Below are positions 1 through 64,000 of a stretch of DNA of 64,000 nucleotides, in pieces. The position numbers and the translations under genes are program-made. Position 1 is the first letter of the stretch. Each line of letters starts with the position of its first letter. Below the pieces are notes generated by a model that saw only the letters and a program-made list of their open reading frames with translations, was not told the origin of the DNA and did no database searches. Location: the NCBI RefSeq assembly GCF_000262465.1, contig NZ_CM001489.1:1337781-1401780 (forward strand), in the 5' to 3' direction. Source of the DNA: Frankia sp. QA3 (lineage in GTDB: Bacteria > Actinomycetota > Actinomycetes > Frankiales > Frankiaceae).

Positions 1-2
1 CG

Positions 3-80
3 CACGATGGTTATCTGGGTGAGGTTCTCATGCGCACGAAGGGAATGATCCGAACGGCGGTCGAGTCACCGGCGGCGTGA
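3..80 (+). CDS. Possible C-terminal end of a gene entering from the left
   Basis: An open frame runs from the left edge to a TGA at 78-80 and would encode about 25 residues ending in VESPAA. It is the only frame of the three that stays open across the first 50 bases, and it would be convergent with the thioesterase gene that follows. The stretch is too short to assign a family. It may equally be non-coding. Confidence 0.3.
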   Translation, partial: HDGYLGEVLMRTKGMIRTAVESPAA

Positions 81-127
81 CCCGCCCGGCGGTGGTGGGA
101 GTTTTCCGGCCCGCCACCGCAACAACC

Positions 128-682
128 TCAGCCCGCCGCGGTGAGCAGGCAGGTGCAGGTTCCGTGCGCCACGAGTCGGCCGTCCGCACTGGTGACCTGG
201 GCCTCGGCCGTCGCCGTCCGGCGCCCCACGTGAACGGTCCGTCCGACGCATTCCAGCGCCGCCGCGTCGAGATTCACCGACCGGACGAAATTAACCTTCA
301 GCTCCAGCGTCGTGTAAGACGTGTCGGCCGGCAGGCTCGTGTACACGGCGCTGCCCATCGCCGTGTCCATCAGCGTCGCGATGACGCCGCCGTGCACCGT
401 GAACATCGCGTTGGCGGCGGCCGGCGACGGTCGCAGCGTCCAGACGGTCCGCCCCACCTCGAGGGTCCGCATCCGAACGCCCAGCGAGTGGCCCACGCCG
501 ACCCCCTCCGCGAGGCCGTGTTCCAGCAGCGCGCGCAGATCGTCGATGCGCTTGGTGGCCTCGATGTGCTTGGTGATCTCGATGTGCTCGGTGGCCTCGA
601 TGTGCTTGGTGATCTCGATGTGCTCGGTGGCCTCGATGTGCTCGGTGGCCTCGGCCTGCGCGCTGATGCCGTCGTGTTCCAC
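128..682 (-). CDS. PaaI-like hotdog thioesterase with hexapeptide-repeat N terminus
   Basis: A 184-residue protein of the PaaI/YbgC-type hotdog superfamily, which hydrolyses acyl-CoA or aryl-CoA thioesters in the cytoplasm. The hotdog domain spans about residues 55-184 and carries the HGG signature (H97-G99) followed by a Leu-Met-Asp turn (D106) on the central helix. The GTG start is chosen because a GAGAGG box lies six bases upstream. Residues 12-47 are six near-identical hexapeptides (ATEHIE, ITKHIE, ATKRID) encoded by an 18-bp tandem repeat. This extension is not part of the family fold and is probably a charged helical segment. The gene is isolated, divergent from the lipid locus to the right. 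The substrate is unknown. Confidence 0.8.
   Translation of the reverse strand: MEHDGISAQAEATEHIEATEHIEITKHIEATEHIEITKHIEATKRIDDLRALLEHGLAEGVGVGHSLGVRMRTLEVGRTVWTLRPSPAAANAMFTVHGGVIATLMDTAMGSAVYTSLPADTSYTTLELKVNFVRSVNLDAAALECVGRTVHVGRRTATAEAQVTSADGRLVAHGTCTCLLTAAG
542..649 (-). repeat. 18-bp in-frame tandem repeat, six units
   Basis: Six 18-bp units encode residues 12-47 of the thioesterase. Units alternate between two variants (ATEHIE and ITKHIE), which suggests that the array grew by duplication of a 36-bp pair as well as single units. The reading frame is kept because the unit is a multiple of three. Confidence 0.9.
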
Positions 683-1212
683 GGCTGCACCTCTCTGTCG
701 AGTCGGTCGAGCCTGCCCCCGGCCGTCCCCTGGCCCGCACGAGGCAATAATCGACGCGCCGCGCCCGATGGGGACGGGTCGAATGTCCGGACACGATATC
801 CGCAGCGATGGACCCGTGTCGCCGGGTCACGGCCGGGGCGTGCCGACCGCGTGGCGAACAACGGCCGAACGGACGTCGACCCGGCGGGGCCGCCGGTCGG
901 AATAGCCGGTGAACCGCTATAACATGACCCCTCGTATTCCTCGTCATCGGGCACCCGTGGCCGATTCGGCGCGCTTATTGTCCCGGGCGATGGATCGATA
1001 GGAGAGGCATCTCTTTCGTTGACCCGCCGGCGCCGGATTGCCAGGCTTGCGAAGGCGCCATCGAGCCGGACCGAAGTCCGGTCGAAAGGCTCCGTCGCCA
1101 CCGTTGCGCCGGACCGGGAGTGTGCACGGTTTCGCCGCCTGTCGTTTCCCGCCCTCGCGCGGCCGCGTCCGGCGACCGCACCGGACACCTGCCCAGAACG
1201 GGAGAGCATCTG
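683..1212. promoter_or_regulatory. 530-bp divergent intergenic region
   Basis: No convincing gene lies here. The region separates the leftward thioesterase from the rightward lipid locus and must hold promoters for both. A TATAAC hexamer at about 920 is a plausible -10 element for rightward transcription, and the stretch 905-1015 is less GC-rich than its surroundings. An ORF extends upstream of the ligase from a GTG at 1120, but its composition is poor and a better start exists at 1213. Confidence 0.4.
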
Positions 1213-2880
1213 ATGCGAGGCACGACGCTGCCCGGCGCGCTCGACGAGGCGGCCGCGACCAGACCCGATGTCGCCGTGAGCTTCCCCAGCTCGTCCGAAC
1301 GGCTCACCATGGTCGAGCTTGCCGACGCGACGACCGCGCTCGCCCGGGCCCTGGTCGCCGCGGGGGTGGCACCCGGCGAGCGGGTCGGCGTGTTCAGCCG
1401 GAACAACGCCGACTTCGTGACCGCGGTCATCGGGGTGACCCGGGCCGGCGCCGCGGCCTGCCCGCTGCCGCTGCCGACCTCGGCGGGCGACCTCGCCGGC
1501 TACGCTGCCCGGATCGCGGCCGTGACGAGCGCGGCCGGCGTCGAGCGCGTGCTCGTCGGGGCGGGGGCGGACGGCGTCGCGCGGCGGCTCGGCCCGGTGC
1601 TGCCCGCACTGCGCTTCGACCGCATCGCCGAGCTCACCCGGACGGCCCGCGACGGCGTGGCACTGCCCGCCGTGACGCCGTCCGACATCGCCATCGTCCA
1701 GTTCACCTCGGGCAGCACCGCCGTGCCCAAGGGCGTCGTGCTGACCCACCGCAACGTCGTGCACGGCACCGCGGCGATCGTCGACGGCATCGGGCTGGCC
1801 GACGGCGATCACGGGGCCACCTGGCTGCCGCTCTACCACGACATGGGCCTGTTCGGCGCGCTCAGCGCGATCCTCGTCGGGGTGCCGATGACGATCTGGT
1901 CGCCCTCGACGTTCATCAAGGACCCGGCGTCCTGGCTGCGGTCGTTCGCCGCGCTCGGCTGCTCCATCCTCCCCTCGCCGAACTTCGGCTACGACGCCCT
2001 GCTCGCGGCGGTCGGACCGGACGAGGCCGCGGGCCTGGACCTGCGCCGCTGGCGGGTCGCGCTCAACGGCGCGGAACCGGTCAGTCCGATCACGGTGGAA
2101 CGCTTCGGCGCGCGCTTCGCCCCGGCCGGGTTCGTCCCCGAGGTGATGTTCCCCGTCTACGGGATGGCCGAGGCGACCCTCGCCGTGACGTTCCCGCCGC
2201 TGGGCCGCCCGCCGGTGACGACCTGGGTCGACCGCGACCGGCTCGCCCGCGACGGCGTAGCGGTGCCGGCGCCCGCGGGCGATGCCGGTTCCCGGGGCCT
2301 GGTCGGCCTCGGCCGCCCGGTGCGGGGGATGCGGCTGCGGGTCGTCGACGAGCAGCGCCGCAGCGTGCCCGACGGGACCGTCGGGGAGATCGAGATCTCC
2401 GGCGACGCGGTCACCGCCGGCTACCTGACGGCGGGCGGCGCGTCCGGTTCACCCGTCCCCGCCCCCGCCGCCCCCGCCCCCGCCGCGCAGTGGCTCGCGA
2501 CCGGCGATCTCGGCTTCCAGGTCGCCGGCGAGCTTCACGTGAGCGGACGGCGCAAGGAAATGATCATCATTCGGGGGGTCAACTACTACCCCGAGGACGC
2601 GGAGGCTCTCGTCCGCGACGCGCCGGGGGTGCACCGACGCCGGTGCGTGGCGGTCGCCGACGTCGACGACGCGGGCACCGAATCCATGACGGTGATCGCC
2701 GAGACCACCCTGGACGGCGCCGCAGACCGGGTGCGGCTGGCCGCCGATCTGCGGGTCGCCGTCGGATCCGCGCTCGGGCTGGCCGAGGTGTCGGTGCGCC
2801 TGGTCGCCCCCGACGCCCTCCCGCGGACCTCGAGCGGGAAGTTCCGCCGCGTCGAGGCCCGCGGCCTCGCCCGCCAGTGA
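1213..2880 (+). CDS. Fatty acyl-AMP ligase (FAAL-like adenylating enzyme)
   Basis: A 555-residue member of the ANL adenylate-forming superfamily, most like fatty acyl-AMP ligases, which activate free fatty acids with ATP and load them on an acyl carrier protein rather than on CoA. The phosphate-binding motif TSGSTAVPKG is at about residues 165-174, the FAAL-typical LPLYHDMGL at about 205-213, YGMAEAT near 316, and the C-terminal SSGK lysine is K543. The ATG at 1213 is preceded by a GGGAGAG box; the longer GTG ORF start at 1120 adds atypical sequence. It heads the operon and has an acyl carrier protein four genes downstream at 4260, its probable partner. FAAL rather than CoA ligase is inferred from motif resemblance, not proven. 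Confidence 0.85.
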   Translation: MRGTTLPGALDEAAATRPDVAVSFPSSSERLTMVELADATTALARALVAAGVAPGERVGVFSRNNADFVTAVIGVTRAGAAACPLPLPTSAGDLAGYAARIAAVTSAAGVERVLVGAGADGVARRLGPVLPALRFDRIAELTRTARDGVALPAVTPSDIAIVQFTSGSTAVPKGVVLTHRNVVHGTAAIVDGIGLADGDHGATWLPLYHDMGLFGALSAILVGVPMTIWSPSTFIKDPASWLRSFAALGCSILPSPNFGYDALLAAVGPDEAAGLDLRRWRVALNGAEPVSPITVERFGARFAPAGFVPEVMFPVYGMAEATLAVTFPPLGRPPVTTWVDRDRLARDGVAVPAPAGDAGSRGLVGLGRPVRGMRLRVVDEQRRSVPDGTVGEIEISGDAVTAGYLTAGGASGSPVPAPAAPAPAAQWLATGDLGFQVAGELHVSGRRKEMIIIRGVNYYPEDAEALVRDAPGVHRRRCVAVADVDDAGTESMTVIAETTLDGAADRVRLAADLRVAVGSALGLAEVSVRLVAPDALPRTSSGKFRRVEARGLARQ

Positions 2881-2909
2881 TCCCCGCCAGTGATCCCCGC
2901 CAGTGATCC
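2871..2909 (+). repeat. 13-bp perfect tandem repeat across the stop codon
   Basis: Three perfect copies of CCGCCAGTGATCC start in the last codons of the FAAL gene and continue past its TGA (2878-2880). Each copy repeats the stop codon. The Shine-Dalgarno box of the next gene (GGAGG, 2915-2919) follows immediately, so the array sets the gap between the two genes. Confidence 0.95.
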
Positions 2910-2929
2910 CCGACGGAGGTAGGCCCGAC

Positions 2930-3715
2930 ATGCACGGCTACGACGTCTTCCGCCACTACGAGCAGAAGCGCTGGACCCTCGCCGATCTGCCGTTCGACGA
3001 CATCGACCGCGACCGCGTGCGGCCCGAGTACGTCACGATGGTCAAGAGCTCCGTGATGGGGGAGGCCAACTCGATCGCCGCCCAGCACGGCTTCCTCAAC
3101 GAGTTCGACGACTACGACTTCTCGACCTTCGTCGCCGTCTGGGGCTACGAGGAGCTGCAGCACCACTTCGCGTTCCGGACCTGGCTGGACGCGGTCGGCG
3201 TGGAGATGCCCACCGCGCCCGTCGAGGCGATGCGCGAGCCGTACGCCCCCGGCACCACGCCGAGCGCGACGCTCGCCACGAACATCATCTCCGAGCTGAC
3301 GGTGAACCACGTCTACCGCTCCGTGGCAGCCTGGGTCGACGAGCCGGTCCTGCGCTCGCTGATGCTGCGCGCCAGCCGGGACGAGGCCGGCCACGCCCGC
3401 GAGTTCCTGCACTACGCGCGCCGGCGCCTGGAGGCGCACCCCGACGAGCTGCCCTCGGTGCTGGAGACGCTGTACGTGTACACCTCGGAGTCGAGGATCA
3501 AGCATCCGGTCGGGGTGTTCAAGAGCGGGCTGGCCGAGGTCGCCAACCACGAGACCATCGACACCGCGTTCGACATGTTCCTCGCGGGCATCGCCACCGA
3601 GGGCGAGCTCGACCGGCTCCAGGACAACATCCGCCGGGCCTTCGCCGCGCTCACCGGGCTGGACCTGAGCACCAACGGCCGCGTCCGCCGGCGTCTCGCC
3701 GAGGCGCTGGCGTGA
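2930..3715 (+). CDS. Soluble ferritin-like diiron protein, acyl-ACP desaturase type
   Basis: A 261-residue, all-helical ferritin-like protein with the spaced carboxylate and histidine ligands of the stearoyl-ACP desaturase family: E45, the EExxH motif E74-E75-H78, E122, and D151-E152-H155. Such enzymes use a diiron centre and oxygen to desaturate or hydroxylate acyl chains bound to ACP; related proteins oxidise other carrier-bound substrates. The ATG at 2930 has a GGAGG box eleven bases upstream and is preferred to a GTG at 2903 that lies inside the tandem repeat. It sits between the FAAL and a carrier protein and overlaps the next gene by four bases (GTGA). The actual oxidation is unknown; desaturase, hydroxylase or N-oxygenase are all possible. 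Confidence 0.75.
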   Translation: MHGYDVFRHYEQKRWTLADLPFDDIDRDRVRPEYVTMVKSSVMGEANSIAAQHGFLNEFDDYDFSTFVAVWGYEELQHHFAFRTWLDAVGVEMPTAPVEAMREPYAPGTTPSATLATNIISELTVNHVYRSVAAWVDEPVLRSLMLRASRDEAGHAREFLHYARRRLEAHPDELPSVLETLYVYTSESRIKHPVGVFKSGLAEVANHETIDTAFDMFLAGIATEGELDRLQDNIRRAFAALTGLDLSTNGRVRRRLAEALA

Positions 3716-4263
3716 GCGCCCCGGAGCTGCCCTGGGCGGTCCTGGCGGACTACCGCTGCTTCGGCTGCTCGCCGCACAACCCGCACGGGATCGGGCTCGA
3801 GTTCGACGAGCACCCCGAGGGCCTGCAGACCACCTTCGACCTCGGCCGCAGCTACGAGTCGTACCCGGGGGTCGTCCACGGCGGGCTGCTCGGCGTCGTC
3901 TGCGACGAGACGATGGGCAACCTCATCGTCGTGCGCACCGGGCTGGTGGCCTTCACCGTCAGCATGCGGATGCGCTACCTCACCCCGGTCGCCACCGGGC
4001 GCAGCTACACGTGCCTGGCCCGCCTCGGCGCCGGCGCGGACGCCGGCTCGCCCCTGATCAGCGCGACCGCGGAGATCATCGATGCCGACGGCGTCGGAGT
4101 CGTGACCGCGTCCGCGACCTACCGCAACGTCCCCTTCGGCACCGCCCGGGAACGCATCGCCCTGACCAGTCCCGAGGCCGACCGACTCCACCAGGCGCTG
4201 TCCACCACTCCGGCGCTGTCCACCACCGCGGACGGCCCCGCCACAGTTGAGGAGACCCTGTGA
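3712..4263 (+). CDS. Hotdog-fold thioesterase (PaaI-like)
   Basis: A 183-residue hotdog protein with the family hallmark V-V-H-G-G (about residues 60-65) followed by a helix ending in CDETMGN. Near the N terminus a cluster CFGCSPHNPHG (about residues 16-26) matches a motif common in hotdog proteins of acyl-CoA/ACP metabolism. It starts at a GTG that overlaps the stop of the diiron gene by GTGA and ends in a second GTGA overlap with the carrier protein, so the three genes are translationally coupled. A role in releasing or editing acyl groups on the adjacent ACP is inferred. Residues 165-183 are a low-complexity tail with a short STTPAL duplication. Confidence 0.75.
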   Translation: MSAPELPWAVLADYRCFGCSPHNPHGIGLEFDEHPEGLQTTFDLGRSYESYPGVVHGGLLGVVCDETMGNLIVVRTGLVAFTVSMRMRYLTPVATGRSYTCLARLGAGADAGSPLISATAEIIDADGVGVVTASATYRNVPFGTARERIALTSPEADRLHQALSTTPALSTTADGPATVEETL

Positions 4264-4520
4264 CCACCGCCGCCGACGGCATCCTCCGGCAGATCACCGA
4301 GATCGTCGCCCGGGAGCTCGCCGTGCCCGCCGAGTCCCTCGCCGCCGACACCGACCTGCGCGCCGTCGAGGGCGCCGACTCCGTCCGGCTGCTGCGGGTC
4401 GTCGCCAAGGTCGAGCAGACCTGGGACGTCGAGCTCGACGACTCCGACGTCTTCACCGTCTCCTCCGTCGCGGAGCTGGCCGCGGTCGTCCGCGAGGCGT
4501 TGCAGGTGAAGGCGGCATGA
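4260..4520 (+). CDS. Free-standing acyl carrier protein
   Basis: An 86-residue acidic protein with the four-helix carrier-protein pattern. The phosphopantetheine attachment serine is S41 in the motif GADSVRLL at the start of helix 2. It is probably the acceptor for the acyl-adenylate made by the FAAL at 1213 and the carrier on which the two diiron enzymes, the methyltransferase and the P450 act. It overlaps the upstream gene by GTGA and the downstream gene by ATGA. It is separate from the ACP domain inside the megasynthase at 12591, so this locus has two carrier systems. Confidence 0.9.
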   Translation: MTTAADGILRQITEIVARELAVPAESLAADTDLRAVEGADSVRLLRVVAKVEQTWDVELDDSDVFTVSSVAELAAVVREALQVKAA

Positions 4521-5365
4521 CCACCGTCACGGACCCGCGGGCGGGCGAGACCAACCAGCACTACGACCTCGATCCGGAGATCTTCGGGCTGTTCCTCGAC
4601 CCGCTGCGCAAGTACTCCTCCGGGCTCTACCGGCGCCCCGGCCTCACCCTCGCCGAGGCGCAGGTCGCCAAGCTGCACTTCGTCGCCGACCGGCTCCGGC
4701 TGGCCCCCGGGCAGCGGCTGCTCGACGTCGGCTGCGGCTGGGGGTCGCTGATCCTGTTCATGGCGCGGGAGTACCGCGCCGAGGTGACCGGGGTCAGCCC
4801 GGCCGGGCGCCAGCACGAGTTCATCGCCGGGAGGGCCGCCGAGCTGGGCCTGACCGATCTCGTCTCCACCCGCGTCGGCAGGTTCGAAGACGTCGAGCTC
4901 CCGGTGCGCTCGTTCGACGCGGTCACCATGCTCGGGTCGATCGTCCACATGCCCGACGTCGACCTGGCGGTGCGCCGCGCCCGGAGCATGCTGCGCCGCG
5001 GCGGCCACTTCTACGTGTCGGAGAGCTGCTTTCGCAACGCCGCGGCGCGCGAGGAGTTCGACCGCCGCGCCGGCACCGAGTTCGTGCGCAACTCGATCTT
5101 CGGCTGGGGTGACATGCGGCCGCTGTCGGAGCTGGTGCGCGCGGTCGAGGACGCCGGCTTCTCGGTGACGAGCGTCGACGACCTCACCGACGACTACCGC
5201 CGCACGATCGACGACTGGCTGGCACGCGTCGCCGCCGGCGCGGCCGCCATCGACGAGCTGCGCCCGGGCACGTCGGCGGAGCTCACCCGCTACCTGGAGG
5301 TCGCCAACGCCGGGTGGGGCTTCACGACCAAGCACTACGCGCTGGTCTGCCGCAACGCCCGCTGA
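4517..5365 (+). CDS. SAM-dependent methyltransferase, cyclopropane-fatty-acid-synthase family
   Basis: A 282-residue class I methyltransferase. The SAM-binding motif LLDVGCGWGSL is at residues 68-78 and the region before it (NQHYDLDPEIFGLFL, residues 13-27) resembles the N-terminal helix of CFA and mycolic-acid methyl transferases, which add a methylene or methyl group across cis double bonds of lipid chains. Placement directly after an ACP and between two desaturase-type genes suggests that it modifies an unsaturated acyl-ACP. The ATG overlaps the ACP stop by ATGA. Length is close to mycolic-acid methyltransferases and shorter than E. coli Cfa. A different small-molecule acceptor cannot be excluded. 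Confidence 0.75.
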   Translation: MTTVTDPRAGETNQHYDLDPEIFGLFLDPLRKYSSGLYRRPGLTLAEAQVAKLHFVADRLRLAPGQRLLDVGCGWGSLILFMAREYRAEVTGVSPAGRQHEFIAGRAAELGLTDLVSTRVGRFEDVELPVRSFDAVTMLGSIVHMPDVDLAVRRARSMLRRGGHFYVSESCFRNAAAREEFDRRAGTEFVRNSIFGWGDMRPLSELVRAVEDAGFSVTSVDDLTDDYRRTIDDWLARVAAGAAAIDELRPGTSAELTRYLEVANAGWGFTTKHYALVCRNAR

Positions 5366-5402
5366 CCGGCGCCCGCGCGCCGCCGCCCGTCCCGGAGGAC
5401 AG

Positions 5403-6389
5403 ATGACAACCACGACCGGTCCGCACCCGACGACCCCCGCGCAACCCCGCGAACCCGTGGCCGGGGGGCGGGGAGAGATCCCGGCCCGGTCGGTCGGACT
5501 GCCCGCCGAGGACCTCGACCGGGCGGTCACCGCCTTCATGACCGCCTCCCCGGTGACCCGCCGGTGGGACGTCGAGACCGGCTTCGACTGGGCGGCGGCC
5601 GACGCCGACCGGCTCACCGAGGGCCAGCGTTCCGCCGTCCGGTTCATCACGTTCATCGAGGATCACCTGCCGGGCTACTTCGCCCTCTACGGCAGCCGGT
5701 TCCCGCTCGACGGCGACGTCGACGTCGAGACGTTCCTGCTCAACCGCGAGATCTACCACTTCACGGTGCGCTGGGCGCAGGAGGAGGACAGCCACGCCCG
5801 CGCCCTGTTCCGCTACCAGGTGGAGTCGGGCATCGCGCAACCGGCGGCGCTGCGCCGCGAACTCGCCGAGGAGGGGCGCAAGCAGTTCGCGCTGCCGCAC
5901 GAGCACCCGGCCGCGCTGTTCGCCTACACGCTCGTGCAGGAGAAGGCGACCCAGATCTACTACCAGAACCTGCGGGCCGTCGTCGGCGACCCGGTGCTCG
6001 CCGAGGTCCTGGGCCGGCTCAGCCGCGACGAGGCCCGCCACTTCACCTTCATGGCCGACATGGTCGACCTCTACCTGCGCCGGTACGGCGACGCCGTCGT
6101 CGAGCCGATCCGCGACGCCGTGGCGCAGTTCCGGATGCCGCTGGCCGACACGCTGCGCGGCTACTGGCGCTGGGCGCTGCGGATCGCCGACACCGCCCAC
6201 TACGACCACACCGAGGCCTACGAGCATCTCGTCCGGGTCGTGCGCCGCGCGGTGGACGCGCCGTCCGACCGCGTCGACGAACTGGCCAGGTTCGTGCGCG
6301 CCTGCCGCGCGACGGACCCGGCCCCCACTCCGGTCGCCCCCCATTCCAGGAGCCAACCGTGGACCTCACCGTCGACCAGGCGGCCCTGA
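5403..6389 (+). CDS. Second diiron acyl-ACP desaturase-like protein
   Basis: A 328-residue protein of the plant-type stearoyl-ACP desaturase family. Diiron ligands can be read in order: E86 (FIEDH), E127/E128 and H131 (QEEDSH), E180 (VQEK), and D209-E210-H213 (SRDEARH). It should use reduced ferredoxin and oxygen to introduce a double bond in an ACP-bound chain. A GGAGGA box lies just upstream of the ATG. The first 35 residues are Pro/Thr-rich and not conserved in the fold. The 3' end overlaps the P450 gene by 31 bp in another frame, so the last ten residues may be a read-through tail. It is only distantly similar to the diiron protein at 2930, so the pair is not a recent duplication. Confidence 0.8.
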   Translation: MTTTTGPHPTTPAQPREPVAGGRGEIPARSVGLPAEDLDRAVTAFMTASPVTRRWDVETGFDWAAADADRLTEGQRSAVRFITFIEDHLPGYFALYGSRFPLDGDVDVETFLLNREIYHFTVRWAQEEDSHARALFRYQVESGIAQPAALRRELAEEGRKQFALPHEHPAALFAYTLVQEKATQIYYQNLRAVVGDPVLAEVLGRLSRDEARHFTFMADMVDLYLRRYGDAVVEPIRDAVAQFRMPLADTLRGYWRWALRIADTAHYDHTEAYEHLVRVVRRAVDAPSDRVDELARFVRACRATDPAPTPVAPHSRSQPWTSPSTRRP

Positions 6390-7573
6390 ACATCTTCGAC
6401 CCCGCCTGGCATCACGACACCTTCCCCAACTACCAGGTTCTGCGCGAGGCCGGTCCGTTCGCGCCCGGCCCGCTGGGCCTGCGCCTGGTGACCCGCTACC
6501 GGGAGGTCGACACGATCCTGCAGGACTCGGCGTGGAGCCATGCCGAGGAAGGCACGATCATGCATCCCGACAGCGACGGATCGGACCTGCCGACGTCGTT
6601 TCTGTGGATGGAGCCCCCGGATCACACCCGGATCCGCCGGCTGGTCGGCAAGGCGTTCAGCGCGCGGCGGATCGAGGGGCTGCGCGCGCGGGTCACCGAG
6701 GTCGCGGGCGGGCTCGTCGACGCGGCGATCGCCGCGGGCGAGGTCGATCTGGTCGAGGCGATCGCCTACCCGCTGCCGCTGACGATGATCGCCGAGCTGA
6801 TGGGCGTGCCGGCGTCCGACCACGCGGCGGTGCGGTCGATGTCCTTCGGACTCGCCCGCGGCCTGGACCCCGACATCCTGCTGTCCCAGGCCGAGATCGA
6901 CCACCGGCGCAGCTCGGCCGCGGCGTTCCGGGAGTACTTCACCGATCTCGTCGCCCGCCGGCGCGCCGACCCGGCCGACGACCTCGTCAGCGCGCTGGCC
7001 CTGGCGGAGGCCGAGGGCGATCGGCTGACGAACGACGAGATGCTCGCGACCCTGGTGGTGCTGCTCGTCGCCGGGCACGAGACGACCGTCAGCCTGATCT
7101 CCAGCACGTTCCTGATGCTGATGCGCAACCCCGACCAGTACGCGGCGCTGCAGGCGAACCCGGACCTGGCTTCGCCGGCCGTGGACGAGCTGATGCGCTA
7201 CTGCACCCCCTCGCACCTCACGACCCGGGTCGCCACCCGCGACGTCGAGGTGCACGGCGAGCCGTTCGCCGCGGGCGACGGGGTGATCATCCTGCTCGCG
7301 TCGGCGAACCGCGACGCCGATCTCTACGCCGACCCCGAGCGGCTCGACCTCACCCGGTACGCGGGCAGCGGCGCAGTGCCCCGCCATCTCGCCTTCGGCC
7401 GAGGGCATCACTACTGCATCGGCGCGCCGATGGTGCGCCTGGAGATGGAACTGCTGCTGCGGACGTTGGCGAGACGCGCGCCCCGCCTGACGCCGCTGGT
7501 CGACCCCCCGCCCTACCGTCCCAACCTCGTCGTGCGTGGGATCGCCGAACTCCCGGTCCGGATCGTCGGCTGA
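6359..7573 (+). CDS. Cytochrome P450 monooxygenase
   Basis: A 404-residue soluble bacterial P450. The oxygen-activating I-helix AGHETT is at about residues 239-244, the K-helix ExxR reads ELMR at about 278, and the heme ligand is C353 in the motif FGRGHHYCIG. The GTG start at 6359 has an AGGAG box eight bases upstream that lies inside the 3' end of the diiron gene. It closes the front operon, so hydroxylation or epoxidation of the ACP-bound or released lipid is a reasonable inference. No ferredoxin gene is next to it; the reductase with a fused [2Fe-2S] domain at 36502 is the only candidate electron donor in view. Confidence 0.9.
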   Translation: MDLTVDQAALNIFDPAWHHDTFPNYQVLREAGPFAPGPLGLRLVTRYREVDTILQDSAWSHAEEGTIMHPDSDGSDLPTSFLWMEPPDHTRIRRLVGKAFSARRIEGLRARVTEVAGGLVDAAIAAGEVDLVEAIAYPLPLTMIAELMGVPASDHAAVRSMSFGLARGLDPDILLSQAEIDHRRSSAAAFREYFTDLVARRRADPADDLVSALALAEAEGDRLTNDEMLATLVVLLVAGHETTVSLISSTFLMLMRNPDQYAALQANPDLASPAVDELMRYCTPSHLTTRVATRDVEVHGEPFAAGDGVIILLASANRDADLYADPERLDLTRYAGSGAVPRHLAFGRGHHYCIGAPMVRLEMELLLRTLARRAPRLTPLVDPPPYRPNLVVRGIAELPVRIVG

Positions 7574-7719
7574 CCTCCGGCGCCGGCCGGCCGGGTGTGG
7601 CGGGACTCACGCCCCCGGCAGGCGTCCGACACTCCGGTGACTCGTGGCGGGAAGACGCGGTTCACCAGGGGTTATCTGACACCGTTAGGCTTGCGCTCGA
7701 CGCCCCTGTGGAGGTGGCA

Positions 7720-8661
7720 ATGGAGTTGCGGCACCTGGTGTCTTTCCTTGCTATCGCGGACGAACTGCATTTCGGCCGCGCTGCCGCTCGGCTACATCTC
7801 TCGCAGCCATCCCTGAGCCAACAACTACAACGACTGGAACGCAGCCTCGGCGTCGAGCTGGTCGCGCGGACGTCGCACGATGTCCGGCTCACCGCGGCCG
7901 GAAAGGCGTTCGAGGCCGAGGCGCGAGCCATCATCTCACAGATGCGCAAGGCCACCCACACCGCCCGCGAGGTCGCGGCCGGCCGAACCGGGGTGGTGAG
8001 CGTCGGGTACAACTTCCCCGGCGGCCAGCACGTCGTTCCGGCCGCGCTCACGAAAATGTCGGCCGAATATCCCGACGTGAGCGTCACGCTGGTGGAGCAG
8101 CGCACCGGTCCGCAGCTTTCCGCGCTGGCCGCCGGCGATCTCGACGTCGCGATCGTCTACGGCCGTCCGACCTCGCCGGAGTTTCAGTCCCGGCGACTGT
8201 TCCGGGTGCCTCTCGTCGCGGTCGTCGGCCACGGGCACACGTGGGCGGGTCGCGGCGGCATCCCCTTCGGGGAACTCGCCCGCCAGCAGTGCGTCCTGTT
8301 CGCCCGGGAGAAGAGCCCGGCGATGTACGACGCGATCCAGGCGGCCGCCGAGGCCAGCGGCATCACCCTGTCGGTCGCCCACGAGGTGGACGACCCGAGC
8401 GCGACCGCGATCGTCGTCTCGGTGAAACCGCTGGTCGGATTCGCCTCGGTGTCGCGTGGCCTGCACATCGGCTCCGCGGTCGGGGGCCCGCGGCCGTGCG
8501 CCGTCCAGCTTTACGACCCGGTCCCCACCCTGGATCTCTACGTCGTCTGGCGGGCGGCGAACTCGGCGCCACTGGTGGATATCTTCGTCGACTGTATCGA
8601 GGCGGCCCGGCCGTTCCAGGTTCCAGCCTACGGCCGGGCCGAATCAAGAGTGAGGCGATAG
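7720..8661 (+). CDS. LysR-family transcriptional regulator
   Basis: A 313-residue LysR regulator. The winged helix-turn-helix occupies residues 1-60 (MELRHLVSFLAIADELHFG, then LHLSQPSLSQQLQRLE), followed by the linker helix and a periplasmic-binding-protein-like effector domain from about 88. The ATG at 7720 has GGAGG at 7710-7714; the GTG at 7708 is less well placed. LysR proteins often control adjacent genes, so control of the flanking lipid operons is likely. Unusually for LysR, its gene is co-directional and lies between the two blocks rather than divergent from one target. The 146-bp gap upstream is where its own promoter should be. Confidence 0.9.
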   Translation: MELRHLVSFLAIADELHFGRAAARLHLSQPSLSQQLQRLERSLGVELVARTSHDVRLTAAGKAFEAEARAIISQMRKATHTAREVAAGRTGVVSVGYNFPGGQHVVPAALTKMSAEYPDVSVTLVEQRTGPQLSALAAGDLDVAIVYGRPTSPEFQSRRLFRVPLVAVVGHGHTWAGRGGIPFGELARQQCVLFAREKSPAMYDAIQAAAEASGITLSVAHEVDDPSATAIVVSVKPLVGFASVSRGLHIGSAVGGPRPCAVQLYDPVPTLDLYVVWRAANSAPLVDIFVDCIEAARPFQVPAYGRAESRVRR

Positions 8662-8795
8662 AAAAGTCTGACCGTTCATTCCAGGAAAGCGCCTTGCCGG
8701 GTTCCCGGAATAATCCGAGACTCGGGCGTGAAAAGGTCTGACGCACTTCACCGTGCGGAGGGCCGCGTCCGCGCTACGCGGAAAGGTGATGACAC

Positions 8796-10502
8796 GTGCA
8801 GAAATCCACCTCGGCCGGCGGCACCGCCCTGCCGGACGACCAGGGGATCTGGTCCGTGGTCGAAGGCGGCGCCCAGGCGCACCCCGAGCGGCCCCTGCTG
8901 GGCCGCACCGACATCCCCGGCGAGGCGATCCGCGAGATCAGCAGCGGTGAGTTCGCCGAGCAGGCCCGGACGGTGGCGGCCGAGCTGCTCGCCCTCGGGG
9001 TCGGCCACGGCGACCGGGTCGCCGTCATGGGGCGCACCGGCTACCCCTGGGCGCTGCTGAGCGTCGCCGCCCTCGGCGTCGGCGCGGTGATCGTCCCCGT
9101 GTACCCCACGGCGTCGGCGGTGCAGGTCCGCCACGTCCTGACCGACTCCGGCGCCGCCTGGGCGTTCGCCGAGACCGACGAGCAGGTGCGGCAGGTCAGC
9201 GAGGCCGGCGCCGCCGGGCTGCGCCGCCCGGCCTGGAACCTGGGACAGGTCGACGAGTGGGTGGCCGCGGCGGGAGGCCCGACCGACCCCGGCGCGCGGC
9301 GGGCCGCACTCGACGAGGAGTTCGCCCAGCGCGCCGGCAAGGTCCGGGCCGACGACCTGGCAATGATCATTTACACCAGTGGCACGACGGGCCTGCCGAA
9401 GGGGTGCATGCTCACCCACCGCAACATGTTCGCCTCCTCGGTGGGCACCGTGGAGCAGACCGGCGATCTGTTCGGCACCGCCGAGGACGGCACGCAGGCC
9501 ACCACGGCGCTGTGCCTGCCGCTGTCGCACGTGTTCGGGCAGACGATCCTGTTCGCCTGCCTGCACGCCGGGACGCGCACCATCCTGCTCCCCGGGGTGC
9601 CCGAGCTGCTGCCCGCGATGCCGGTGATCCGCCCGACGTTCCTGGCCCTCGTGCCGTACGCGCTGGAGAAGATCCGCAAGCGGGTGCGGGACCTGCCGGA
9701 CGACGCCATCGCCGCGGCGTTCGGCGCTCGGCTGACCCAGGTGATCTGCGGCGGTGCCTCGCTCGACGACACGACCGCGGCGTTCTTCGCCGGCGCCGGC
9801 GTCAACGTCCTGAACTGCTACGGCCTGACCGAGGCCGCCACCGCGGTCACGGTGAACGCCCCGGCCACCAACCGGCGTGGGACCGTCGGACGGCCGATTC
9901 CCGGGACGACGGTCGCGATCGCCGACGACGGGGAGGTGCTCGTCCAGGGCGCCAACGTCTCGCCCGGCTACTGGTCGGCCGGCGAACGCGCCGTCGGCCG
10001 CGACGCCACCGGTCCCGGCGAGGATCGCTGGCTGTACACCGGCGACGTCGGCCACCTCGACCCCGACGGCTACCTGGTCATCACCGGGCGCCGCAAGGAG
10101 ATCCTGGTGACGAGCGGCGGCAAGAACGTCGCGCCCACGCCGTTGGAGGACCGGGTGCGGCTGCATCGGCTGGTCAGCAACTGCATGGTCGTCGGAGAGG
10201 CCCGCTCGTTCGTCTCGGCCCTGATCACCCTGGACCAGGCCGCCTTCCCCGGCTGGGCCGCGGCGAACGGCGTCCGCCTCTCCGCGCCCGACTGGTGGGA
10301 GCACCCTCGGCTGCTCGCCGAGCTCCAGCTCGCCGTGGACGACGCCAACAGCCTCGTCTCCCGCGCCGAGTCGATCCGGAAGTTCCGCGTGCTCGACACC
10401 GACTTCACGGTCGAAAATGGACATCTCACGCCTTCAATGAAACTTCGCCGTTCGATCATCGAGCGGGATTTCACCGAGGCGATCGCATTTCTTTACCAGT
10501 GA
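8796..10502 (+). CDS. Long-chain acyl-CoA ligase (FadD15-like)
   Basis: A 568-residue ANL enzyme that activates long-chain fatty acids with ATP and CoA. The motif IIYTSGTTGLPKG is at about residues 190-202, NCYGLTEAATAV near 343-354, the YTGDVGHLD hinge near 413 and the C-terminal TPSMKLRR with its lysine at about 549. The overall pattern is the long-chain acyl-CoA synthetase branch, distinct from the FAAL-like ligase at 1213. The GTG start has an AAAGGTG box nine bases upstream. It could import a fatty-acid starter into the megasynthase pathway or recycle products. The 134-bp gap upstream contains two near-copies of GAAAAGTCTGAC, at about 8661 and 8729. Confidence 0.9.
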   Translation: MQKSTSAGGTALPDDQGIWSVVEGGAQAHPERPLLGRTDIPGEAIREISSGEFAEQARTVAAELLALGVGHGDRVAVMGRTGYPWALLSVAALGVGAVIVPVYPTASAVQVRHVLTDSGAAWAFAETDEQVRQVSEAGAAGLRRPAWNLGQVDEWVAAAGGPTDPGARRAALDEEFAQRAGKVRADDLAMIIYTSGTTGLPKGCMLTHRNMFASSVGTVEQTGDLFGTAEDGTQATTALCLPLSHVFGQTILFACLHAGTRTILLPGVPELLPAMPVIRPTFLALVPYALEKIRKRVRDLPDDAIAAAFGARLTQVICGGASLDDTTAAFFAGAGVNVLNCYGLTEAATAVTVNAPATNRRGTVGRPIPGTTVAIADDGEVLVQGANVSPGYWSAGERAVGRDATGPGEDRWLYTGDVGHLDPDGYLVITGRRKEILVTSGGKNVAPTPLEDRVRLHRLVSNCMVVGEARSFVSALITLDQAAFPGWAAANGVRLSAPDWWEHPRLLAELQLAVDDANSLVSRAESIRKFRVLDTDFTVENGHLTPSMKLRRSIIERDFTEAIAFLYQ

Positions 10503-10615
10503 TCCGTGCCACTCGATTGCCGGCACTTATCGGCCGATGAGATGTAGACCGGTCCGTTGACCGACGAACTTCCTGATCAGCACCATGACACGGTAGCCGG
10601 CCCGAACGCTGCGCT

Positions 10616-10638
10616 GCCGGCCGCCGCCGGCGGCCGGC
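10616..10638 (+). other. GC-rich 10-bp perfect hairpin before the flavoprotein gene
   Basis: GCCGGCCGCC (10616-10625) and GGCGGCCGGC (10629-10638) form a perfect stem with a three-base loop, ending eleven bases before the GGGAGG box of the gene at 10663. It has no T tract. It may stabilise the downstream message or attenuate read-through from the ligase gene. The rest of the 160-bp gap holds no recognisable gene. Confidence 0.6.
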
Positions 10639-10662
10639 TGCCTACAACGGGAGGACAATGCC

Positions 10663-11898
10663 ATGTACGACGTCATCGTGGTGGGTGCGCGCTGCGCCGG
10701 ATCGCCATTGGCGATGCTGCTCGCGCGGCACGGACACAAGGTGCTCGTGGTGGACCGAGCCACCTTTCCGAGCGACACCGTCTCGACGCACTACATTCAC
10801 CAGGCCGGCCTGTCCCGACTCAAGGAGTGGGGCATTCTGGACCGGCTCGTCGCCACCAGTCCGCCGGCGATGCGGCATCTGACATTCTCCTACACGGACA
10901 TCTTTCTCGAGGGTTTCGCGGACCCGATCGACGGCATTACCGAGGTTTACTCCCCGCGCCGGACGATCCTCGACGAGATCCTCGTCGACGAGGCGCGCAG
11001 AGCCGGCGCCGAGGTCCTCGAGGGGTTCACCGTCACCGACCTGATCTTCGCCGAGGGGCGCGCCGCCGGCGTGCGCGGGCGCATCGGCGACGGCCCGGAA
11101 CGCGAGTTCAGAGCCACGTTCGTGGTCGGTGCCGACGGCCGCAACTCGACCGTGGCGGGCCTGGTCGAAGCCGAGATCTACCGGTCCGTGCCCGCGTCGT
11201 GCTTCGTCTACTACTCGTACTACAGCGGGCTGGACTGGCCGTTCCACCACCGCACCGGCTTCGGCCAGCAGCAGCTCGGCGCGTGGCCGACGCACGCCGG
11301 TCAGCACCTCGTCGCCGTCATGCGCCGCAAGGAGCGGATGCGCGAGTTCCGGGCGGACGTCGAGGGCAGCTTCCATGAGATCATCGACCAGGTCGTGCCC
11401 GAACTCGGTGAGGACCTGCGCACGAACGGAAAGCGGGCGGAGAACTTCCGCGCCATGGCGTACCCGGACAACTACTACCGCCGTTCCGCCGGTCCCGGCT
11501 GGGCGCTGGTCGGCGACGCCGGCTACCACAAGGACCCGTTCACCGGCTGGGGCATCACCGACGCGCTCAAGTACACCGAGGTGCTCGCGGAGAAGCTGCA
11601 CGAGGGTCTTTCCGGAACGCGCCCGATCGACGAGGCGGTCGAGGAGTACACGAAGATCCGTGATGCCGAGAGCAACGGCACCTTCGAACTCACCTGCAGC
11701 CTCTCGGAACTCAGCCTCACCCCCTACTACGACTCCGTTTTCCGGGCGACCAGCATGAGCCCGGAGTACACGACGAAGTTCTTCGGCCTCATCGCCGGCG
11801 GCATTCCCGGCGAGGAGTTCTTCGCCCCGGCGAACCTCGAGCGGCTGTACGAGGACGTCAACATGCCGGCCGACCGGAGGATTCTCACTCGTTCCTGA
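10663..11898 (+). CDS. FAD-dependent oxidoreductase, geranylgeranyl-reductase/PHBH-like
   Basis: A 411-residue flavoprotein of the p-hydroxybenzoate hydroxylase-like superfamily that includes geranylgeranyl reductases and lipid or polyketide monooxygenases. The N-terminal FAD-binding Rossmann motif reads VVGARCAGS (about residues 6-14), the mid-domain motif VVGADGRNS is near residue 155, and the ribityl-binding GDAGYHKDPFTGWG is near 284-297. It starts at an ATG with GGGAGG eight bases upstream. In this locus it could reduce or epoxidise double bonds of a long chain. Substrate is not deducible. It is followed by an SGNH hydrolase after 46 bp and probably shares its transcript. Confidence 0.8.
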   Translation: MYDVIVVGARCAGSPLAMLLARHGHKVLVVDRATFPSDTVSTHYIHQAGLSRLKEWGILDRLVATSPPAMRHLTFSYTDIFLEGFADPIDGITEVYSPRRTILDEILVDEARRAGAEVLEGFTVTDLIFAEGRAAGVRGRIGDGPEREFRATFVVGADGRNSTVAGLVEAEIYRSVPASCFVYYSYYSGLDWPFHHRTGFGQQQLGAWPTHAGQHLVAVMRRKERMREFRADVEGSFHEIIDQVVPELGEDLRTNGKRAENFRAMAYPDNYYRRSAGPGWALVGDAGYHKDPFTGWGITDALKYTEVLAEKLHEGLSGTRPIDEAVEEYTKIRDAESNGTFELTCSLSELSLTPYYDSVFRATSMSPEYTTKFFGLIAGGIPGEEFFAPANLERLYEDVNMPADRRILTRS

Positions 11899-11944
11899 GC
11901 GCCGCCGCGCCGCCGCGCCGCCGACCGCCACGAAAGGTCCGCAG

Positions 11945-12547
11945 ATGCCCGCAGTCAGGTTCACGGCCCTCGGTGACAGCTTCGTCGAGGGCCGCGGTGA
12001 CGTCGCCGCCGACGGCTCCTACATCGGCTGGGCCAGCCGATTCGCCCGGCGGATGGGCGTGGCCGCCCGCGAGGTCCGCAACCTCGGCGCCTACCAGACG
12101 ACCACGCAGCAGGTCGTCGACCGGCAGCTGCGCCCCGCCCTGGCGCGCAAGTCGCCGCTGATCGGCGTGGTGGTCGGCGTCAACGATCTCGTCCAGGACT
12201 ACGACCCCGACCGGTTCGCCCGCAACCTCGACACGATCTTCCGGTCGCTGGCGGGCCTGGACACCACGGTGTTCACCGCCAGCTACCCCGACATCCCCGC
12301 CAACCTGCCGCTGCCGGAGGAGTTCCGCGGCCTGCTGCGCGAGCGGTTCGCGTTCGCGAACACCGTGCTGCGCGAGGTGTGCGAGGCGACCGGGACGCTG
12401 CACCTGGACATCGCCGCCCGCGAGGACTGGGCCGGGCGGCGGCTGTGGAGCCCCGACGGCCTGCATCCGAACTCCGAGGGACATCGACTGTTCGCCGAGC
12501 AGATGGCGGACCTCGTCGAGCGCGCGTCCTGGCTCACGGCCGCCTGA
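11945..12547 (+). CDS. SGNH/GDSL-family hydrolase
   Basis: A 200-residue SGNH hydrolase. Block I with the catalytic serine reads LGDSF (S12), block III GVND is near residue 77-80, and block V DGLHP with the Asp and His of the triad is near residues 170-174. There is no signal peptide, so it should act in the cytoplasm as an esterase or thioesterase. An AAAGG box precedes the ATG. It lies directly before the megasynthase, which lacks an obvious C-terminal thioesterase domain, so a role in product release is plausible but unproven. Confidence 0.85.
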   Translation: MPAVRFTALGDSFVEGRGDVAADGSYIGWASRFARRMGVAAREVRNLGAYQTTTQQVVDRQLRPALARKSPLIGVVVGVNDLVQDYDPDRFARNLDTIFRSLAGLDTTVFTASYPDIPANLPLPEEFRGLLRERFAFANTVLREVCEATGTLHLDIAAREDWAGRRLWSPDGLHPNSEGHRLFAEQMADLVERASWLTAA

Positions 12548-12590
12548 GCCGCACCGTCCGCCGGCGTCGTCCGGCAGTGAAGGGAACATC

Positions 12591-15500
12591 GTGACCAAGC
12601 CAGCGCTCCCCCCGAGCCCGTCCGAGCCCGACGGTTTCGACGACCGGCGGCTCGCCCGGACCCCGATCGCGATCGTGGGCATGTCGGGCCTGTTCCCGAT
12701 GGCCCGCAACCACCGCGAGTACTGGCAGAACGTCGTCGACGGCGTCGACTGCACGACCGAGGTGCCGCCCTCGCGGTGGGACCTGGACGACTACTACGAC
12801 AGCGATCCCACCTCGCCGGACAAGACCTACTCGCGGCGCGGCGCCTTCATCCCGGACGTCGAGTTCAGCCCGCTGGAGTTCGGCCTGCCGCCGAACCAGC
12901 TCGAGGTCACCAGCACGATGCAGACCCTGAGCCTCGGCGTCGCCCGTGACGTGCTGCGCGACGCGGGCGCCCGCGACGCCGCGGGCGCGGCCGCGGACTG
13001 GTACGACTCGGCGCGCACCGGCGTCGTGCTGGGCACGACCGGCCCGGTCCCGCTCATGCATCCGCTCGCCGCCCGGCTGTCCACGCCGGTGCTGCGCGAG
13101 GCGGTGCGCAGCTGCGGGCTGAGCGAGGCCGATGCCGACGCGATCAGCCGCAAGTACGTGGAAGCCTTCGCGCCGTGGGAGGAGAACTCCTTCCCTGGCC
13201 TGCTCGCGAACGTGGTGGCCGGCCGGGTCGCCAACCGGCTCGGCCTCGGTGGGATGAACACCACCGTCGACGCGGCCTGCGCGGCGTCGCTGTCCGCGGT
13301 CCGCCTCGCCGTGGCGGAGCTGGTCGACGGCCGGGCCGACACGATGATCACCGGTGGCGTCGACACCGAGAACACGATCTTCATCTACCTGTGCTTCTCG
13401 AAGGTCCAGGCGCTGTCCAAGAGCGGCACGATCAGCCCTTTCTCCGACGACGCCGACGGCACCCTGCTCGGCGAGGGCATCGGCATGCTGGCGCTGCGCC
13501 GGCTCGCCGACGCCCGCCGCGACGGCAACCGCATCTACGCCGTGATCCGCGGGATCGGCTCGTCCAGCGACGGCCGGTCCAAGAGCATCTACGCCCCCCG
13601 CGCCGAGGGGCAGCGGGTGGCGCTGGAACGCGCCTACCACGACGCCGACTGCTCTCCGGCGTCGGTGGAGCTGTTCGAGGCCCACGCCACCGGCACGGCG
13701 GTCGGCGACCGCACGGAGCTCACCGCGCTCGGCGGCCTGCTGCGCGACGCCGGCGACGAGCGCAACTACGCGGCGCTGGGCAGCGTGAAGTCCCAGATCG
13801 GCCACACCAAGGGCGCCGCCGGCACGGCCAGCCTGATGAAGCTCGCCCTCGGCCTCTACCACAAGGTCCTGCCACCGACGATCAACGTCGAGCGGCCCAA
13901 CAGCGCCGTCGACTTCACCGACGCTCCCTTCTACGTCAACGTCGCGAACCGGCCGTGGATCCGCGACCCGCACCGGCCGGTGCGCCGCGCCGCCGCGTCC
14001 GCGATGGGCTTCGGCGGGACGAACTTCCACGTGGTCCTCGAGGAGGACTCGGGCGACCGGTCGGCGGTGCGCGCGCTGCACCGCACCGCTCGCGCGCACC
14101 TGTGGCACGCCCCGGACGCTCCCGCGCTGCTGGAGCTGCTGCGCGCGGGCGCGCCGAGCGTCGACGGGCCGATCCCGGTCGACGCGGCCCGGGTCGGCTT
14201 CGTCGCCCCGGACGACGACGCCGTGGACGAGCTGCGCGAGATCGCGATCTCCCAGCTCGAACGGTCCCCGGACGCGGCCGAGTGGTCGCACCCCCGCGGC
14301 ATCCACTTCCGCCGCGCCGCCCGGGAGAACATCACCGTCGCCGGGCTGTTCGCCGGGCAGGGCAGCCAGTACCTCGACATGGGCCTCGACGCCGCGCTCG
14401 GCGTCCCGCCGGTCGGCGCCGCCTTCGACGAGGCCAACGCCGCGTTCGACGGCGCCGAGCGGCGGCTCGCGCCGATTGTCTTCCCGCCGCCGGTGTTCGA
14501 GGCGGCGCTGCGCCAGGAGCAGGAGGTGGCCCTGCGCGCCACCGAACACGCCCAGCCGGCGATCGGCGCGCTGTCCGTCGGCCAGTTCCGCTACCTGCGC
14601 GAGCTCGGCCTGCGCTGCGCGGGCTACCTGGGCCACAGCTTCGGCGAGCTGACCGCGCTGCACGCCGCCGGCGCGCTCGACGCGGCGGGATTCTTCCGCC
14701 TCGCCCGCGAACGTGGCCTGGCCATGGCGCCGCCCGCGGGCGACGCCGGCGCCGACCGGGGCACCATGGCCGCCGTCCCCGCGGACCGCGACCGGGTCGC
14801 GGCGATGCTGACCGAGCACCCCGACCTGGTCATCTGCAACCACAACGCCCCCGAGCAGGTCGTCGTCGGCGGTCCCGCGGACGCGGTCGCCGCGTTCGTC
14901 CGCCGCTGCGCCGAGCAGGGACTCGACGCCCGCCCGCTGCCGGTGTCCGCCGCCTTCCACACCCGCTACGTCGCGCACGCCGTCGACCGGTTCACCGCGG
15001 CCCTCGCCTCGGTCCCCGTCACCGAACCGGCCGTGCCGGTCTACCCGAACACCCGCGGCGCGAGCTACGGCCCGGACAGCGCCGCCAACGCCGCCGTGCT
15101 TGCCCGCCAGCTCCTCGAGCCGGTCGAGTTCGTCGACGCGGTCCGCGCCGCCCACGCCGCCGGCTGCGACATCTTCGTCGAGTTCGGCCCGAAGCAGGTG
15201 CTGACCCGGCTCGTCCGCCAGATCCTCCCCGACGCCGACGTCGTGACGGTCCCCACCGACGCCGGCCCTCTCGGCAACTCCGACGTCGCCCTGAAGCAGG
15301 CCGCCGTCCAGCTCGCCGTGCTCGGCGTGGATCTGTCCGGCCTCAACCGCTACCAGGCCGACCCGTTCGAGGCGATCCCCGCCAAGGGCCCGACGGTGAC
15401 CCTGTCCGCGCCCGAGTACACCCCGCCCGCGCGCCGGGCGGCCTACGCCGCGGCTCTCGACGACGGCTACCGCATCACCGCCGCGGGTGCCCCCGCCGCG

Positions 15501-18500
15501 CCCGCCCTGCCCGCCCCCCGGGCCGAGCTCACGTCCGAGGTGACCACGGTGGAATACGTCCCTACCGGCGCGACCGGCGCCGAGGTGAACGGCGTTGGCG
15601 TGGCCGGCGCTGGCGTGAACGGTGCCGGCGCGAACGGTGCCGGCGCGCACCACAGCCTGACCGGCGCCGCCCTGCTCGAGCACGCACCCGTGAACGGCGC
15701 CGGAGTCAACGGCGCCGGAGTCAACGGCGCCGGTACCAATCGCGCGGGCCGCAACGGCGCCGGGCACCTGCCCGAGGCGGTGGCCGCCCATCACCCGGGG
15801 CCCCTCTCGGCCGGCGGGGCAGCCGGTCTGCCCGCCGGCGCGGACATCCTCGCCCAACAGGTCAACCTGCACGCCGTCTACTTGGAAAGCCAGCTCGACG
15901 TGGCCAACCGCCTGGTCGGCGCGCTGCAGGAGTACCAGCGCCGCGGCCAGACCGACGAGCGGTTCACCGACGCGGTCGCCACCGTGGCCGGCCAGAGCAT
16001 CGCCATCGGCCAGACCCACACCCGTGCCAACGAGGTGCTCGCTCAGCTTGCCGCGCTCGAACTGGCAACGGCCGACCCCGGCGCCCCGACGCTGGCCGGC
16101 GGACCCCGACCGACCCTGCCGGGGTCCTTCGGGTCGGCGCCGGCCGCTCCCCGCGAGCTTCCGCCGACCCCGACCCCGACCCCGACCCCGGCCCCGACCA
16201 CCCTCCCGGCCCAGCTTCCGATACCGGCCCAGCCGACCACGCCGGACGCCCCCGCCCCCGGCGCCGGCGTTGGCGCCGGTGTCCTTGATCGTGAGGCGGT
16301 GCGGGGTGCGTTGGTCGAGGTGGTGGCGGAGAAGACGGGTTATGCGGCGGACATGATCGATACCGGGATGGATCTGGAGGCGGATCTCGGGGTCGATTCG
16401 ATCAAGCGGGTGCAGGTGTTGGGGGCGTTGCGGGAGCGGTTCCCGCAGTCGCCGACGGTGGGTCCGGAGCAGCTCGCGGAGCTGCGGACGTTGGATCAGA
16501 TCGCCGACTTCGTCGCCGCCGCGCCGCCCGGATCATCCGGATCACCGGCCGGGTTCGGCGGCCCGGAGGCAGGTGGTGTCGACCCAAAAGCCGGTGAGCC
16601 GGCCGGGGCGCCGCGCCGGACCGTCCGGCTGGTGACCCTGCCCGGAGTCGACCGGCTCGACCGCCCGTACGCCGAGTCGCCGGTGGCCGTCGTCGTCCAT
16701 CGCGGCGACCCGGGTGCGGGACCGATTCTCGACGGCCTGCGGACGCGGGGGTGGACCGTGCGGGAGGCCGACCTCGCCGCCGCCACGCCCGGCGGCCCGG
16801 CCGTGCCGACCTCCGACGACGTCGAGCGGGCCCTGGCCGCCGCGTTCGAGGGGAGGACAGACCTCGCCCTGACGGTCCTGACCCCGCGCGCCGACCGGGA
16901 CCGCGCCGACCGGGACCGCGCCGACCGGGACCGCGCCGACCGGGACCGCGCCGACCGGGATCATGGCGGCTGGGACCACTCCGTGGCCGTGCTCGCGGAG
17001 ACCGTCCTGGTCGCCCGACACGCCCACCTGTCGTTGTCGGCGACCGCCGCGGGCGGCTCCCGCGCCGCGTTCGTCACCATCACCCGCCTCGACGGCGGGC
17101 TGGGGCACCATGGCACGGCCGGCGCGGCGGCGTCCCTGCTCGGCGGGGTCGGCGGGGTCGTCAAGACGCTCGCCGCCGAGACTCCGGAGTTGTTCTGCCG
17201 GGCCGTCGACCTCGCGCCGGGCCTCGCCGGGGAGACCGTCGCCGAGCTGCTCGACGCCGAGCTCCACGACGTCGCCCGAGACACCCCCGAGGTGGGCATC
17301 GACGCCGCCTCGGTGCGCCGGACCGTCGTCCCCGGCCTGTTCGACCCCCTCGCGGCGGCCGACCCGGCCGACCCGGCCGGCACGACCCCCGGTGACGCCG
17401 CCTCCGACGGCGCTGCGGCGGCGGTCACCATCGGTGCGGACGACGTCCTCGTCGTCTCCGGTGGGGCGCGCGGCGTCACGGCGCTGTGCGTGCGCGCCCT
17501 CGCCGAGCGCGCCGCCGCCCGCTTCGTGCTGCTCGGCCGGTCGGCCCTGGCCGACGAGCCCGACTGGGCCGCCGGCGTCGCCGACGACGACCTCAAGACC
17601 GTGGTGATCGACCGACTGCGGGCCGAGGGCACCCGTCCCACCCCCCGCGAGGTGGAACGCATCTACCAGGGGCTGCTGGCCCAGCGCGAGATCCGCGCGA
17701 CGGTGGCGGCGATCGCCGCCGCCGGCGGGCGCGCCGAGTACGTGGCGGTCGACGTGACCGACGCCGGCGCCCTGCGCGCCGCGCTCGGCGGGGTGCGCGG
17801 GCAGGTCACCGGGGTCGTGCACGGCGCGGGGGTGCTCGCCGACGCGCTGCTGCCCGCCAAGACCGCCGCGGACGTGGCCCGGGTGTTCGCACCGAAGCTG
17901 ACCGGGCTGCGCGCGCTGCTCGACGCCCTGGACGGCGCCCCGCTGCGCCACCTGATCCTGTTCACCTCCGTCGCCGGGCTGTACGGCAACCTCGGCCAGG
18001 CCGACTACGCCGCCGCCAACGAGGCCCTGTGCCGGGTCGCCGCGGCGATGAAGCACGACCGTCCCGACTGGCACGTCACCGCCATCGACTGGGGCGCCTG
18101 GGACGGCGGCATGGTGACCCCCGCCCTGCGGGAGCTGTTCCAGGCGCGCGGCGTCGAACTGCTGCCCCCCGACGCGGGCGCCCGCGCCTTCGCCGAGGCG
18201 TTCCGGCCCGACCGCGCCGACGAGGTGTGCGTCCTCGTCGGGCCGGGCCGCTCCCTGGCGGAACCGACTGCGGCCGGCGGGCCGGCCGTGCGTGCCCGCC
18301 GGCCGCTCAGCCCGATCGTCGACCATCCCGTGATCGCCGCCCACCGGATCGGGGCTCACCGGGTGCTGCCGGCGACGTTCGGCCTCGGCTGGATGATCAA
18401 CGTCGTCGAACGGTCCCACCCGGGCCGCCGCGTCGTCGAGGTCCGCGACTTCGCGGTGCACAAGGGCATCGTCTTCGACGGCGCGTCGCCCGACGGCGCG

Positions 18501-19211
18501 CGGGTCGAGGCCGAGCCCGCTGTCCCGGGCGAGGCGGGCCGGCTGCTGGTCCGCGTCGCGGTCCGCGCCGACGGCTCCGGCCGGCTGCCCGTGTCGCACT
18601 ACGCGGCGACGTTCCTGCTTGCCGCCACCGAACCGGATCCGGCGCGACCCGGCCCGGCGCTGCCCGGCTGGCCCGGCTACCGGCTGGGGGAGGGGCCGCC
18701 CGACGCCCTGGACCTCTACACCGAGGGCACCCAGTTCCACGCCCCGCGCCTGCAGGGCATGCGCCGGGTGCTGGCGCGGACCGGCGACCGGCTGGTCCTC
18801 GAATGCCAGCTCGACGACGACCAGGACCTGCGCGCCGCGTTCGGCGGGGCGCTGCACAGCCCGGTCCTCGCCGACGTGCTCCTGCAGGGGCCGCCGGTGC
18901 TCGGCAAGGCCCTGCTCGGCCAGGCCTGCCTGCCGCTGGGCATCGGCCGCGCCGAGTACTTCCACCCCCTGCCCGACGCCGCGCCGTTCGTCCTCGTGCT
19001 GGACCGGGCGCGCGTGGACGACGGCGGCGGCACGGCGACCGTCAGCGCGACCGCCTGCACCCCGGACGGCGCCGTCCTGGTGCGGTTCACCGATGTCATG
19101 GTCGCCGCCACGGCCGGCATGGCGGCGAAGTTCGCCGAGGCCGTCCAGGCCTGGCGGCAGCCCCTCACCGAGAACAGCACCTCGACCGAGAACGAGGACG
19201 TCCAGTCATGA
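12591..19211 (+). CDS. PfaA-like multidomain secondary-lipid synthase (KS-AT-ACP-KR-DH)
   Basis: A 2206-residue iterative type I synthase resembling PfaA of polyunsaturated fatty acid synthases. Ketosynthase (about 20-480) has the catalytic triad C230 (DAACAAS), H365 (EAHATGT) and H405 (SQIGHTKGA). Acyltransferase (about 580-890) has S683 (GHSFGE) and H790. A linker rich in NGAG repeats (about 995-1060) precedes one ACP with S1270 in LGVDSIKRVQ, the PUFA-synthase-type signature. A ketoreductase has SGGARGV near 1622 and Y1806. A C-terminal hotdog dehydratase-like region (about 1900-2200) has H1912. Marine PfaA proteins usually carry four to nine tandem ACPs; here there is one. The GTG start has AAGGGAA upstream. 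It overlaps the next gene by ATGA. The ACP segment uses different codons from its surroundings (see findings). The product cannot be predicted. Confidence 0.9.
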   Translation: MTKPALPPSPSEPDGFDDRRLARTPIAIVGMSGLFPMARNHREYWQNVVDGVDCTTEVPPSRWDLDDYYDSDPTSPDKTYSRRGAFIPDVEFSPLEFGLPPNQLEVTSTMQTLSLGVARDVLRDAGARDAAGAAADWYDSARTGVVLGTTGPVPLMHPLAARLSTPVLREAVRSCGLSEADADAISRKYVEAFAPWEENSFPGLLANVVAGRVANRLGLGGMNTTVDAACAASLSAVRLAVAELVDGRADTMITGGVDTENTIFIYLCFSKVQALSKSGTISPFSDDADGTLLGEGIGMLALRRLADARRDGNRIYAVIRGIGSSSDGRSKSIYAPRAEGQRVALERAYHDADCSPASVELFEAHATGTAVGDRTELTALGGLLRDAGDERNYAALGSVKSQIGHTKGAAGTASLMKLALGLYHKVLPPTINVERPNSAVDFTDAPFYVNVANRPWIRDPHRPVRRAAASAMGFGGTNFHVVLEEDSGDRSAVRALHRTARAHLWHAPDAPALLELLRAGAPSVDGPIPVDAARVGFVAPDDDAVDELREIAISQLERSPDAAEWSHPRGIHFRRAARENITVAGLFAGQGSQYLDMGLDAALGVPPVGAAFDEANAAFDGAERRLAPIVFPPPVFEAALRQEQEVALRATEHAQPAIGALSVGQFRYLRELGLRCAGYLGHSFGELTALHAAGALDAAGFFRLARERGLAMAPPAGDAGADRGTMAAVPADRDRVAAMLTEHPDLVICNHNAPEQVVVGGPADAVAAFVRRCAEQGLDARPLPVSAAFHTRYVAHAVDRFTAALASVPVTEPAVPVYPNTRGASYGPDSAANAAVLARQLLEPVEFVDAVRAAHAAGCDIFVEFGPKQVLTRLVRQILPDADVVTVPTDAGPLGNSDVALKQAAVQLAVLGVDLSGLNRYQADPFEAIPAKGPTVTLSAPEYTPPARRAAYAAALDDGYRITAAGAPAAPALPAPRAELTSEVTTVEYVPTGATGAEVNGVGVAGAGVNGAGANGAGAHHSLTGAALLEHAPVNGAGVNGAGVNGAGTNRAGRNGAGHLPEAVAAHHPGPLSAGGAAGLPAGADILAQQVNLHAVYLESQLDVANRLVGALQEYQRRGQTDERFTDAVATVAGQSIAIGQTHTRANEVLAQLAALELATADPGAPTLAGGPRPTLPGSFGSAPAAPRELPPTPTPTPTPAPTTLPAQLPIPAQPTTPDAPAPGAGVGAGVLDREAVRGALVEVVAEKTGYAADMIDTGMDLEADLGVDSIKRVQVLGALRERFPQSPTVGPEQLAELRTLDQIADFVAAAPPGSSGSPAGFGGPEAGGVDPKAGEPAGAPRRTVRLVTLPGVDRLDRPYAESPVAVVVHRGDPGAGPILDGLRTRGWTVREADLAAATPGGPAVPTSDDVERALAAAFEGRTDLALTVLTPRADRDRADRDRADRDRADRDRADRDHGGWDHSVAVLAETVLVARHAHLSLSATAAGGSRAAFVTITRLDGGLGHHGTAGAAASLLGGVGGVVKTLAAETPELFCRAVDLAPGLAGETVAELLDAELHDVARDTPEVGIDAASVRRTVVPGLFDPLAAADPADPAGTTPGDAASDGAAAAVTIGADDVLVVSGGARGVTALCVRALAERAAARFVLLGRSALADEPDWAAGVADDDLKTVVIDRLRAEGTRPTPREVERIYQGLLAQREIRATVAAIAAAGGRAEYVAVDVTDAGALRAALGGVRGQVTGVVHGAGVLADALLPAKTAADVARVFAPKLTGLRALLDALDGAPLRHLILFTSVAGLYGNLGQADYAAANEALCRVAAAMKHDRPDWHVTAIDWGAWDGGMVTPALRELFQARGVELLPPDAGARAFAEAFRPDRADEVCVLVGPGRSLAEPTAAGGPAVRARRPLSPIVDHPVIAAHRIGAHRVLPATFGLGWMINVVERSHPGRRVVEVRDFAVHKGIVFDGASPDGARVEAEPAVPGEAGRLLVRVAVRADGSGRLPVSHYAATFLLAATEPDPARPGPALPGWPGYRLGEGPPDALDLYTEGTQFHAPRLQGMRRVLARTGDRLVLECQLDDDQDLRAAFGGALHSPVLADVLLQGPPVLGKALLGQACLPLGIGRAEYFHPLPDAAPFVLVLDRARVDDGGGTATVSATACTPDGAVLVRFTDVMVAATAGMAAKFAEAVQAWRQPLTENSTSTENEDVQS
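15594..15765 (+). repeat. NGAG-type repeats in the AT-ACP linker of the synthase
   Basis: Two clusters (about 15594-15648 and 15690-15765) encode reiterated (V/A)NGAG units, partly on a 15-bp period. The encoded linker of some sixty residues is flexible and uncharged and separates the acyltransferase from the ACP. Further upstream and downstream the linker is rich in Pro and Thr, with a 6-bp repeat near 16170-16195. Confidence 0.8.
16890..16961 (+). repeat. 15-bp in-frame tandem repeat (ADRDR) in the synthase
   Basis: Four perfect copies of GCCGACCGGGACCGC plus a partial fifth lie between the ACP and ketoreductase domains and encode a highly charged ADRDR repeat of about 24 residues. It lies in a poorly conserved N-terminal subdomain of the ketoreductase. 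Confidence 0.95.
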
Positions 19212-21379
19212 CCGTGGTCGACCAGGCCGAGCGCCTCGACTTCGTCGGCGAACCGTTCGACCCGCTGGCCTTCGCCGCACCTGCCCCGGGTCCCGCCGCC
19301 GCGCCGCCCTCCGCGCAATCCCCGCCTCCCTCCCAGTCCGCCCCGTCCCCCCACGCCGAGACCCACCCCGCCGAGACGAACCCCACCGAGACGAACCCCA
19401 CCGAGCTGATCCGGCAACTGCGCGCGACGACCGTCACGGCGCATGCGAGCGCCCTGCGGGCCCAGGCCGCGCTGCAACTGCGCGTGCTGGCCGGGCTCGA
19501 CGGCGCGTCGGCACGTCCGGTCGGGCCGGCCCCCGCCCTCCCACCGGCCCCCGCCCTCCCACGAGCTCCCGCGGCGCCCGTGGGACTGCCCCCCGCACCG
19601 GCGCGGCCCCGGGTCACGACCGAGGCGTCGTTCAAGCCGTTGGCCCGCAGCGCCGTGCGCGCGCTGGGACCCGCCGACCTCGACCGGCTGGCACGGGGCG
19701 GCATCGCAGACGTCCTCGGCGCGCCCTACGACACCGACGGCCACGACCGCTCGGTGCGCCTCGCCGCCGCCGGAGGGCTGCTGCTGGCCTCCGTCGAGGC
19801 CGTCGAGCTGCGCGGCGGCCGCTGCGGGCGGGGCCTGGTCCGCGCCCGGCTCGTCGGCCCCGCGCCGCACGGCGAGGGCCTGGTCGAGGCCGCCGCCCAG
19901 GCCGCCCGACTGTTCGCGGTGTACCTCGGCCTGCACCTGTGCCTGCTCGACGCGCACTTCGTCGACGGCGCGGGAGCCCTGCTCGAGCTCGCTGGCCCAG
20001 ACCCGATCGGCGCCGCGGCCGGCGAGGTGGAGCTGGTCGTCGAGGTGACCGACATCGACCTGGTGCCGCGGCCCGCGCTGCGCGCCGACGCCGAGATCCG
20101 CGTGGTCGGCCGGGGCGAGGTGCTCGCCCGGGTCACCGACGTCGCCGTCGGCCTGCGGGAGGGCGACGGCCGGCCGGTCGGGCCCGGGCCCGGCGGGACG
20201 ACGCCGGTCTGGCTCGGCCGCGCCAACCGCTTCGGTGACCGGGCGATGCTCAGCGAGTTCCACATGGCCCACTTCTGCCGCGGCGACCAGGCCATCGCCC
20301 TCGGCCCGGAGTTCGCCGGCTACACCGGCCGCAAGGCCACGCGGCTGCCGTCGGGCGGACTGCTGCTCGTCGACCGGGTGCTGGAGGTCCACGGCACCCG
20401 CGGCGACCCGGCGTCGCTGGCCGGCGGCGCCTGGCACGTCACCGAATACGACGCGCCGGCCGACTCCTGGTATTTCGCCGACACGGCCAACGCCTCGATG
20501 CCGAACTGCGTCTACATGGAGACGTCGCTGCAGGCGGCGCTCATGGTCGGCTACTACCTGGGGGCGACGCTCGGCGACCCGGCGGCGTCGGTGAGCCTGC
20601 GCAACCTCGGCGGGACCGCGCGGGTGCTGCGCGAGGTGGACCTGCGCGACGCCACCATCCGCCAGCACTCGACGCTGCTGTCCACCACCGACATGCCCGG
20701 CTCGTCGCTGCAGAGCTTCGCCTACACGCTGTCGGCCGACGGCGAGCCGTTCTACGAGGGCGAGACGATGTTCGGCTACTTCAGCGACGCCGCGCTCGCC
20801 AACCAGACCGGCCTGGACGCCGGCCGCTCGGTGCCGACCTGGCTCGACGCCACCTCACCGCGGCCGGCGACCCGCACGCTCGACGTCGCGGCGCGGCGCG
20901 CGGACCCGGCCGCGCGGCTGTGCGCCCGCGGCCACCTCGCGCTGCTGGACACCCTCGACGTCGTCGACGGCGGCGGCCGCTACGGCGAGGGCTACCTGCA
21001 CGCCGTGCGCACGATCGACCCCGATGACTGGTTCTTCGCCCGCCACTTCCACCTCGACCCGGTGATCCCCGGCTCGCTCGGGGTGGAGACGGTGATCCAG
21101 GCGATGCAGGAGTGGCTGCTCGACTCGCCGTACGCCGAGGGCCTGGTCGATCCGGCCTTCGTGCTGCCGGTGGACGCGCCGTTCACCTGGAAGTACCGGG
21201 GGCAGTTCCTGCCCACCGACGGCGAGACCCGCCTGGAGGTGCATCTCAAGGAGATCCGCCGCGCCCCCGGCCGGGTCCGCGTCACCGCCGACGCCAGCGT
21301 CTGGAAGCCGGGGCTGCGCATCTACGAACTCATCGATGTCGCCGTCGAACTGCGCACGGACGGAGCCGCGCCATGGTGA
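19208..21379 (+). CDS. PfaC-like dehydratase protein with FabA-type hotdog domains, no KS/CLF
   Basis: A 723-residue protein that matches the C-terminal half of PfaC. After a Pro/Ala-rich N terminus (about 1-140) come three hotdog-like segments: about 145-330, about 370-540 (with WYFADTANASMPNCVYMET), and about 565-720 with a complete FabA-type active-site region RHFHLDPVIPGSLG, whose histidine is H613. The middle segment lacks the active-site histidine and is probably the structural partner. It should dehydrate 3-hydroxyacyl-ACP and perhaps isomerise the double bond. Classical PfaC has KS and chain-length-factor domains before these; they are absent here and not encoded elsewhere in the window. 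It overlaps its neighbours by ATGA and by a few bases with pfaD. Confidence 0.85.
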   Translation: MTVVDQAERLDFVGEPFDPLAFAAPAPGPAAAPPSAQSPPPSQSAPSPHAETHPAETNPTETNPTELIRQLRATTVTAHASALRAQAALQLRVLAGLDGASARPVGPAPALPPAPALPRAPAAPVGLPPAPARPRVTTEASFKPLARSAVRALGPADLDRLARGGIADVLGAPYDTDGHDRSVRLAAAGGLLLASVEAVELRGGRCGRGLVRARLVGPAPHGEGLVEAAAQAARLFAVYLGLHLCLLDAHFVDGAGALLELAGPDPIGAAAGEVELVVEVTDIDLVPRPALRADAEIRVVGRGEVLARVTDVAVGLREGDGRPVGPGPGGTTPVWLGRANRFGDRAMLSEFHMAHFCRGDQAIALGPEFAGYTGRKATRLPSGGLLLVDRVLEVHGTRGDPASLAGGAWHVTEYDAPADSWYFADTANASMPNCVYMETSLQAALMVGYYLGATLGDPAASVSLRNLGGTARVLREVDLRDATIRQHSTLLSTTDMPGSSLQSFAYTLSADGEPFYEGETMFGYFSDAALANQTGLDAGRSVPTWLDATSPRPATRTLDVAARRADPAARLCARGHLALLDTLDVVDGGGRYGEGYLHAVRTIDPDDWFFARHFHLDPVIPGSLGVETVIQAMQEWLLDSPYAEGLVDPAFVLPVDAPFTWKYRGQFLPTDGETRLEVHLKEIRRAPGRVRVTADASVWKPGLRIYELIDVAVELRTDGAAPW

Positions 21380-23061
21380 CGCCCACGACCACCCCCGCGA
21401 GCCCCACCACCCCCGCGAGCCCCACCACCCCCGCGAGCCCCACCACCCCCGCGAGCCCCACCACCCCCGGCGGTCTGGCACAGGTGCAGCGCGACCTGCT
21501 CGCCCTCGACCTGCCCTGCTATGTGCTGCGTGACGGGCGGGAGGTCCGGACGAGCACCGACGCAGCGCAGGTGAGCCGGGTGGTCGCCGGCGGCGGCCAG
21601 GTGCTCGCCGCCGTCGGACCGCGCCCGGCCCACGCGCTCGGCGACCCGGAGTTCCGCCGCGCCCACGGCGTCCGGTACGCCTACATGGCGGGGGCGATGG
21701 CCAACGGCATCGCCTCGGCCCGGATGGTCGCCGCCCTCGCCCGCGAGGGCTACCTCGCCTCGTTCGGCGCCGCCGGCGTGCTGCCGGCCCGGGTCGACGC
21801 CGCGCTCGCCGCGATCGGCCGGGACGCCGGCGGGAACGCCTTCGCCTGCAACCTCATCCACAGCCCGAGCGAACCGGCGCTGGAGGCCGCCACCATCGAC
21901 GCCTGCCTGCGTCACCATGTCGGCTGCGTCGAGGCGTCGGCGTTCGTCGAGCCCACCGCGCAGCTCGTCCGCTACCGCCTCGCGGGCCTGCGCCGCGACC
22001 GGTCCGGGCAGGTCGAGGCCGGCAACCGGGTGATCGGCAAGGTGTCGCGGGCCGAGGTCGCCGAACGGTTCCTGCGCCCGGCGCCGCCCGAGCTGGTCCG
22101 CCGGCTCGTCGAGACCGGCGACGTCACCGCCGAGCAGGCCGAGCTCGCCCGCGCGGTGCCGCTCGCCGACGACCTCACCGCCGAGGCGGACTCCGGCGGC
22201 CACACCGACCGCCGGCCGCTGCTGGTGCTGCTGCCGGAGCTGCTCGCGCTCGCCGAGCGGATCCGGCGCGAGCAGGGGTACGCCGTACCCGTGCGGGTCG
22301 GCGCGGCCGGGGGCATCGGCACGCCGGCCGCGGCGGCGGCGGCGTTCGCCCTCGGCGCCGCCTACGTCGTCACCGGCTCGATCAACCAGAGCTCGGTCGA
22401 GGCGGACCAGTCCGACACGACGAAGCGGCTGCTGGCCGCGACCGGGGTCGCGGACACGGTGATGGCGCCGTCCGCGGACATGTTCGAGCTCGGCGTGGAG
22501 GTCCAGGTGCTGCGCCGCGGCACCCTGTTCCCCGGCCGGGCGCGCCAGCTCTACGAGCTCTACCGGACCTACGACGGCGTCGACGCGTTGCCCGCCGACC
22601 TCCGGGCCACCCTGGAGACCCGGGTGTTCCGCCGCTCGCTCGACGACGTCTGGCAGGACTGCGTGCGGTACTTCTCCGAGCGCGACCCGGACCAGATCAC
22701 CCGGGCCGCGGACGACCCGCGGCGGCGGATGGCCCTGGTGTTCCGCTGGTACCTGGGGCGTTCCTCGGGTTGGAGCATCGCCGGGGAAGCCGACCGTGCC
22801 CCGGACTACCAGGTGTGGTGCGGGCCGGCGATGGGGGCCTTCAACGGCTGGGTCGCCGGCACCTACCTGGCGCAGGTGGGTAACCGCCGGGTCGTCGACC
22901 TGGCCACCCACCTGATGCGGGGGGCCGCCTACGCCGACCGCGTCGCGGCGTTGCGTGCGGCCGGGCTGCGCCTGCCCGCCTCCGCCGCCGGGTACCTGCC
23001 CGCGCCGCCGGCCGCCGACGAATCGTCCGAGACAGCCGTCAGGAGAGGCAGCCGACCATGA
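21373..23061 (+). CDS. pfaD: PfaD-type FMN-dependent enoyl reductase
   Basis: A 562-residue TIM-barrel flavoprotein of the PfaD family, related to 2-nitropropane dioxygenase, which acts in trans as enoyl-ACP reductase for PUFA-type synthases. Characteristic segments are [17 protein letters not shown] (about 112-128), [12 protein letters not shown] (about 160), [23 protein letters not shown] (about 312-334), and [12 protein letters not shown] (about 338-349). The C-terminal segment from about 460 ([14 protein letters not shown]) is also typical of PfaD. Start could be ATG 21373 or GTG 21376; the latter gives the exact GTGA overlap seen elsewhere in the operon. The N terminus holds an in-frame ASPTTP repeat. 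It ends in an ATGA overlap with the carboxylase gene. Confidence 0.9.
21394..21465 (+). repeat. 18-bp in-frame tandem repeat (ASPTTP) at the PfaD N terminus
   Basis: Four perfect copies of CCCGCGAGCCCCACCACC encode four PASPTT-type hexapeptides at residues 8-31. The array makes a disordered Pro/Thr tail before the conserved barrel begins at about residue 35. Confidence 0.95.
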
Positions 23062-24842
23062 CGATCGAGGCCACCACGGCCGAGCCCACCACGGCCGAGC
23101 CCACCCCCCGGCGGAGCTCGGGGTCGTCCTGGCTGCTCTGCGGCGGCTGCGGCGCGATGCTCTACGAGCGGCGGTTCGCCCGCGACGGGCGGGTCTGCCC
23201 CGACTGCTCCTGGCACGCCCCGATGACCATTCACCAGCGCCTCGACCTGCTGCTCGACGCCGACTCGGCGCAGCCGGTCGACGTGCCGGCGATCGACGGC
23301 GACCCGCTGGAGTTCACCGACACCCGCCCCTACCGTGACCGGCTGCGCGACGCCCGCGCGAGCACCGGCCTCGACGAGGCGGCGGCGTGCGCGCGCGGCA
23401 CCATCGACGGCAATCCCGTCGTGGTTGTCGTGATGGACTTCCGTTTCCTGGGCGGCAGCCTCGGCGCGACCGTCGGCGAGGTGTTCACCCGGGCGGCCGA
23501 GCTCGCCCTGCGCGAACGCACCCCCCTGCTGACCGTCACCGCCTCCGGCGGCGCCCGGATGCAGGAGGGCGCGATCGCCCTGATGCAGATGGCCAAGACC
23601 AGCCAGGCCCTCGGCCAGCTCGACGAGGCCGGCATCCTGACCGTCTCGCTGATCACCGATCCGACCTTCGGCGGTGTGGCGGCCTCCTTCGCGACGCTGG
23701 CCGACGTGATCATCGCCGAGCCGGGTGCGCGGCTCGGCTTCGCCGGGCGCCGGGTGATCGAGCAGACCATCCACCAGTCCCTGCCCGAGGACTTCCAGAC
23801 CGCCGAGTTCCTGCTGACCCACGGCGTCGTCGACCTCATCAGTCCCCGTCACGAGCTGCGGGCGAACCTGGCCCGGCTGCTGTCGGTGTCGAGCCGGCGC
23901 GCCGGCGGCATCCCCCGGCAGGCGGGGCGCGCCGGTCCGGTGCTCGTCACCGACCCGGAGCTGCTCCCGCGCCGCGACGCCTGGGAGAGCGTGCGCGCCG
24001 CCCGGCGGCTGGGCCGGCCGACGACGCTGGACTACGTCGACATGATCCTGGAGGACTTCACCGAGCTGCGCGGCGACCGGATGTCGGCCGACTGCCCGGC
24101 GCTGGTGGCGGGCCTGGGCCGGCTCGACGGGGTGCCCGTCGCCGTCCTCGGCACCCAGAAGGGCCACACCGCCGACGAGCTGCGCTACCGCAACTTCGGG
24201 ATGCCCACCCCGGCCGGTTACCGCAAGTCCGCCCGGGTGATGCGGCTGGCCGCCAAGCTCGGGCTGCCGGTGATCACCCTCGTCGACACCGCCGGCGCCT
24301 ACCCCGGCGTCGAGGCCGAGGAGCAGGCCCAGGCCGTGGCGATCGCCGAGAACCTGCGGCTGATGGCCGGGCTGCCGGTGCCGGTGGTCGCCGTGGTCAC
24401 CGGCGAGGGCGGCAGCGGCGGCGCGCTCGCGCTGGCGTTCGCCGACCGCGTCCTGATGTGCGCGAACGCCGTCTACTCGGTGATCAGCGCGGAGGGCTGC
24501 GCGGCGATCCTGTGGAAGAACCCGGCGGCCGCGCCGCCGGCCGCCGCCGCCCTGCGGGTCGACTCCCGCGAGCTGCTGCGACTCGGCGTCGTCGACGGCG
24601 TCATCCCCGAACCCGACGGCGGCGCCGACGCCGACCCGGCGGGGACCGCCGCCCGTCTGCGCGAGGCGCTGCGCGGCGCGCTCGCCGACCTGCTGCCCCT
24701 GGACCAGATGAACCTGGTGACGCGCCGGCGCGCCAGGTTCCGCCAGTTCGGCGTCGCGGCGCCTGCACCGGTGACGGCGCCGGCGCCGAGCGGCGACGCG
24801 CGCGAGTCCCAGCCCGACCGGAACGTGGAGGCCACCCGATGA
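23058..24842 (+). CDS. Fused AccD-AccA acetyl-CoA carboxyltransferase
   Basis: A 594-residue fusion of the two carboxyltransferase subunits of bacterial acetyl-CoA carboxylase. The AccD part (about 25-295) begins with a zinc ribbon C28-x2-C31-x15-C47-x2-C50 and has the crotonase-fold segment [16 protein letters not shown]. The AccA part (about 305-560) has [17 protein letters not shown] and the lead-in segment [19 protein letters not shown]. It transfers carboxyl from biotin to acetyl-CoA to make malonyl-CoA. It overlaps pfaD and accB by ATGA, which ties malonyl-CoA supply to the synthase operon. Fusion of the two subunits is uncommon, and actinobacteria normally use AccA3/AccD-type acyl-CoA carboxylases instead. 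The N terminus has a short TTAEP duplication from a 15-bp repeat. Confidence 0.92.
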
Positions 24843-25474
24843 CGACCGACTCGACGGCAATCGACCAGGTGACGGGAACGACCGGGGACGTCGACCCGGA
24901 CGGCGGCGAGCGCCGCGTGCCCGCACCGGCCGTGGACGCCGTGGTCGCGGTGCTCGGCGCGCACGTGCTGGAGCTGTCCGTGCGGGCACGGGTCGCGCCC
25001 AGCCACGTCCGCGTGTCGGCCGGCGATGTCAGCGTCGAGATGGGCTGGACGAGCGCCGGCCCGGGGTTCGCGGAAGCACCGGTCGCGCCCGCGCGGACCC
25101 GCTGGGCCGCGCCCACCGCCCCCGTGGCCCCGGCAGCACCCGCGGCGGTGCCCGCCGCCCCGGCCGCGGCTGCGCAGCCCAGTGAGCTGGCGGCGCCCGA
25201 GGAAACCGGGACGTTCCCGCTGGTCTCTCCGTCCGTAGGCATGTTCTACCGGGCGCCCGAGCCCGGGAAGGCGCCGTTCGTCGCCGAGGGCGACACGGTC
25301 CGCGCCGGGCAGCAGGTCGCGATCGTCGAGGCGATGAAGCTGATGATCCCGATCGAGGCGGAGCTTCCCGGGCGGGTCGTGCGGATCCTCGTCGAGGACG
25401 CCACCGCCATCGAGCACGCCCAGCCGCTGTTCCTGCTCGCGCCGCTGGACCAGGCCCCGAACGGGAGCCGTTGA
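24839..25474 (+). CDS. accB: Biotin carboxyl carrier protein of acetyl-CoA carboxylase
   Basis: A 211-residue BCCP. The biotinyl domain occupies about residues 130-205 and the biotinylated lysine is K167 in VEAMKLM, the canonical motif. The family thumb region is present ([19 protein letters not shown], about 131-149). A Pro/Ala-rich linker (about 80-125) joins it to a short N-terminal domain. It overlaps the upstream gene by ATGA and the downstream biotin carboxylase by one base (TGATG). No biotin protein ligase gene is in the window, so it must be biotinylated by a ligase encoded elsewhere. Confidence 0.93.
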
Positions 25475-26844
25475 TGTTCACGAGCGTGCTGGTGGCCAAC
25501 CGCGGCGAGATCGCGCTGCGAGTCGTGCGCACCTGCCGCGAGCTCGGCATCCGCACGATCGTCGCGCACTCGGCCGCCGACCGGGACTCCGCGGCCGTCC
25601 GGCTGGCCGACGAGTCGGTGCAGGTCGGCCCGGGGCCGGCGAAGCGCAGCTACCTGAACATCCCGGCGGTCGTGGAGGCCGCCCGGACCCGCGGCGCCGA
25701 GGCGATTCATCCGGGCTACGGCTTCCTGTCGGAGAACCCGGAGTTCGCCGAGGTCTGCGAGGACGAGGGGATCGTCTTCATCGGGCCGCCGGCCGACGTC
25801 ATGGCCCGGCTGGGGGACAAGGCGCTCGCCCGCGGGATCATGCGCGACGCCGGCCTGCCGCTGCTGCCGGGCAGCCGCGACGCCCTCGATGGCCCCGACG
25901 CCGCCCTCGCGCTCGCCGGCGACATCGGCTACCCGCTGATCCTCAAGGCGGTCGCCGGTGGCGGCGGTCGTGGGATGCGCGTCGTCCACGACCGCGCCGA
26001 CCTCCCCGCCGCCTATGCCGAGACCCGCGCGGCGGCCCTGGCCGTGTTCGGCGACGGCCGGCTGTACCTGGAGCGCTACCTCGAATCCGCCCGCCACGTC
26101 GAGATCCAGGTGCTGTGCGACGGCCACGGCCACGGCATCCACCTGGGCGCCCGGGACTGCTCGCTGCAACGGCGCCACCAGAAGCTCGTCGAGGAGTCCC
26201 CGGCGCCCGGGGTGGACCCGGGCGGCGTCGCCGAGGTGGGGGAAGCGGCGGTGCGCGCCGTGCTCGCGGCCGGCTACGTCGGTGCCGGCACCGTGGAGTT
26301 CCTCTACGACCCGGCGCGCGGGGCCTACTACTTCATGGAGGTCAACTGCCGGCTGCAGGTCGAGCATCCGGTCACCGAGATGGTCACCGGCCTCGACCTG
26401 GTCGCCGAGCAGCTTCGGGTCGCGGCGGGCGAGGAGCTCGGCTACACGCAGTCCGACGTCACCGCCCGCGGCGTGGCGATCGAGTGCCGGGTGAACGCCG
26501 AGGATCCCGCCCGGGACTTCCGCCCCACCCCGGGCCTCGTCACCGAACTGGACCTGCCCGGCGGCCCGTTCGTCCGCGTCGACACCCACCTGACCGCCGG
26601 CTACCGGATCCCACCGCTGTATGACTCGCTGCTGGCCAAGGTCGTCGTCTGGGCACCGGACCGCGACGGCGCGATCGCCCGGATGCGCCGTGCGCTCGCC
26701 GAGACCCGGGTCGTCGGCGCCGGCGTGGCCACGACGGCCGGTTTCCTCGCCGAGGCGCTCGACCACCCGCGTTTCCGCGCCGCCGAGCACGACACCTCGC
26801 TCGCCGAGACCCTCCTGGCCCCAGTCGAGCCCCGGGTGGCCTAA
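25474..26844 (+). CDS. accC: Biotin carboxylase subunit of acetyl-CoA carboxylase
   Basis: A 456-residue ATP-grasp enzyme that carboxylates biotin on the adjacent BCCP with ATP and bicarbonate. Signatures are ANRGEIALRV (residues 8-17), AIHPGYGFLSEN (about 72-83), the glycine-rich loop KAVAGGGGRGMR (about 157-168) and MEVNCRLQVEHPVTEMVTG (about 288-306). Length equals E. coli AccC; it carries no fused BCCP, unlike most actinobacterial acyl-CoA carboxylase alpha chains. The ATG overlaps the BCCP stop by one base; a TTG one codon upstream is also open. It is the last gene of the synthase operon. Confidence 0.95.
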   Translation: MFTSVLVANRGEIALRVVRTCRELGIRTIVAHSAADRDSAAVRLADESVQVGPGPAKRSYLNIPAVVEAARTRGAEAIHPGYGFLSENPEFAEVCEDEGIVFIGPPADVMARLGDKALARGIMRDAGLPLLPGSRDALDGPDAALALAGDIGYPLILKAVAGGGGRGMRVVHDRADLPAAYAETRAAALAVFGDGRLYLERYLESARHVEIQVLCDGHGHGIHLGARDCSLQRRHQKLVEESPAPGVDPGGVAEVGEAAVRAVLAAGYVGAGTVEFLYDPARGAYYFMEVNCRLQVEHPVTEMVTGLDLVAEQLRVAAGEELGYTQSDVTARGVAIECRVNAEDPARDFRPTPGLVTELDLPGGPFVRVDTHLTAGYRIPPLYDSLLAKVVVWAPDRDGAIARMRRALAETRVVGAGVATTAGFLAEALDHPRFRAAEHDTSLAETLLAPVEPRVA

Positions 26845-26981
26845 CCGACCGGCCGATGGCCCGGCCCGCTGCCGGCTCCGGCCTTGGCTGGGCGGTTCCG
26901 GGGGTGATCACCGGGTCAGGGGTGTCGTCGATCATCGGACCGGAACATCGTCCCCTCCACCACCGACAGAAAACCCGCCAT

Positions 26982-27015
26982 GATCCACAATGGTGGAGAT
27001 CCACGATGGTGGATC
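26982..27015. promoter_or_regulatory. Two tandem 16-bp dyads between accC and the VOC gene
   Basis: GATCCACAATGGTGGA (26982-26997) and GATCCACGATGGTGGA (26998-27013) are near-identical and each is itself a dyad (TCCAC-4-GTGGA). The second extends to a perfect 7-bp inverted repeat GATCCAC/GTGGATC (26998-27004 and 27009-27015). The rest of the 366-bp convergent gap (26845-27210) holds no gene. The dyads could be a double operator or a terminator hairpin, though there is no T tract. Confidence 0.6.
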
Positions 27016-27210
27016 GGCCCCGACCCCCACCCGGGACTGACGACCTCCCCCGCGATTGGGCCAGCCGTGCTGTTCGGTGATCGCTCCTTCGCCGAGGTTC
27101 TTCGGTGTGCGGGGCGGAGCGCTCACCGGTAGATCATGTCGAGGGCCTCGTGGGTCGAACCGGTGCACAGGTGGACCAGGGTGACCAACAGTCGGTCGGT
27201 GAACACCCGG

Positions 27211-27564
27211 TCAGGCGGGCTGCCACAGCTCGACCCGATTGCCCGCAGGATCGGTGACCCAGCCGAATCGACCGACACCCTCCATGTCCTGCGTTTCCTT
27301 GGCCACGTCCGCGCCCTTGGCGCGCAATTGCGCGAGGATCGCATCCAGGTCGCGGACCCGGAAGTTGAGCATGGTTTGCTGGGCGCGGGACCCGAAGTAG
27401 TCGGTCTCGGGCTCGAACGTCGCGAACACCGTCGGCCCGGCTTCCTGACGCCACCGGCCGTTGTCATCGGCGTCCAGGCCCAGATAATCGCGATACCACG
27501 CGCTCAGGGCCGCCGGGTCGGCGGCCCGCATGAAGTATCCACCGATTCCAAGCACACGTTCCAT
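27211..27564 (-). CDS. VOC-superfamily protein (glyoxalase/bleomycin-resistance fold)
   Basis: A 117-residue single-domain vicinal-oxygen-chelate protein with the paired beta-alpha-beta-beta-beta pattern: an N-terminal segment ending in DPAALSAWYRDYLGLD (about 15-30), a central LNFRVRDLDAILAQLRAKG (about 66-84) and a C-terminal DPAGNRVELWQP (about 105-116) whose glutamate is the usual metal ligand. Such small proteins act as glyoxalases, dioxygenases or resistance proteins; the activity cannot be predicted. It is convergent with the accC operon and 181 bp upstream lies a small gap before the transporter operon. Confidence 0.8.
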   Translation of the reverse strand: MERVLGIGGYFMRAADPAALSAWYRDYLGLDADDNGRWRQEAGPTVFATFEPETDYFGSRAQQTMLNFRVRDLDAILAQLRAKGADVAKETQDMEGVGRFGWVTDPAGNRVELWQPA

Positions 27565-27745
27565 GCCGCTATCTTGCCAGGACGGCGATCAGGCGGGCTG
27601 GCACCACACCATCGCCCGCTTCACCCCCCGTCTCAATCGCGGGGGAACTCGTAAGGACCGGACCCTGGACGCAAAGCCCCTGGAACGATCATGGTGTTCC
27701 GCGGAACCGGCCCCGGGATCGGCGGCGAAGTCCGCGTACGGGCCT

Positions 27746-28693
27746 TCAGCGCAGGCCGGAGCGGACGAAGCCGCTGACGACGTGGCGCTGCAGCACCAGG
27801 TAGATCACGAAGATCGGCAGGCAGGCCAGCCCGGCGGTCGCGGTCAGCGGTCCCCAGTCGTTGCCCTCGGTGGCGCTCATGAAGCTGCGGATGCCCAGCT
27901 GCAGGACCGAGTTGTCCCGCTGCAGGACCATCGCCGGCCAGAAGTACTCGTTCCAGGCGTTGACGAGCAGCAGGATGCCCAGCGCCGCCAGCGCCGCCCG
28001 CAGGTTCGGCACGACGACCGTCCACAGCGTCGACCAGGACGATCGGCCGTCCATCCGGGCCGCCTCCAGCAGCTCCTTGGGGAAGCTGTCGAGGTGCTGG
28101 CGCAGCAGCAGCACGCCGAGCCCCGAGACGACGTTCGGGATGATCACCCCGGACAGGGTGTTCAGCAGCCCGAGCTGGTGCAGCAGCACGTAGTTCGGCA
28201 GCATCGAGACCTGGAACGGCACCAGCCAGCTGGCGACGAAGGCCAGGTAGAGCAGCCGCTTGCCGGGGAAGCTCCAGGCCGCGAACGCGTAGGCGGCGAG
28301 CAGGCTGGTCAGTAGCTGCCCGAGCGCGGTGAGCGTCGCGACGACGGTGGTGTTGAGCAGCAGCCGGGCGACGTCGACCTCGTCGAACGCCGTGCGGTAG
28401 CTGTCCAGGGACAGCGGCCACGGCAGCGGGCTGAGCTCGTAGATGTCGCCCGGTCGCCGCAGCGACGTCGCGTACAGCCAGTAGATCGGGAACACGCAGG
28501 CCAGGCCCAGCAGGGCCAGGGTGAGGTGCCCGACGACGACGCGCGTGCGCGACCGGCCCCCGGCGATGACGGGGGCGTCGAAGTTGGTCACCGGCGCGCC
28601 GCCGGTCGCCGACGGACCTGTCGCCGACGGACCTGTCGCCGACGGACCTGTCGCCGACGGCTCAGTCACCGGGGGGTCGGTGGCGAGTGTCAC
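27746..28693 (-). CDS. ABC sugar/glycerol-phosphate-type importer, inner-membrane permease (UgpE/MalG-like)
   Basis: A 315-residue integral membrane protein with six predicted helices and the permease EAA loop LLEAARMDGRSSW (ELLEAA motif) that contacts the ATPase. It resembles MalG/UgpE subunits. The GTG start has GAGAGGG upstream, eleven bases after the stop of the first permease. The N-terminal cytosolic tail (about 1-35) contains an in-frame SATGP repeat and is not conserved. It is the last gene of the leftward operon ATPase, binding protein, phosphodiesterase, permease, permease. Confidence 0.88.
   Translation of the reverse strand: MTLATDPPVTEPSATGPSATGPSATGPSATGGAPVTNFDAPVIAGGRSRTRVVVGHLTLALLGLACVFPIYWLYATSLRRPGDIYELSPLPWPLSLDSYRTAFDEVDVARLLLNTTVVATLTALGQLLTSLLAAYAFAAWSFPGKRLLYLAFVASWLVPFQVSMLPNYVLLHQLGLLNTLSGVIIPNVVSGLGVLLLRQHLDSFPKELLEAARMDGRSSWSTLWTVVVPNLRAALAALGILLLVNAWNEYFWPAMVLQRDNSVLQLGIRSFMSATEGNDWGPLTATAGLACLPIFVIYLVLQRHVVSGFVRSGLR
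28605..28660 (-). repeat. 15-bp in-frame tandem repeat (SATGP)
   Basis: Three perfect copies of a 15-bp unit plus a diverged one encode PSATG repeats in the N-terminal tail of the permease, before the first membrane helix. Confidence 0.95.
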
Positions 28694-28704
28694 GGGGCGC
28701 CCTC

Positions 28705-29682
28705 TCAGTCGTCGTGGACGGTGACCCGGTCGGAGATCCAGAGCAGGACCGCCGCCACGAGTCCGAAGCCGAGGAAGAACACCACCCCGGCCGCCGAGGC
28801 GAGCCCGGCATCGAAGCTCTGGAAGCCGTACTCCCAGAGCAGGTAGTAGACGTTGGTGGTGGCGTTGACCGGGCCGCCCTGGGTGAGCGAGTCGATCAGC
28901 GGGAACGTCCACTGCGGCGCGAACAGCAGCACCGTGGTCATCAGCAGGAACACCAGCGTCGGCGACAGCAGCGGCAGCGTCAGCCAGCGGGTGATCTGCC
29001 AGCGCGACGCCCCGTCGACGGAGGCCGCCTCCGCGTAGTCGCCGTTGATCGACGCGAGCCCGGCGGCGACGACCAGCACGGCGAACCCGAGCACGTGCCA
29101 GCCCGTGACGCCGGTGATGGCGATCAGGGCGGGCCACTGCTCGTGAAACCAGTTCACCGACGTCCCCGACGCCCTGTTCACCGCCCCGACGCGGGGGCTG
29201 AGCAGCCACTGCCAGACCGCGGCGCTCGCCACCGGCGCGACCAGGAACGGCGCGAAGATCAGCGCCTGGTAGACGCTGCGCGCCCGGCCGCGCACCTCGC
29301 GGGCGAGCAGACCCACCACGACCGGGATGACGATCGTGAACGGCAGCAGGCCGACGATCATCAGTACGGTCCGCCACACCGAGTCACCCAGCTCCGGCAG
29401 GGTGAACAGCCGGTGGTAGTTGTGCCAGCCGACCGGCGTCGCGGGCTGGGTCGGCGACAGGTTCCACGAGTAGAACGAGTAGTTCGCCGTCTCGACCAGC
29501 GGGCGGTACGTCCAGACAATGAGCATGCCCAGCGCCGGGGTGAGGTACAGGTAGGGCACGACGCCGCGGCCGAGGCGGCGGGTCAGGCGCCGCGCGGTCC
29601 GCCCCCGGCCCCCGGCCGCTGCCGGCGCCACGATCGGCGCCGGCAGCGTGGGGGGAGCGACCTCGACGAACATCCCGCTCAT
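28705..29682 (-). CDS. ABC importer permease (UgpA/MalF-like)
   Basis: A 325-residue membrane protein with six main helices and the EAA motif YAEAASVDGASRWQ (about residues 220-233), as in MalF/UgpA. It pairs with the permease at 27746. The ATG overlaps the stop of the phosphodiesterase gene by ATGA, so the two are co-translated. The first 40 residues are a Pro/Ala/Arg-rich cytosolic tail. Confidence 0.9.
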   Translation of the reverse strand: MSGMFVEVAPPTLPAPIVAPAAAGGRGRTARRLTRRLGRGVVPYLYLTPALGMLIVWTYRPLVETANYSFYSWNLSPTQPATPVGWHNYHRLFTLPELGDSVWRTVLMIVGLLPFTIVIPVVVGLLAREVRGRARSVYQALIFAPFLVAPVASAAVWQWLLSPRVGAVNRASGTSVNWFHEQWPALIAITGVTGWHVLGFAVLVVAAGLASINGDYAEAASVDGASRWQITRWLTLPLLSPTLVFLLMTTVLLFAPQWTFPLIDSLTQGGPVNATTNVYYLLWEYGFQSFDAGLASAAGVVFFLGFGLVAAVLLWISDRVTVHDD

Positions 29683-30584
29683 CCCGGGGTGGTCTGCGGC
29701 GTGACGCTGCGGATGAACTCCACCATCTCCGCCCTGTCGTTGTTGTAGACGTGGCCGGTCGGCGTCAGCGGGATCGCGGTGGCGACGACCTGGCCGTCGA
29801 TCAGGTCGATCCGGCTGAAGCCGCCGCCGAGCAGCCCCCGCAACCGGCCGTCGGGCGGCAGCGGGTCGGCGTCGTAGGCGAGCGCGGGGCTGATCCACAC
29901 CGGGATGCCGGCGAGCGCGCCGGCGCCGGCGTGGTGGGCGTGCCCGCTGAGGATCATGCGCACGTCGGTGCCGGCGACGACGTCGGCGAGCCGCTCGGCC
30001 GCGGCGAGCCGCAGCAGGTGCACGGTCGGCACCGGGGAGGGCAACGGCGGGTGGTGCACGACCAGCAGGGTGCCGCGGGGCGCCGGCTCGGCGAGCACGT
30101 CGGCCAGCCAGCCGAGCTGGGCGTCGGTGAGCCAGCCGTCGTGGCGGCCCGGCGTGGTGGAGTCGAGGACGACCAGGCGCAGGCCGTCGATCAGGTGCAG
30201 GCCGTCGCAGGGATGGTCCGCCGACCACCGGTCCGCGGCCCCGTCGAGGCCGGCGGGCACGCCGGCGCCGTCCAGCAGCTCGGCGCGGAACGCCAGGCGC
30301 TCGTCGTGGTTGCCCATCGCGTACACGACGGGCGCGTCGAACGCCGCCGCCAGCGGGTCGACGATCTGGCGCAGCCGCCGGTAGGAGGCGGGGGAGCCGT
30401 CGTCGGCGAGGTCGCCGGTCAGCAGGATCCCAGCGACCGGACCGGCCGAGGACGCCACCGTCGCGGCGACCGTCTCCAGCAGGGCGAAGGTGTCCACGCG
30501 GTCGTGCATCAACTGGCCGGCTGGCAGCAGGTGGGTGTCGCTCACCTGGATCAGGGTCAGCTGGGCCGGTCCGGTCGGGGTCAT
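29679..30584 (-). CDS. Calcineurin-like metallophosphodiesterase
   Basis: A 301-residue binuclear metallophosphoesterase of the CpdA/GpdQ/Rv0805 type. All metal-binding blocks are visible: DTH (about 16-18), GDLADDG (about 57-63), GNHDE (about 91-95), HHPP (about 176-179) and GHAHH (about 213-217). The family hydrolyses cyclic nucleotides or glycerophosphodiesters. It has no signal peptide, so it acts inside the cell. Its location inside a Ugp-like importer operon, four bases after the binding-protein gene and overlapping a permease gene, suggests that it cleaves an imported phosphodiester such as glycerophosphocholine; this is inference. Confidence 0.88.
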   Translation of the reverse strand: MTPTGPAQLTLIQVSDTHLLPAGQLMHDRVDTFALLETVAATVASSAGPVAGILLTGDLADDGSPASYRRLRQIVDPLAAAFDAPVVYAMGNHDERLAFRAELLDGAGVPAGLDGAADRWSADHPCDGLHLIDGLRLVVLDSTTPGRHDGWLTDAQLGWLADVLAEPAPRGTLLVVHHPPLPSPVPTVHLLRLAAAERLADVVAGTDVRMILSGHAHHAGAGALAGIPVWISPALAYDADPLPPDGRLRGLLGGGFSRIDLIDGQVVATAIPLTPTGHVYNNDRAEMVEFIRSVTPQTTPG

Positions 30585-30588
30585 CGGA

Positions 30589-31983
30589 TTACGCCTTCGG
30601 TAGCAGTGCCGCGCCCTGCTTCAGGGCGGCGGTGAGGGTCGACTGCGGGTCCGCGCCCTGGTACACGATCTTCTCGACCGCGTCCATCATCCCGTCACGG
30701 ACCTGGATGTAGTTGACGCCGGGGATCGACACCCACGGCTCCATCCGGGCGAGCTGGGCGATGTTCGGCACGACCAACGGGTTGGCCTTGGCCCAGTCGG
30801 CGAGCCCGTTCGGGTCGTCGACGAGCCCGGTCCGCAGCGGCAGGTAGCCGATCTTGGTGGAGATCGTCTTGTACGCGTCCTCGCTGGTCAGGAACTTGAT
30901 CAGCTCCCAGCCGGCGCGCTGCTTGGCCGGGTCGTCGGACAGGATGAACAGCGACGCGCCGGAGTTCGTCGGGACGGTCGGCTTGGAACCGAAGCTGGGC
31001 ATCTCGGCGGCCTTGAGGTCCCACTTGCCCTTCGAGCCCTTGACGAACGTGCCCTGGATGGCGCTCGTCTCCAGGAACATGCCGATGTCACCGCGGGCGA
31101 AGCTCTCGTAGGCCTGCTTCTGGCCGAGTACCGGCGTCAGCCCGTCCTTGACCCAGCCCTGGGCCTTCTGCAGGACCTCGACGGCGGGGGGCTGCGCGTA
31201 GGTCAGCGTGGAACGGTTCTCGGAGACCACCCGACCGCCGTTGGAGCGCACCAGGCTCTGGAAGCACCAGTCCTTGGCGATCTTGGTGAGGCAGTCGAGG
31301 TACAGACCGTCACGGTTGGTCTTGTCGACGATCGTCCGGGCGTACTGCTGGGCCTCGTCCCACGTCTTCGGCGGCTTCGCCGGGTCGAGACCGGCCTCGG
31401 CGAAGATGGAGGCGTTGTAGTACAGCACCGGCGTGGAGAAGACGAACGGCACGCCGTAGGTCTTGCCGTCCCAGTTGGCGAGGGTCCGCGCGGTGGGGGC
31501 GAAGGGGTGCTTCGCGCCGTCGAAGTTCGCCTGGACGGCGTCCTTGCCGACCAGGTCGTCCAGCGGCTTCACCTTCAGCGAGTGGATGGAGAAGTCGAGG
31601 TCGCTGAAGCCGAGCTGGACCACGTCGGGCGGCGAGCCGGCGGCGATCTGGCTCTGCAGGCTCGACACCGTGTCGGTGGCCGGGTTCGGGCTGGAACCCT
31701 GCGGCTTCTGCGGGGTGACGTCGATGTTGGGGTGCGCCTTCTCGAACTTGCCGATCAGCTCGTTGAAGGTGTCCGTCCAGGGGCCGGCCTGACCGAAGTT
31801 GTAGCTTTCGAAGACGATCGAGACCTTCTGGTCCTTGCCGAGCTCGGGGATCTTGGCGGTCGCCTTCGACGAGGTGTCCTCGTCGCCGCCCCCGGGCGAG
31901 CCGCAGGCGGCCAGGACGGACAACGCGGTGGCGGCCGACAGAGCCACCAGGGAGAACGATCTCCGGGCGAACGGTCTTTTCAC
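30589..31983 (-). CDS. Extracellular solute-binding lipoprotein (UgpB/MalE-type)
   Basis: A 464-residue family 1 solute-binding protein. The N terminus has two arginine clusters, a hydrophobic stretch and the lipobox LAAC with the lipidated cysteine at about C27, so it is anchored outside the membrane. Family features include the early segment VSIVFESYNF, the central SPNPATDTVSSLQSQIAAGSPPDVVQ, and GYLPLR near the C terminus, all recalling UgpB-like proteins. It delivers ligand to the permeases at 27746 and 28705. Ligand could be a sugar or glycerol-phosphate compound; the phosphodiesterase in the operon favours the latter. Confidence 0.88.
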   Translation of the reverse strand: MKRPFARRSFSLVALSAATALSVLAACGSPGGGDEDTSSKATAKIPELGKDQKVSIVFESYNFGQAGPWTDTFNELIGKFEKAHPNIDVTPQKPQGSSPNPATDTVSSLQSQIAAGSPPDVVQLGFSDLDFSIHSLKVKPLDDLVGKDAVQANFDGAKHPFAPTARTLANWDGKTYGVPFVFSTPVLYYNASIFAEAGLDPAKPPKTWDEAQQYARTIVDKTNRDGLYLDCLTKIAKDWCFQSLVRSNGGRVVSENRSTLTYAQPPAVEVLQKAQGWVKDGLTPVLGQKQAYESFARGDIGMFLETSAIQGTFVKGSKGKWDLKAAEMPSFGSKPTVPTNSGASLFILSDDPAKQRAGWELIKFLTSEDAYKTISTKIGYLPLRTGLVDDPNGLADWAKANPLVVPNIAQLARMEPWVSIPGVNYIQVRDGMMDAVEKIVYQGADPQSTLTAALKQGAALLPKA

Positions 31984-32063
31984 GTGCTGCTCCTCGGCGA
32001 GGTGACGGTGCGAGCGGGTGAGCTGTGGCGGGCGACCCGGCGTGCGGCGTGCCGGTGGCCGGC

Positions 32064-32095
32064 GGTGTGGCGGTGTGGCGGTGTGGCGGTGTGGC
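32064..32095. repeat. 8-bp tandem repeat between binding-protein and ATPase genes
   Basis: Four perfect copies of GGTGTGGC lie in the 124-bp gap between the ATPase stop (32108) and the binding-protein start (31983). An 8-bp unit is not codon-compatible, and the array lies outside genes. It changes the distance between the two co-transcribed genes. Confidence 0.95.
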
Positions 32096-32107
32096 GGTAC
32101 GACGGCG

Positions 32108-33295
<1,188 letters not shown>

Positions 33296-33517
33296 TGGCT
33301 CCCCCTCCGATCCGGCGGCAACTGCCAAACAGCTATTTGTGTCCTGCGCGCGCCGGGCCGGACCAGTTCCGAACCGGTTTGTCCCCTGGCCGATGAATTC
33401 CCGGCACCCGGTCCGTGTACGTGTCGATTAATTCCGTGTCGACGAGCAGATGCAGTTCAGCATGGCTTGGTGAATCGTTGGTGAACGGGTCGCGACGAAT
33501 ATGTGGGTGACCGCCCC

Positions 33518-33536
33518 CGATTGGAGGTTCCAATCG
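33518..33536. promoter_or_regulatory. 19-bp palindrome upstream of the importer operon
   Basis: CGATTGGA and TCCAATCG flank GGT, giving a perfect 8-bp dyad. It lies 222 bp before the ATPase start and 16 bp after the stop of the hydrolase gene. The size and symmetry resemble LacI- or GntR-type operators of uptake systems, but a weak terminator for the hydrolase is the alternative. The remaining 33296-33552 interval holds no gene; it is unusually AT-rich for this window and probably carries the operon promoter. Confidence 0.5.
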
Positions 33537-33552
33537 TGCGAGAGGAATCCGG

Positions 33553-34542
33553 CTACTGCGGCCCGCGGCGGTCGCGGATCCAGGCGGCGACCGCCGGCCC
33601 GATGACGGCGGCATCCTTCGTCCAGGCGAAGTGGTCGCGATGGGCGACTCCGGCGGAGGCGGTGATGTGCCACCGGTCGAGGCGGGCCCGGGGCAGGCGG
33701 CGGCAGAGGAAGTCGACGTTCGACTTCGGCCCCAGCCGGTCGGCGTCCAGGGAGATGGCCAGCACCGGCAGGTCGAGCTCGGCCAGCAGCCGGTCGTAGT
33801 CGCGGGTCGTCCCGTGCGGCCGGTAGCGGCTGGTGCGGGAATGGCGGGCCCAGTCCGTCATCACCCGGCCGGGCATGGCGCCGCCGATGAGCATGCCGCC
33901 TGGCCAGTAGCCGCGCACCCGCGCGACCAGGCCGATCGTCTGGATCGAGAACAGCGCCTCGGCCCAGCGCCGGAAGCCGAACGCCTTCCAGAACACGGTC
34001 CCCGTGCCGATGACGCAGACGCCGGCGATCCCGCCGCCGTCGATCCCGCCGCCGTCGATCCCGCCGCCGTCGATCCCGCCGCGGGCCGTCCCGTGTCGTT
34101 GCTCGGCGGTCGCGGCGGCGGCGTGCAGCAGGGCGATCTGGCCGCCGAGGCTGTGGCCGAACAGGTACGGCCGTGACCCGGGGAACCGGGTGCGCACGGC
34201 GGCGAGGATCCGCGGCAGGTCGACCTCGATCAGCTCGCGGTAGCCGAAGGTCGGCTGCTCGTGCAGGCCGGGTGTGGACTCGCCCTGGGCGCGCAGGTCC
34301 GTCGTCACCACCGACACCCCCGCCGCGTGCAGCGCCCGTGCGATCGGCAGGTAGAACTTCGCCTTGAGCGCCATCGCCGGCAGGATCAGCGCGACCGGCG
34401 CCCCCGGGTCGTCCTGCGGGAGCACCCGCAGCACGAACGACACGCCCCCGACGCTGTCGACCCGCAGCGCCTCCAGCGCGGAGAACTCCGACCGCCGCGG
34501 CGCGGCCGACCCGGGCGTGGGCTCGGTCATGGACCCGGTCAT
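33553..34542 (-). CDS. Alpha/beta-hydrolase (serine aminopeptidase/lysophospholipase-like)
   Basis: A 329-residue alpha/beta-hydrolase of the monoacylglycerol-lipase-like group. The nucleophile elbow GHSLGG places the catalytic serine at S131, the acidic residue is probably in LAISLDADR near 270, and the histidine in AHRDHF near 306. An in-frame GGGID repeat (about 155-173) inserts into the cap region. The start at 34542 overlaps the stop of the DUF4442-like gene by ATGA; a second ATG four codons later is possible. Substrate is probably a lipid ester, judged from neighbours. Confidence 0.82.
   Translation of the reverse strand: MTGSMTEPTPGSAAPRRSEFSALEALRVDSVGGVSFVLRVLPQDDPGAPVALILPAMALKAKFYLPIARALHAAGVSVVTTDLRAQGESTPGLHEQPTFGYRELIEVDLPRILAAVRTRFPGSRPYLFGHSLGGQIALLHAAAATAEQRHGTARGGIDGGGIDGGGIDGGGIAGVCVIGTGTVFWKAFGFRRWAEALFSIQTIGLVARVRGYWPGGMLIGGAMPGRVMTDWARHSRTSRYRPHGTTRDYDRLLAELDLPVLAISLDADRLGPKSNVDFLCRRLPRARLDRWHITASAGVAHRDHFAWTKDAAVIGPAVAAWIRDRRGPQ
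34026..34082 (-). repeat. 15-bp in-frame tandem repeat (GGGID) in the hydrolase
   Basis: Three perfect 15-bp units plus a partial one encode GGGID repeats at about residues 155-173, just after the nucleophile-containing helix. The insertion is internal to a catalytic domain rather than terminal, which is unusual among the repeats in this window. Confidence 0.95.
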
Positions 34543-35081
34543 GGGGCGGCCGGGGCGCCGGTCGGGCCGGCGAGCTCGGCGACGTAGGCGAAGCGGAAGG
34601 TGGCGACCAGGGTGCCGGCGGCGTCGTGCAGCACCGCCTTGCCGTCGAGGTCGACGCGCTCGCCGGGACCGGCGGCGAGCACCTGGCGCACCGCGCGCTC
34701 GTCGACGGTTCCCACCGCGCGCACCAGACCCCGGGCGGGCCGGCGGAACGACGACCAGCTGTCCCGCACGACGAGCCAGGCCACGTCCGCGATCCGGCTG
34801 GCCGTCGCCCCCACGAACGCGCACGCCCCGGCGATGTCCGCGGCGAGGAACTGCGCGCCCGCGTGCACGGTGCCGAACTGGTTGGTCAGCTCGGGGCGGT
34901 CGGGGATCTCCACGACCGAGTGGTCCGCGTCGACCTCGGTGACCTCGACGCCGACGAAGGCGCCGAAGGGCACCACCGTGTTGGCCATGCGCCGGATGTG
35001 CGCGAAGTCCGCGGCACCCCCCGGCTGGGCGAAGACCGCGAATCCGGGTGCTGTCGGGTTCAGAACTGACGGGTTGCTCAC
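34539..35081 (-). CDS. DUF4442/PaaI-like hotdog protein
   Basis: A 180-residue hotdog protein. The motif FGTVHAGAQFLAADIAGA (about 82-99) corresponds to the N-H-G-G turn and central helix of PaaI-like thioesterases, here with H-A-G instead of H-G-G, as in the DUF4442 group. The GTG start has a GGGAGA box; the longer ORF upstream is a frame artefact over the repeat. It overlaps the downstream hydrolase by ATGA, and the pair may be a two-step acyl hydrolysis unit. Confidence 0.72.
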   Translation of the reverse strand: MSNPSVLNPTAPGFAVFAQPGGAADFAHIRRMANTVVPFGAFVGVEVTEVDADHSVVEIPDRPELTNQFGTVHAGAQFLAADIAGACAFVGATASRIADVAWLVVRDSWSSFRRPARGLVRAVGTVDERAVRQVLAAGPGERVDLDGKAVLHDAAGTLVATFRFAYVAELAGPTGAPAAP

Positions 35082-35095
35082 CGAGGTCTCCCACC

Positions 35096-35149
35096 GCGTG
35101 ACGGACGTGGAGCTGCGTGATGGACGTGGAGCTGCGTGATGGACGTTGG
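35096..35149. repeat. 19-bp tandem repeat between acyl-CoA dehydrogenase and hotdog genes
   Basis: Almost three copies of GCGTGATGGACGTGGAGCT occupy the 70-bp gap between the dehydrogenase stop (35152) and the hotdog start (35081). The gap is otherwise empty. Confidence 0.95.
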
Positions 35150-35151
35150 CG

Positions 35152-36351
35152 CTAGCCGAGGCGGCGCAACACCCGCCGTGCCACCGAGGCGCGCAGCACC
35201 TCGGAGGGACCCTCGTAGATGCGGAAGGCGCGCGCCTCGACGAGGAAGCGGGCCACCAGATGGTCCTCGCAGACACCGAGCCCGCCGAAGAGCTGCACGG
35301 CCCGGTCGAGCACCCGCCACACCGCCTCGGACACGAAGGTCTTCGCGATGGCGGCGTCGTGGCGGGCGGCGGAACTGGTCGCGCCGTGTTCGTCCAGGGT
35401 CGCGGCGGTGGCGTGGACGAGCGCGCGGGCCGCGGCGAGGTCGATCTCGTTGTCGGCGACGAGGGCCTGCGCCATGCCGTGCTCGGCGATCGGGGAGCCG
35501 AAGGAGTGGCGTCCCAGCACGTGCTCGGCGGCCAGGACGTGCGCGCGGACCGCGAGGCCCAGCCAGTTCATGCAGAACGTCAGCCGGGACGGGGCCAGCC
35601 TGGCCTGGGCGTACTCCAGGCCCAGGCCCACCTCGCCGAGCACGGCGTCGTCGTCGACGCGGCAGTCGTCGAAGGCGACCTCGCAGTGGCCGCCGGGGGC
35701 GCTGGTGAAGTCCAGCGTCGGCATCCGGCGCACCACGCGCGTCCCCGGGTTGTCCGCGTCGACGAGGAACATCGTCGGGCCGGCGTCGGTGCGCGCGACG
35801 CAGATCGTGAACGCGGCGCCGTCCGCGCCGGTGATGAGGTGCTTGGCGCCCGTGATCGACCAGCCGCCGGGCACCCGCGTGGCCAGCGTGCGCAGCATGC
35901 CCGGGTCGGATCCGGTGCCGGGTGCGGGCTCGGTCATGGCGATCGCCGAGCGCACCTCCCCGGCGGCGAGCGGCGCCAGGTAGCGCTCGCGCTGGGCCGG
36001 GGTGGTGGCGTCGGCGAGCAGGTGGATGTTGCCGTCGTCCGGCGCCCAGCAGTGCAGGGCCAGCGGCCCGACGAGGCTCGCGCCCGCGGCGATGAGCACG
36101 TGCGCCTGCCCGCGGAAGTCCAGGCCGAAGCCGCCGTACTCGACGGGCGACAGCGGGCCGAACACCCCGGCGTCCTTGGCGGCCGCCACCAGTTCCAGGC
36201 GCAGCGCGTCGTCCATCCGGCGGCCGTCGACGACGATCTCGCGTTCGACGGGGACGACCACGTCCCGGATGAACCGCGCGGTGCGTTGCGCCAGCAGCAC
36301 GGGATCCGGCGGACTCGATGCTTCGGAGGGCCTGACGATTGTCTCGCTCAC
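35152..36351 (-). CDS. Acyl-CoA dehydrogenase
   Basis: A 399-residue FAD-dependent acyl-CoA dehydrogenase. The flavin-binding segment AMTEPAPGTGSDPGMLRTLA is at about residues 140-159, the C-terminal FGGLGVCEDHLVARFLVEARAFRIYEGPSEV contains the family signature and the probable catalytic glutamate. It would oxidise an acyl-CoA to the 2,3-enoyl-CoA. The GTG at 36351 has a GGGAG box; the longer ATG ORF runs into the promoter. It heads the leftward trio with the hotdog protein and hydrolase and is divergent from the reductase at 36502. Confidence 0.9.
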   Translation of the reverse strand: MSETIVRPSEASSPPDPVLLAQRTARFIRDVVVPVEREIVVDGRRMDDALRLELVAAAKDAGVFGPLSPVEYGGFGLDFRGQAHVLIAAGASLVGPLALHCWAPDDGNIHLLADATTPAQRERYLAPLAAGEVRSAIAMTEPAPGTGSDPGMLRTLATRVPGGWSITGAKHLITGADGAAFTICVARTDAGPTMFLVDADNPGTRVVRRMPTLDFTSAPGGHCEVAFDDCRVDDDAVLGEVGLGLEYAQARLAPSRLTFCMNWLGLAVRAHVLAAEHVLGRHSFGSPIAEHGMAQALVADNEIDLAAARALVHATAATLDEHGATSSAARHDAAIAKTFVSEAVWRVLDRAVQLFGGLGVCEDHLVARFLVEARAFRIYEGPSEVLRASVARRVLRRLG

Positions 36352-36501
36352 GGTTGCTCCCACCGGTATAAAAGTGCTGCGTGCGGGGTCATTGTTGCCG
36401 CGCCCCGCGCGTTCGGTCGTCGGCCATCGACGTTTCCGATGGGGTGATTGCCGTTGTATTGATCGCTGTTCACCCGGTGGTCGGCGTGAGACGGTTCGCC
36501 G
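36352..36501. promoter_or_regulatory. Divergent promoter region
   Basis: The 150-bp gap separates divergent genes for an acyl-CoA dehydrogenase and an oxidoreductase. TATAAA at about 36367 is a candidate -10 element. No clear operator dyad is visible. The Shine-Dalgarno sequence of the rightward gene is weak. Confidence 0.4.
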
Positions 36502-37461
36502 GTGAGTTCGGTATCTCGCTGGACGGTCCTGCGGGTGGACACCGCGACCCTGGCAGCGGAGAACGTGCTGGTAGTCGTGCTGGTGGACCCGCAAGGAGAG
36601 GATCTCGACACCTGGGCTCCGGGCGCCCACGTGGATATTCGGGTACCGGGTGGCCAGATCCGCCAGTACTCGTTGTGCGGTGATCCGTCCGATACCCGGT
36701 CATGGCGAATCGCGGTGCTCCTGGAGGAGAAAAGCCGGGGCGGATCGCGCTACTTCCATGAACAGGTCGTGAAGGGTACGGAAATTGAGGTCGGCGCCCC
36801 GCGCAACAATTTCCCGTTGGTGGCGGGCGGGTCCTATCGGCTGGTGGCCGGCGGCATCGGCATCACGCCGCTGCTGCCGATGATGCACGAGCTGGAACGC
36901 CGCGGTGCCGACTGGCGGCTCTACTACGGCGGGCGGGCGCGGCGGCGGATGGCGTTCCTGCCCGAACTCGCCCGCCACCCCGACCGGGTGCGCGTGCTGC
37001 CCGAGGACACCGAGGGCCTGCTGCCCGTCGACGGCATCGTCGCCGAGCTCGCCGACGACTCGCGGCTGTACTGCTGCGGGCCGGAGCCGTTGCTGGCGGC
37101 CACCGAGCGGGCGTTCGCCGCCCGCGGCGTCGGCAGCCTGCACGTCGAGCGGTTCCGCCCCCGCCCGACGGACGGCGTGGACGAGGCCGAGCAGCGGGCC
37201 TTCGACGTGCTGCTGGCCGGCTCCGGACGGCTGGTCCGGGTGCGTGCCGACCAGTCGGTGCTCGACGCGCTCGACCGCGCCGGGCTCGACGTCCCCTCCT
37301 CCTGCCGCGAGGGCACCTGCGCGAGCTGCGAGACGACCGTGCTCGACGGCGAGGTCGACCACCGGGACTCGGTGCTCTCGCCGCAGGAGCGGGCCACCGG
37401 CACCACGATGATGATCTGCGTCTCGCGGGCGCGTTCGGAGCGGCTGACCCTTGACCTCTGA
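36502..37461 (+). CDS. Phthalate-dioxygenase-reductase-type FMN/[2Fe-2S] oxidoreductase
   Basis: A 319-residue electron-transfer protein. An N-terminal flavin domain contains RQYSLCG (about 54-60) and a NAD-binding domain with GGIGITPLLPM (about 117-127). The C-terminal plant-type ferredoxin domain has cysteines C268, C273, C276 and C306. This single protein can pass electrons from NAD(P)H to an oxygenase. It is followed, with an 11-bp overlap, by a flavin monooxygenase and then a P450, for which it is the probable redox partner. It starts at a GTG with a poor ribosome-binding site. Confidence 0.9.
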   Translation: MSSVSRWTVLRVDTATLAAENVLVVVLVDPQGEDLDTWAPGAHVDIRVPGGQIRQYSLCGDPSDTRSWRIAVLLEEKSRGGSRYFHEQVVKGTEIEVGAPRNNFPLVAGGSYRLVAGGIGITPLLPMMHELERRGADWRLYYGGRARRRMAFLPELARHPDRVRVLPEDTEGLLPVDGIVAELADDSRLYCCGPEPLLAATERAFAARGVGSLHVERFRPRPTDGVDEAEQRAFDVLLAGSGRLVRVRADQSVLDALDRAGLDVPSSCREGTCASCETTVLDGEVDHRDSVLSPQERATGTTMMICVSRARSERLTLDL

Positions 37462-38935
37462 CCGACCGCCCTCGACACCCCGCTCCGGGCACGCCGTCGT
37501 CCTCGGAGCGGGGGTCGCCGGCCTGCTCGCCGCGCGGGTCCTGAGCGAGTCCTTCGACCGCGTCAGCGTCCTCGACCGCGACGACCTGCCCGGCTCCGCC
37601 GACACAGCCCTTCCCGCCGACACAGCCCTTCCCGTCGACACAGCCCTTCCCGCCGGCACAGCCCTTCCCGCCGCGGGTCTCGGCGCTCGGCGCGGGGTGC
37701 CGCAGGCCGGGCACCTGCACGCGCTGATGGACCGCGGCCGGGAGATCCTCGAGGATCTGCATCCCGGCCTGGTCGCCCAGCTCGTCGCCGCCGGGGCGCC
37801 CACGAGCGAGGCGCTGGTCGGCGGGCGCTGGTACCTGCACGGCCGCCGGGTCGGCCCGGTCTCCACGGGGCTGACATCGGTGCTCGCGAGCCGGCCGCTG
37901 CTGGAACGCGAGCTGCGCCGGCGCACGGCGGTCCTGCCCGGCGTCCGCCTGCTGCCGAGGACCGCGGTGATCGGCCTGGTCGGCGTCGGGGCGGGCGAGG
38001 CCGGTGGCGGGGTCGGAACCGGGGCGGTCACCGGTGTGCGGATCCGTTCGGGCGCCGGCGACGGCGCGTCGACGGTGCTGGCGGCGGACCTGGTGGTCGA
38101 CGCCAGCGGCCGCAACTCCCGTTCCCTGGACTGGCTTTCCGCCGCCGGGCACCCGGCGCCGCCGACGTCGCGCGTCACCGTGGATCTCGGCTACGCCTCG
38201 CGGGTCTACCAGCGTCGCCCCGAGCACCTCGACGGCGACCTCAGCGTCATCATCTCCACCACCCCGGGCCTGCGCGGCGGGGGCGCGGCCGCCGTCGAGG
38301 GCGACCGCTGGATCGTCACCCTCGCCGGCCTGCTCGGCGAGCATCCCCCGACCGACCACGACGGGTTCTGCACGTTCGCCCGGCGGCTGCCGGTTCCCGA
38401 CATCGCCGACCTCGTCCGCGCGGCGACCCCCCTGACCGACGCCGTGCCCTACCGGTTCCGGGAGTCGGTGCGGCGGCACTTCGAGGCCGTGCGCAGCCCG
38501 CCCGACGGCCTGGTGGTCATCGGTGACGCGCTGTGCAGCTTCAACCCGCTGTACGCGCAGGGCATGACGGTCGCCGCCCAGCAGACGCTCGTCCTGCGCG
38601 ACTGCCTGCGCGAGGGCCTCGGCGGGCTGGCGGGCCGCTTCTACCGGGCGGTCGGCGGCGTCCTCGACGTCGCCTGGGACATGGCGACCTCGGCGGACCT
38701 GCGCTACCCGGCGGTGGTGGGCCGGCGCACCCTGCGGGGCCGGGTCACCGGGAGCTACGCGGCGCGGGCACAGCGCCGCGCGCACCGCGACCCCGCCGTC
38801 GCCCGGACCCTCCTGCGCGTGGTGCACCTCGCCGAGCCGCCCACCGCGCTGCTGCGCCCGGCGCTGGCCGCCAGGGTGCTCGCGCCCGGCGGCGCCGGCG
38901 GTCACGCCCGCCCCGCCCACCACGATCAGTCGTAG
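37451..38935 (+). CDS. FAD-dependent monooxygenase-like protein
   Basis: A 494-residue PHBH-fold flavoprotein. The dinucleotide-binding motif is VVLGAGVAGLLAARVL (about 16-31), DASGRNSRS is near 218-226, and VIGDALCSFNPLYAQGM near 357-373 is the second FAD motif. An in-frame ADTALP repeat lies at residues 50-73, between the first strand pair and the conserved domain. The start is a TTG that overlaps the reductase gene by 11 bp; no ATG or GTG is better placed. It may hydroxylate or epoxidise a lipid or aromatic substrate together with the P450 downstream. Confidence 0.8.
   Translation: MTSDRPPSTPRSGHAVVLGAGVAGLLAARVLSESFDRVSVLDRDDLPGSADTALPADTALPVDTALPAGTALPAAGLGARRGVPQAGHLHALMDRGREILEDLHPGLVAQLVAAGAPTSEALVGGRWYLHGRRVGPVSTGLTSVLASRPLLERELRRRTAVLPGVRLLPRTAVIGLVGVGAGEAGGGVGTGAVTGVRIRSGAGDGASTVLAADLVVDASGRNSRSLDWLSAAGHPAPPTSRVTVDLGYASRVYQRRPEHLDGDLSVIISTTPGLRGGGAAAVEGDRWIVTLAGLLGEHPPTDHDGFCTFARRLPVPDIADLVRAATPLTDAVPYRFRESVRRHFEAVRSPPDGLVVIGDALCSFNPLYAQGMTVAAQQTLVLRDCLREGLGGLAGRFYRAVGGVLDVAWDMATSADLRYPAVVGRRTLRGRVTGSYAARAQRRAHRDPAVARTLLRVVHLAEPPTALLRPALAARVLAPGGAGGHARPAHHDQS
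37598..37669 (+). repeat. 18-bp in-frame tandem repeat (ADTALP)
   Basis: Four 18-bp units, two of them differing by one or two bases, encode ADTALP, ADTALP, VDTALP and AGTALP in the flavoprotein, inserted shortly after the FAD-binding beta-alpha-beta unit. Confidence 0.95.
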
Positions 38936-38947
38936 AAGGAGCTCAGC

Positions 38948-40270
38948 ATGGTCACCGTCCAACCCGCGTCGTCCGAGGCCCACGGCCGACCGGACGAGGC
39001 GCCCCCGACCGCCCCCGAGCAGACGGCCTCCCCCGAGCAGACGGCCTCCCCCGAGCAGACGGGGGCGCGGCTGCTCGCGAAGCTGTTCGACCCCGCGAAC
39101 CGGCACGACCCCTACTCCATCTACACCGAGCTGCGCGCCGCCGGACCGCTGCACACCGGGCCGTTCGACCTCAAGCTCGCCAACCGCTACGCGGACTGCG
39201 CGGCGGTGCTCGGCAGCCAGGAGTGGGGCCACGACCGCGAGCCCCACCAGCTCCACCCGACCATCCCCGCCGAGGCGTTCCCCGCCTCCTTCCTGTGGAT
39301 GGAGCCACCGGACCACACCCGGCTGCGCGGCCTGGTGACGAAGGCGTTCACCGCCCGGACCGTCGCGGCGCTGCGGCCCCGCATCGCCGCCCTCGTCGAC
39401 GAGCTGCTCGACGACGCGCTGCGGGCGGGCGAGTTCGACCTCATCTCCACCATCGCCTACCCGCTGCCGCTGACGGTGGTCTGCGAGATCCTCGGCGTGC
39501 CGGCCGAGGACCACCCGCTGGTGCAGGTCTGGTCGCAGGCGCTGGCCCGGGCCTTCGACCCCGACGTGCTGATGACGCCGCAGGCGCTCGCCGAGCGCAA
39601 CGCCGCCATCCCCGAGTTCCTGTCGTACTTTCGCGAACTGGTCTCCCGCCGGCGCCGGGAGGCGACGGGCGACGACCTGATCACCCAGCTCGCCGCCGTC
39701 GAGGAGCAGGGCGACCGGCTCACCGCCGACGAGCTGCTCGGCACCTGCGTGACCCTGCTCATCGCCGGCCACGAGACGACGGTGAACCTCGTCGGCAACG
39801 GGATGCTGGCGCTGATCCGCAACCCCGACCAGGTCGCGCTGCTGCGCGAGCGCCCGGAGCTGCTCTCCCCGGCGGTCGACGAGCTGCTGCGCTACGACTC
39901 GCCCATCCACATGAACACCCGCGCCGCCAAGCGGGAGCTGGTGGTGGCGGACGAGGTCTTCGCCCCCGGCGAGGGGATCGTCGCGCTCATCGCCTGCGCG
40001 AACCGCGACCCGCTGGTGTACGACGACCCGGAGCGGCTCGACGTCACCCGCTTCCACACCTCGAAGCCGATCGCCCGGCACCTGTCGTTCAGCCTCGGCC
40101 ACCACTACTGCCTCGGCGCGCCGCTGGCGCTGCTCGAGATGGAGCTGCTGCTCGCCGGGGTGCTCGACCGAGTCGCCGACATGGAGTTGCTCACCGACAC
40201 ACCGCCGTACAAGCCCAACATGCTCATCCGCGGCCTGGCCGAACTGCCCGTGCGCTTCCACGCCGCCTGA
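38948..40270 (+). CDS. Cytochrome P450
   Basis: A 440-residue P450 with I-helix AGHETT (about 276-281), ExxR ELLR (about 315-318) and heme ligand C388 in SLGHHYCLG. The conserved phenylalanine before the heme loop is kept in LSFSLG. An AAGGAG box precedes the ATG. The N-terminal 45 residues are a non-conserved Glu/Pro-rich tail with an in-frame EQTASP repeat. It is co-directional with the reductase and flavin monooxygenase, probably in one operon. Confidence 0.92.
   Translation: MVTVQPASSEAHGRPDEAPPTAPEQTASPEQTASPEQTGARLLAKLFDPANRHDPYSIYTELRAAGPLHTGPFDLKLANRYADCAAVLGSQEWGHDREPHQLHPTIPAEAFPASFLWMEPPDHTRLRGLVTKAFTARTVAALRPRIAALVDELLDDALRAGEFDLISTIAYPLPLTVVCEILGVPAEDHPLVQVWSQALARAFDPDVLMTPQALAERNAAIPEFLSYFRELVSRRRREATGDDLITQLAAVEEQGDRLTADELLGTCVTLLIAGHETTVNLVGNGMLALIRNPDQVALLRERPELLSPAVDELLRYDSPIHMNTRAAKRELVVADEVFAPGEGIVALIACANRDPLVYDDPERLDVTRFHTSKPIARHLSFSLGHHYCLGAPLALLEMELLLAGVLDRVADMELLTDTPPYKPNMLIRGLAELPVRFHAA
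39014..39061 (+). repeat. 18-bp in-frame tandem repeat (PEQTAS)
   Basis: Two perfect and one partial copy of CCCGAGCAGACGGCCTCC encode PEQTAS repeats in the N-terminal tail of the P450. Confidence 0.95.
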
Positions 40271-40336
40271 GTCCGAGCCGCCTGAGTCCGAGCCGCCTGA
40301 GTCCGAGCTGCCTGAGCCCGAGCCGCCTGAGCCCGA
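40262..40336 (+). repeat. 15-bp tandem repeat across the P450 stop codon
   Basis: Five copies of GCCGCCTGAGTCCGA (the last two with one or two changes) begin in the last codons of the P450 gene and continue past its TGA at 40268-40270. Each unit repeats the in-frame stop. The array ends just before the terminator hairpin. Confidence 0.95.
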
Positions 40337-40352
40337 GCCGTCCTGCGGCCGC

Positions 40353-40399
40353 AAGGGCCGGCGCCGCCCGCGGTGAGACCGAGGGCGGCGCCGGCCCTT
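40353..40399. terminator. Bidirectional 17-bp hairpin terminator between convergent P450 genes
   Basis: A perfect 17-bp stem (40353-40369 with 40383-40399) encloses a 13-base loop and has AA at its left and TT at its right end. It sits between the convergent P450 genes ending at 40270 and 40407 and is the strongest hairpin seen in the window. There is only a short T run, as usual in GC-rich actinobacteria. Confidence 0.85.
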
Positions 40400-40406
40400 C
40401 GCCGCT

Positions 40407-41657
40407 TCAGTCCGCGGCGCTGGGGGAGAAGTCGACGGGCAGCGAGCGCAGCCCGCGGTGGATCAGGCTCGGCTGGTAGGACAGCTCGTCGGTGGCCAGC
40501 GACAGCGCCGGCGCCCGCTCGACCAGCGTGCGCAGCGCGGTCGTCGCCTCCAGCCGGGCCAGCGGCGCGCCCAGGCAGTAGTGCAGGCCGAGGCTGAAGC
40601 CGAGGTGGCGCGGCGAACGGCCGGGTTCGGCGTAGCGGGTGACGTCGAGGCGCTCGCCGCCGGCGAACACGTCGGTGTCCCGGCCGGCCGAGCCCATCAG
40701 CACGATCGCCCCGTCCCCGCGGCGGAAGCGGCGCTCGCCGACCGTGGTGTCGGTGAGCGCGACCCGCATCGTGAACTGGGTCGGCGTGTCGTAGCGCAGG
40801 ATCTCCTCCACGGCCGACGGGGCCAGCTCGGGCCGGGCGCGCAGCAGCGCGAGCTGGTCGGGGTGGGCGAGCAGGGCGAGGACGCCGTTGCCGACCAGGT
40901 TGATCGACGTCTCCATCCCGGCGACGAGCAGCAGCACGCAGATGCCGAGGACCTCGGCCGCGGTGAGGACCTCGCCGGACTCCTCCACCGCGACGAGCCG
41001 GCTGAGCAGATCGTCCTGTGGGTCGGCCCGCCGCCGCGCGACGAGGTCCTGCAGGTAGGCGACCACGTTCGCCCCGGCCTCGTTGCGCCGGGCGATGTCC
41101 TCGGCGCCAAGCAGACCGTCGGGGTCGGTGCCGCGGGCGATGGCCAGTTCCCAGGAACGCAGCAGCTCGGCGTCCTGCGCCGGCACCCCGAGCAGCCGCT
41201 GACCCACCATCGCCTGGGCGAGCGGCGCGGACAGGTCCCGGATCACGTCGAGTCCGCCGGCGGCGAGTGCCCGGTCCACCAACGTGTCGACCAGGGTGGT
41301 GATCATGGGCGTGAGGTCGGCGACCATCCGGGCGCTGAACGCCTTGTTGACCAGCGTGCGCAGCCGCCGGTGATCCGGCGGGTCCATCCGGATGAACGAC
41401 CCGGGCAGGCTCGCCTGCTGGTCCCAGAAGGGGCTGAGCCGGTCGACGTTGCCATGCCCCCACGCCTGGCTCTGCAGCACCGCGGCGCAGTCCGAGAACC
41501 GGGACATCAGCGTCACCTCGGCGTCGCCGAGGCGCACGGGGGTCGGGCCGGGAGCCTCGCGCAGCCGGCGGTACCGCGGGTAGGGATCGATCCGATGGGC
41601 GGTGTCGAACAGGTCGAGGGCGTCGGCCCCGGCGCCGTCGATCTGCGCTGTGCTCAT
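40407..41657 (-). CDS. Cytochrome P450
   Basis: A 416-residue P450. I-helix AGMETS has serine at the second threonine position, ExxR reads EILR, and the heme ligand is C361 in FSLGLHYCLG. The ATG at 41657 is chosen for its AAGGAG box; an ATG ten codons upstream lacks one. It is convergent with the P450 at 38948 and divergent from the P450 at 41943. The three are clearly distinct sequences. Redox partner probably the reductase at 36502. Confidence 0.92.
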   Translation of the reverse strand: MSTAQIDGAGADALDLFDTAHRIDPYPRYRRLREAPGPTPVRLGDAEVTLMSRFSDCAAVLQSQAWGHGNVDRLSPFWDQQASLPGSFIRMDPPDHRRLRTLVNKAFSARMVADLTPMITTLVDTLVDRALAAGGLDVIRDLSAPLAQAMVGQRLLGVPAQDAELLRSWELAIARGTDPDGLLGAEDIARRNEAGANVVAYLQDLVARRRADPQDDLLSRLVAVEESGEVLTAAEVLGICVLLLVAGMETSINLVGNGVLALLAHPDQLALLRARPELAPSAVEEILRYDTPTQFTMRVALTDTTVGERRFRRGDGAIVLMGSAGRDTDVFAGGERLDVTRYAEPGRSPRHLGFSLGLHYCLGAPLARLEATTALRTLVERAPALSLATDELSYQPSLIHRGLRSLPVDFSPSAAD

Positions 41658-41796
41658 GAATCCCGCTCCTTCGTGGGTGCCACCCATGGCCGGGGGACCC
41701 GGGTCTGCGCGCGGAGGAATGCCGGTGGCGGCGTCATCGTGGGTCGGGCGTAAGCGGAGGTCAAGGGCCTTCCGCAGTGGGCCGGGCGTTCCTCAT

Positions 41797-41823
41797 CGGT
41801 CGATAAGAAGGGGATATCGACCG
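41797..41823. promoter_or_regulatory. 9-bp perfect inverted repeat between divergent P450 genes
   Basis: CGGTCGATA (41797-41805) and TATCGACCG (41815-41823) are perfect complements with a nine-base spacer. The site is in the middle of the 285-bp gap between divergent P450 genes starting at 41657 and 41943, as expected for an operator of a dimeric regulator controlling both. No regulator gene is adjacent. Confidence 0.7.
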
Positions 41824-41942
41824 CGGTACACGTCCCTCCACCGGCCTACCGTCGGACCGGCGATGAAAGCATTCCGGTGCGGGATCGGCGGCGGTGGCCT
41901 GGCCGGCACCGGCCGGCCGGCGCGTCATGGGAAGGGCCTGGC

Positions 41943-43241
41943 ATGACAGCTGAACACGCCGATGCGGCACGGTCCGGTGATCGGTCCGGTGCGACGGCCG
42001 GGAATGCGGCCGGTTTCGCCGGCTCGTCATCCGGCGTTCACGAGATTTTTGATCCGCGGCGCCGCAGCGATCCCTATCCGCTTTACCGCGCGCTGCGCGA
42101 GGCGGCCCGCTGCCACTGGCTGTCCGCGGCTTCCCCCAGGCTTGGCGTGATCACCCGGCACGCCGACTGCGTCGGTGCCCTGCAGGAGCCCGTCTGGGGC
42201 CATGTCCCGATGGAGACCAGTGCATTTCGTCCGGTGACGGAACAGGACGAGGGTCTGCGTTCCATGCTGCGGGCGAACCCGCCGACGCACACCCGGCTGC
42301 GCCGCCTGGTCAGCCGGGCATTCACCCCCGCGACGATCGCCCGGTTCCGGCCGATGGCCCGCGCCCTGTCGGTCGAGCTGCTCGACGCCGCCGCCGACCA
42401 CGACGAGGTCGACCTCGTCGAGGCGTTCGCCCGGCCGCTGCCGCTGCGGGTCATCTGCTCCCTGCTCGGCGTCCCGGCGCGGGACGAAAAGGTCTTCGGC
42501 GCCTGGGCGTCGGCGCTCACCCGCGGGCTCGACCCCGACCAGGTCCTCGACCCGGTCGAGCGGGCGCAGCGCACCGAGGCCACCCGGGCGTTCGCCGAGT
42601 ACTTCACCGAGCTGATCGCCCGGCGCCGCGCCGAACCCGCGGACGATCTGCTCAGCGACCTGATCGCCGTGCAGGAGCAGGGCGACCGGCTGAGCGTGAC
42701 CGAACTGCTCGACATCTGCGTCCTGCTCCTCGTCGCCGGGTACGACACGACCGTCAACCTCGTCGCCAACGCCGTGCTGGCACTCGCCCGGGACCCGGGC
42801 CAGTACGCGGCGCTGCGGGCGGACCGGGAGCTCGTGCCGGCCGCCATCGAGGAGACCCTGCGCCACGACCCGCCCGTCCAGTGGACGGGACGCACGGCCC
42901 TGGCAGACACGGAGCTCGCCGGGCAGACGTTCCAGGCCGGCGACGGCGTCGTCCTCGTCGCCGGCGCCGCCCACCGCGACCCCGAGGTCTTCACCGACCC
43001 GGACCGGTTCGACATCACCCGCTACGCCTCGTCGACCGTCCCCGCGCCCCGCCACCTCGGCTTCGGCCACGGCCTCCACTACTGCCTCGGCGCCCCCCTC
43101 GCCCGCCTCGAAGCCGAGACCATGCTGACCGCCCTGCTCGACCGGGTCACCCGGCTGGAAGTCACCGCCGAGCCGACCTACCGCCCCCACCTCGCCGTCC
43201 GCGGCGTCGAAGCCCTGCGGATGCGGCTGACCATCCGCTGA
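41943..43241 (+). CDS. Cytochrome P450
   Basis: A 432-residue P450 with I-helix AGYDTT (about 258-263), ExxR ETLR (about 297) and heme ligand C381 in FGHGLHYCLG. The ATG has GAAGGG upstream. The first 30 residues are an Ala/Gly/Ser-rich tail. Divergent from the P450 at 40407 and convergent with the deacetylase gene, only 15 bp away. Confidence 0.92.
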   Translation: MTAEHADAARSGDRSGATAGNAAGFAGSSSGVHEIFDPRRRSDPYPLYRALREAARCHWLSAASPRLGVITRHADCVGALQEPVWGHVPMETSAFRPVTEQDEGLRSMLRANPPTHTRLRRLVSRAFTPATIARFRPMARALSVELLDAAADHDEVDLVEAFARPLPLRVICSLLGVPARDEKVFGAWASALTRGLDPDQVLDPVERAQRTEATRAFAEYFTELIARRRAEPADDLLSDLIAVQEQGDRLSVTELLDICVLLLVAGYDTTVNLVANAVLALARDPGQYAALRADRELVPAAIEETLRHDPPVQWTGRTALADTELAGQTFQAGDGVVLVAGAAHRDPEVFTDPDRFDITRYASSTVPAPRHLGFGHGLHYCLGAPLARLEAETMLTALLDRVTRLEVTAEPTYRPHLAVRGVEALRMRLTIR

Positions 43242-43256
43242 CAGCCAGGGCGCGGG

Positions 43257-44195
43257 CTACTCCGGAAGATGGACGAAGCGGAATCCGGCGCCGAGCAGGC
43301 GGGGCAGGGCCGCGGCCACGCCGGGTCCGGTGCCGTGGCGGGGATGGTTCATGTGCCCGATCACGATCGATCCGGGCGGGGCGGCCAGCAGGCTGGCGTG
43401 CACCTGGGCCGCGGTGTACGTGGCGCCCCCGTCGCCGTTCACCGCGAACGAGACGATCGTCTCGCCGAGGTCACCGACGATGCGGACGGCGACGTCGTCG
43501 CTGTAGGCGGTGCCCGGCCGGAAGAGTCGGGGCGGCCGGCCGAGCAAGCCGGTGAGCTTTGCATGGTTGCCGGCCACCTCGTCGAAGACCTGGCCGGCGT
43601 CACGGGTGCCGGGGATGCCGTAGGCCGAGCGTCCCGAGACGGACAGAGGCCGATGCAAGGTGCCGTGGTTGCCGATCTCGAACAGCGGGTCGGCGGCGAG
43701 GTCGGCGAAGGCGGGCCGGTTCGCGTCGATCCACCGGGAGTTGAGGAAGAGGGTGGCCGGGACGCCGTACCGGCGCAGCGTGGTGATCAGGTCACGGTCG
43801 TAGCCGTTGCCACCGGGCCCACCGCAGGCGTCGAAGGTGAGCGCCAGCGTCCGGCCGGCGGCGGGTAGCCGTGTGATTGTCCCGGGCAGGTCGAGTGCCC
43901 AGGCGCGCGGCCGTAGTCCACCGTAACGGGCGGCGATCTCGGCGCGGCCCACCCCGCCCGGCGTCGCCGAGAGACCGGCCTGCAGGGGAAGCCGCCTGCC
44001 GGCCGTCGCGGCCCCGCCCTCGCCAGCGCCAGCCGAGCCCGCGAAACTCCCGGAACCTCCGGCACCGCTGGCCCCGGCCGAGCTCGGTGGCCTGCTGGCG
44101 TCGCCAGCCGCGGAATGGCCGGTTCCACAGCCGGCGAGGGCACCGAGCGTCACGCCGGCGACGCCGATGACCAGAGTGCGGCGAGATGCCGGCAT
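43257..44195 (-). CDS. Polysaccharide deacetylase-family lipoprotein
   Basis: A 312-residue exported lipoprotein: a hydrophobic leader and lipobox LAGC (cysteine at about 23), a Gly/Ala/Ser-rich spacer (about 25-65), then a NodB-type carbohydrate esterase domain. Motif 1 reads LTFDACGG (catalytic base Asp, with Ala in place of the usual second Asp), motif 2 is GNHGTLH with the two metal histidines, and RPG follows. The replacement of the usual metal aspartate is common in a divergent subgroup and may change activity. The ATG has a GGGAGA box. Likely acts on cell-wall glycans or as a sporulation-related amidase-like esterase. Confidence 0.85.
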   Translation of the reverse strand: MPASRRTLVIGVAGVTLGALAGCGTGHSAAGDASRPPSSAGASGAGGSGSFAGSAGAGEGGAATAGRRLPLQAGLSATPGGVGRAEIAARYGGLRPRAWALDLPGTITRLPAAGRTLALTFDACGGPGGNGYDRDLITTLRRYGVPATLFLNSRWIDANRPAFADLAADPLFEIGNHGTLHRPLSVSGRSAYGIPGTRDAGQVFDEVAGNHAKLTGLLGRPPRLFRPGTAYSDDVAVRIVGDLGETIVSFAVNGDGGATYTAAQVHASLLAAPPGSIVIGHMNHPRHGTGPGVAAALPRLLGAGFRFVHLPE

Positions 44196-44213
44196 GGCTC
44201 TGTCTCCCCCGAT

Positions 44214-44259
44214 TCGGCCCCGACGATCCGGCCCCGACGATCCGGCCCCGACGATCCGG
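44214..44259. repeat. 14-bp tandem repeat upstream of the deacetylase
   Basis: Three copies of CCGGCCCCGACGAT lie 19 bp upstream of the deacetylase start, so they are within its leader or promoter. The 14-bp unit cannot keep a reading frame, in line with its non-coding position. Confidence 0.9.
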
Positions 44260-44386
44260 CCTCGGCCATGGTGCCATGGCTGGCACCGACCGTACGGTCC
44301 GGATGCCTTCGCTGGACGAGTAGATCCGCGGAACATCATGATCGCTGAGGGGGAGCCGGGGCTGGGGCCTGCGCCGGGTCCCGGGC

Positions 44387-44520
44387 GTGGTGGGGGAGAG
44401 CTACCGGGCGGTGGTGCTCGGCGCCGACCTGGGCGAGCGGCGCGACTACGCGCTCGGCGGCATCCCCACCCGGGCCCGGGTCTCGCCGAGTGGGCGCATG
44501 GTGGCCTGGACCGTGTTGAC
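44387..44520 (+). pseudogene. Remnant of a TolB/PD40-like beta-propeller protein
   Basis: An isolated open stretch encodes SYRAVVLGADLGERRDY, then GGIPTRARVSPSGRMVAWTV. This pattern (PSRARVSPSGRM-A) is typical of actinobacterial TolB-like WD40 repeat proteins, in the middle of a protein of several hundred residues. Both flanks lose similarity and no start is suitable, so it is a degraded fragment. The assignment rests on motif recall, not on a search. Confidence 0.45.
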
Positions 44521-44617
44521 CTGTGGGCCGTGCCCGCCGGCGGCGGACCGAGGCAGCCGACCTTGGCGGCCGGCCACGGCGGCGCTGGCTCCCGCCGTGG
44601 CCGGCTGACCGCGCCTG

Positions 44618-44959
44618 TCAGGCGGACTTGCGGGGCAGGCTCCAGTAGTCGCGGTTGACGGCGATCCGGCCCTCGCGCAGCGAGCCGAAGGAGGACCCAC
44701 GGATGCCGGCCGGCTGCATGACCCACTCGATGGCGTAGGTGGCCCCGTCGGACAGGGTGGTCACGACGTCGTAGGTGGTGCCCGCCGTCTGGCTCAGGGC
44801 ATGGTCGATGAACGCCCTGGCCTCGTCGGTCCCCGTGGCGCCATGGCCGGTCGGGACGTCCTCCAGCACGACGTCCGGGGTCAGGGTGGCCAGGATCGCG
44901 TCGGTGTCCTGCTTGTTCCAGCCGGCGAAGTAGTCGTCGATGACGGTGGTGTCGCTCAT
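44618..44959 (-). CDS. SnoaL-like / NTF2-fold protein
   Basis: A 113-residue small alpha+beta barrel protein of the NTF2/SnoaL superfamily, with the N-terminal helix pattern IDDYFAGWNKQDTDAILATLTPDVVLED and a long C-terminal sheet. Members act as isomerases, cyclases or limonene-epoxide-hydrolase-like enzymes, or have no known activity. It overlaps the upstream TetR gene by ATGA, so both form a unit divergent from the flavin monooxygenase at 45766. Confidence 0.8.
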   Translation of the reverse strand: MSDTTVIDDYFAGWNKQDTDAILATLTPDVVLEDVPTGHGATGTDEARAFIDHALSQTAGTTYDVVTTLSDGATYAIEWVMQPAGIRGSSFGSLREGRIAVNRDYWSLPRKSA

Positions 44960-45639
44960 GGTCGTGTCTCCTCCGTGTGGGCGGGCCGCGCCGGGCCCGC
45001 CGGGTCGATCGGGTTCTGGTCGATCGGGTCGGCGACGGGCGGCGCAGCCGCCGGCACCGTCGCCAGCACCCGGCGCAGGGCGCGTTCGAGCGTCGAGAGG
45101 TCGTCCAGGCCCGGCCCGCTGACGCCTGCGGCGGCCAGGCTCGGATGCGTGCCGCCCGCCGCCACCAGCCCCCGGGCCGCGAGCCAGCCGGTGAACAGCA
45201 GGTAGGTGGCGGTGAACAGCTCGACCGCCGCGGGCTCGGGCAGGCCGGCGCCGCGCAGGATCGCCAGCGCCGTGCCGGTGAGCCGGCCGGCCGCGGCGGA
45301 GGGCAGCGACGCCGTCAGCGCCCGCATCCCCGTGCCGGGGTAGCGCCGGAACGCCTCGTCCATCGCGGTGACGAGCCCGACGTACTGGTCCACCCAGGGC
45401 GCGGCCGGATCGAGTTCGAAGCGGATGTCGGCGGCGACCGCCTCGACGACCCGGTCGGCCAGATCCTCGCCGCCGCGCAGGTGGTAGTGCACCGCGGGCG
45501 GGGTGACGCCGAGCTCGTCGGCGACGGCGCGCACGGTCAGCCGGTCGAGGCCGCCGCGCTCCACCACGCGCAGCGCGGCGTCGAGCACGTCGCGCTGGGT
45601 CAGCGGCGCCGGCTGCGTCCCACCGCGCCTGCGTGCCAC
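44956..45639 (-). CDS. TetR-family transcriptional regulator
   Basis: A 227-residue regulator. The helix-turn-helix is at about residues 14-60 (LTQRDVLDAALRVVERGGLDRLTVRAVADELGVTPPAVHYHL), followed by a ligand-binding helical domain with a TetR_C-like pattern. The GTG at 45639 is chosen because GGGAGG lies six bases upstream; the longer ORF begins at a TTG with no ribosome site. It is divergent from the flavin monooxygenase at 45766, and the arrangement suggests that it represses both its own operon and that gene. Confidence 0.88.
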   Translation of the reverse strand: MARRRGGTQPAPLTQRDVLDAALRVVERGGLDRLTVRAVADELGVTPPAVHYHLRGGEDLADRVVEAVAADIRFELDPAAPWVDQYVGLVTAMDEAFRRYPGTGMRALTASLPSAAAGRLTGTALAILRGAGLPEPAAVELFTATYLLFTGWLAARGLVAAGGTHPSLAAAGVSGPGLDDLSTLERALRRVLATVPAAAPPVADPIDQNPIDPAGPARPAHTEETRP

Positions 45640-45765
45640 CGGCCGCCTCCCGTCCCGTGTCCGCCCGCCCTGTGTCCGGCGGTCGTGTGTCCGCAACCGT
45701 TTATCCCGCCCCGGGCTCCATTATGCCATAGTAAATCATCGCGGTCATGACCTGAGGAGGCCGAA
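45640..45765. promoter_or_regulatory. Divergent tetR/monooxygenase promoter region
   Basis: The 126-bp gap contains an AT-rich stretch near 45707-45740 suitable for -10 elements in both directions and three copies of TGTCCG spaced irregularly near 45657-45692. No perfect long dyad is visible. The AGGAGG box of the monooxygenase is at about 45753-45759. Confidence 0.4.
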
Positions 45766-47022
45766 ATGAGCAGCGACGTCGACGGCGACCTGGACAGCGA
45801 CATCGTCGTCATCGGGGGTGGGGTGGGCGGCTGCGCGCTCGCGACCCGCCTCGCCACGGCGGGTCTGGGTGTCACGGTGCTGGAGCGCGAGCGCGTCTAC
45901 CGCGACCAGATCCGCGGCGAGGCGATCGCGCCGTGGGGCTTCCGCGAGGCCGTCGAGCTGGGCCTCGGCGACACGGTGCTCGGCACCGAGGGCGCGTCGG
46001 TGATCAGCAGGATGGTGCCCTACGACGAGATGCTGACCGTCGACCGCGCCCGCACCGCGGCGATGGACCTGTCCACGGCCGTGCCCGGCGCCCCGGGGAT
46101 CATCGGCGTGGGCCATCCGGAGCTGCGCGAGGCGCTGGCCACCGCGGCGGCCAAGGCCGGCGCGACGGTCGTGCGCGGGGTCGGGCGTTCCACGGTGGAA
46201 CCGGGCCCGGCGCCGTCGGTCACCTACGAGCTCGACGGGGCGCACCACACCCTGCGCGCCCGGCTCGTCGTCGTCGCCGACGGCAAGAACTCCGCCACCC
46301 GCACCGCGCTCGGCATCCCGATCACGGTGACCACTCCCCGGGTGATGCTCACCGGCCTGCTGGTCGACGACGGCGGCGCCTGGGACCGGGCCGAGACGAC
46401 ACTCGGCGTCGACGGGCGCAACCAGTACGTCGTCGTGCCCCGCGGGGCCGACCTGATCCGGCTCTACATCGCCAGGTCCGCGACCGACCCCGAGCGGTTC
46501 AACGGGCCCGAGCGGGTGGCCCGCTTCCTGGCGGCGTACCGCTCGCCGGCGCTGCCGTGCCCCGACGCGCTCGCCGAGGCCACCCCGGCCGGGCCGTGCG
46601 CGACCTTCCCCATGACGGACGCCTGGACCGACAACCCGCTGCTACCTGGGATCGCGCTGCTCGGCGACGCCGCCGGCTGGAGCAACCCGGTGACCGCCCA
46701 GGGGTTGAGCATCACCCTGCGCGACACCCGGGTGCTCGCCGAGGCCCTGCTCGACACCCCCACCTGGACCCCCGACACGCTGCGCGGCTACGCCGAGGAA
46801 CGCGGCGAGCGGATGGCGCGGCTACGCTTCGCCACCGCGCTGACCGATCTGCTGTCCGCGTTCGGCATGCCCGAGCGGGCGGCGAAGCGCCGGCGGATGA
46901 CGAGGCTGCTACGCGAGCGCCCGGACCTCGGCGCCGCGCTCGGCGCCGTCCACGCGGGCCCCTGGGCGCTCGGCCCCGAGGCGTTCTCCCCGGACATCCT
47001 CACCACCCTCGCCCTTGCCTGA
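45766..47022 (+). CDS. FAD-dependent monooxygenase (PHBH-fold)
   Basis: A 418-residue flavin monooxygenase. The FAD motif IVVIGGGVGGCALATRLA is at about residues 13-30, DG-type motif VVADGKNSATR near 168-178, and LLGDAAGWSNPVTAQGLS near 299-316. It has a strong TGAGGAGG ribosome site. Probable target of the divergent TetR regulator, a pattern typical of xenobiotic detoxification or aromatic hydroxylation. Substrate unknown. Confidence 0.87.
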   Translation: MSSDVDGDLDSDIVVIGGGVGGCALATRLATAGLGVTVLERERVYRDQIRGEAIAPWGFREAVELGLGDTVLGTEGASVISRMVPYDEMLTVDRARTAAMDLSTAVPGAPGIIGVGHPELREALATAAAKAGATVVRGVGRSTVEPGPAPSVTYELDGAHHTLRARLVVVADGKNSATRTALGIPITVTTPRVMLTGLLVDDGGAWDRAETTLGVDGRNQYVVVPRGADLIRLYIARSATDPERFNGPERVARFLAAYRSPALPCPDALAEATPAGPCATFPMTDAWTDNPLLPGIALLGDAAGWSNPVTAQGLSITLRDTRVLAEALLDTPTWTPDTLRGYAEERGERMARLRFATALTDLLSAFGMPERAAKRRRMTRLLRERPDLGAALGAVHAGPWALGPEAFSPDILTTLALA

Positions 47023-47054
47023 CCCGCCCTCGCCGGACCTGGCAAGGCGGGGGC

Positions 47055-48002
47055 TCAGGCGGTCGCGCGGGCGTCGGCGGCCAGGCGGCGCAGGAACTCC
47101 TCGACCACGTCGACCAGCTCGCCGACGACGTCGCCGGGCACGTCGGGACTGAGCACGGCCGGCAGTTCGGTCTCGGCCGAGCCGGCGAAGCTGCGGGTGC
47201 TCAGGCGGACCATCGACTCGAACAGGGGAACCCCGAGGCTGGCGGCCTGGTGGATGTGGGGCCGCAGAAAGCTGGTCGGCTGGCCGCGGTAGTACTGGAC
47301 CATCATGAGCACGACGCCGAGCACGCGCGGCTCGAGGCGTTTCGCCGCGGGCTGCACGCCGGACTGCAGGTCCGCGACCCGGTTGTACTCCCAGACGTAG
47401 CGGCGCAGCTTGCCCAGCAGGTGCTCGATGCCGAGCGCGGAGAAGTTGTCCGGGCGGGCCGGGATGAGCACGTGGTCGCAGGCGGCGATCGCGGCGCGGG
47501 TCATCACCCCGAAGTGCGGCGGGCAGTCGATGAGGACCAGGTCGTAGTCGCTCATCCCGGGGGAGGCCAGCCCGGTGGCGAGGCGCTGGTAGACGTCGAA
47601 GTAGTGACGGGTGGACCGGTGCGCCTGCGCCCCGCCCAGGTGGGCGGCGAGGTTCATCTCGATGTCACCGAGGGACAGGTGCGAGGCAAGCAGGTCCAGG
47701 GTGCCGCCGCGCTCGGCGACGGCGGCGGCGGCGACCGGCGGGGTCGTCACATAGCCGGCCAGCGGGGGCGGGAGGGTCTCCGGCCGCCAGGACTCGAACC
47801 AGGCCTTCATGGTCCTGCGGTGGTCGGCGAGCTCGGAGCGCCAGGCCTCCGGCTGGTAGAAGGAGAAGGTGAGGTTCGCCTGCGGGTCCAGGTCGATCAG
47901 CAGGACGCGGCGGCCCAGCCGAGCGATGGCGGCGCCGATGTTCGCGGTGAGCGTCGTCTTGCCCACCCCGCCCTTGTAGCTGGCGATCGCCACGACCTTC
48001 AC
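47055..48002 (-). CDS. ParA/Soj-like ATPase
   Basis: A 315-residue deviant Walker A ATPase. KGGVGKTT is at residues 10-17, the signature LIDLDPQANL near 35-44, and DLVLIDCPPHFGVMT near 155-169. Such ATPases move plasmids, chromosome origins or large protein assemblies by cycling on nucleoid DNA. No parB-like gene or centromere-like repeat is next to it, so it is an orphan. Starts at a GTG after GCGAGGA. Confidence 0.88.
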   Translation of the reverse strand: MKVVAIASYKGGVGKTTLTANIGAAIARLGRRVLLIDLDPQANLTFSFYQPEAWRSELADHRRTMKAWFESWRPETLPPPLAGYVTTPPVAAAAVAERGGTLDLLASHLSLGDIEMNLAAHLGGAQAHRSTRHYFDVYQRLATGLASPGMSDYDLVLIDCPPHFGVMTRAAIAACDHVLIPARPDNFSALGIEHLLGKLRRYVWEYNRVADLQSGVQPAAKRLEPRVLGVVLMMVQYYRGQPTSFLRPHIHQAASLGVPLFESMVRLSTRSFAGSAETELPAVLSPDVPGDVVGELVDVVEEFLRRLAADARATA

Positions 48003-48357
48003 CGCATCCTCGCTCCCGGTCGTGCGCCCCGCCCGACCGCGCGGTGACGTCTCCTCGTGCCTGGCCGGACCGGCAACTGCTCCGTGTCCGGCTCACAAGC
48101 AGACTACGGCCGTTGCGGAATCGCCCCCGTGGCCCGGGAAAAACACCGCCACGACGGCCGGCCCGTCCCGGCCTGCGGGGTGGCCGGATCGGGCGATGGG
48201 GCCACGGCCCGCGGCGGCGGCGCCGGGCCGCCCGCGACGCCACCGGGGCAGCGCCGGGCGTCGCGCGCAACGGCCCGCCCCGGCGGCGTCCAGACGGCGC
48301 AGACAGGCCCCTTCCGGCCGGTGAGGTGGCCGCATCGGGCGCCCCTGCGCCGACCGG
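48003..48357. other. 355-bp gap without a recognisable gene
   Basis: The interval lies between the ParA-like gene and pheA, both leftward. All open frames are Pro/Arg/Gly-rich shadows. The stretch next to 48002 should contain the parA promoter. I see no repeat or dyad of note. Confidence 0.5.
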
Positions 48358-49302
48358 TCACGGGTCCTGCTTGTCGCCGCGGCCGTCCAGGCAGCGGGAG
48401 AGCCAGTCGGCCGCCGCGGCGAACTTGCGGTCCGTCACCTCCGACCGCACGGACGCGGCCTCGCCGTCGGCCCGCGGATACGACCCGAGGAAGCGGACCT
48501 TCGGGCAGATCCGGTAGAGCCCCATCAGGGCCTCGCCGACCCGGCGGTCGCTGGCATGCCCCTCCGCGTCGATGGAGAAGCAGTACTGCCCGAGGCCCTC
48601 GCCGGTGGGCCGGGACTCGATCCGCATCAGGTTGACCCCGCGCACGGCCCACTCCTGCAGCAGCTCCAGCAGCGCGCCCGGATGGTTCTCGGTCAGCCAC
48701 GCCACCGCGGACGTCTTGTCCGCCCTGGTCGGCGCGGCGATGCGGCCGGGGCGGCCGAGCAGGACGAAGCGGGTCGTGGCGTCGGCGGCGTCGTTGACGT
48801 CGGTCACCAGCGCCTCCAGGCCGTAGAGGCGCCCGGCGAACTCCCCGGCGAAGGCGCAGTCGAAGCGCCCGTCGCGGACCAGGCGCGCCCCCTCGGCGTT
48901 GGACGCGGCCGACTCCCACTCGGCGTGCGGCAGGTGCGCCGCGAGCCAGCGCCGCACCTGGGCCTGGGCGATCGGATGGCCGGTGACCGTCTTGACGTCC
49001 TCCAGGGTGGTGCCCGGCCGCACGAGCAGGGCGAAGCTGATCGGCAGCAGCACCTCACGGTAGATCATCAGGGGGCTGCCGGTCGCGAGCTCGTCGAGCG
49101 TGGTGGTCACGGCGCCCTCGACGGAGTTCTCGATCGGCACCAGCGCGCCGGCCGCGTCGCCGCTGCGCACCGCGTCCATCGCCGCCGTCACGGAGGCGGA
49201 GGGCACCAGCTCGCCGGTCGCCGCCTCCGGCAGCGTCTGCAGCGCGGCCTCACTGAAGGTCCCCTCGGGGCCGAGGTAGGTGTAGCGGGCCTGGGCAGGC
49301 AA
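48358..49302 (-). CDS. pheA: Prephenate dehydratase
   Basis: A 314-residue monofunctional prephenate dehydratase, converting prephenate to phenylpyruvate in phenylalanine synthesis. The catalytic domain begins YLGPEGTFSEAAL (about 8-20), has VPIENSVEGAV (about 58-68) and the conserved TRF triad in DATTRFVLLG (about 178-187). A C-terminal ACT domain (about 200-280) with ESRPTGEGLGQYCF binds phenylalanine as feedback inhibitor. The start is a TTG with a perfect AGGAGG six bases upstream. Lies 98 bp downstream of the E2 gene. Confidence 0.95.
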   Translation of the reverse strand: MPAQARYTYLGPEGTFSEAALQTLPEAATGELVPSASVTAAMDAVRSGDAAGALVPIENSVEGAVTTTLDELATGSPLMIYREVLLPISFALLVRPGTTLEDVKTVTGHPIAQAQVRRWLAAHLPHAEWESAASNAEGARLVRDGRFDCAFAGEFAGRLYGLEALVTDVNDAADATTRFVLLGRPGRIAAPTRADKTSAVAWLTENHPGALLELLQEWAVRGVNLMRIESRPTGEGLGQYCFSIDAEGHASDRRVGEALMGLYRICPKVRFLGSYPRADGEAASVRSEVTDRKFAAAADWLSRCLDGRGDKQDP

Positions 49303-49342
49303 GTCAGACCTCCTAGGACCGGATCGGGCAGCACCCGTCGGT

Positions 49343-49388
49343 GGGTGCTGCGTGGACTGTCGGGTGCTGCGTGGACTGTCGGGTGCTG
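49343..49388. repeat. 19-bp tandem repeat between the E2 gene and pheA
   Basis: Two perfect copies of GGGTGCTGCGTGGACTGTC plus a partial third fill most of the gap between the E2 stop (49401) and the pheA ribosome site. Confidence 0.95.
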
Positions 49389-49400
49389 GGCAGGGGGCGG

Positions 49401-50777
49401 TCAGAGGTGGCGCAGCAGCATGGTGGGGTCCTCGACGGCGTCGGCGACGAAGCGCAGGAACGCCCCGGCGGTGGCGCCGTCGCAGACCCGGTGGTCGAAG
49501 GTGAACGACAGCTGCACGACGCTGCGGACGGCCAGCGCGCCGTCCACCGCCCAGGGCCGGGCGACGATCCGGCCGACGCCGAGCATCGCCGCCTGCGGGT
49601 GGTGGATGATCGGCGTGGACCCGTCGACGCCGAAGACGCCGTAGTTGTTCAGCGTGAACGTGCCGCCGGTCAGCTCGGCCGGGGTGAGCCGGCCCGCGCG
49701 GGCGGCCGCGGTCAGCCGGGTGAGCTCCGCGGACAGCCGAGCCGTGGTCATGTCCTCGGCGTGATGCACCACGGGCACGGCCAGCCCGCGCGGCGTCTGC
49801 GCGGCGAACCCCAGGTGGACGCCGCCGTGGCGGCGCACGCCGGTGGCGCGGCCGTCGGTGTCGGTGACGACGGAGGAGTTGAGCTCGGGCGAGCGGAGCA
49901 GCGCGGCGACACAGACGCGGGCCAGGATCGCCAGCAGCCCGATCCTGGGTTCGGCGCCGCCGGCATTGAGGGCGTCCCGGGCGGCGAGCAGGCCGGTGGC
50001 GTCGGCGTCGACCCAGCAGGTGGCGTCGGGCACCTCGCGCCGGCTGCGGGTGAACGTCTCCGCCGCCCGCCGCCCGATCGCATCCAGGGCAACGACGGTC
50101 GAGTCGGACTCGGCGGGGTGCGGCGCGGGGGCCTGCGTGCCCCCGACGGCGGCCTCGACGTCGCGGCGCATGATCAGCCCGCCTGGGCCGGTGCCGCTCA
50201 GCGCCTGCAGGTCGACGCCGTTGTCGCGGGCGAGGCGGCGCACAAGGGGCGACACGACCGCGACAGCGGTCCGCGGGGCCGATGATCCCACCGGCCCGGA
50301 CCACGCTGGCGGCCCGGACGGCCCCGCCGCCCCGGACGGACCTGACGGCCCCGAGGGCATCGCCGGCCGTGGGGTCGGGATGGTGGCGTTGACCCGTCGG
50401 CGGCGCGGCCGGGCGGGTTCGGTGCTGACGCCGTAGCCGACGAGGATGTTCCCCGACCCCGACCCCGAGGTCGAGGTCGAACCGGACGCCGTCGGCGAGC
50501 CGGCACCCGGAGCCGAGGGGGCCGGTGCCGGCTCCCCGACGGCCACGGTGATCAGCGCGGCGCCGACGGGGACGCCGGTGCCGGCGGGGCCGGCCAGCGA
50601 GGTGACGACCCCGGCGTAGGGGCAGGGGACCTCGACGACGGCCTTGGCGGTCTCCACCTCGGCGACGGGCTGGTCGACGGTGATGACGTCCCCGACGTCG
50701 ACGAACCAGCGGACCACCTCGGCGGAGGTCAGGCCCTCGCCGAGGTCGGGAAGGGCGAAGGTGCGTACCGCGGCCAC
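49401..50777 (-). CDS. Dihydrolipoamide acyltransferase (E2) of a 2-oxoacid dehydrogenase complex
   Basis: A 458-residue E2 subunit. An N-terminal lipoyl domain has its lipoylated lysine at K45 (VETAKAVVE), followed by a Pro/Ser/Gly-rich linker, an E1/E3-binding domain with VSPLVRRLARDNGVDLQALSGTGPGG (about 208-233), and a catalytic domain ending in DHRVCDG with H429 and D433. It transfers the acyl group to CoA. The GTG start is four bases after the E1beta stop. Only one lipoyl domain is present. Together with the E1 genes this is most like a branched-chain 2-oxoacid dehydrogenase, which also makes branched starter acyl-CoAs. Confidence 0.9.
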   Translation of the reverse strand: MAAVRTFALPDLGEGLTSAEVVRWFVDVGDVITVDQPVAEVETAKAVVEVPCPYAGVVTSLAGPAGTGVPVGAALITVAVGEPAPAPSAPGAGSPTASGSTSTSGSGSGNILVGYGVSTEPARPRRRRVNATIPTPRPAMPSGPSGPSGAAGPSGPPAWSGPVGSSAPRTAVAVVSPLVRRLARDNGVDLQALSGTGPGGLIMRRDVEAAVGGTQAPAPHPAESDSTVVALDAIGRRAAETFTRSRREVPDATCWVDADATGLLAARDALNAGGAEPRIGLLAILARVCVAALLRSPELNSSVVTDTDGRATGVRRHGGVHLGFAAQTPRGLAVPVVHHAEDMTTARLSAELTRLTAAARAGRLTPAELTGGTFTLNNYGVFGVDGSTPIIHHPQAAMLGVGRIVARPWAVDGALAVRSVVQLSFTFDHRVCDGATAGAFLRFVADAVEDPTMLLRHL

Positions 50778-50781
50778 GGGC

Positions 50782-51768
50782 TCACTGCTCCCACTGGAGT
50801 CGGGCGACGGCGTCGAGGATGCGGTCGACGCTGGGCAGATGGTGCTTCTCGAGCATGGGCGGCGGGTAGGGGATGTCGTAGCCGGTGACCCGAAGCACGG
50901 GGGCGGCAAGATGGTGGAAGCACCGCTCGGTGACCCGGGCGGCGATCTCCGCGCCGACGCCGGCGAAGCCCGCGGCCTCGTGGACGACGACGGCGCGGCC
51001 CGTTGCGCGCACCGCCGCGCAGACCGTCTCGTCGTCGAACGGCACCAGCGAGCGCAGGTCGACGACCGCGAGATCCCAGCCCTCCGACCGTGCGGCCTGC
51101 GCCGCCTCCAGGCAGACGGGCAGCGACGGGCCGTAGGTCAGCAGGGTCGCCGAGGTGCCCGGCCGGCGCACCATCGCCCGGCCGATCGGCGCCACCACGG
51201 CCGTCGAGACGTCGGCCGGCGAGAAGTCCGCCGCCGACCAGTAGAGCCGCTTCGGTTCCAGGAAGACCACGGGGTCGTCCGAGGCGATGGCCGAACGCAG
51301 CAGCCCGTAGCTGTCGGCGACCGTGGCGGGGGTGACGACGTGCAGGCCGGGGGTGTGCGCGTAGTACGCCTCGCTGGAGTCGCTGTGGTGCTCGACGCCG
51401 CCGACGCCGCCGCCGTACGGCACGCGGATGGTGATCGGCAGGCCCATCCGCCCGGCCGTGCGGTTGCGCATCTTCGCCACGTGCGAGACGACCTGCTCGA
51501 ACGCCGGGTAGGCGAAGGCGTCGAACTGCATCTCCACGACCGGCCGCAGTCCGTACATGGCCATGCCGACGGCGGTGCCGAGGATGCCCGCCTCGGCCAG
51601 CGGGGTGTCCAGGCAGCGCTGCGCCCCGAACTCGGCGGCCAGCCCGTCGGTGACCCGGAACACGCCGCCGAGGGTGCCGACGTCCTCGCCGAGGACGTGG
51701 ACGCTGGCGTCCTCGCGCAGCGAGTCGCGCAGCGCCGCGTTGAGGGCCGCCACCATGGTCGTGCTCAT
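50782..51768 (-). CDS. 2-oxoacid dehydrogenase E1 beta subunit
   Basis: A 328-residue transketolase-fold E1 beta chain, with the segments GEDVGTLGGVF (about 27-37), LDTPLAEAGILGTAVGMAMYGLRPVVEMQF (about 53-82) and the C-terminal GYDIPYPPP. With E1 alpha it binds thiamine diphosphate and decarboxylates a 2-oxoacid. ATGA overlap with E1 alpha. Confidence 0.93.
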   Translation of the reverse strand: MSTTMVAALNAALRDSLREDASVHVLGEDVGTLGGVFRVTDGLAAEFGAQRCLDTPLAEAGILGTAVGMAMYGLRPVVEMQFDAFAYPAFEQVVSHVAKMRNRTAGRMGLPITIRVPYGGGVGGVEHHSDSSEAYYAHTPGLHVVTPATVADSYGLLRSAIASDDPVVFLEPKRLYWSAADFSPADVSTAVVAPIGRAMVRRPGTSATLLTYGPSLPVCLEAAQAARSEGWDLAVVDLRSLVPFDDETVCAAVRATGRAVVVHEAAGFAGVGAEIAARVTERCFHHLAAPVLRVTGYDIPYPPPMLEKHHLPSVDRILDAVARLQWEQ

Positions 51769-52943
51769 CGGGCCTCGTCCTCGGCGGCGGTGGCGGCGTC
51801 GGCATCCGCGTCGAGGCGCGCCGCGAGCTCCGCGGCCTGCTCGCGCAGCTGGCTGGTCGGCTCGGCGTAGACGTGGGCGAACAGGGAGTCCGGATCGGGA
51901 TCCGGCGGGTTGTCGAACTGGGCGCGTATCTCGGTGGCGAGGTCCTCGGCTGCCTGCGCGGCGGCGGCCACCCCCGCGTCGTCGAGCAGCCCGGCGGCGC
52001 GCAGATGCCCCTCCAACAGCGTCAACGGGTCGCGGGCCCGCCAGGCGGCGACCTCGGCCGCGCTGCGGTAGCGGGTCGCGTCGTCGGCGTTGGTATGCGC
52101 GTCGAGCCGGTAGGTGATCGCCTCGACGAGCACCGGGCCGCGTCCCGACCGGGCGTGCTCGACCGCTGCGGACAGCACGCTGTGCATCGCCAGCGCGTCG
52201 TTGCCGTCGACCAGGCGGCCGGCGATGCCGTAGCCCACCGCCTTGTGGGCGAGCGTCGGCGCCGCGGACTGGCTGGCCAGCGGGACGGAGATCGCGTAGC
52301 CGTTGTTCTGGACCAGGAACACCACGGGCGCGCCCAGCACCCCGGCGAAGTTCAGCGCCTCGTGGAAGTCGCCCTCGCTGGTGCCGCCGTCGCCGACCAG
52401 GGCGAGCGCGACCAGGTCCTCGGCCGTCTCGGGATCCGCCGCCGCGCGCAGGCGGGCGGCGTGGGCCAGGCCCACCGCGTGGGGCGCCTGGGTGGCCAGC
52501 GGCGTCGACAGCGGCGCGATCCGGTGCTCGTAGGGGTCATAGCCGCTGTGGGCGTGCCCGCGCATCAGCGTCAGCGCGTCCAGCGGCCGCACGCCCCGGG
52601 CCACCACCGCGAGGGTGTCGCGGTAGCTCGGGAACAGCCAGTCCGGCTCCCGCAGCACCATCGCCGCGGTGATCTGGCAGGCCTCCTGGCCGGTGGACGC
52701 CGGATACACGGCGAGCCGGCCCTGCCGGGTCAGCGTCGTGGCCTGCTGGTTGAAGCGGCGGCCGAGGACCAGCCGGCGGTACAGGTCGCGCTGCAGCTCG
52801 GCGTCGAACGTCTTCGCCGCCGGCGTGCCGAGGATGCGCACCGGCTCGGGGTCGGGCAGTAACGGCGCGGGGTCACGGCGCGGGCCGTGGGAGTTCGGTG
52901 GCCCGACGAGGCCGGGTGCGGTGCTGTCGTCGAGGACGGTCAT
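51765..52943 (-). CDS. 2-oxoacid dehydrogenase E1 alpha subunit
   Basis: A 392-residue thiamine-diphosphate-dependent E1 alpha chain. The TPP motif starts at GDGGTSEGDFHEALNFA and ends at QNNGYAIS (about 200-230), and YRLDAHTNADDATRYR (about 283-298) matches the phosphorylation-loop region. An AAGGTGG box precedes the ATG at 52943; the longer ORF upstream is low-complexity. First gene of the leftward E1alpha-E1beta-E2 operon. Sequence style is nearest to branched-chain 2-oxoacid dehydrogenases. Confidence 0.92.
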   Translation of the reverse strand: MTVLDDSTAPGLVGPPNSHGPRRDPAPLLPDPEPVRILGTPAAKTFDAELQRDLYRRLVLGRRFNQQATTLTRQGRLAVYPASTGQEACQITAAMVLREPDWLFPSYRDTLAVVARGVRPLDALTLMRGHAHSGYDPYEHRIAPLSTPLATQAPHAVGLAHAARLRAAADPETAEDLVALALVGDGGTSEGDFHEALNFAGVLGAPVVFLVQNNGYAISVPLASQSAAPTLAHKAVGYGIAGRLVDGNDALAMHSVLSAAVEHARSGRGPVLVEAITYRLDAHTNADDATRYRSAAEVAAWRARDPLTLLEGHLRAAGLLDDAGVAAAAQAAEDLATEIRAQFDNPPDPDPDSLFAHVYAEPTSQLREQAAELAARLDADADAATAAEDEAR

Positions 52944-53415
52944 GGCCCACCTTCGGGACTCGGTGGTGGAATGGGGGGCTGCCTGCCCAAGCCGGCCTGC
53001 CCCGAGCCGCCCTGCCCCGAGCGGCCCTGCCCCGCATCGGCCGCCCCGAGCTCCCCGCGTCGCGGCTGGCGGGCCTCGTCGCGCCTGGCCTCGCACTGCC
53101 GGGCCTGCGGTACCTGGACCGATCGGGCCGGGCGTCGCGGACGGTGACAAGCCGGTCGCGCCGCTGCCCGGCGGGGACCAGGCCGGCCACCCGGCGGTCG
53201 AGGCGCACGGGCTTGCGGGGCCCGCGCGGTGGCATGCCGCGGTGGTGCCGTCCGAGGCGATCCCCGGCCGGAACCGCAGCGGCGGCCGGGCCGCGCCGGG
53301 GCGCCGGTGGTCGGCCGGCCCCGGTGGATCGCGGCTCGGGAAGCGGAGCGCGGCCTGGGAAAGCGCCGGCGCGTCCTGACCCGGGGCCGCCTCCTGTCCC
53401 GGGACTGCGACACAC

Positions 53416-53521
53416 GGCTTGGGGCTGCGTCATGCGTGGGGCTGCGTCATGCTTGGGGCTGTTTCACGGCTTGGGGCTGTTTCACGGCTTGGGGCTGTTT
53501 CACGGCTTGGGGCTGTGGCAT
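53416..53521. repeat. 17/18-bp intergenic tandem repeat, about six units
   Basis: Units GGCTTGGGGCTGCGTCAT, then a 17-bp copy, then three copies of (G)GCTTGGGGCTGTTTCAC and a terminal variant follow head to tail. Two subtypes (CTGCGTCAT and CTGTTTCAC) occupy separate halves, so the array expanded in at least two steps. Confidence 0.92.
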
Positions 53522-53834
53522 GGGCTGCGCCGCGGTTACTGCCGGACGGCGTCCGGGCGGACACCGGGCAGGGTCAGACGGAGGATGCCGTGGCAGCGTG
53601 CGGTCCGGCCCGAGCTGGTCCGGTTCGCCGGCAGGCCCGGTTCGGGCGCCGTCGGTGGTCACGATCCGTCTCCGCTCACCTACTTCGCTCTGGGTCGGCT
53701 CCGGTGTATTCCCGGAGTCCGCATCCGCGCTGTGGCCGGCCTCTGCGACCGATTTTCCACCGCCTTTCGACGCTTGGATCGTGGCGATAATCACCTTGGG
53801 TTGACTGTGGGGCGTGGATTGTTGCGCGGCCCAC

Positions 53835-53851
53835 CTTCTACGTCATGTAGA
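53835..53851. promoter_or_regulatory. 17-bp dyad in the intergenic region
   Basis: TTCTAC and GTAGAA flank GTCAT. The perfect 6-bp dyad is in an AT-richer part of the 1.1-kb gap. It could be an operator, but no flanking gene start is close: the SnoaL-like gene at 54035-54451 ends toward it. Confidence 0.35.
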
Positions 53852-54034
53852 AATGACCTCGTCGGCCCTGTGGCCGCCGGGGGGATGATGGCGGATCGGC
53901 CATTACGGTGCTCCGCGACCGAGCCCCCGAAGTTGTGTCATGCCCAGATGTCAGCGTGGTTCGGGTATGGTTCGGCCCGCCCATCGCCGTGGGCGAGAGG
54001 TGGGCGGTCCCGGCCGCCGGCGGCCGGGTGGGAA

Positions 54035-54451
54035 TCACTCGAGCATGCCGGTCTGTCGCAGCAGCGTCAGCGCGTCGACGACGGCCCAGTGCTCGAACAT
54101 CAGCCCGTCCCGGTAACGGACGAGATCCATCACGGCGAACTCGACCGGATTGCCGGAGGCTGGCACGCCGAACCACTCGCCGGTGTGCCGGCCCCGGAAC
54201 ATCTTGTGGGTAGAGACGAGGTCACCCTCGCCGATGCAGTGCAGGAGCTCGACCTGGAGGTCGGAGAATGCCGCGTGCAGAGCCTCGGTGAGCGTGCGCA
54301 CACCGTCCCGGTCGGGGCTCTGCGTCGGGCCCGCCGTGTGATTGCGGAAGTCGGCGTGAATGAATTCCCCGATGAGGTCGGCTCTGCCCTGAACCTGCAC
54401 CCGCTCGACAAAGGAACGCATGCGTTCGACATTGGAGCCAAATTCGGTCAC
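54035..54451 (-). CDS. SnoaL-like ester-cyclase family protein
   Basis: A 138-residue NTF2-fold protein of the SnoaL-like polyketide cyclase group, with the typical segments FIHADFRNHT (about 29-38), HAAFSDLQVELLHCIGEGDLV (about 59-79) and a final FEHWAVVDALTLLRQTG (about 118-134). The H-W/D residues near the end correspond to the active-site region of SnoaL. No polyketide genes are adjacent. A GTG start after GTGAGG is used. The protein may instead be a general small-molecule isomerase or have no enzymatic role. Confidence 0.82.
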   Translation of the reverse strand: MTEFGSNVERMRSFVERVQVQGRADLIGEFIHADFRNHTAGPTQSPDRDGVRTLTEALHAAFSDLQVELLHCIGEGDLVSTHKMFRGRHTGEWFGVPASGNPVEFAVMDLVRYRDGLMFEHWAVVDALTLLRQTGMLE

Positions 54452-54562
54452 GTCGCCTCACCCGGGTCGGCAGCAGGAGCAATGTGTGCACCGCGGGAAT
54501 ACGTGACCGATCGTACCCGGCGTCGCACCCGGCGCGCCGGCTGGGAGCGTAGCAGAAAGCGG

Positions 54563-55402
54563 TCAGGAGTTGATTGCGCCGGTGGCGAGCAGTCCGGCGA
54601 GGGCGACGGCGACGGCGATTCGGTAGACGATGAAGGCGTTGAAGTTGTGCCGGGCGACGTACTTGAGCAGCCAGGCGATGGAGGCGTACGCGACGGCGAA
54701 GGAGACCAGCGTGCCCACCGCGAGGGGCAGGACCGACACGCCGCCGCCGACGGCGTCCTTCAGCTCATACAGTCCGGCGCCGGTCAGCGCCGGGATGGAC
54801 AGGAAGAACGACAGCCGGGTGGCGGCGACCCGGTCGAGGTCGCGGATGAGGCCGGTGGAGATCGTCGCGCCGGATCGGGAGAAGCCCGGGAAGAGCAGGG
54901 CGAGGATCTGCGACGTGCCGACGACCATGGCGTCGGGCAGGGCGATGTCGTCCTCGCCGCGCTTGTGCCGGCCGTACTGGTCGGCGAACCACATCAGCGC
55001 GCTGCCGGCCACCAGGGAGGCGGCGACGACCCACAGCGAGGCGAGCGGCCCGTCGATGAGGGATTTGGCGGCCAGTCCGACGCCGACGACGGGGATCGTC
55101 GCGTAGATGACCCACCAGGTGAACGTGTAGTCGTGGTTCTGGCGGGCCGCCGGGTCGGCCAGGCCGCGGCCCCAGGCGGTGGCGAAGCGGCGGATGTCGG
55201 CGAAGAAGTAGACGAGGACGGCCGCGATCGCGCCGACCTGGATGACGGCGGTGAAGCCGACGACGGCCTTGTCGTCCACCTCGATGCCCAGCAGCCCCTC
55301 GGTGATCTTCAGGTGGCCGGTGGAGGAGATCGGGAGGAACTCGGTCAGCCCCTCGACGATGCCGAGGAGGGTGGCCTGTCCGACGCTGATCGCGCTCACC
55401 AT
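54563..55402 (-). CDS. uppP: Undecaprenyl-diphosphatase (UppP/BacA)
   Basis: A 279-residue membrane enzyme that recycles undecaprenyl diphosphate for cell-wall synthesis and confers bacitracin tolerance. The two active-site segments are plain: GIVEGLTEFLPISSTGH (about 14-30) and PGFSRSGAT (about 170-178). Seven or eight membrane helices are expected. Start is the ATG at 55402 or the GTG one codon later. The upstream border is a probable IS-derived element ending about ten bases before the start, which may have replaced the native promoter. Confidence 0.95.
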   Translation of the reverse strand: MVSAISVGQATLLGIVEGLTEFLPISSTGHLKITEGLLGIEVDDKAVVGFTAVIQVGAIAAVLVYFFADIRRFATAWGRGLADPAARQNHDYTFTWWVIYATIPVVGVGLAAKSLIDGPLASLWVVAASLVAGSALMWFADQYGRHKRGEDDIALPDAMVVGTSQILALLFPGFSRSGATISTGLIRDLDRVAATRLSFFLSIPALTGAGLYELKDAVGGGVSVLPLAVGTLVSFAVAYASIAWLLKYVARHNFNAFIVYRIAVAVALAGLLATGAINS

Positions 55403-55411
55403 GGTCTCGGC

Positions 55412-55556
55412 ATGGATGCTCCGGCCTTCAGGCCGGGAAGGAAACGCCGCCCTACCTCGTTCACTGGTGGATGTCCTTTCCGCAGAATGGGTGTCTGGCC
55501 CGTTTCCGGCTGTGTAGGAGTTGGAATCCCCCGCCTTCAGTCGGGGGAGGGCGTCA
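55412..55556 (-). mobile_element. Probable 140-bp IS200/IS605-derived mini-element (terminal hairpins only)
   Basis: Two imperfectly related hairpins lie at the ends of a gene-free interval. Read on the minus strand, the first is CCCCCG-ACTGAAGG-CGGGGG followed by ATTCC (55548-55523), the second is CCGGCC-TGAA-GGCCGG followed by AGCATCC (55436-55414). Hairpins of this kind, with a CTGAAGG core and ATCC after the stem, recall the ends of actinobacterial IS200/IS605-TnpB elements. No transposase or tnpB lies between them, so this would be a non-autonomous derivative. The dedA stop codon is at one edge and the uppP start at the other. Confidence 0.5.
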
Positions 55557-56231
55557 TTGTTCGGGCGAGGACGATGTGGGCGCGGCCGGCGGCCGCCCGG
55601 TGCCCGCCCGGCGGTGGGCGCGGTACTCGCGCAGCACCGGTATGGCCGAGAGCACCACGATCGCGAGGGACGTCGGAATCATGTAGCGCTCGATGGGGAT
55701 GGTCTGGCCGAGGGCGTAGCCGAGCAGCGTCACCCCGACGGCCCACAACAGCCCACCGATCAGGTTGAACGTCGTGAACACCCGGACCGGCATCCTGACG
55801 ACGCCGGCCAGCGGATTCATGAACGTCCGGACCACCGGCACGAACCGCGCCAGGACGACGGCCTTCCCGAACCCGTACTTGTCCAGGACCCCGCGGGCCT
55901 GCTCGACGTACTCCTGCCGGAAGAAACGGGAGTTCGGCCGGTCGAACAGCCGCGGCCCGCCCCGCCGGCCGATCAGATATCCGGTCTGCGCGCCGGCGCT
56001 GGCCGCGACGGAGACTCCCAGCAGGACCGTGGGCAGGTGCAGGTGGGGTCCGGACGCCGCCGCGTCGCTCGCGGAGATCGCCCCGGCGAGAAACAGCAGG
56101 GAATCGCCCGGCAGAAAGAATCCCACGAACAGGCCCGTCTCCGCGAAGATGACGACCATCAGGCCGAGCAGTCCGACGGATGACACGATCGACGACGGAT
56201 CGAGAATATTCAGCGCGACCTCGCTGGACAC
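55554..56231 (-). CDS. DedA-family membrane protein
   Basis: A 225-residue DedA/SNARE-associated membrane protein. It has the reentrant-loop signature ETGLFVGFFLPGDSLLF (about 31-47) and FVPVVRTFMNPLAGVVRM (about 129-146) with the conserved arginine. DedA proteins include flippases for polyprenyl-phosphate or phospholipid; the neighbouring uppP, for lipid carrier recycling, agrees with a role in carrier return. The C-terminal tail ends in SSSPEQ exactly at the border of the mini-element and may have been shortened by it. Confidence 0.9.
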   Translation of the reverse strand: MSSEVALNILDPSSIVSSVGLLGLMVVIFAETGLFVGFFLPGDSLLFLAGAISASDAAASGPHLHLPTVLLGVSVAASAGAQTGYLIGRRGGPRLFDRPNSRFFRQEYVEQARGVLDKYGFGKAVVLARFVPVVRTFMNPLAGVVRMPVRVFTTFNLIGGLLWAVGVTLLGYALGQTIPIERYMIPTSLAIVVLSAIPVLREYRAHRRAGTGRPPAAPTSSSPEQ

Positions 56232-56358
56232 GACAGATCCCTCTCACCCGGGCGGCGACACAACGGCAGCGGGAGGACGGCACCCTGTTCGCCGACCCGC
56301 CGCCACCCACCCTGCCGGGACGACGATGTGAAGGCCGTGTGAGCGTCGCGTCCCGGGT

Positions 56359-56685
56359 GGGCGGGCGGTCCGTGGGGCCGTACCACCAGAAGGCGCGGTC
56401 CTGCGGGGTGTGCTGGCGAATCGGCTGCGCGATGACCTGGGGTGGGATCTCGCGGCGTTGGATGCCGCGGCGGGTGATGGCGACGTAGCCGACGAGAGCG
56501 ACGATCACGACGGTGGCGGCAGGACGACGGCGTTAGAAGACCGTCGAGCCGACGTGGCCGCGTGGCGGGCCGTCGGCGGCCAGGGTGCCGAAGACGGCCA
56601 GCATCACCACGGCGAACCAGTAGACCGGCGCCTGATGGCGCCGTGACCGAAACTGCAGCCAGAGCGCGGTGACGAAACCGAGCAG
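56359..56685 (-). pseudogene. Degraded membrane-protein gene (COG4705-like)
   Basis: On the minus strand 56685-56572 encodes LLGFVTALWLQFRSRRHQAPVYWFAVV and onward to GTLAAD. This matches a conserved helix-loop-helix of the COG4705 family of membrane-anchored proteins. A few residues later a TAA (56535-56533) breaks the frame, yet the same frame goes on with a second hydrophobic stretch, VVIVALVGYVAITRRGIQ (56511-56458), and a charged tail to 56359. Neither part has a proper start. It is best read as a decayed gene. Confidence 0.5.
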
Positions 56686-56845
56686 GGCGTGTGAGGAGCG
56701 TGTGAGAGCGACACCCTCGCCGCCCGCCCGCCACCACGCCGGCACTGCGCGGACTAAACGGGCTGCTCCGGTTCTTCCCGACGTTCTAGTATTGGGAGCC
56801 ATTTCGGCTGTCCGGCCGTTCTCGGGGATTGGTGGGGGAATTCTC

Positions 56846-58019
56846 GTGCAAGGTCATGTTCGGCGCCGGCTGCTGGCGGCGCTCTGCGTTCTGGGTGGCG
56901 TCCTGGTCCTCGCCTGCTGGTTGGTGGCGGCACTGTCCCCGGTGCCCTTCACCGCGGCGGTGGCCGTCGGGGTGGCCGTGGCCGCCGTCCAGTACCTGGT
57001 CGCGCCGCGGGTCATCGCCTGGCTCGTCCCGGCGACGGAGCTTGCCCGCACGGCGGACGGTTACCGCAGCGACGAGCCGGTGGCCGCGATCGTCGCGCGG
57101 CAGTGCCAGGCGGCCGGCCTGCCCCTGGTCCGGCTCGGCATCGTCGACGACGGCGAACCGAACGCGTTCACCTTCGACCGGCGCCCTCGGGATCGCCGGT
57201 CCGGGTGGCCTGCCCGCCGCCGGGCTGCTCGGCCCGGGGCTGCCGCCCGAGCGGGTGGCCGCGGCGATGCGCTGGGAGAACACCAGCCCGTGGGCCCGCT
57301 GGCACGAGCTGTTCGCCACCCATCCGCTCGTCGTGCACCGCAGCGCCGCCCTCGAACGCAGCGGCCTGCCGGGCGCCCCGACGCGCTGGCGGGCGGTGCG
57401 CGCGGCCGCGGCGGCGCGGCCGGGGGAGCGGGCGGCGGCGCGCGGGCGGTTCCTGGTGGAGCTCCCCATCCACCTCGGCGGCTGGGCGTGCCTGCTCGGC
57501 GCCCTCACCGTCGCCCGCCACGACCCGGGCGTCGGCGGCCTGCGGACCGTCGCGGCGCTGGTCGCCGCCGGCCTGCTGCTGGTCGTCCGCGCGGCGCTGC
57601 GCAGCCCGCTGGGCGCGCCCGAGCCCGTGGACGAGGCCGCGAGCCTGCTCGAACGCCTCGACGCCGGACCGGTCGGCGCCGTGCCCGTCAGCCTGCGGGG
57701 CCGGATCATCGGGCGGGGCGGCTACGTCGCCTCCCCGGACTTCGTCCTCGCCGACGACAGCGGCATCGTGCCGATCGTCTACCACCAGCCGTTCCCCGGC
57801 GCGCGGACCCTCTTCGGACTGACCGGAGCCGACGACTTCGTGGACGAAGAGGTGCTGGTCACCGGCTGGTTCCTGCGCGCGCCCGGACCGTACGTCGAGC
57901 TGCGCTCGATCGCCGCGGCATCCGGGCGCACCGCCCGCAGCTGGCAGTTCGTCGCCCGCTACGCGCTGTCGCTGGTCGTGCTCGTCGTCGGCGCCGTCCT
58001 GCTTGCCACGAACCTCTGA
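56846..58019 (+). pseudogene. M48 (HtpX-like) peptidase pseudogene with the catalytic core deleted
   Basis: From a GTG at 56846 the frame encodes two membrane helices and EPNAFTFDRRP up to about 57182, the segment that in M48/HtpX peptidases comes just before the HExxH helix. There the frame is lost. From 57184 another frame encodes RWENTSPWARWHELFATHPL, the segment after the catalytic domain, then a membrane helix, an OB-like region with SPDFVLADDSGIVPIVYH, and a C-terminal membrane helix. The HExxH motif is absent from the window. A deletion that also shifted the frame explains this. The second part alone forms an open frame of about 275 residues and might still be expressed. Confidence 0.75.
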
Positions 58020-58120
58020 CGTGCATACTTGGTTGTGATCAAGATGATGTTCGACCGGCGGGTAGCGGCCCGCGGCCGGGTACATGCCCCGGCGCGCGGG
58101 TTGGGGATACGCCGGGATGA

Positions 58121-58552
58121 TCAGGAGCCGGCGTTGGGCACGAGCTCGACGACGGGGATGAGGCGGGTCACGGCCGCCTGATGCTCGGTGAACTGCGGGT
58201 AGCGGGCGGCCTGGCGGGCGTACATCTCGTCGCGTTTCGCGCCGTGCACCTCCGTGGCCGTGACCTGCAGCCTCCGGCCCTCGACCTCGATGGTGGCCTG
58301 CGGGTCCGCGCGCAGGTCGTGCAGCCAGCGAGGGTGCTCGTCGACGCCGGGGTTGACGGCGTAGACGAAGTACCGGTCGGCGTCGGCGTAGAAGTTCAGC
58401 GGGCTCACGTGCGGCGTCCCGTCGGCCTCCTGGCCGCTGGTCAGCAGCAGCAGCGTGAATCCCTCGTACTTGCCCGCGGGCCGGCCGCCGTTGGCCCGGA
58501 ACTCGTCGACAAAGTCCCTGATCTCCTGCGTGGAGAACATCTTCTCGCTCAT
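58121..58552 (-). CDS. Deazaflavin (F420)-dependent nitroreductase-family protein
   Basis: A 143-residue split-barrel protein of the Ddn/nitroreductase family that in actinobacteria binds F420 and reduces quinones, nitro compounds or unsaturated lipids. Family segments are LLLLTSGQEADGTPHVSPLNF (about 34-54) and HPRWLHDLRADPQATIEV (about 74-91). Single gene, divergent from nothing close; 100 bp separates it from the M48 remnant. The substrate is unknown. Confidence 0.85.
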   Translation of the reverse strand: MSEKMFSTQEIRDFVDEFRANGGRPAGKYEGFTLLLLTSGQEADGTPHVSPLNFYADADRYFVYAVNPGVDEHPRWLHDLRADPQATIEVEGRRLQVTATEVHGAKRDEMYARQAARYPQFTEHQAAVTRLIPVVELVPNAGS

Positions 58553-58888
58553 CGGTTCGCCTTTTCTCCAGGTGCCGCGAACCGCGCGGGAGGAATCGGC
58601 GGCCGAGCCGGCGGCGTGCGTTCACCGGGGCACGGTGCGCGCGTTGCCGTCGCCGACGCGAATGTCGCAAGCCGATGTCCCTCGCCGCGCGGACAGACAT
58701 CCTGGATACGTCCGGCCCCCGGCCCGCCGAGGTGGGACGTCCTTCACGCCGCCGACGTCAGGGCCGCAGCCAGGACTTTCCCGTGAGGCCAGCGGGCGGA
58801 CAACGGCCCCACTGTGGCCGGTCCCACGCAGCGGAGCGGGCATTGGTGCCAGTTGTCGACCCGCCGGTTCCCGGAAAGCGCCGAAAGC

Positions 58889-58968
58889 GATGCGCGCAGG
58901 GAGTGCGATGCGCGCAGGGAGGGCGGTGCGCGCAGGGAGGGCGGTGCGCGCAGGGAGTGCGATGCGCG
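58889..58968. repeat. 18-bp intergenic tandem repeat, four units
   Basis: Four copies of (GA/GG)TGCGCGCAGGGAG(TG/GG)C and a partial fifth occupy the middle of a 535-bp gap (58553-59087) between two leftward genes. Outside the repeats the gap holds no recognisable gene. Confidence 0.95.
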
Positions 58969-59026
58969 TGCCGTCGGGCCGGTGGCCGCGGACCATGTCC
59001 GGTGCCACCGGCCCGAGCGGGGTGAA

Positions 59027-59078
59027 CTGCCAGCGTGACCTGTCAGGGTGAAGGTGACCTGTCAGGGTGAACTGGCAG
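59027..59078. terminator. Inverted repeat enclosing 18-bp direct repeats downstream of the amidohydrolase
   Basis: CTGCCAG (59027-59033) pairs with CTGGCAG (59072-59078). Between them GTGACCTGTCAGGGTGAA occurs twice (59035-59052 and 59054-59071). The structure lies just after the amidohydrolase stop (59088) and may act as its terminator, though the loop is long. Confidence 0.45.
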
Positions 59079-59087
59079 CGGGAAACG

Positions 59088-60227
59088 TCAGGAGGTGCGG
59101 GGGAAGTTGTAGAGCGTCCGCGCGTTGGTCTCGACCATCCGCAGGGCCTCGTCGTCGGGGACGTCGATCAGCGCCTCGGCGAGCAGCTTGCGGGTGTTGG
59201 GCCAGTTGCTGTCGGAGTGCGGGTAGTCGCTCTCGAACATGATGTTGTCGACGCCGATGCGGTGGCGCGCCTCCACGCCGGCCTCGTCGACGATGAAGCA
59301 GCCGTAGACGTGGTCGCGGAACAGCTCGCTGGGCCGCACCTCGGTGTTCACGTCGTTGTACCAGCGGTGGCGCTCCCACACGTAGTCGATGCGCTCGAGC
59401 ATGTACGGCATCCAGCCGATGCCACCCTCGGACAGCGCGATCTTGACCTGGGGGAACCGGTGGAAGACGGGGGAGAGCAGCAGTTCGGCCATCGCCGACA
59501 TGGAGTTCAGGCCGAACAGCGAGATGGCGACGGTGAAGTTGGTCGTGGCCGCCTCGGGGGAGGACTGCGGTGACCCGCCGGAGCCGAAGTGCAGGCAGAT
59601 TGGCAGGCCGGCCTCGCTGGCGGCGGCGAGCACCGGGTCCCAGTGGGTGGTGTGCCAGGACGGCAGGCCGAGGCGGTCGGGCAGCTCGGGGAAGGTGACG
59701 CTGCGCGCGCCCTTGGCGGCGGTCCGCCGGATCTCCGCGGCGGCGGCCTCGACGTCCCAGTAGGGCACCATGACCAGCGGTATCTGCCGGTCGGGAGCGG
59801 CGGCGCACCACTCGTCGAGGATGAAGTCGTTGTACGCCCGCACGGTCTCGGTGGCGAGTGCCAGGTCCTGCGAGGCGGCGAGCACGCTGCCGGCGAAGCC
59901 GGCGAAGTTGGGGAAGCACAGCTGTGCGTGGACACCCTCCTCGTCCATGTCGCGCAGCCGGTCGGCGATGCGGTAGCAGCCCGGTAACATGTCGTCGTAG
60001 CTGCGGGGGTCCAGACCGTAGTCCTTCGGGCTCTTGCCGGCGACGGCGTTGAGGGCGAAGTTTCCGGCCCGGCGGCCCTCGTAGATCCACCAGTCGTTGC
60101 CGTCCTCGGCGCGCTCGATGCGCGGGCAGGCGTCCTGGTATTTCGCGGGCATGCGATCGAGCCAGACGCGCGGGTGCTCGATCACGTGATCATCTACTGA
60201 GATGATCTGGGCGTTGGCGGGCAGCAT
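59088..60227 (-). CDS. Amidohydrolase-2 family protein (ACMSD-like TIM barrel)
   Basis: A 379-residue member of the amidohydrolase-related family of decarboxylases and hydrolases. Features are ISVDDHVIEHPRVW at the N terminus (D-x-H), HFGSGG with the metal histidine near residue 223, and FESDYPHSDSNWP near 333-345 with the conserved aspartate. The ATG at 60227 is chosen because of GAGGAGG immediately upstream. Such proteins act on ring-cleavage or natural-product intermediates. It is divergent from the hemerythrin gene across a 373-bp region. Confidence 0.87.
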   Translation of the reverse strand: MLPANAQIISVDDHVIEHPRVWLDRMPAKYQDACPRIERAEDGNDWWIYEGRRAGNFALNAVAGKSPKDYGLDPRSYDDMLPGCYRIADRLRDMDEEGVHAQLCFPNFAGFAGSVLAASQDLALATETVRAYNDFILDEWCAAAPDRQIPLVMVPYWDVEAAAAEIRRTAAKGARSVTFPELPDRLGLPSWHTTHWDPVLAAASEAGLPICLHFGSGGSPQSSPEAATTNFTVAISLFGLNSMSAMAELLLSPVFHRFPQVKIALSEGGIGWMPYMLERIDYVWERHRWYNDVNTEVRPSELFRDHVYGCFIVDEAGVEARHRIGVDNIMFESDYPHSDSNWPNTRKLLAEALIDVPDDEALRMVETNARTLYNFPRTS

Positions 60228-60265
60228 GTGATCCTCCTCGGGGACGACGGCCACTCCGTTAGGTG

Positions 60266-60284
60266 CAGAAGTCCCGATCTTCTG
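60266..60284. promoter_or_regulatory. 19-bp dyad in the amidohydrolase promoter region
   Basis: CAGAAG and CTTCTG flank seven bases, 39 bp upstream of the amidohydrolase start. Size and spacing fit a TetR-type operator. The stretch 60265-60310 is also less GC-rich and contains TTGTCA on the minus strand as a possible -35 element. The rest of 60228-60600 has no gene. Confidence 0.45.
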
Positions 60285-60600
60285 ACAAGTACGTCACATT
60301 TTTGGGAGCAGTGCAAGGGGAGTTGCCGTTCGTCGCGGCGCCGATCGGATCGGGAGGATCTGACGGAGGTGTCGGAGCGCGGCCAGTGGGGACCCGGACG
60401 GAGAGGCTCAGCCGAGACGCCTGTGCGCCGGGCGGCCGTCGGCGCCAGGGCGTGTTGTGCCCGCCGGATCGGGTAGCGCTCACCCGTCGGCCCGAGACGG
60501 GCCCGGCCGCGGTGGTCACCGTCCGGCGGCCACCTCGGTGTCCAGGGCTCATCCCGGACGAAAACGGTCGGCTCATTCCGGAACGAAACGGAGACGTGGC

Positions 60601-61182
60601 ATGGCGAGCAAACTGGCGGAGCGGGAGCGCGCGGAGGCCGCGAAGCTGCCCGAAGACGACATTGTGGGACTTCTGCTGGCGCAGCATGCACGCATCCGCG
60701 ATCTGTTCGCGGAGATCAGCGAGGAGCGTGGCGAGCACCGCAAGAAGGCGTTCGACGAGCTGCGGGCGCTGATCGCCGTGCACGAGACGGCCGAGGAGAT
60801 GGTCCTGCGGCCGGTGTCGCGCCGCTCGGCCGGCCCGGATGTCGTGAAGGCCCGCAACCACGAGGAGGAGCAGGCGGCCCATGTCCTCGCGGGGCTGGAG
60901 AAGATGGACGTGACCAGCCCGGAGTTCGAGCGGCAGATCGTGGAGTTCGAGCGGGCGGTGTCCGATCACGCCGAGCGCGAGGAGCGCGAGGAGTTCCCGG
61001 CGGTGCAGGCGGTCACCAGCGAGCACGAGCGGCGCAAGCTCGGCCGGCAGCTGCGCGCGGTCGAGAGCCTGGCGCCGACGCACCCCCACCCGGGCACGGT
61101 GGGCTCCCCACTCGCCCAGTGGGCGGTCGGCCCGTTCGCGTCGCTGGTGGACCGGACCAGGGACGCACTGCGCCGCAGGTAG
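60601..61182 (+). CDS. Hemerythrin HHE-domain protein
   Basis: A 193-residue protein with a four-helix HHE domain. Metal-ligand histidines are in LAQHARIRDLF, VHETAEEMVLRP, NHEEEQAAHVL and DHAEREEREEFP (about residues 27-140), the usual spacing for a diiron hemerythrin that binds oxygen or NO. The C-terminal 45 residues are Pro/His-containing and unconserved. The ATG at 60601 follows an ACGGAGA box. Likely role in oxygen or nitrosative stress sensing. Confidence 0.9.
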   Translation: MASKLAERERAEAAKLPEDDIVGLLLAQHARIRDLFAEISEERGEHRKKAFDELRALIAVHETAEEMVLRPVSRRSAGPDVVKARNHEEEQAAHVLAGLEKMDVTSPEFERQIVEFERAVSDHAEREEREEFPAVQAVTSEHERRKLGRQLRAVESLAPTHPHPGTVGSPLAQWAVGPFASLVDRTRDALRRR

Positions 61183-61238
61183 ACCTCGGATCCACCCGGC
61201 GCCGGCGGCCCGGTCCCGGGCCGGTGGCGGGGCCGCGG

Positions 61239-61317
61239 TCGCCGGTGGGTCTCAGGGCTCGCCGGTGGGTCTTCAGGGCTCGCCGGTGGGTCTTCAGGGG
61301 CCGCCGGTGGGTCTCAG
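61239..61317. repeat. 20/21-bp tandem repeat across the epimerase stop codon
   Basis: Four units (TCGCCGGTGGGTCTTCAGGGC and variants, 17-21 bp) fill the convergent gap between the hemerythrin gene and the epimerase gene and extend over the epimerase TGA (61314-61316). Confidence 0.93.
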
Positions 61318-62408
61318 ATCCTGCCGCCGCTGCGGCCGGACAGGGCCCGGCGGGCGCCGCGGGCGTGATCGAGCCAGCCCGCGGCGCCTCGCAGCACCGG
61401 CGTTTCCGCACCCCGGCCCGTGCCGGCACCGACGAGCCAGTCGCGCAGGACGGCAGTGGTGTCGATGCAGGGGAGCCAGCCCAGCTCCCGGCGAGCCCGA
61501 CCGGTATCCATGATCGGCACGCCTCGCGCGAGGTCGATCCAGCCGGGGCTGACCGGAGCCAGCCGGGCCCGGTAGGCGACGCTGACCGACGCGCGCACGA
61601 GCGCCGGCGGCAGCGGGACGGCGCGCCCGCCGAGCATCGCGGGCAGCGTGTCCGGGGTGACCGGCGGGTCGACGGCGATGTTGTAGGCGCCGCGGGCATC
61701 CCCGCTGGTGGCGGCGGCCGCGAACGCGGCGGCGGCATCGCTGGAGTGCACGACCTGGAACGTCAGGCCGCGCACGGCGGGGACGACCGGCAGCCGACCC
61801 GCACCGGCGCCGAGGCGGCGCAGCAGGCCGGGGGGCGCCAGCGGGCCGAGGAAGTAGCGAGCCTGGGACTGCGCCGCGGAGGCGGACAGCACGATCGCCG
61901 GGCGCAGCCGGGACACCCGGATTCCCGGATGATCGGCTTCGAGGCTGTCCAGCAGGCGTTCCACGGTGACCTTCTGGACGCTGTACGGCGACGTCTCGAT
62001 GCCGGTGGTCGGCCAGTTCTCGTCGACCGGCTGATCCTTCCCCCGGGGGCGGTAGGCGCCGACCGACGACGCGTGCACGAGCGCCGGCACCCCGGTGGCC
62101 AGCGCCGCCGCGAACACGCGTTCACTCCCGGCGACGTTCGTCGCCTCCGTGACGACCGTCGCCCGCTCGGGCTGGATCAGCCAGGCCAGGTGGACGACCG
62201 ACGCGCAGCCGCGGAACGCCTTCTCCAGCTCGCCGAAGGCCCCGGGGCGGGACACGTCGAGCGCCAGCCAGCGGACCTTGCCCGGCTGCGGACCGGGCGG
62301 CGGCCGGCGGGCGATCGCGACGATCTCCTCGACCCGCCGGTCGGCCTCCAGCTCGCGGACCAGATGAAAACCGATGTTGCCGGATGCTCCGACGATGGCG
62401 ACACGCAT
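61314..62408 (-). CDS. NAD-dependent epimerase/dehydratase (extended SDR)
   Basis: A 364-residue extended short-chain dehydrogenase. The NAD-binding motif is VAIVGASGNIG (about 3-13), HLAW follows near 73-76, and the catalytic Ser-Tyr-Lys is in HASSVGAY and YSVQK (about 112-145). It could act on nucleotide sugars or, as often in actinobacteria, on unknown small molecules. ATG start at 62408. Divergent from the M20 peptidase. Confidence 0.88.
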   Translation of the reverse strand: MRVAIVGASGNIGFHLVRELEADRRVEEIVAIARRPPPGPQPGKVRWLALDVSRPGAFGELEKAFRGCASVVHLAWLIQPERATVVTEATNVAGSERVFAAALATGVPALVHASSVGAYRPRGKDQPVDENWPTTGIETSPYSVQKVTVERLLDSLEADHPGIRVSRLRPAIVLSASAAQSQARYFLGPLAPPGLLRRLGAGAGRLPVVPAVRGLTFQVVHSSDAAAAFAAAATSGDARGAYNIAVDPPVTPDTLPAMLGGRAVPLPPALVRASVSVAYRARLAPVSPGWIDLARGVPIMDTGRARRELGWLPCIDTTAVLRDWLVGAGTGRGAETPVLRGAAGWLDHARGARRALSGRSGGRI

Positions 62409-62486
62409 CCTGTTCCCGTGCCCCGCCCACGGCCATCAACCCGTATGTGGCCCGGCGCATCGCCGCGGTGTCCGTACGATCCCGTC

Positions 62487-63863
62487 GTGGCCGACCCTCT
62501 CGCTCAGCTCGACGACTACCTCGCCGCCCGCCGCCCCGAGTTCACCGACCGGCTCACCCGTCTCGTCGGGATTCCCGGAGTCAGCGCCGATCCCGCCCAC
62601 CAGCCCGACATCGGGCGCACGGCCGACCTTGCCGCGACGCTGCTGACGGACGCCGGGCTGGCCGCCCGGATCGTGCCGACTCCCGGCAATCCCGTCGTCC
62701 ACGCCGAGCACATCGCCGGTTCCGACTGCCCCACCGTCACGATCTACAACCATCTCGACGTCCAGCCCGCCGACCCCGCGCAGTGGGACAGCGAGCCGTT
62801 CCGCCTGACCATCTCCGGGGACCGCTACGTCGGTCGCGGCAGCACCGACGACAAGGGCCCCGCCCTCACCGCGCTGCAGGCAGCCCAGTACGCCATCGCC
62901 CGTGAGCTGCCGGTCAACATCGCCTTCGTCTGGGAACTGGAGGAGGAGATCGGCAGCCCCAACTTCGAGGCCTTCGTCCGCCAGGAGCTGCCGCGCCTGG
63001 CCACCGACTCCGTCCTCGTCTCCGACTCGGTCTGGATCGCCGCCGACCGGCCCGCCATCGACTACGGCCTGCGCGGCCTGGTCACCTTCGAGGTGACCCT
63101 GCAGACCGGCACCGCCGACACCCACTCCGGCCTCACCGGCGGCCCGGCCCGCAACCCGCTGGCCGAACTCGCCCAGATCGTCGCCGAATGCCTCGACCCC
63201 GCGACCGGGCGTGTCCTCATCCCCGGCTTCGCCGACGCCGTCACGGCGGTGACCGACGCCGAGATCGACAGCTTCGTCGCGTCCGGCTTCGACGTCGCCA
63301 CCTTCATGGCGACGCACGGCCTGACCTCGATGCGCACCACCGACCTCCGCTCCGTCCTCGCGCGGATCATGGCCGAACCGACGTTCGAGGTGCACGGCTT
63401 CACCGGCGGCTACACCGGCCCGGGGGTGAAGACCATCATCCCGCCGCACGCCGGCGTGAAGCTCAGTTGCCGCATCGTCCCCCACCAGGACCCGCACGCC
63501 GTGTTCGAGCTCGTCCGCGACTTCATCGAGCGCCGCCACCCCGACGCCCGCGTCGAACTCGAAGCCGCCCTGCCCGCCTACCTCGGCCCCCGCACCGGCC
63601 CGCACGCCGACGCCGCCCGCGCCGCCGTCGAGTACGCCTTCGGCGTCACCCCCGCGTTCGTCCGCGAGGGCGGCTCGATCGGCTCGGTGCTCACCATGGA
63701 CCGCTACCTGAAGGCTCCCGTGATCCTGCTCGGCCTCAGCCTGCCCAGCCACGGTTATCACGCGCCGAACGAGCACTACGACTGGAACCAGGCCGCCGGC
63801 GGCACCAAGATGTTCGCCCACTACTTCGCCCACCTGGCCGCAGGCAGGCACGAGGGCCGCTGA
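62487..63863 (+). CDS. M20-family metallopeptidase (dipeptidase-like)
   Basis: A 458-residue zinc peptidase. Metal-binding segments are visible in order: YNHLDVQPAD (about 88-97), STDDKGP (about 114-120), WELEEEIGSPNFE (about 150-162), VSDS, DTHSG (about 211-215) with the dimerisation domain around it, and SHGYHAPNE near 428-436. It resembles CNDP/dipeptidase-type M20 enzymes. A GTG at 62487 fits the start of similarity; the ribosome site is weak. Confidence 0.9.
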   Translation: MADPLAQLDDYLAARRPEFTDRLTRLVGIPGVSADPAHQPDIGRTADLAATLLTDAGLAARIVPTPGNPVVHAEHIAGSDCPTVTIYNHLDVQPADPAQWDSEPFRLTISGDRYVGRGSTDDKGPALTALQAAQYAIARELPVNIAFVWELEEEIGSPNFEAFVRQELPRLATDSVLVSDSVWIAADRPAIDYGLRGLVTFEVTLQTGTADTHSGLTGGPARNPLAELAQIVAECLDPATGRVLIPGFADAVTAVTDAEIDSFVASGFDVATFMATHGLTSMRTTDLRSVLARIMAEPTFEVHGFTGGYTGPGVKTIIPPHAGVKLSCRIVPHQDPHAVFELVRDFIERRHPDARVELEAALPAYLGPRTGPHADAARAAVEYAFGVTPAFVREGGSIGSVLTMDRYLKAPVILLGLSLPSHGYHAPNEHYDWNQAAGGTKMFAHYFAHLAAGRHEGR

Positions 63864-64000
63864 TCCGCCACGTCCGGGAGGCGGTCGTCAGGTGCGCCGA
63901 GGGCGGCCGAGGGGTGCGGGCGTATCGGTGCACGGAGTAGCGTCCGGATGAAACGTCCGGGATGTGTCGCTGGCCGGGCTGTGCGTCGGACCAGGCGGCC
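63864..64000. other. Right edge without a recognisable gene
   Basis: No open frame with credible coding character remains after the peptidase. The edge may be the leader of a gene further right. Confidence 0.4.

Follow-up and report, generated by a model that had tools for sequence, protein, structure and literature searches.

A seven-gene FAAL–diiron–methyltransferase block in Frankia that probably encodes a self-contained acyl-ACP tailoring cassette

The gene block and its diiron proteins

The window analysed here is a stretch of 64,000 nucleotides corresponding to positions 1,337,781–1,401,780 of a 7.59-Mb single-contig Frankia genome. On its plus strand, positions 1213–7573 are occupied by seven genes in the order fatty acyl-AMP ligase (FAAL), diiron protein 1 (diiron1), hotdog thioesterase (TE), acyl carrier protein (ACP), CFA-superfamily methyltransferase (MT), diiron protein 2 (diiron2) and cytochrome P450 (Table 1). 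An earlier note on this DNA had described the same set, and all seven genes were indeed recovered at these positions and on this strand, with families assigned by Pfam/NCBIfam except for diiron1, which has no Pfam match. The diiron1/TE, TE/ACP and ACP/MT junctions are 4-bp overlaps, MT and diiron2 are separated by a gap of 37 bp, and diiron2 and the P450 gene overlap by 31 bp. As most adjacent genes overlap, the block reads as a single operon. A separate 4HBT thioesterase gene lies just upstream of the FAAL gene in divergent orientation (window 128–682, minus strand); the N-terminus of its product contains repeats of the type EATEHIEITKHI.

Table 1. Genes of the block and of its downstream neighbourhood (positions in the window)
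Feature	Position	Strand	Start, size or profile match
Fatty acyl-AMP ligase (FAAL)	1213..2880	+	ATG 1213, GGGAG upstream; PF00501 6e-62
Diiron protein 1 (ferritin-like, SAD fold, family-specific)	2930..3715	+	ATG 2930; 261 aa; no Pfam match
Hotdog (4HBT/PaaI-like) thioesterase (TE)	3712..4263	+	PF03061 2.7e-4
Dedicated acyl carrier protein (ACP)	4260..4520	+	PF00550 6e-14; GADS Ser
CFA-superfamily SAM methyltransferase (MT)	4517..5365	+	PF02353 9e-44
Diiron protein 2 (acyl-ACP desaturase family)	5403..6389	+	PF03405 6e-15
Cytochrome P450	6359..7573	+	GTG start at 6359; PF00067 7e-30
LysR-type regulator, between block and synthase	7726..8661	+	PF03466/PF00126
Long-chain acyl-CoA ligase-like (FadD11-like), neighbour	8796..10502	+	PF00501 5e-71
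Pfa-type iterative lipid synthase: PfaA-like, PfaC-like (FabA), PfaD	12591..23061	+	TIGR02813, TIGR02814, PF07977
Acetyl-CoA carboxylase-type trio (carboxyltransferase, BCCP, biotin carboxylase)	23058..26844	+	PF03255/PF01039, PF00364, PF02785/PF02786

The best NCBIfam models for the ligase are fatty acyl-AMP ligases. Its alignment with solved FAALs, which are also its top PDB matches, covers the full length, and that with E. coli FAAL 3pbk is gapless through the stretch after YGMAE, the site of the FAAL-specific insertion.

Both diiron proteins combine the six carboxylate/His diiron ligands of the SAD/R2 class with a predicted four-helix bundle. Diiron2 scores 55 bits against PF03405 (curated cut-off 22.7 bits), and its ligands E86, E128, H131, E180, E210 and H213 are invariant in 14 of 14 sequences. 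Plant acyl-ACP desaturases are the best Foldseek matches of its predicted fold, the model itself being weak, with a mean pLDDT of 66 and an unreliable stretch of 80 residues at the C-terminus. Diiron1 belongs to no Pfam family and does not reach the curated cut-off of PF03405; by profile, it matches the acyl-ACP desaturase DesA2 with an E-value of 2e-4, and hhalign comparison of the diiron1 and diiron2 profiles returned a probability of 94 (E 1.6e-7). Its ligands E47, E77, H80, E124, E154 and H157 (numbered from 2924) are invariant as well (17/17 sequences). The AF2 model (pLDDT 89) finds castor stearoyl-ACP desaturase as best Foldseek match (E 7e-5, TM 0.69). Judged by its profile, diiron1 is a distant paralogue of diiron2, and it could act as a hydroxylase or another oxygenase rather than as a desaturase. 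Plant stearoyl-ACP desaturase and mycobacterial DesA2 share the ligand set, the fold and profile matches with the block proteins, but are only 14–20% identical to them, and the block proteins would act on the ACP of the block. The earlier note had proposed a FAAL and a dedicated ACP combined with soluble diiron enzymes that resemble acyl-ACP desaturases and replace the membrane desaturases; this is supported by the full-length FAAL match, the complete ligand sets and the matching predicted folds.

In a tree of diiron1 sequences, three groups separate, some deep nodes being poorly supported: the main block copies, small diiron1-(TE)-ACP loci together with the CcI3 copy, and the Streptomyces copies. 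Such small paralogous loci, consisting of a diiron1-like gene and an ACP gene and sometimes a thioesterase gene, occur in most Frankiaceae (L051, L052, L056, L059, L084–L094, L102). The genome of the window has a diiron1-like copy of this kind with an in-frame TGA (G000:C1:6185146-6185934). Plasmid-borne diiron1 relatives from Burkholderiales (28–32% identity) were considered as well, but no comparable block surrounds them, and only one FAAL-like gene was found (L162). A distant relative of diiron1 on a Methylibium plasmid follows a gene annotated as iron-containing redox enzyme and a crotonase gene (L163:8297-10849).

Distribution of the block and its association with a Pfa synthase

The synteny search that the earlier note had suggested for the seven-gene block retrieved the gene set from at least 20 Frankiaceae loci and six Streptomyces loci, with identities down to 36–53%. 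Given this recurrence, the block is not a chance cluster. The core FAAL-diiron1-ACP-MT-diiron2 is present in Frankia, Parafrankia, Protofrankia and Pseudofrankia, and diiron1 matches were obtained in 31 of the 35 genomes of the order, some of them representing the small paralogue or fragments only. The TE keeps its position in most relatives of the block and P450 copies range from zero to four per block; neither TE nor P450 was detected in the Protofrankia-type blocks (L075–L077, L101). Outside Frankiaceae, the block was seen only in the six Streptomyces when GTDB 220 was scanned (one genome per species) with peptide patterns, which may miss divergent copies, and a diiron1 profile search of 396 phylum-wide genomes yielded one marginal match besides the genome of the window. 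Five of the six Streptomyces carry P450-FAAL-diiron1-TE-ACP-MT-diiron2 in a single run, and in Streptomyces AJS327 the P450 gene is located ~2 kb upstream of the FAAL gene. Two of the Streptomyces loci, L096 and L098, were gone through one gene at a time (with Pfam on L098); in both, an Sfp-type PPTase gene follows diiron2, and no PKS was seen in these two stretches. A literature search returned no description of such a FAAL-diiron cassette.

In most Frankia, Parafrankia and Protofrankia genomes the block adjoins a Pfa synthase. The models for PfaA (TIGR02813, 1449 bits) and PfaD (TIGR02814, 632 bits) are both above cut-off in the window, where genes for an FAD monooxygenase and a GDSL hydrolase lie between the FadD11-like ligase and the synthase on the same strand. 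The LysR gene is close to the block in Frankia, Parafrankia and two further genomes (G003, G027). A Type M secondary-lipid synthase has been described in each of the three Frankia genomes finished at the time (Shulse and Allen, PMC3098273), and the synthase of the window is probably of this type.

This proximity bears on the suggestion of the earlier note that the block makes a starter for the synthase. According to this reading, the Frankia cassette would provide a starter, or a side chain, which the adjacent Pfa-type synthase extends. Indeed, PfaD is found 18–39 kb from diiron1 on the same contig in nine genomes (G000, G001, G006, G016–G019, G023, G027), PfaA follows within ~10 kb in all Frankia-type loci (L061–L069), and all genes from FAAL to biotin carboxylase share one strand in the window. 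However, the block occurs apart from a Pfa synthase in Streptomyces and in two relatives, which we take to be EuI1c-like (G028) and DC12-like (G031), and in a presumably CcI3-like genome (G003) PfaD is 1.19 Mb away. Moreover, the orientation of the block relative to the synthase varies between genera, and the block usually has a thioesterase of its own. No PfaD match at E ≤ 1e-30 was found in four block-bearing genomes (G028, G029, G031, G033), of which G028 and G031 are single contigs. An obligate role as Pfa starter is thereby ruled out as a general rule, and since such genomes exist, the block works without the synthase in some lineages. What stands of the suggestion is the neighbourhood: coupling is plausible in those Frankia, Parafrankia and Protofrankia genomes where block and synthase adjoin, and the synthase is a possible partner in the lineage of the window only. 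As an account of what the cassette is for in Frankia, we regard supply of a Pfa starter as possible but rather doubtful. A second PfaD gene is present in G001, which we take to be ACN14a-like. In G028, genes for an SDR, a sulfotransferase, a BioF/serine palmitoyltransferase-like enzyme and a carboxylic acid reductase take the place of the synthase after the block (L046:9615-16770), as might be expected if the acyl group were handed to different partners.

In a 2023 phyloprofile (PMC10252897), 108 genes are retained by symbiotic strains but missing from the two non-infective strains CN3 and DC12; they include FRAAL3189 (LysR), FRAAL3191, FRAAL3194, FRAAL3195 and FRAAL3196. By coordinates, these five are orthologues of the LysR, FAD monooxygenase, PfaC-like, PfaD and carboxyltransferase genes of the window (7726–24842). 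The block genes were not found in the parts of that list examined. A symbiosis-specific block is not supported, as it is present in G028, G031 and Streptomyces. The main texts of the F. alni nodule and desiccation proteomes (PMC8951365, PMC5768760) do not mention FRAAL318x/319x.

Related pathways and the bicarbonate site of the methyltransferase

In the jamaicamide (JamA/B/C) and polyyne clusters, a FAAL charges a dedicated ACP with a fatty acid and a desaturase acts on the acyl-ACP (PMC11837247). The block resembles these cassettes in its FAAL, dedicated ACP and desaturase design, but has two soluble diiron proteins in place of the membrane desaturase and, in addition, a CFA-like MT and a P450; moreover, its Streptomyces copies have no PKS/NRPS in the sequence examined. 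The earlier note had drawn a parallel to polyyne and terminal-alkyne pathways, and it holds for the architecture alone. Neither a membrane desaturase nor an acetylenase was identified among the block genes. An alkyne or polyyne cassette, in which the diiron enzymes would serve as successive desaturases and acetylenases, is therefore unlikely: although the FAAL-ACP-desaturase-TE arrangement parallels JamA/B/C-type and polyyne clusters (PMC11837247), membrane enzymes of either kind are absent among the seven genes, and a methyltransferase is foreign to such cassettes. The same functional list can be built from other parts, as shown by an intact FAAL-ACP-desaturase-CFA synthase-P450-hotdog locus with a type I PKS in G001 (L118, G001:C1:3728000-3747900, FRAAL3447–3454). 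This locus resembles the block in uniting FAAL, ACP, desaturase, CFA synthase, P450 and hotdog protein in one operon-like arrangement. However, its desaturase is a membrane protein, its type I PKS is large, and its CFA synthase retains the YSC and FEH motifs, the two methyltransferases being 26% identical; thus, desaturase and MT are of other types. Bacterial polyyne clusters are not known to contain soluble SAD-type acetylenases. In the genome of the window, the desaturase, P450, FAAL and hotdog genes of an L118-type locus match only in pieces, as if decaying (L161, G000:C1:1660000-1679900).

A role in fatty-acid housekeeping or detoxification, with the FAAL acting as a CoA ligase and the block feeding degradation or membrane modification, appears slightly less probable still: the FadD11-like ligase and acyl-CoA-type thioesterases are nearby, but the FAAL-type sequence, the dedicated ACP, the PPTase in the two Streptomyces loci examined and the narrow, patchy distribution all speak against it.

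The MT has the PF02353 fold (150 bits) with the SAM motif DVGCGWG. In E. coli CFA synthase, bicarbonate is bound by Glu239, His266 and Tyr317 (PMC11387697), and the residues of this site are described as essential for cyclopropanation (PMC9821293, PMC11387697). In the MT of the window, the Glu and His ligands are replaced by V143 and S168, while the Tyr is kept (Y227). A set of 30 block MTs, 24 from Frankiaceae and six from Streptomyces (the window copy being included twice), was compared with other CMAS of the class and of Frankia. All 30 have Val or Ile in place of the Glu ligand and Ser in place of the His ligand, and all retain the Tyr; most also carry Ser or Ala at the Cys of the CFA-synthase YSC motif. 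In the CMAS used for comparison, the Glu position shows an E-H motif and the Tyr is conserved, while the His position is unreadable in some because of gaps in the alignment, and not all of these sequences have a His there. As the block MTs thus form a subfamily without two of the three bicarbonate-ligand residues, a cyclopropane is unlikely, and the cyclopropane product envisaged in the earlier note is not upheld. Formation of a cyclopropane fatty acid on the ACP, in line with PF02353 membership and with CFA/CMA synthases as the best structural relatives, is disfavoured by the invariant replacements at ligands described as essential (PMC9821293, PMC11387697), which leaves it the least probable of the alternatives considered. 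While the loss of the ligands is observed, a methyl branch, a C-alpha-methyl or an O-methyl group remain as the outcomes that we infer.

Two systems illustrate such outcomes. PDB entry 7v6h, which we take to be AmxMT1, is matched by the block MT profile with an E-value of 2e-12. AmxMT1 from anammox is a CFA-like methyltransferase without the bicarbonate site and is thought to act on an ACP-bound substrate (PMC9821293). It differs from the block MT in belonging to the anammox type II FAS cluster and in its proposed beta-ketoacyl substrate; AmxMT1 also has a His-Glu dyad. In the furan fatty acid pathway UfaM-UfaD-UfaO, a fatty-acyl SAM methylase together with desaturation and oxygenation yields methyl-branched rather than cyclopropane chains (PMC7380195). 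The block would likewise pair a SAM methylase with desaturation and oxygenation, but the Ufa enzymes work on phospholipid acyl chains, employ neither FAAL nor ACP, and include other oxidative enzymes.

A proposed acyl-ACP tailoring route

Taken together, we consider it probable that the block is a self-contained acyl-ACP tailoring cassette. It is regarded as self-contained because the six Streptomyces carry the core and the P450, accompanied by a PPTase and lacking a PKS in the two loci examined. Going by family, the FAAL would adenylate a free fatty acid and transfer the acyl group to the dedicated ACP. The two soluble diiron enzymes, as distant paralogues of stearoyl-ACP desaturase, may then act on the chain held by the ACP, desaturating and/or hydroxylating it with the help of O2 and a general ferredoxin, as their complete ligand sets and folds suggest. 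The MT would methylate the activated chain, generating a methyl branch as UfaM does, a C-alpha methyl group of the kind suggested for AmxMT1, or an O-methyl group, but presumably no cyclopropane, since two of the three bicarbonate ligands are missing. One or more P450s may oxidise the product further. Finally, the hotdog thioesterase would free the acid, or a partner would take over the acyl-ACP; the neighbouring genes point to the Pfa synthase in most Frankia and possibly to an alpha-oxoamine synthase with a carboxylic acid reductase in Pseudofrankia. As Protofrankia blocks have no detected TE or P450, release cannot always be by the TE. The product is most likely an acyl group that is oxidised or unsaturated and carries a methyl group rather than a cyclopropane; it would be released by the TE or passed to a partner enzyme.

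A more specific version of this tailoring cassette is speculative and has a small chance of being correct. In this scheme, oxidation and methylation would be coupled on the ACP: an alkene or alcohol produced by the family-specific diiron enzyme would be methylated by the base-less CFA-type enzyme, and the resulting cation quenched by water, hydride loss or an internal oxygen to give a methyl-branched alcohol, a diene or a furan/ether ring, which in Frankia would prime the Pfa synthase for a lipid linked to symbiotic life.

In this reading, the block is a variant of the FAAL-ACP tailoring systems, from which it differs by its soluble diiron pair and its altered CFA-like MT, and it represents a compact, portable gene set for acyl-ACP tailoring. 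Its parts include a CFA-like MT subfamily in which two of the three bicarbonate-site residues are lost, and a diiron family without a Pfam entry. Genetics in Frankia is hard; the compact Streptomyces versions, which run from P450 to diiron2 and include a PPTase in the two examined, make the product testable by heterologous expression. Knowledge of the product would help to test whether a Frankia lipid matters for symbiosis, genes of the adjacent Pfa cluster being on the published symbiotic-strain list (PMC10252897).
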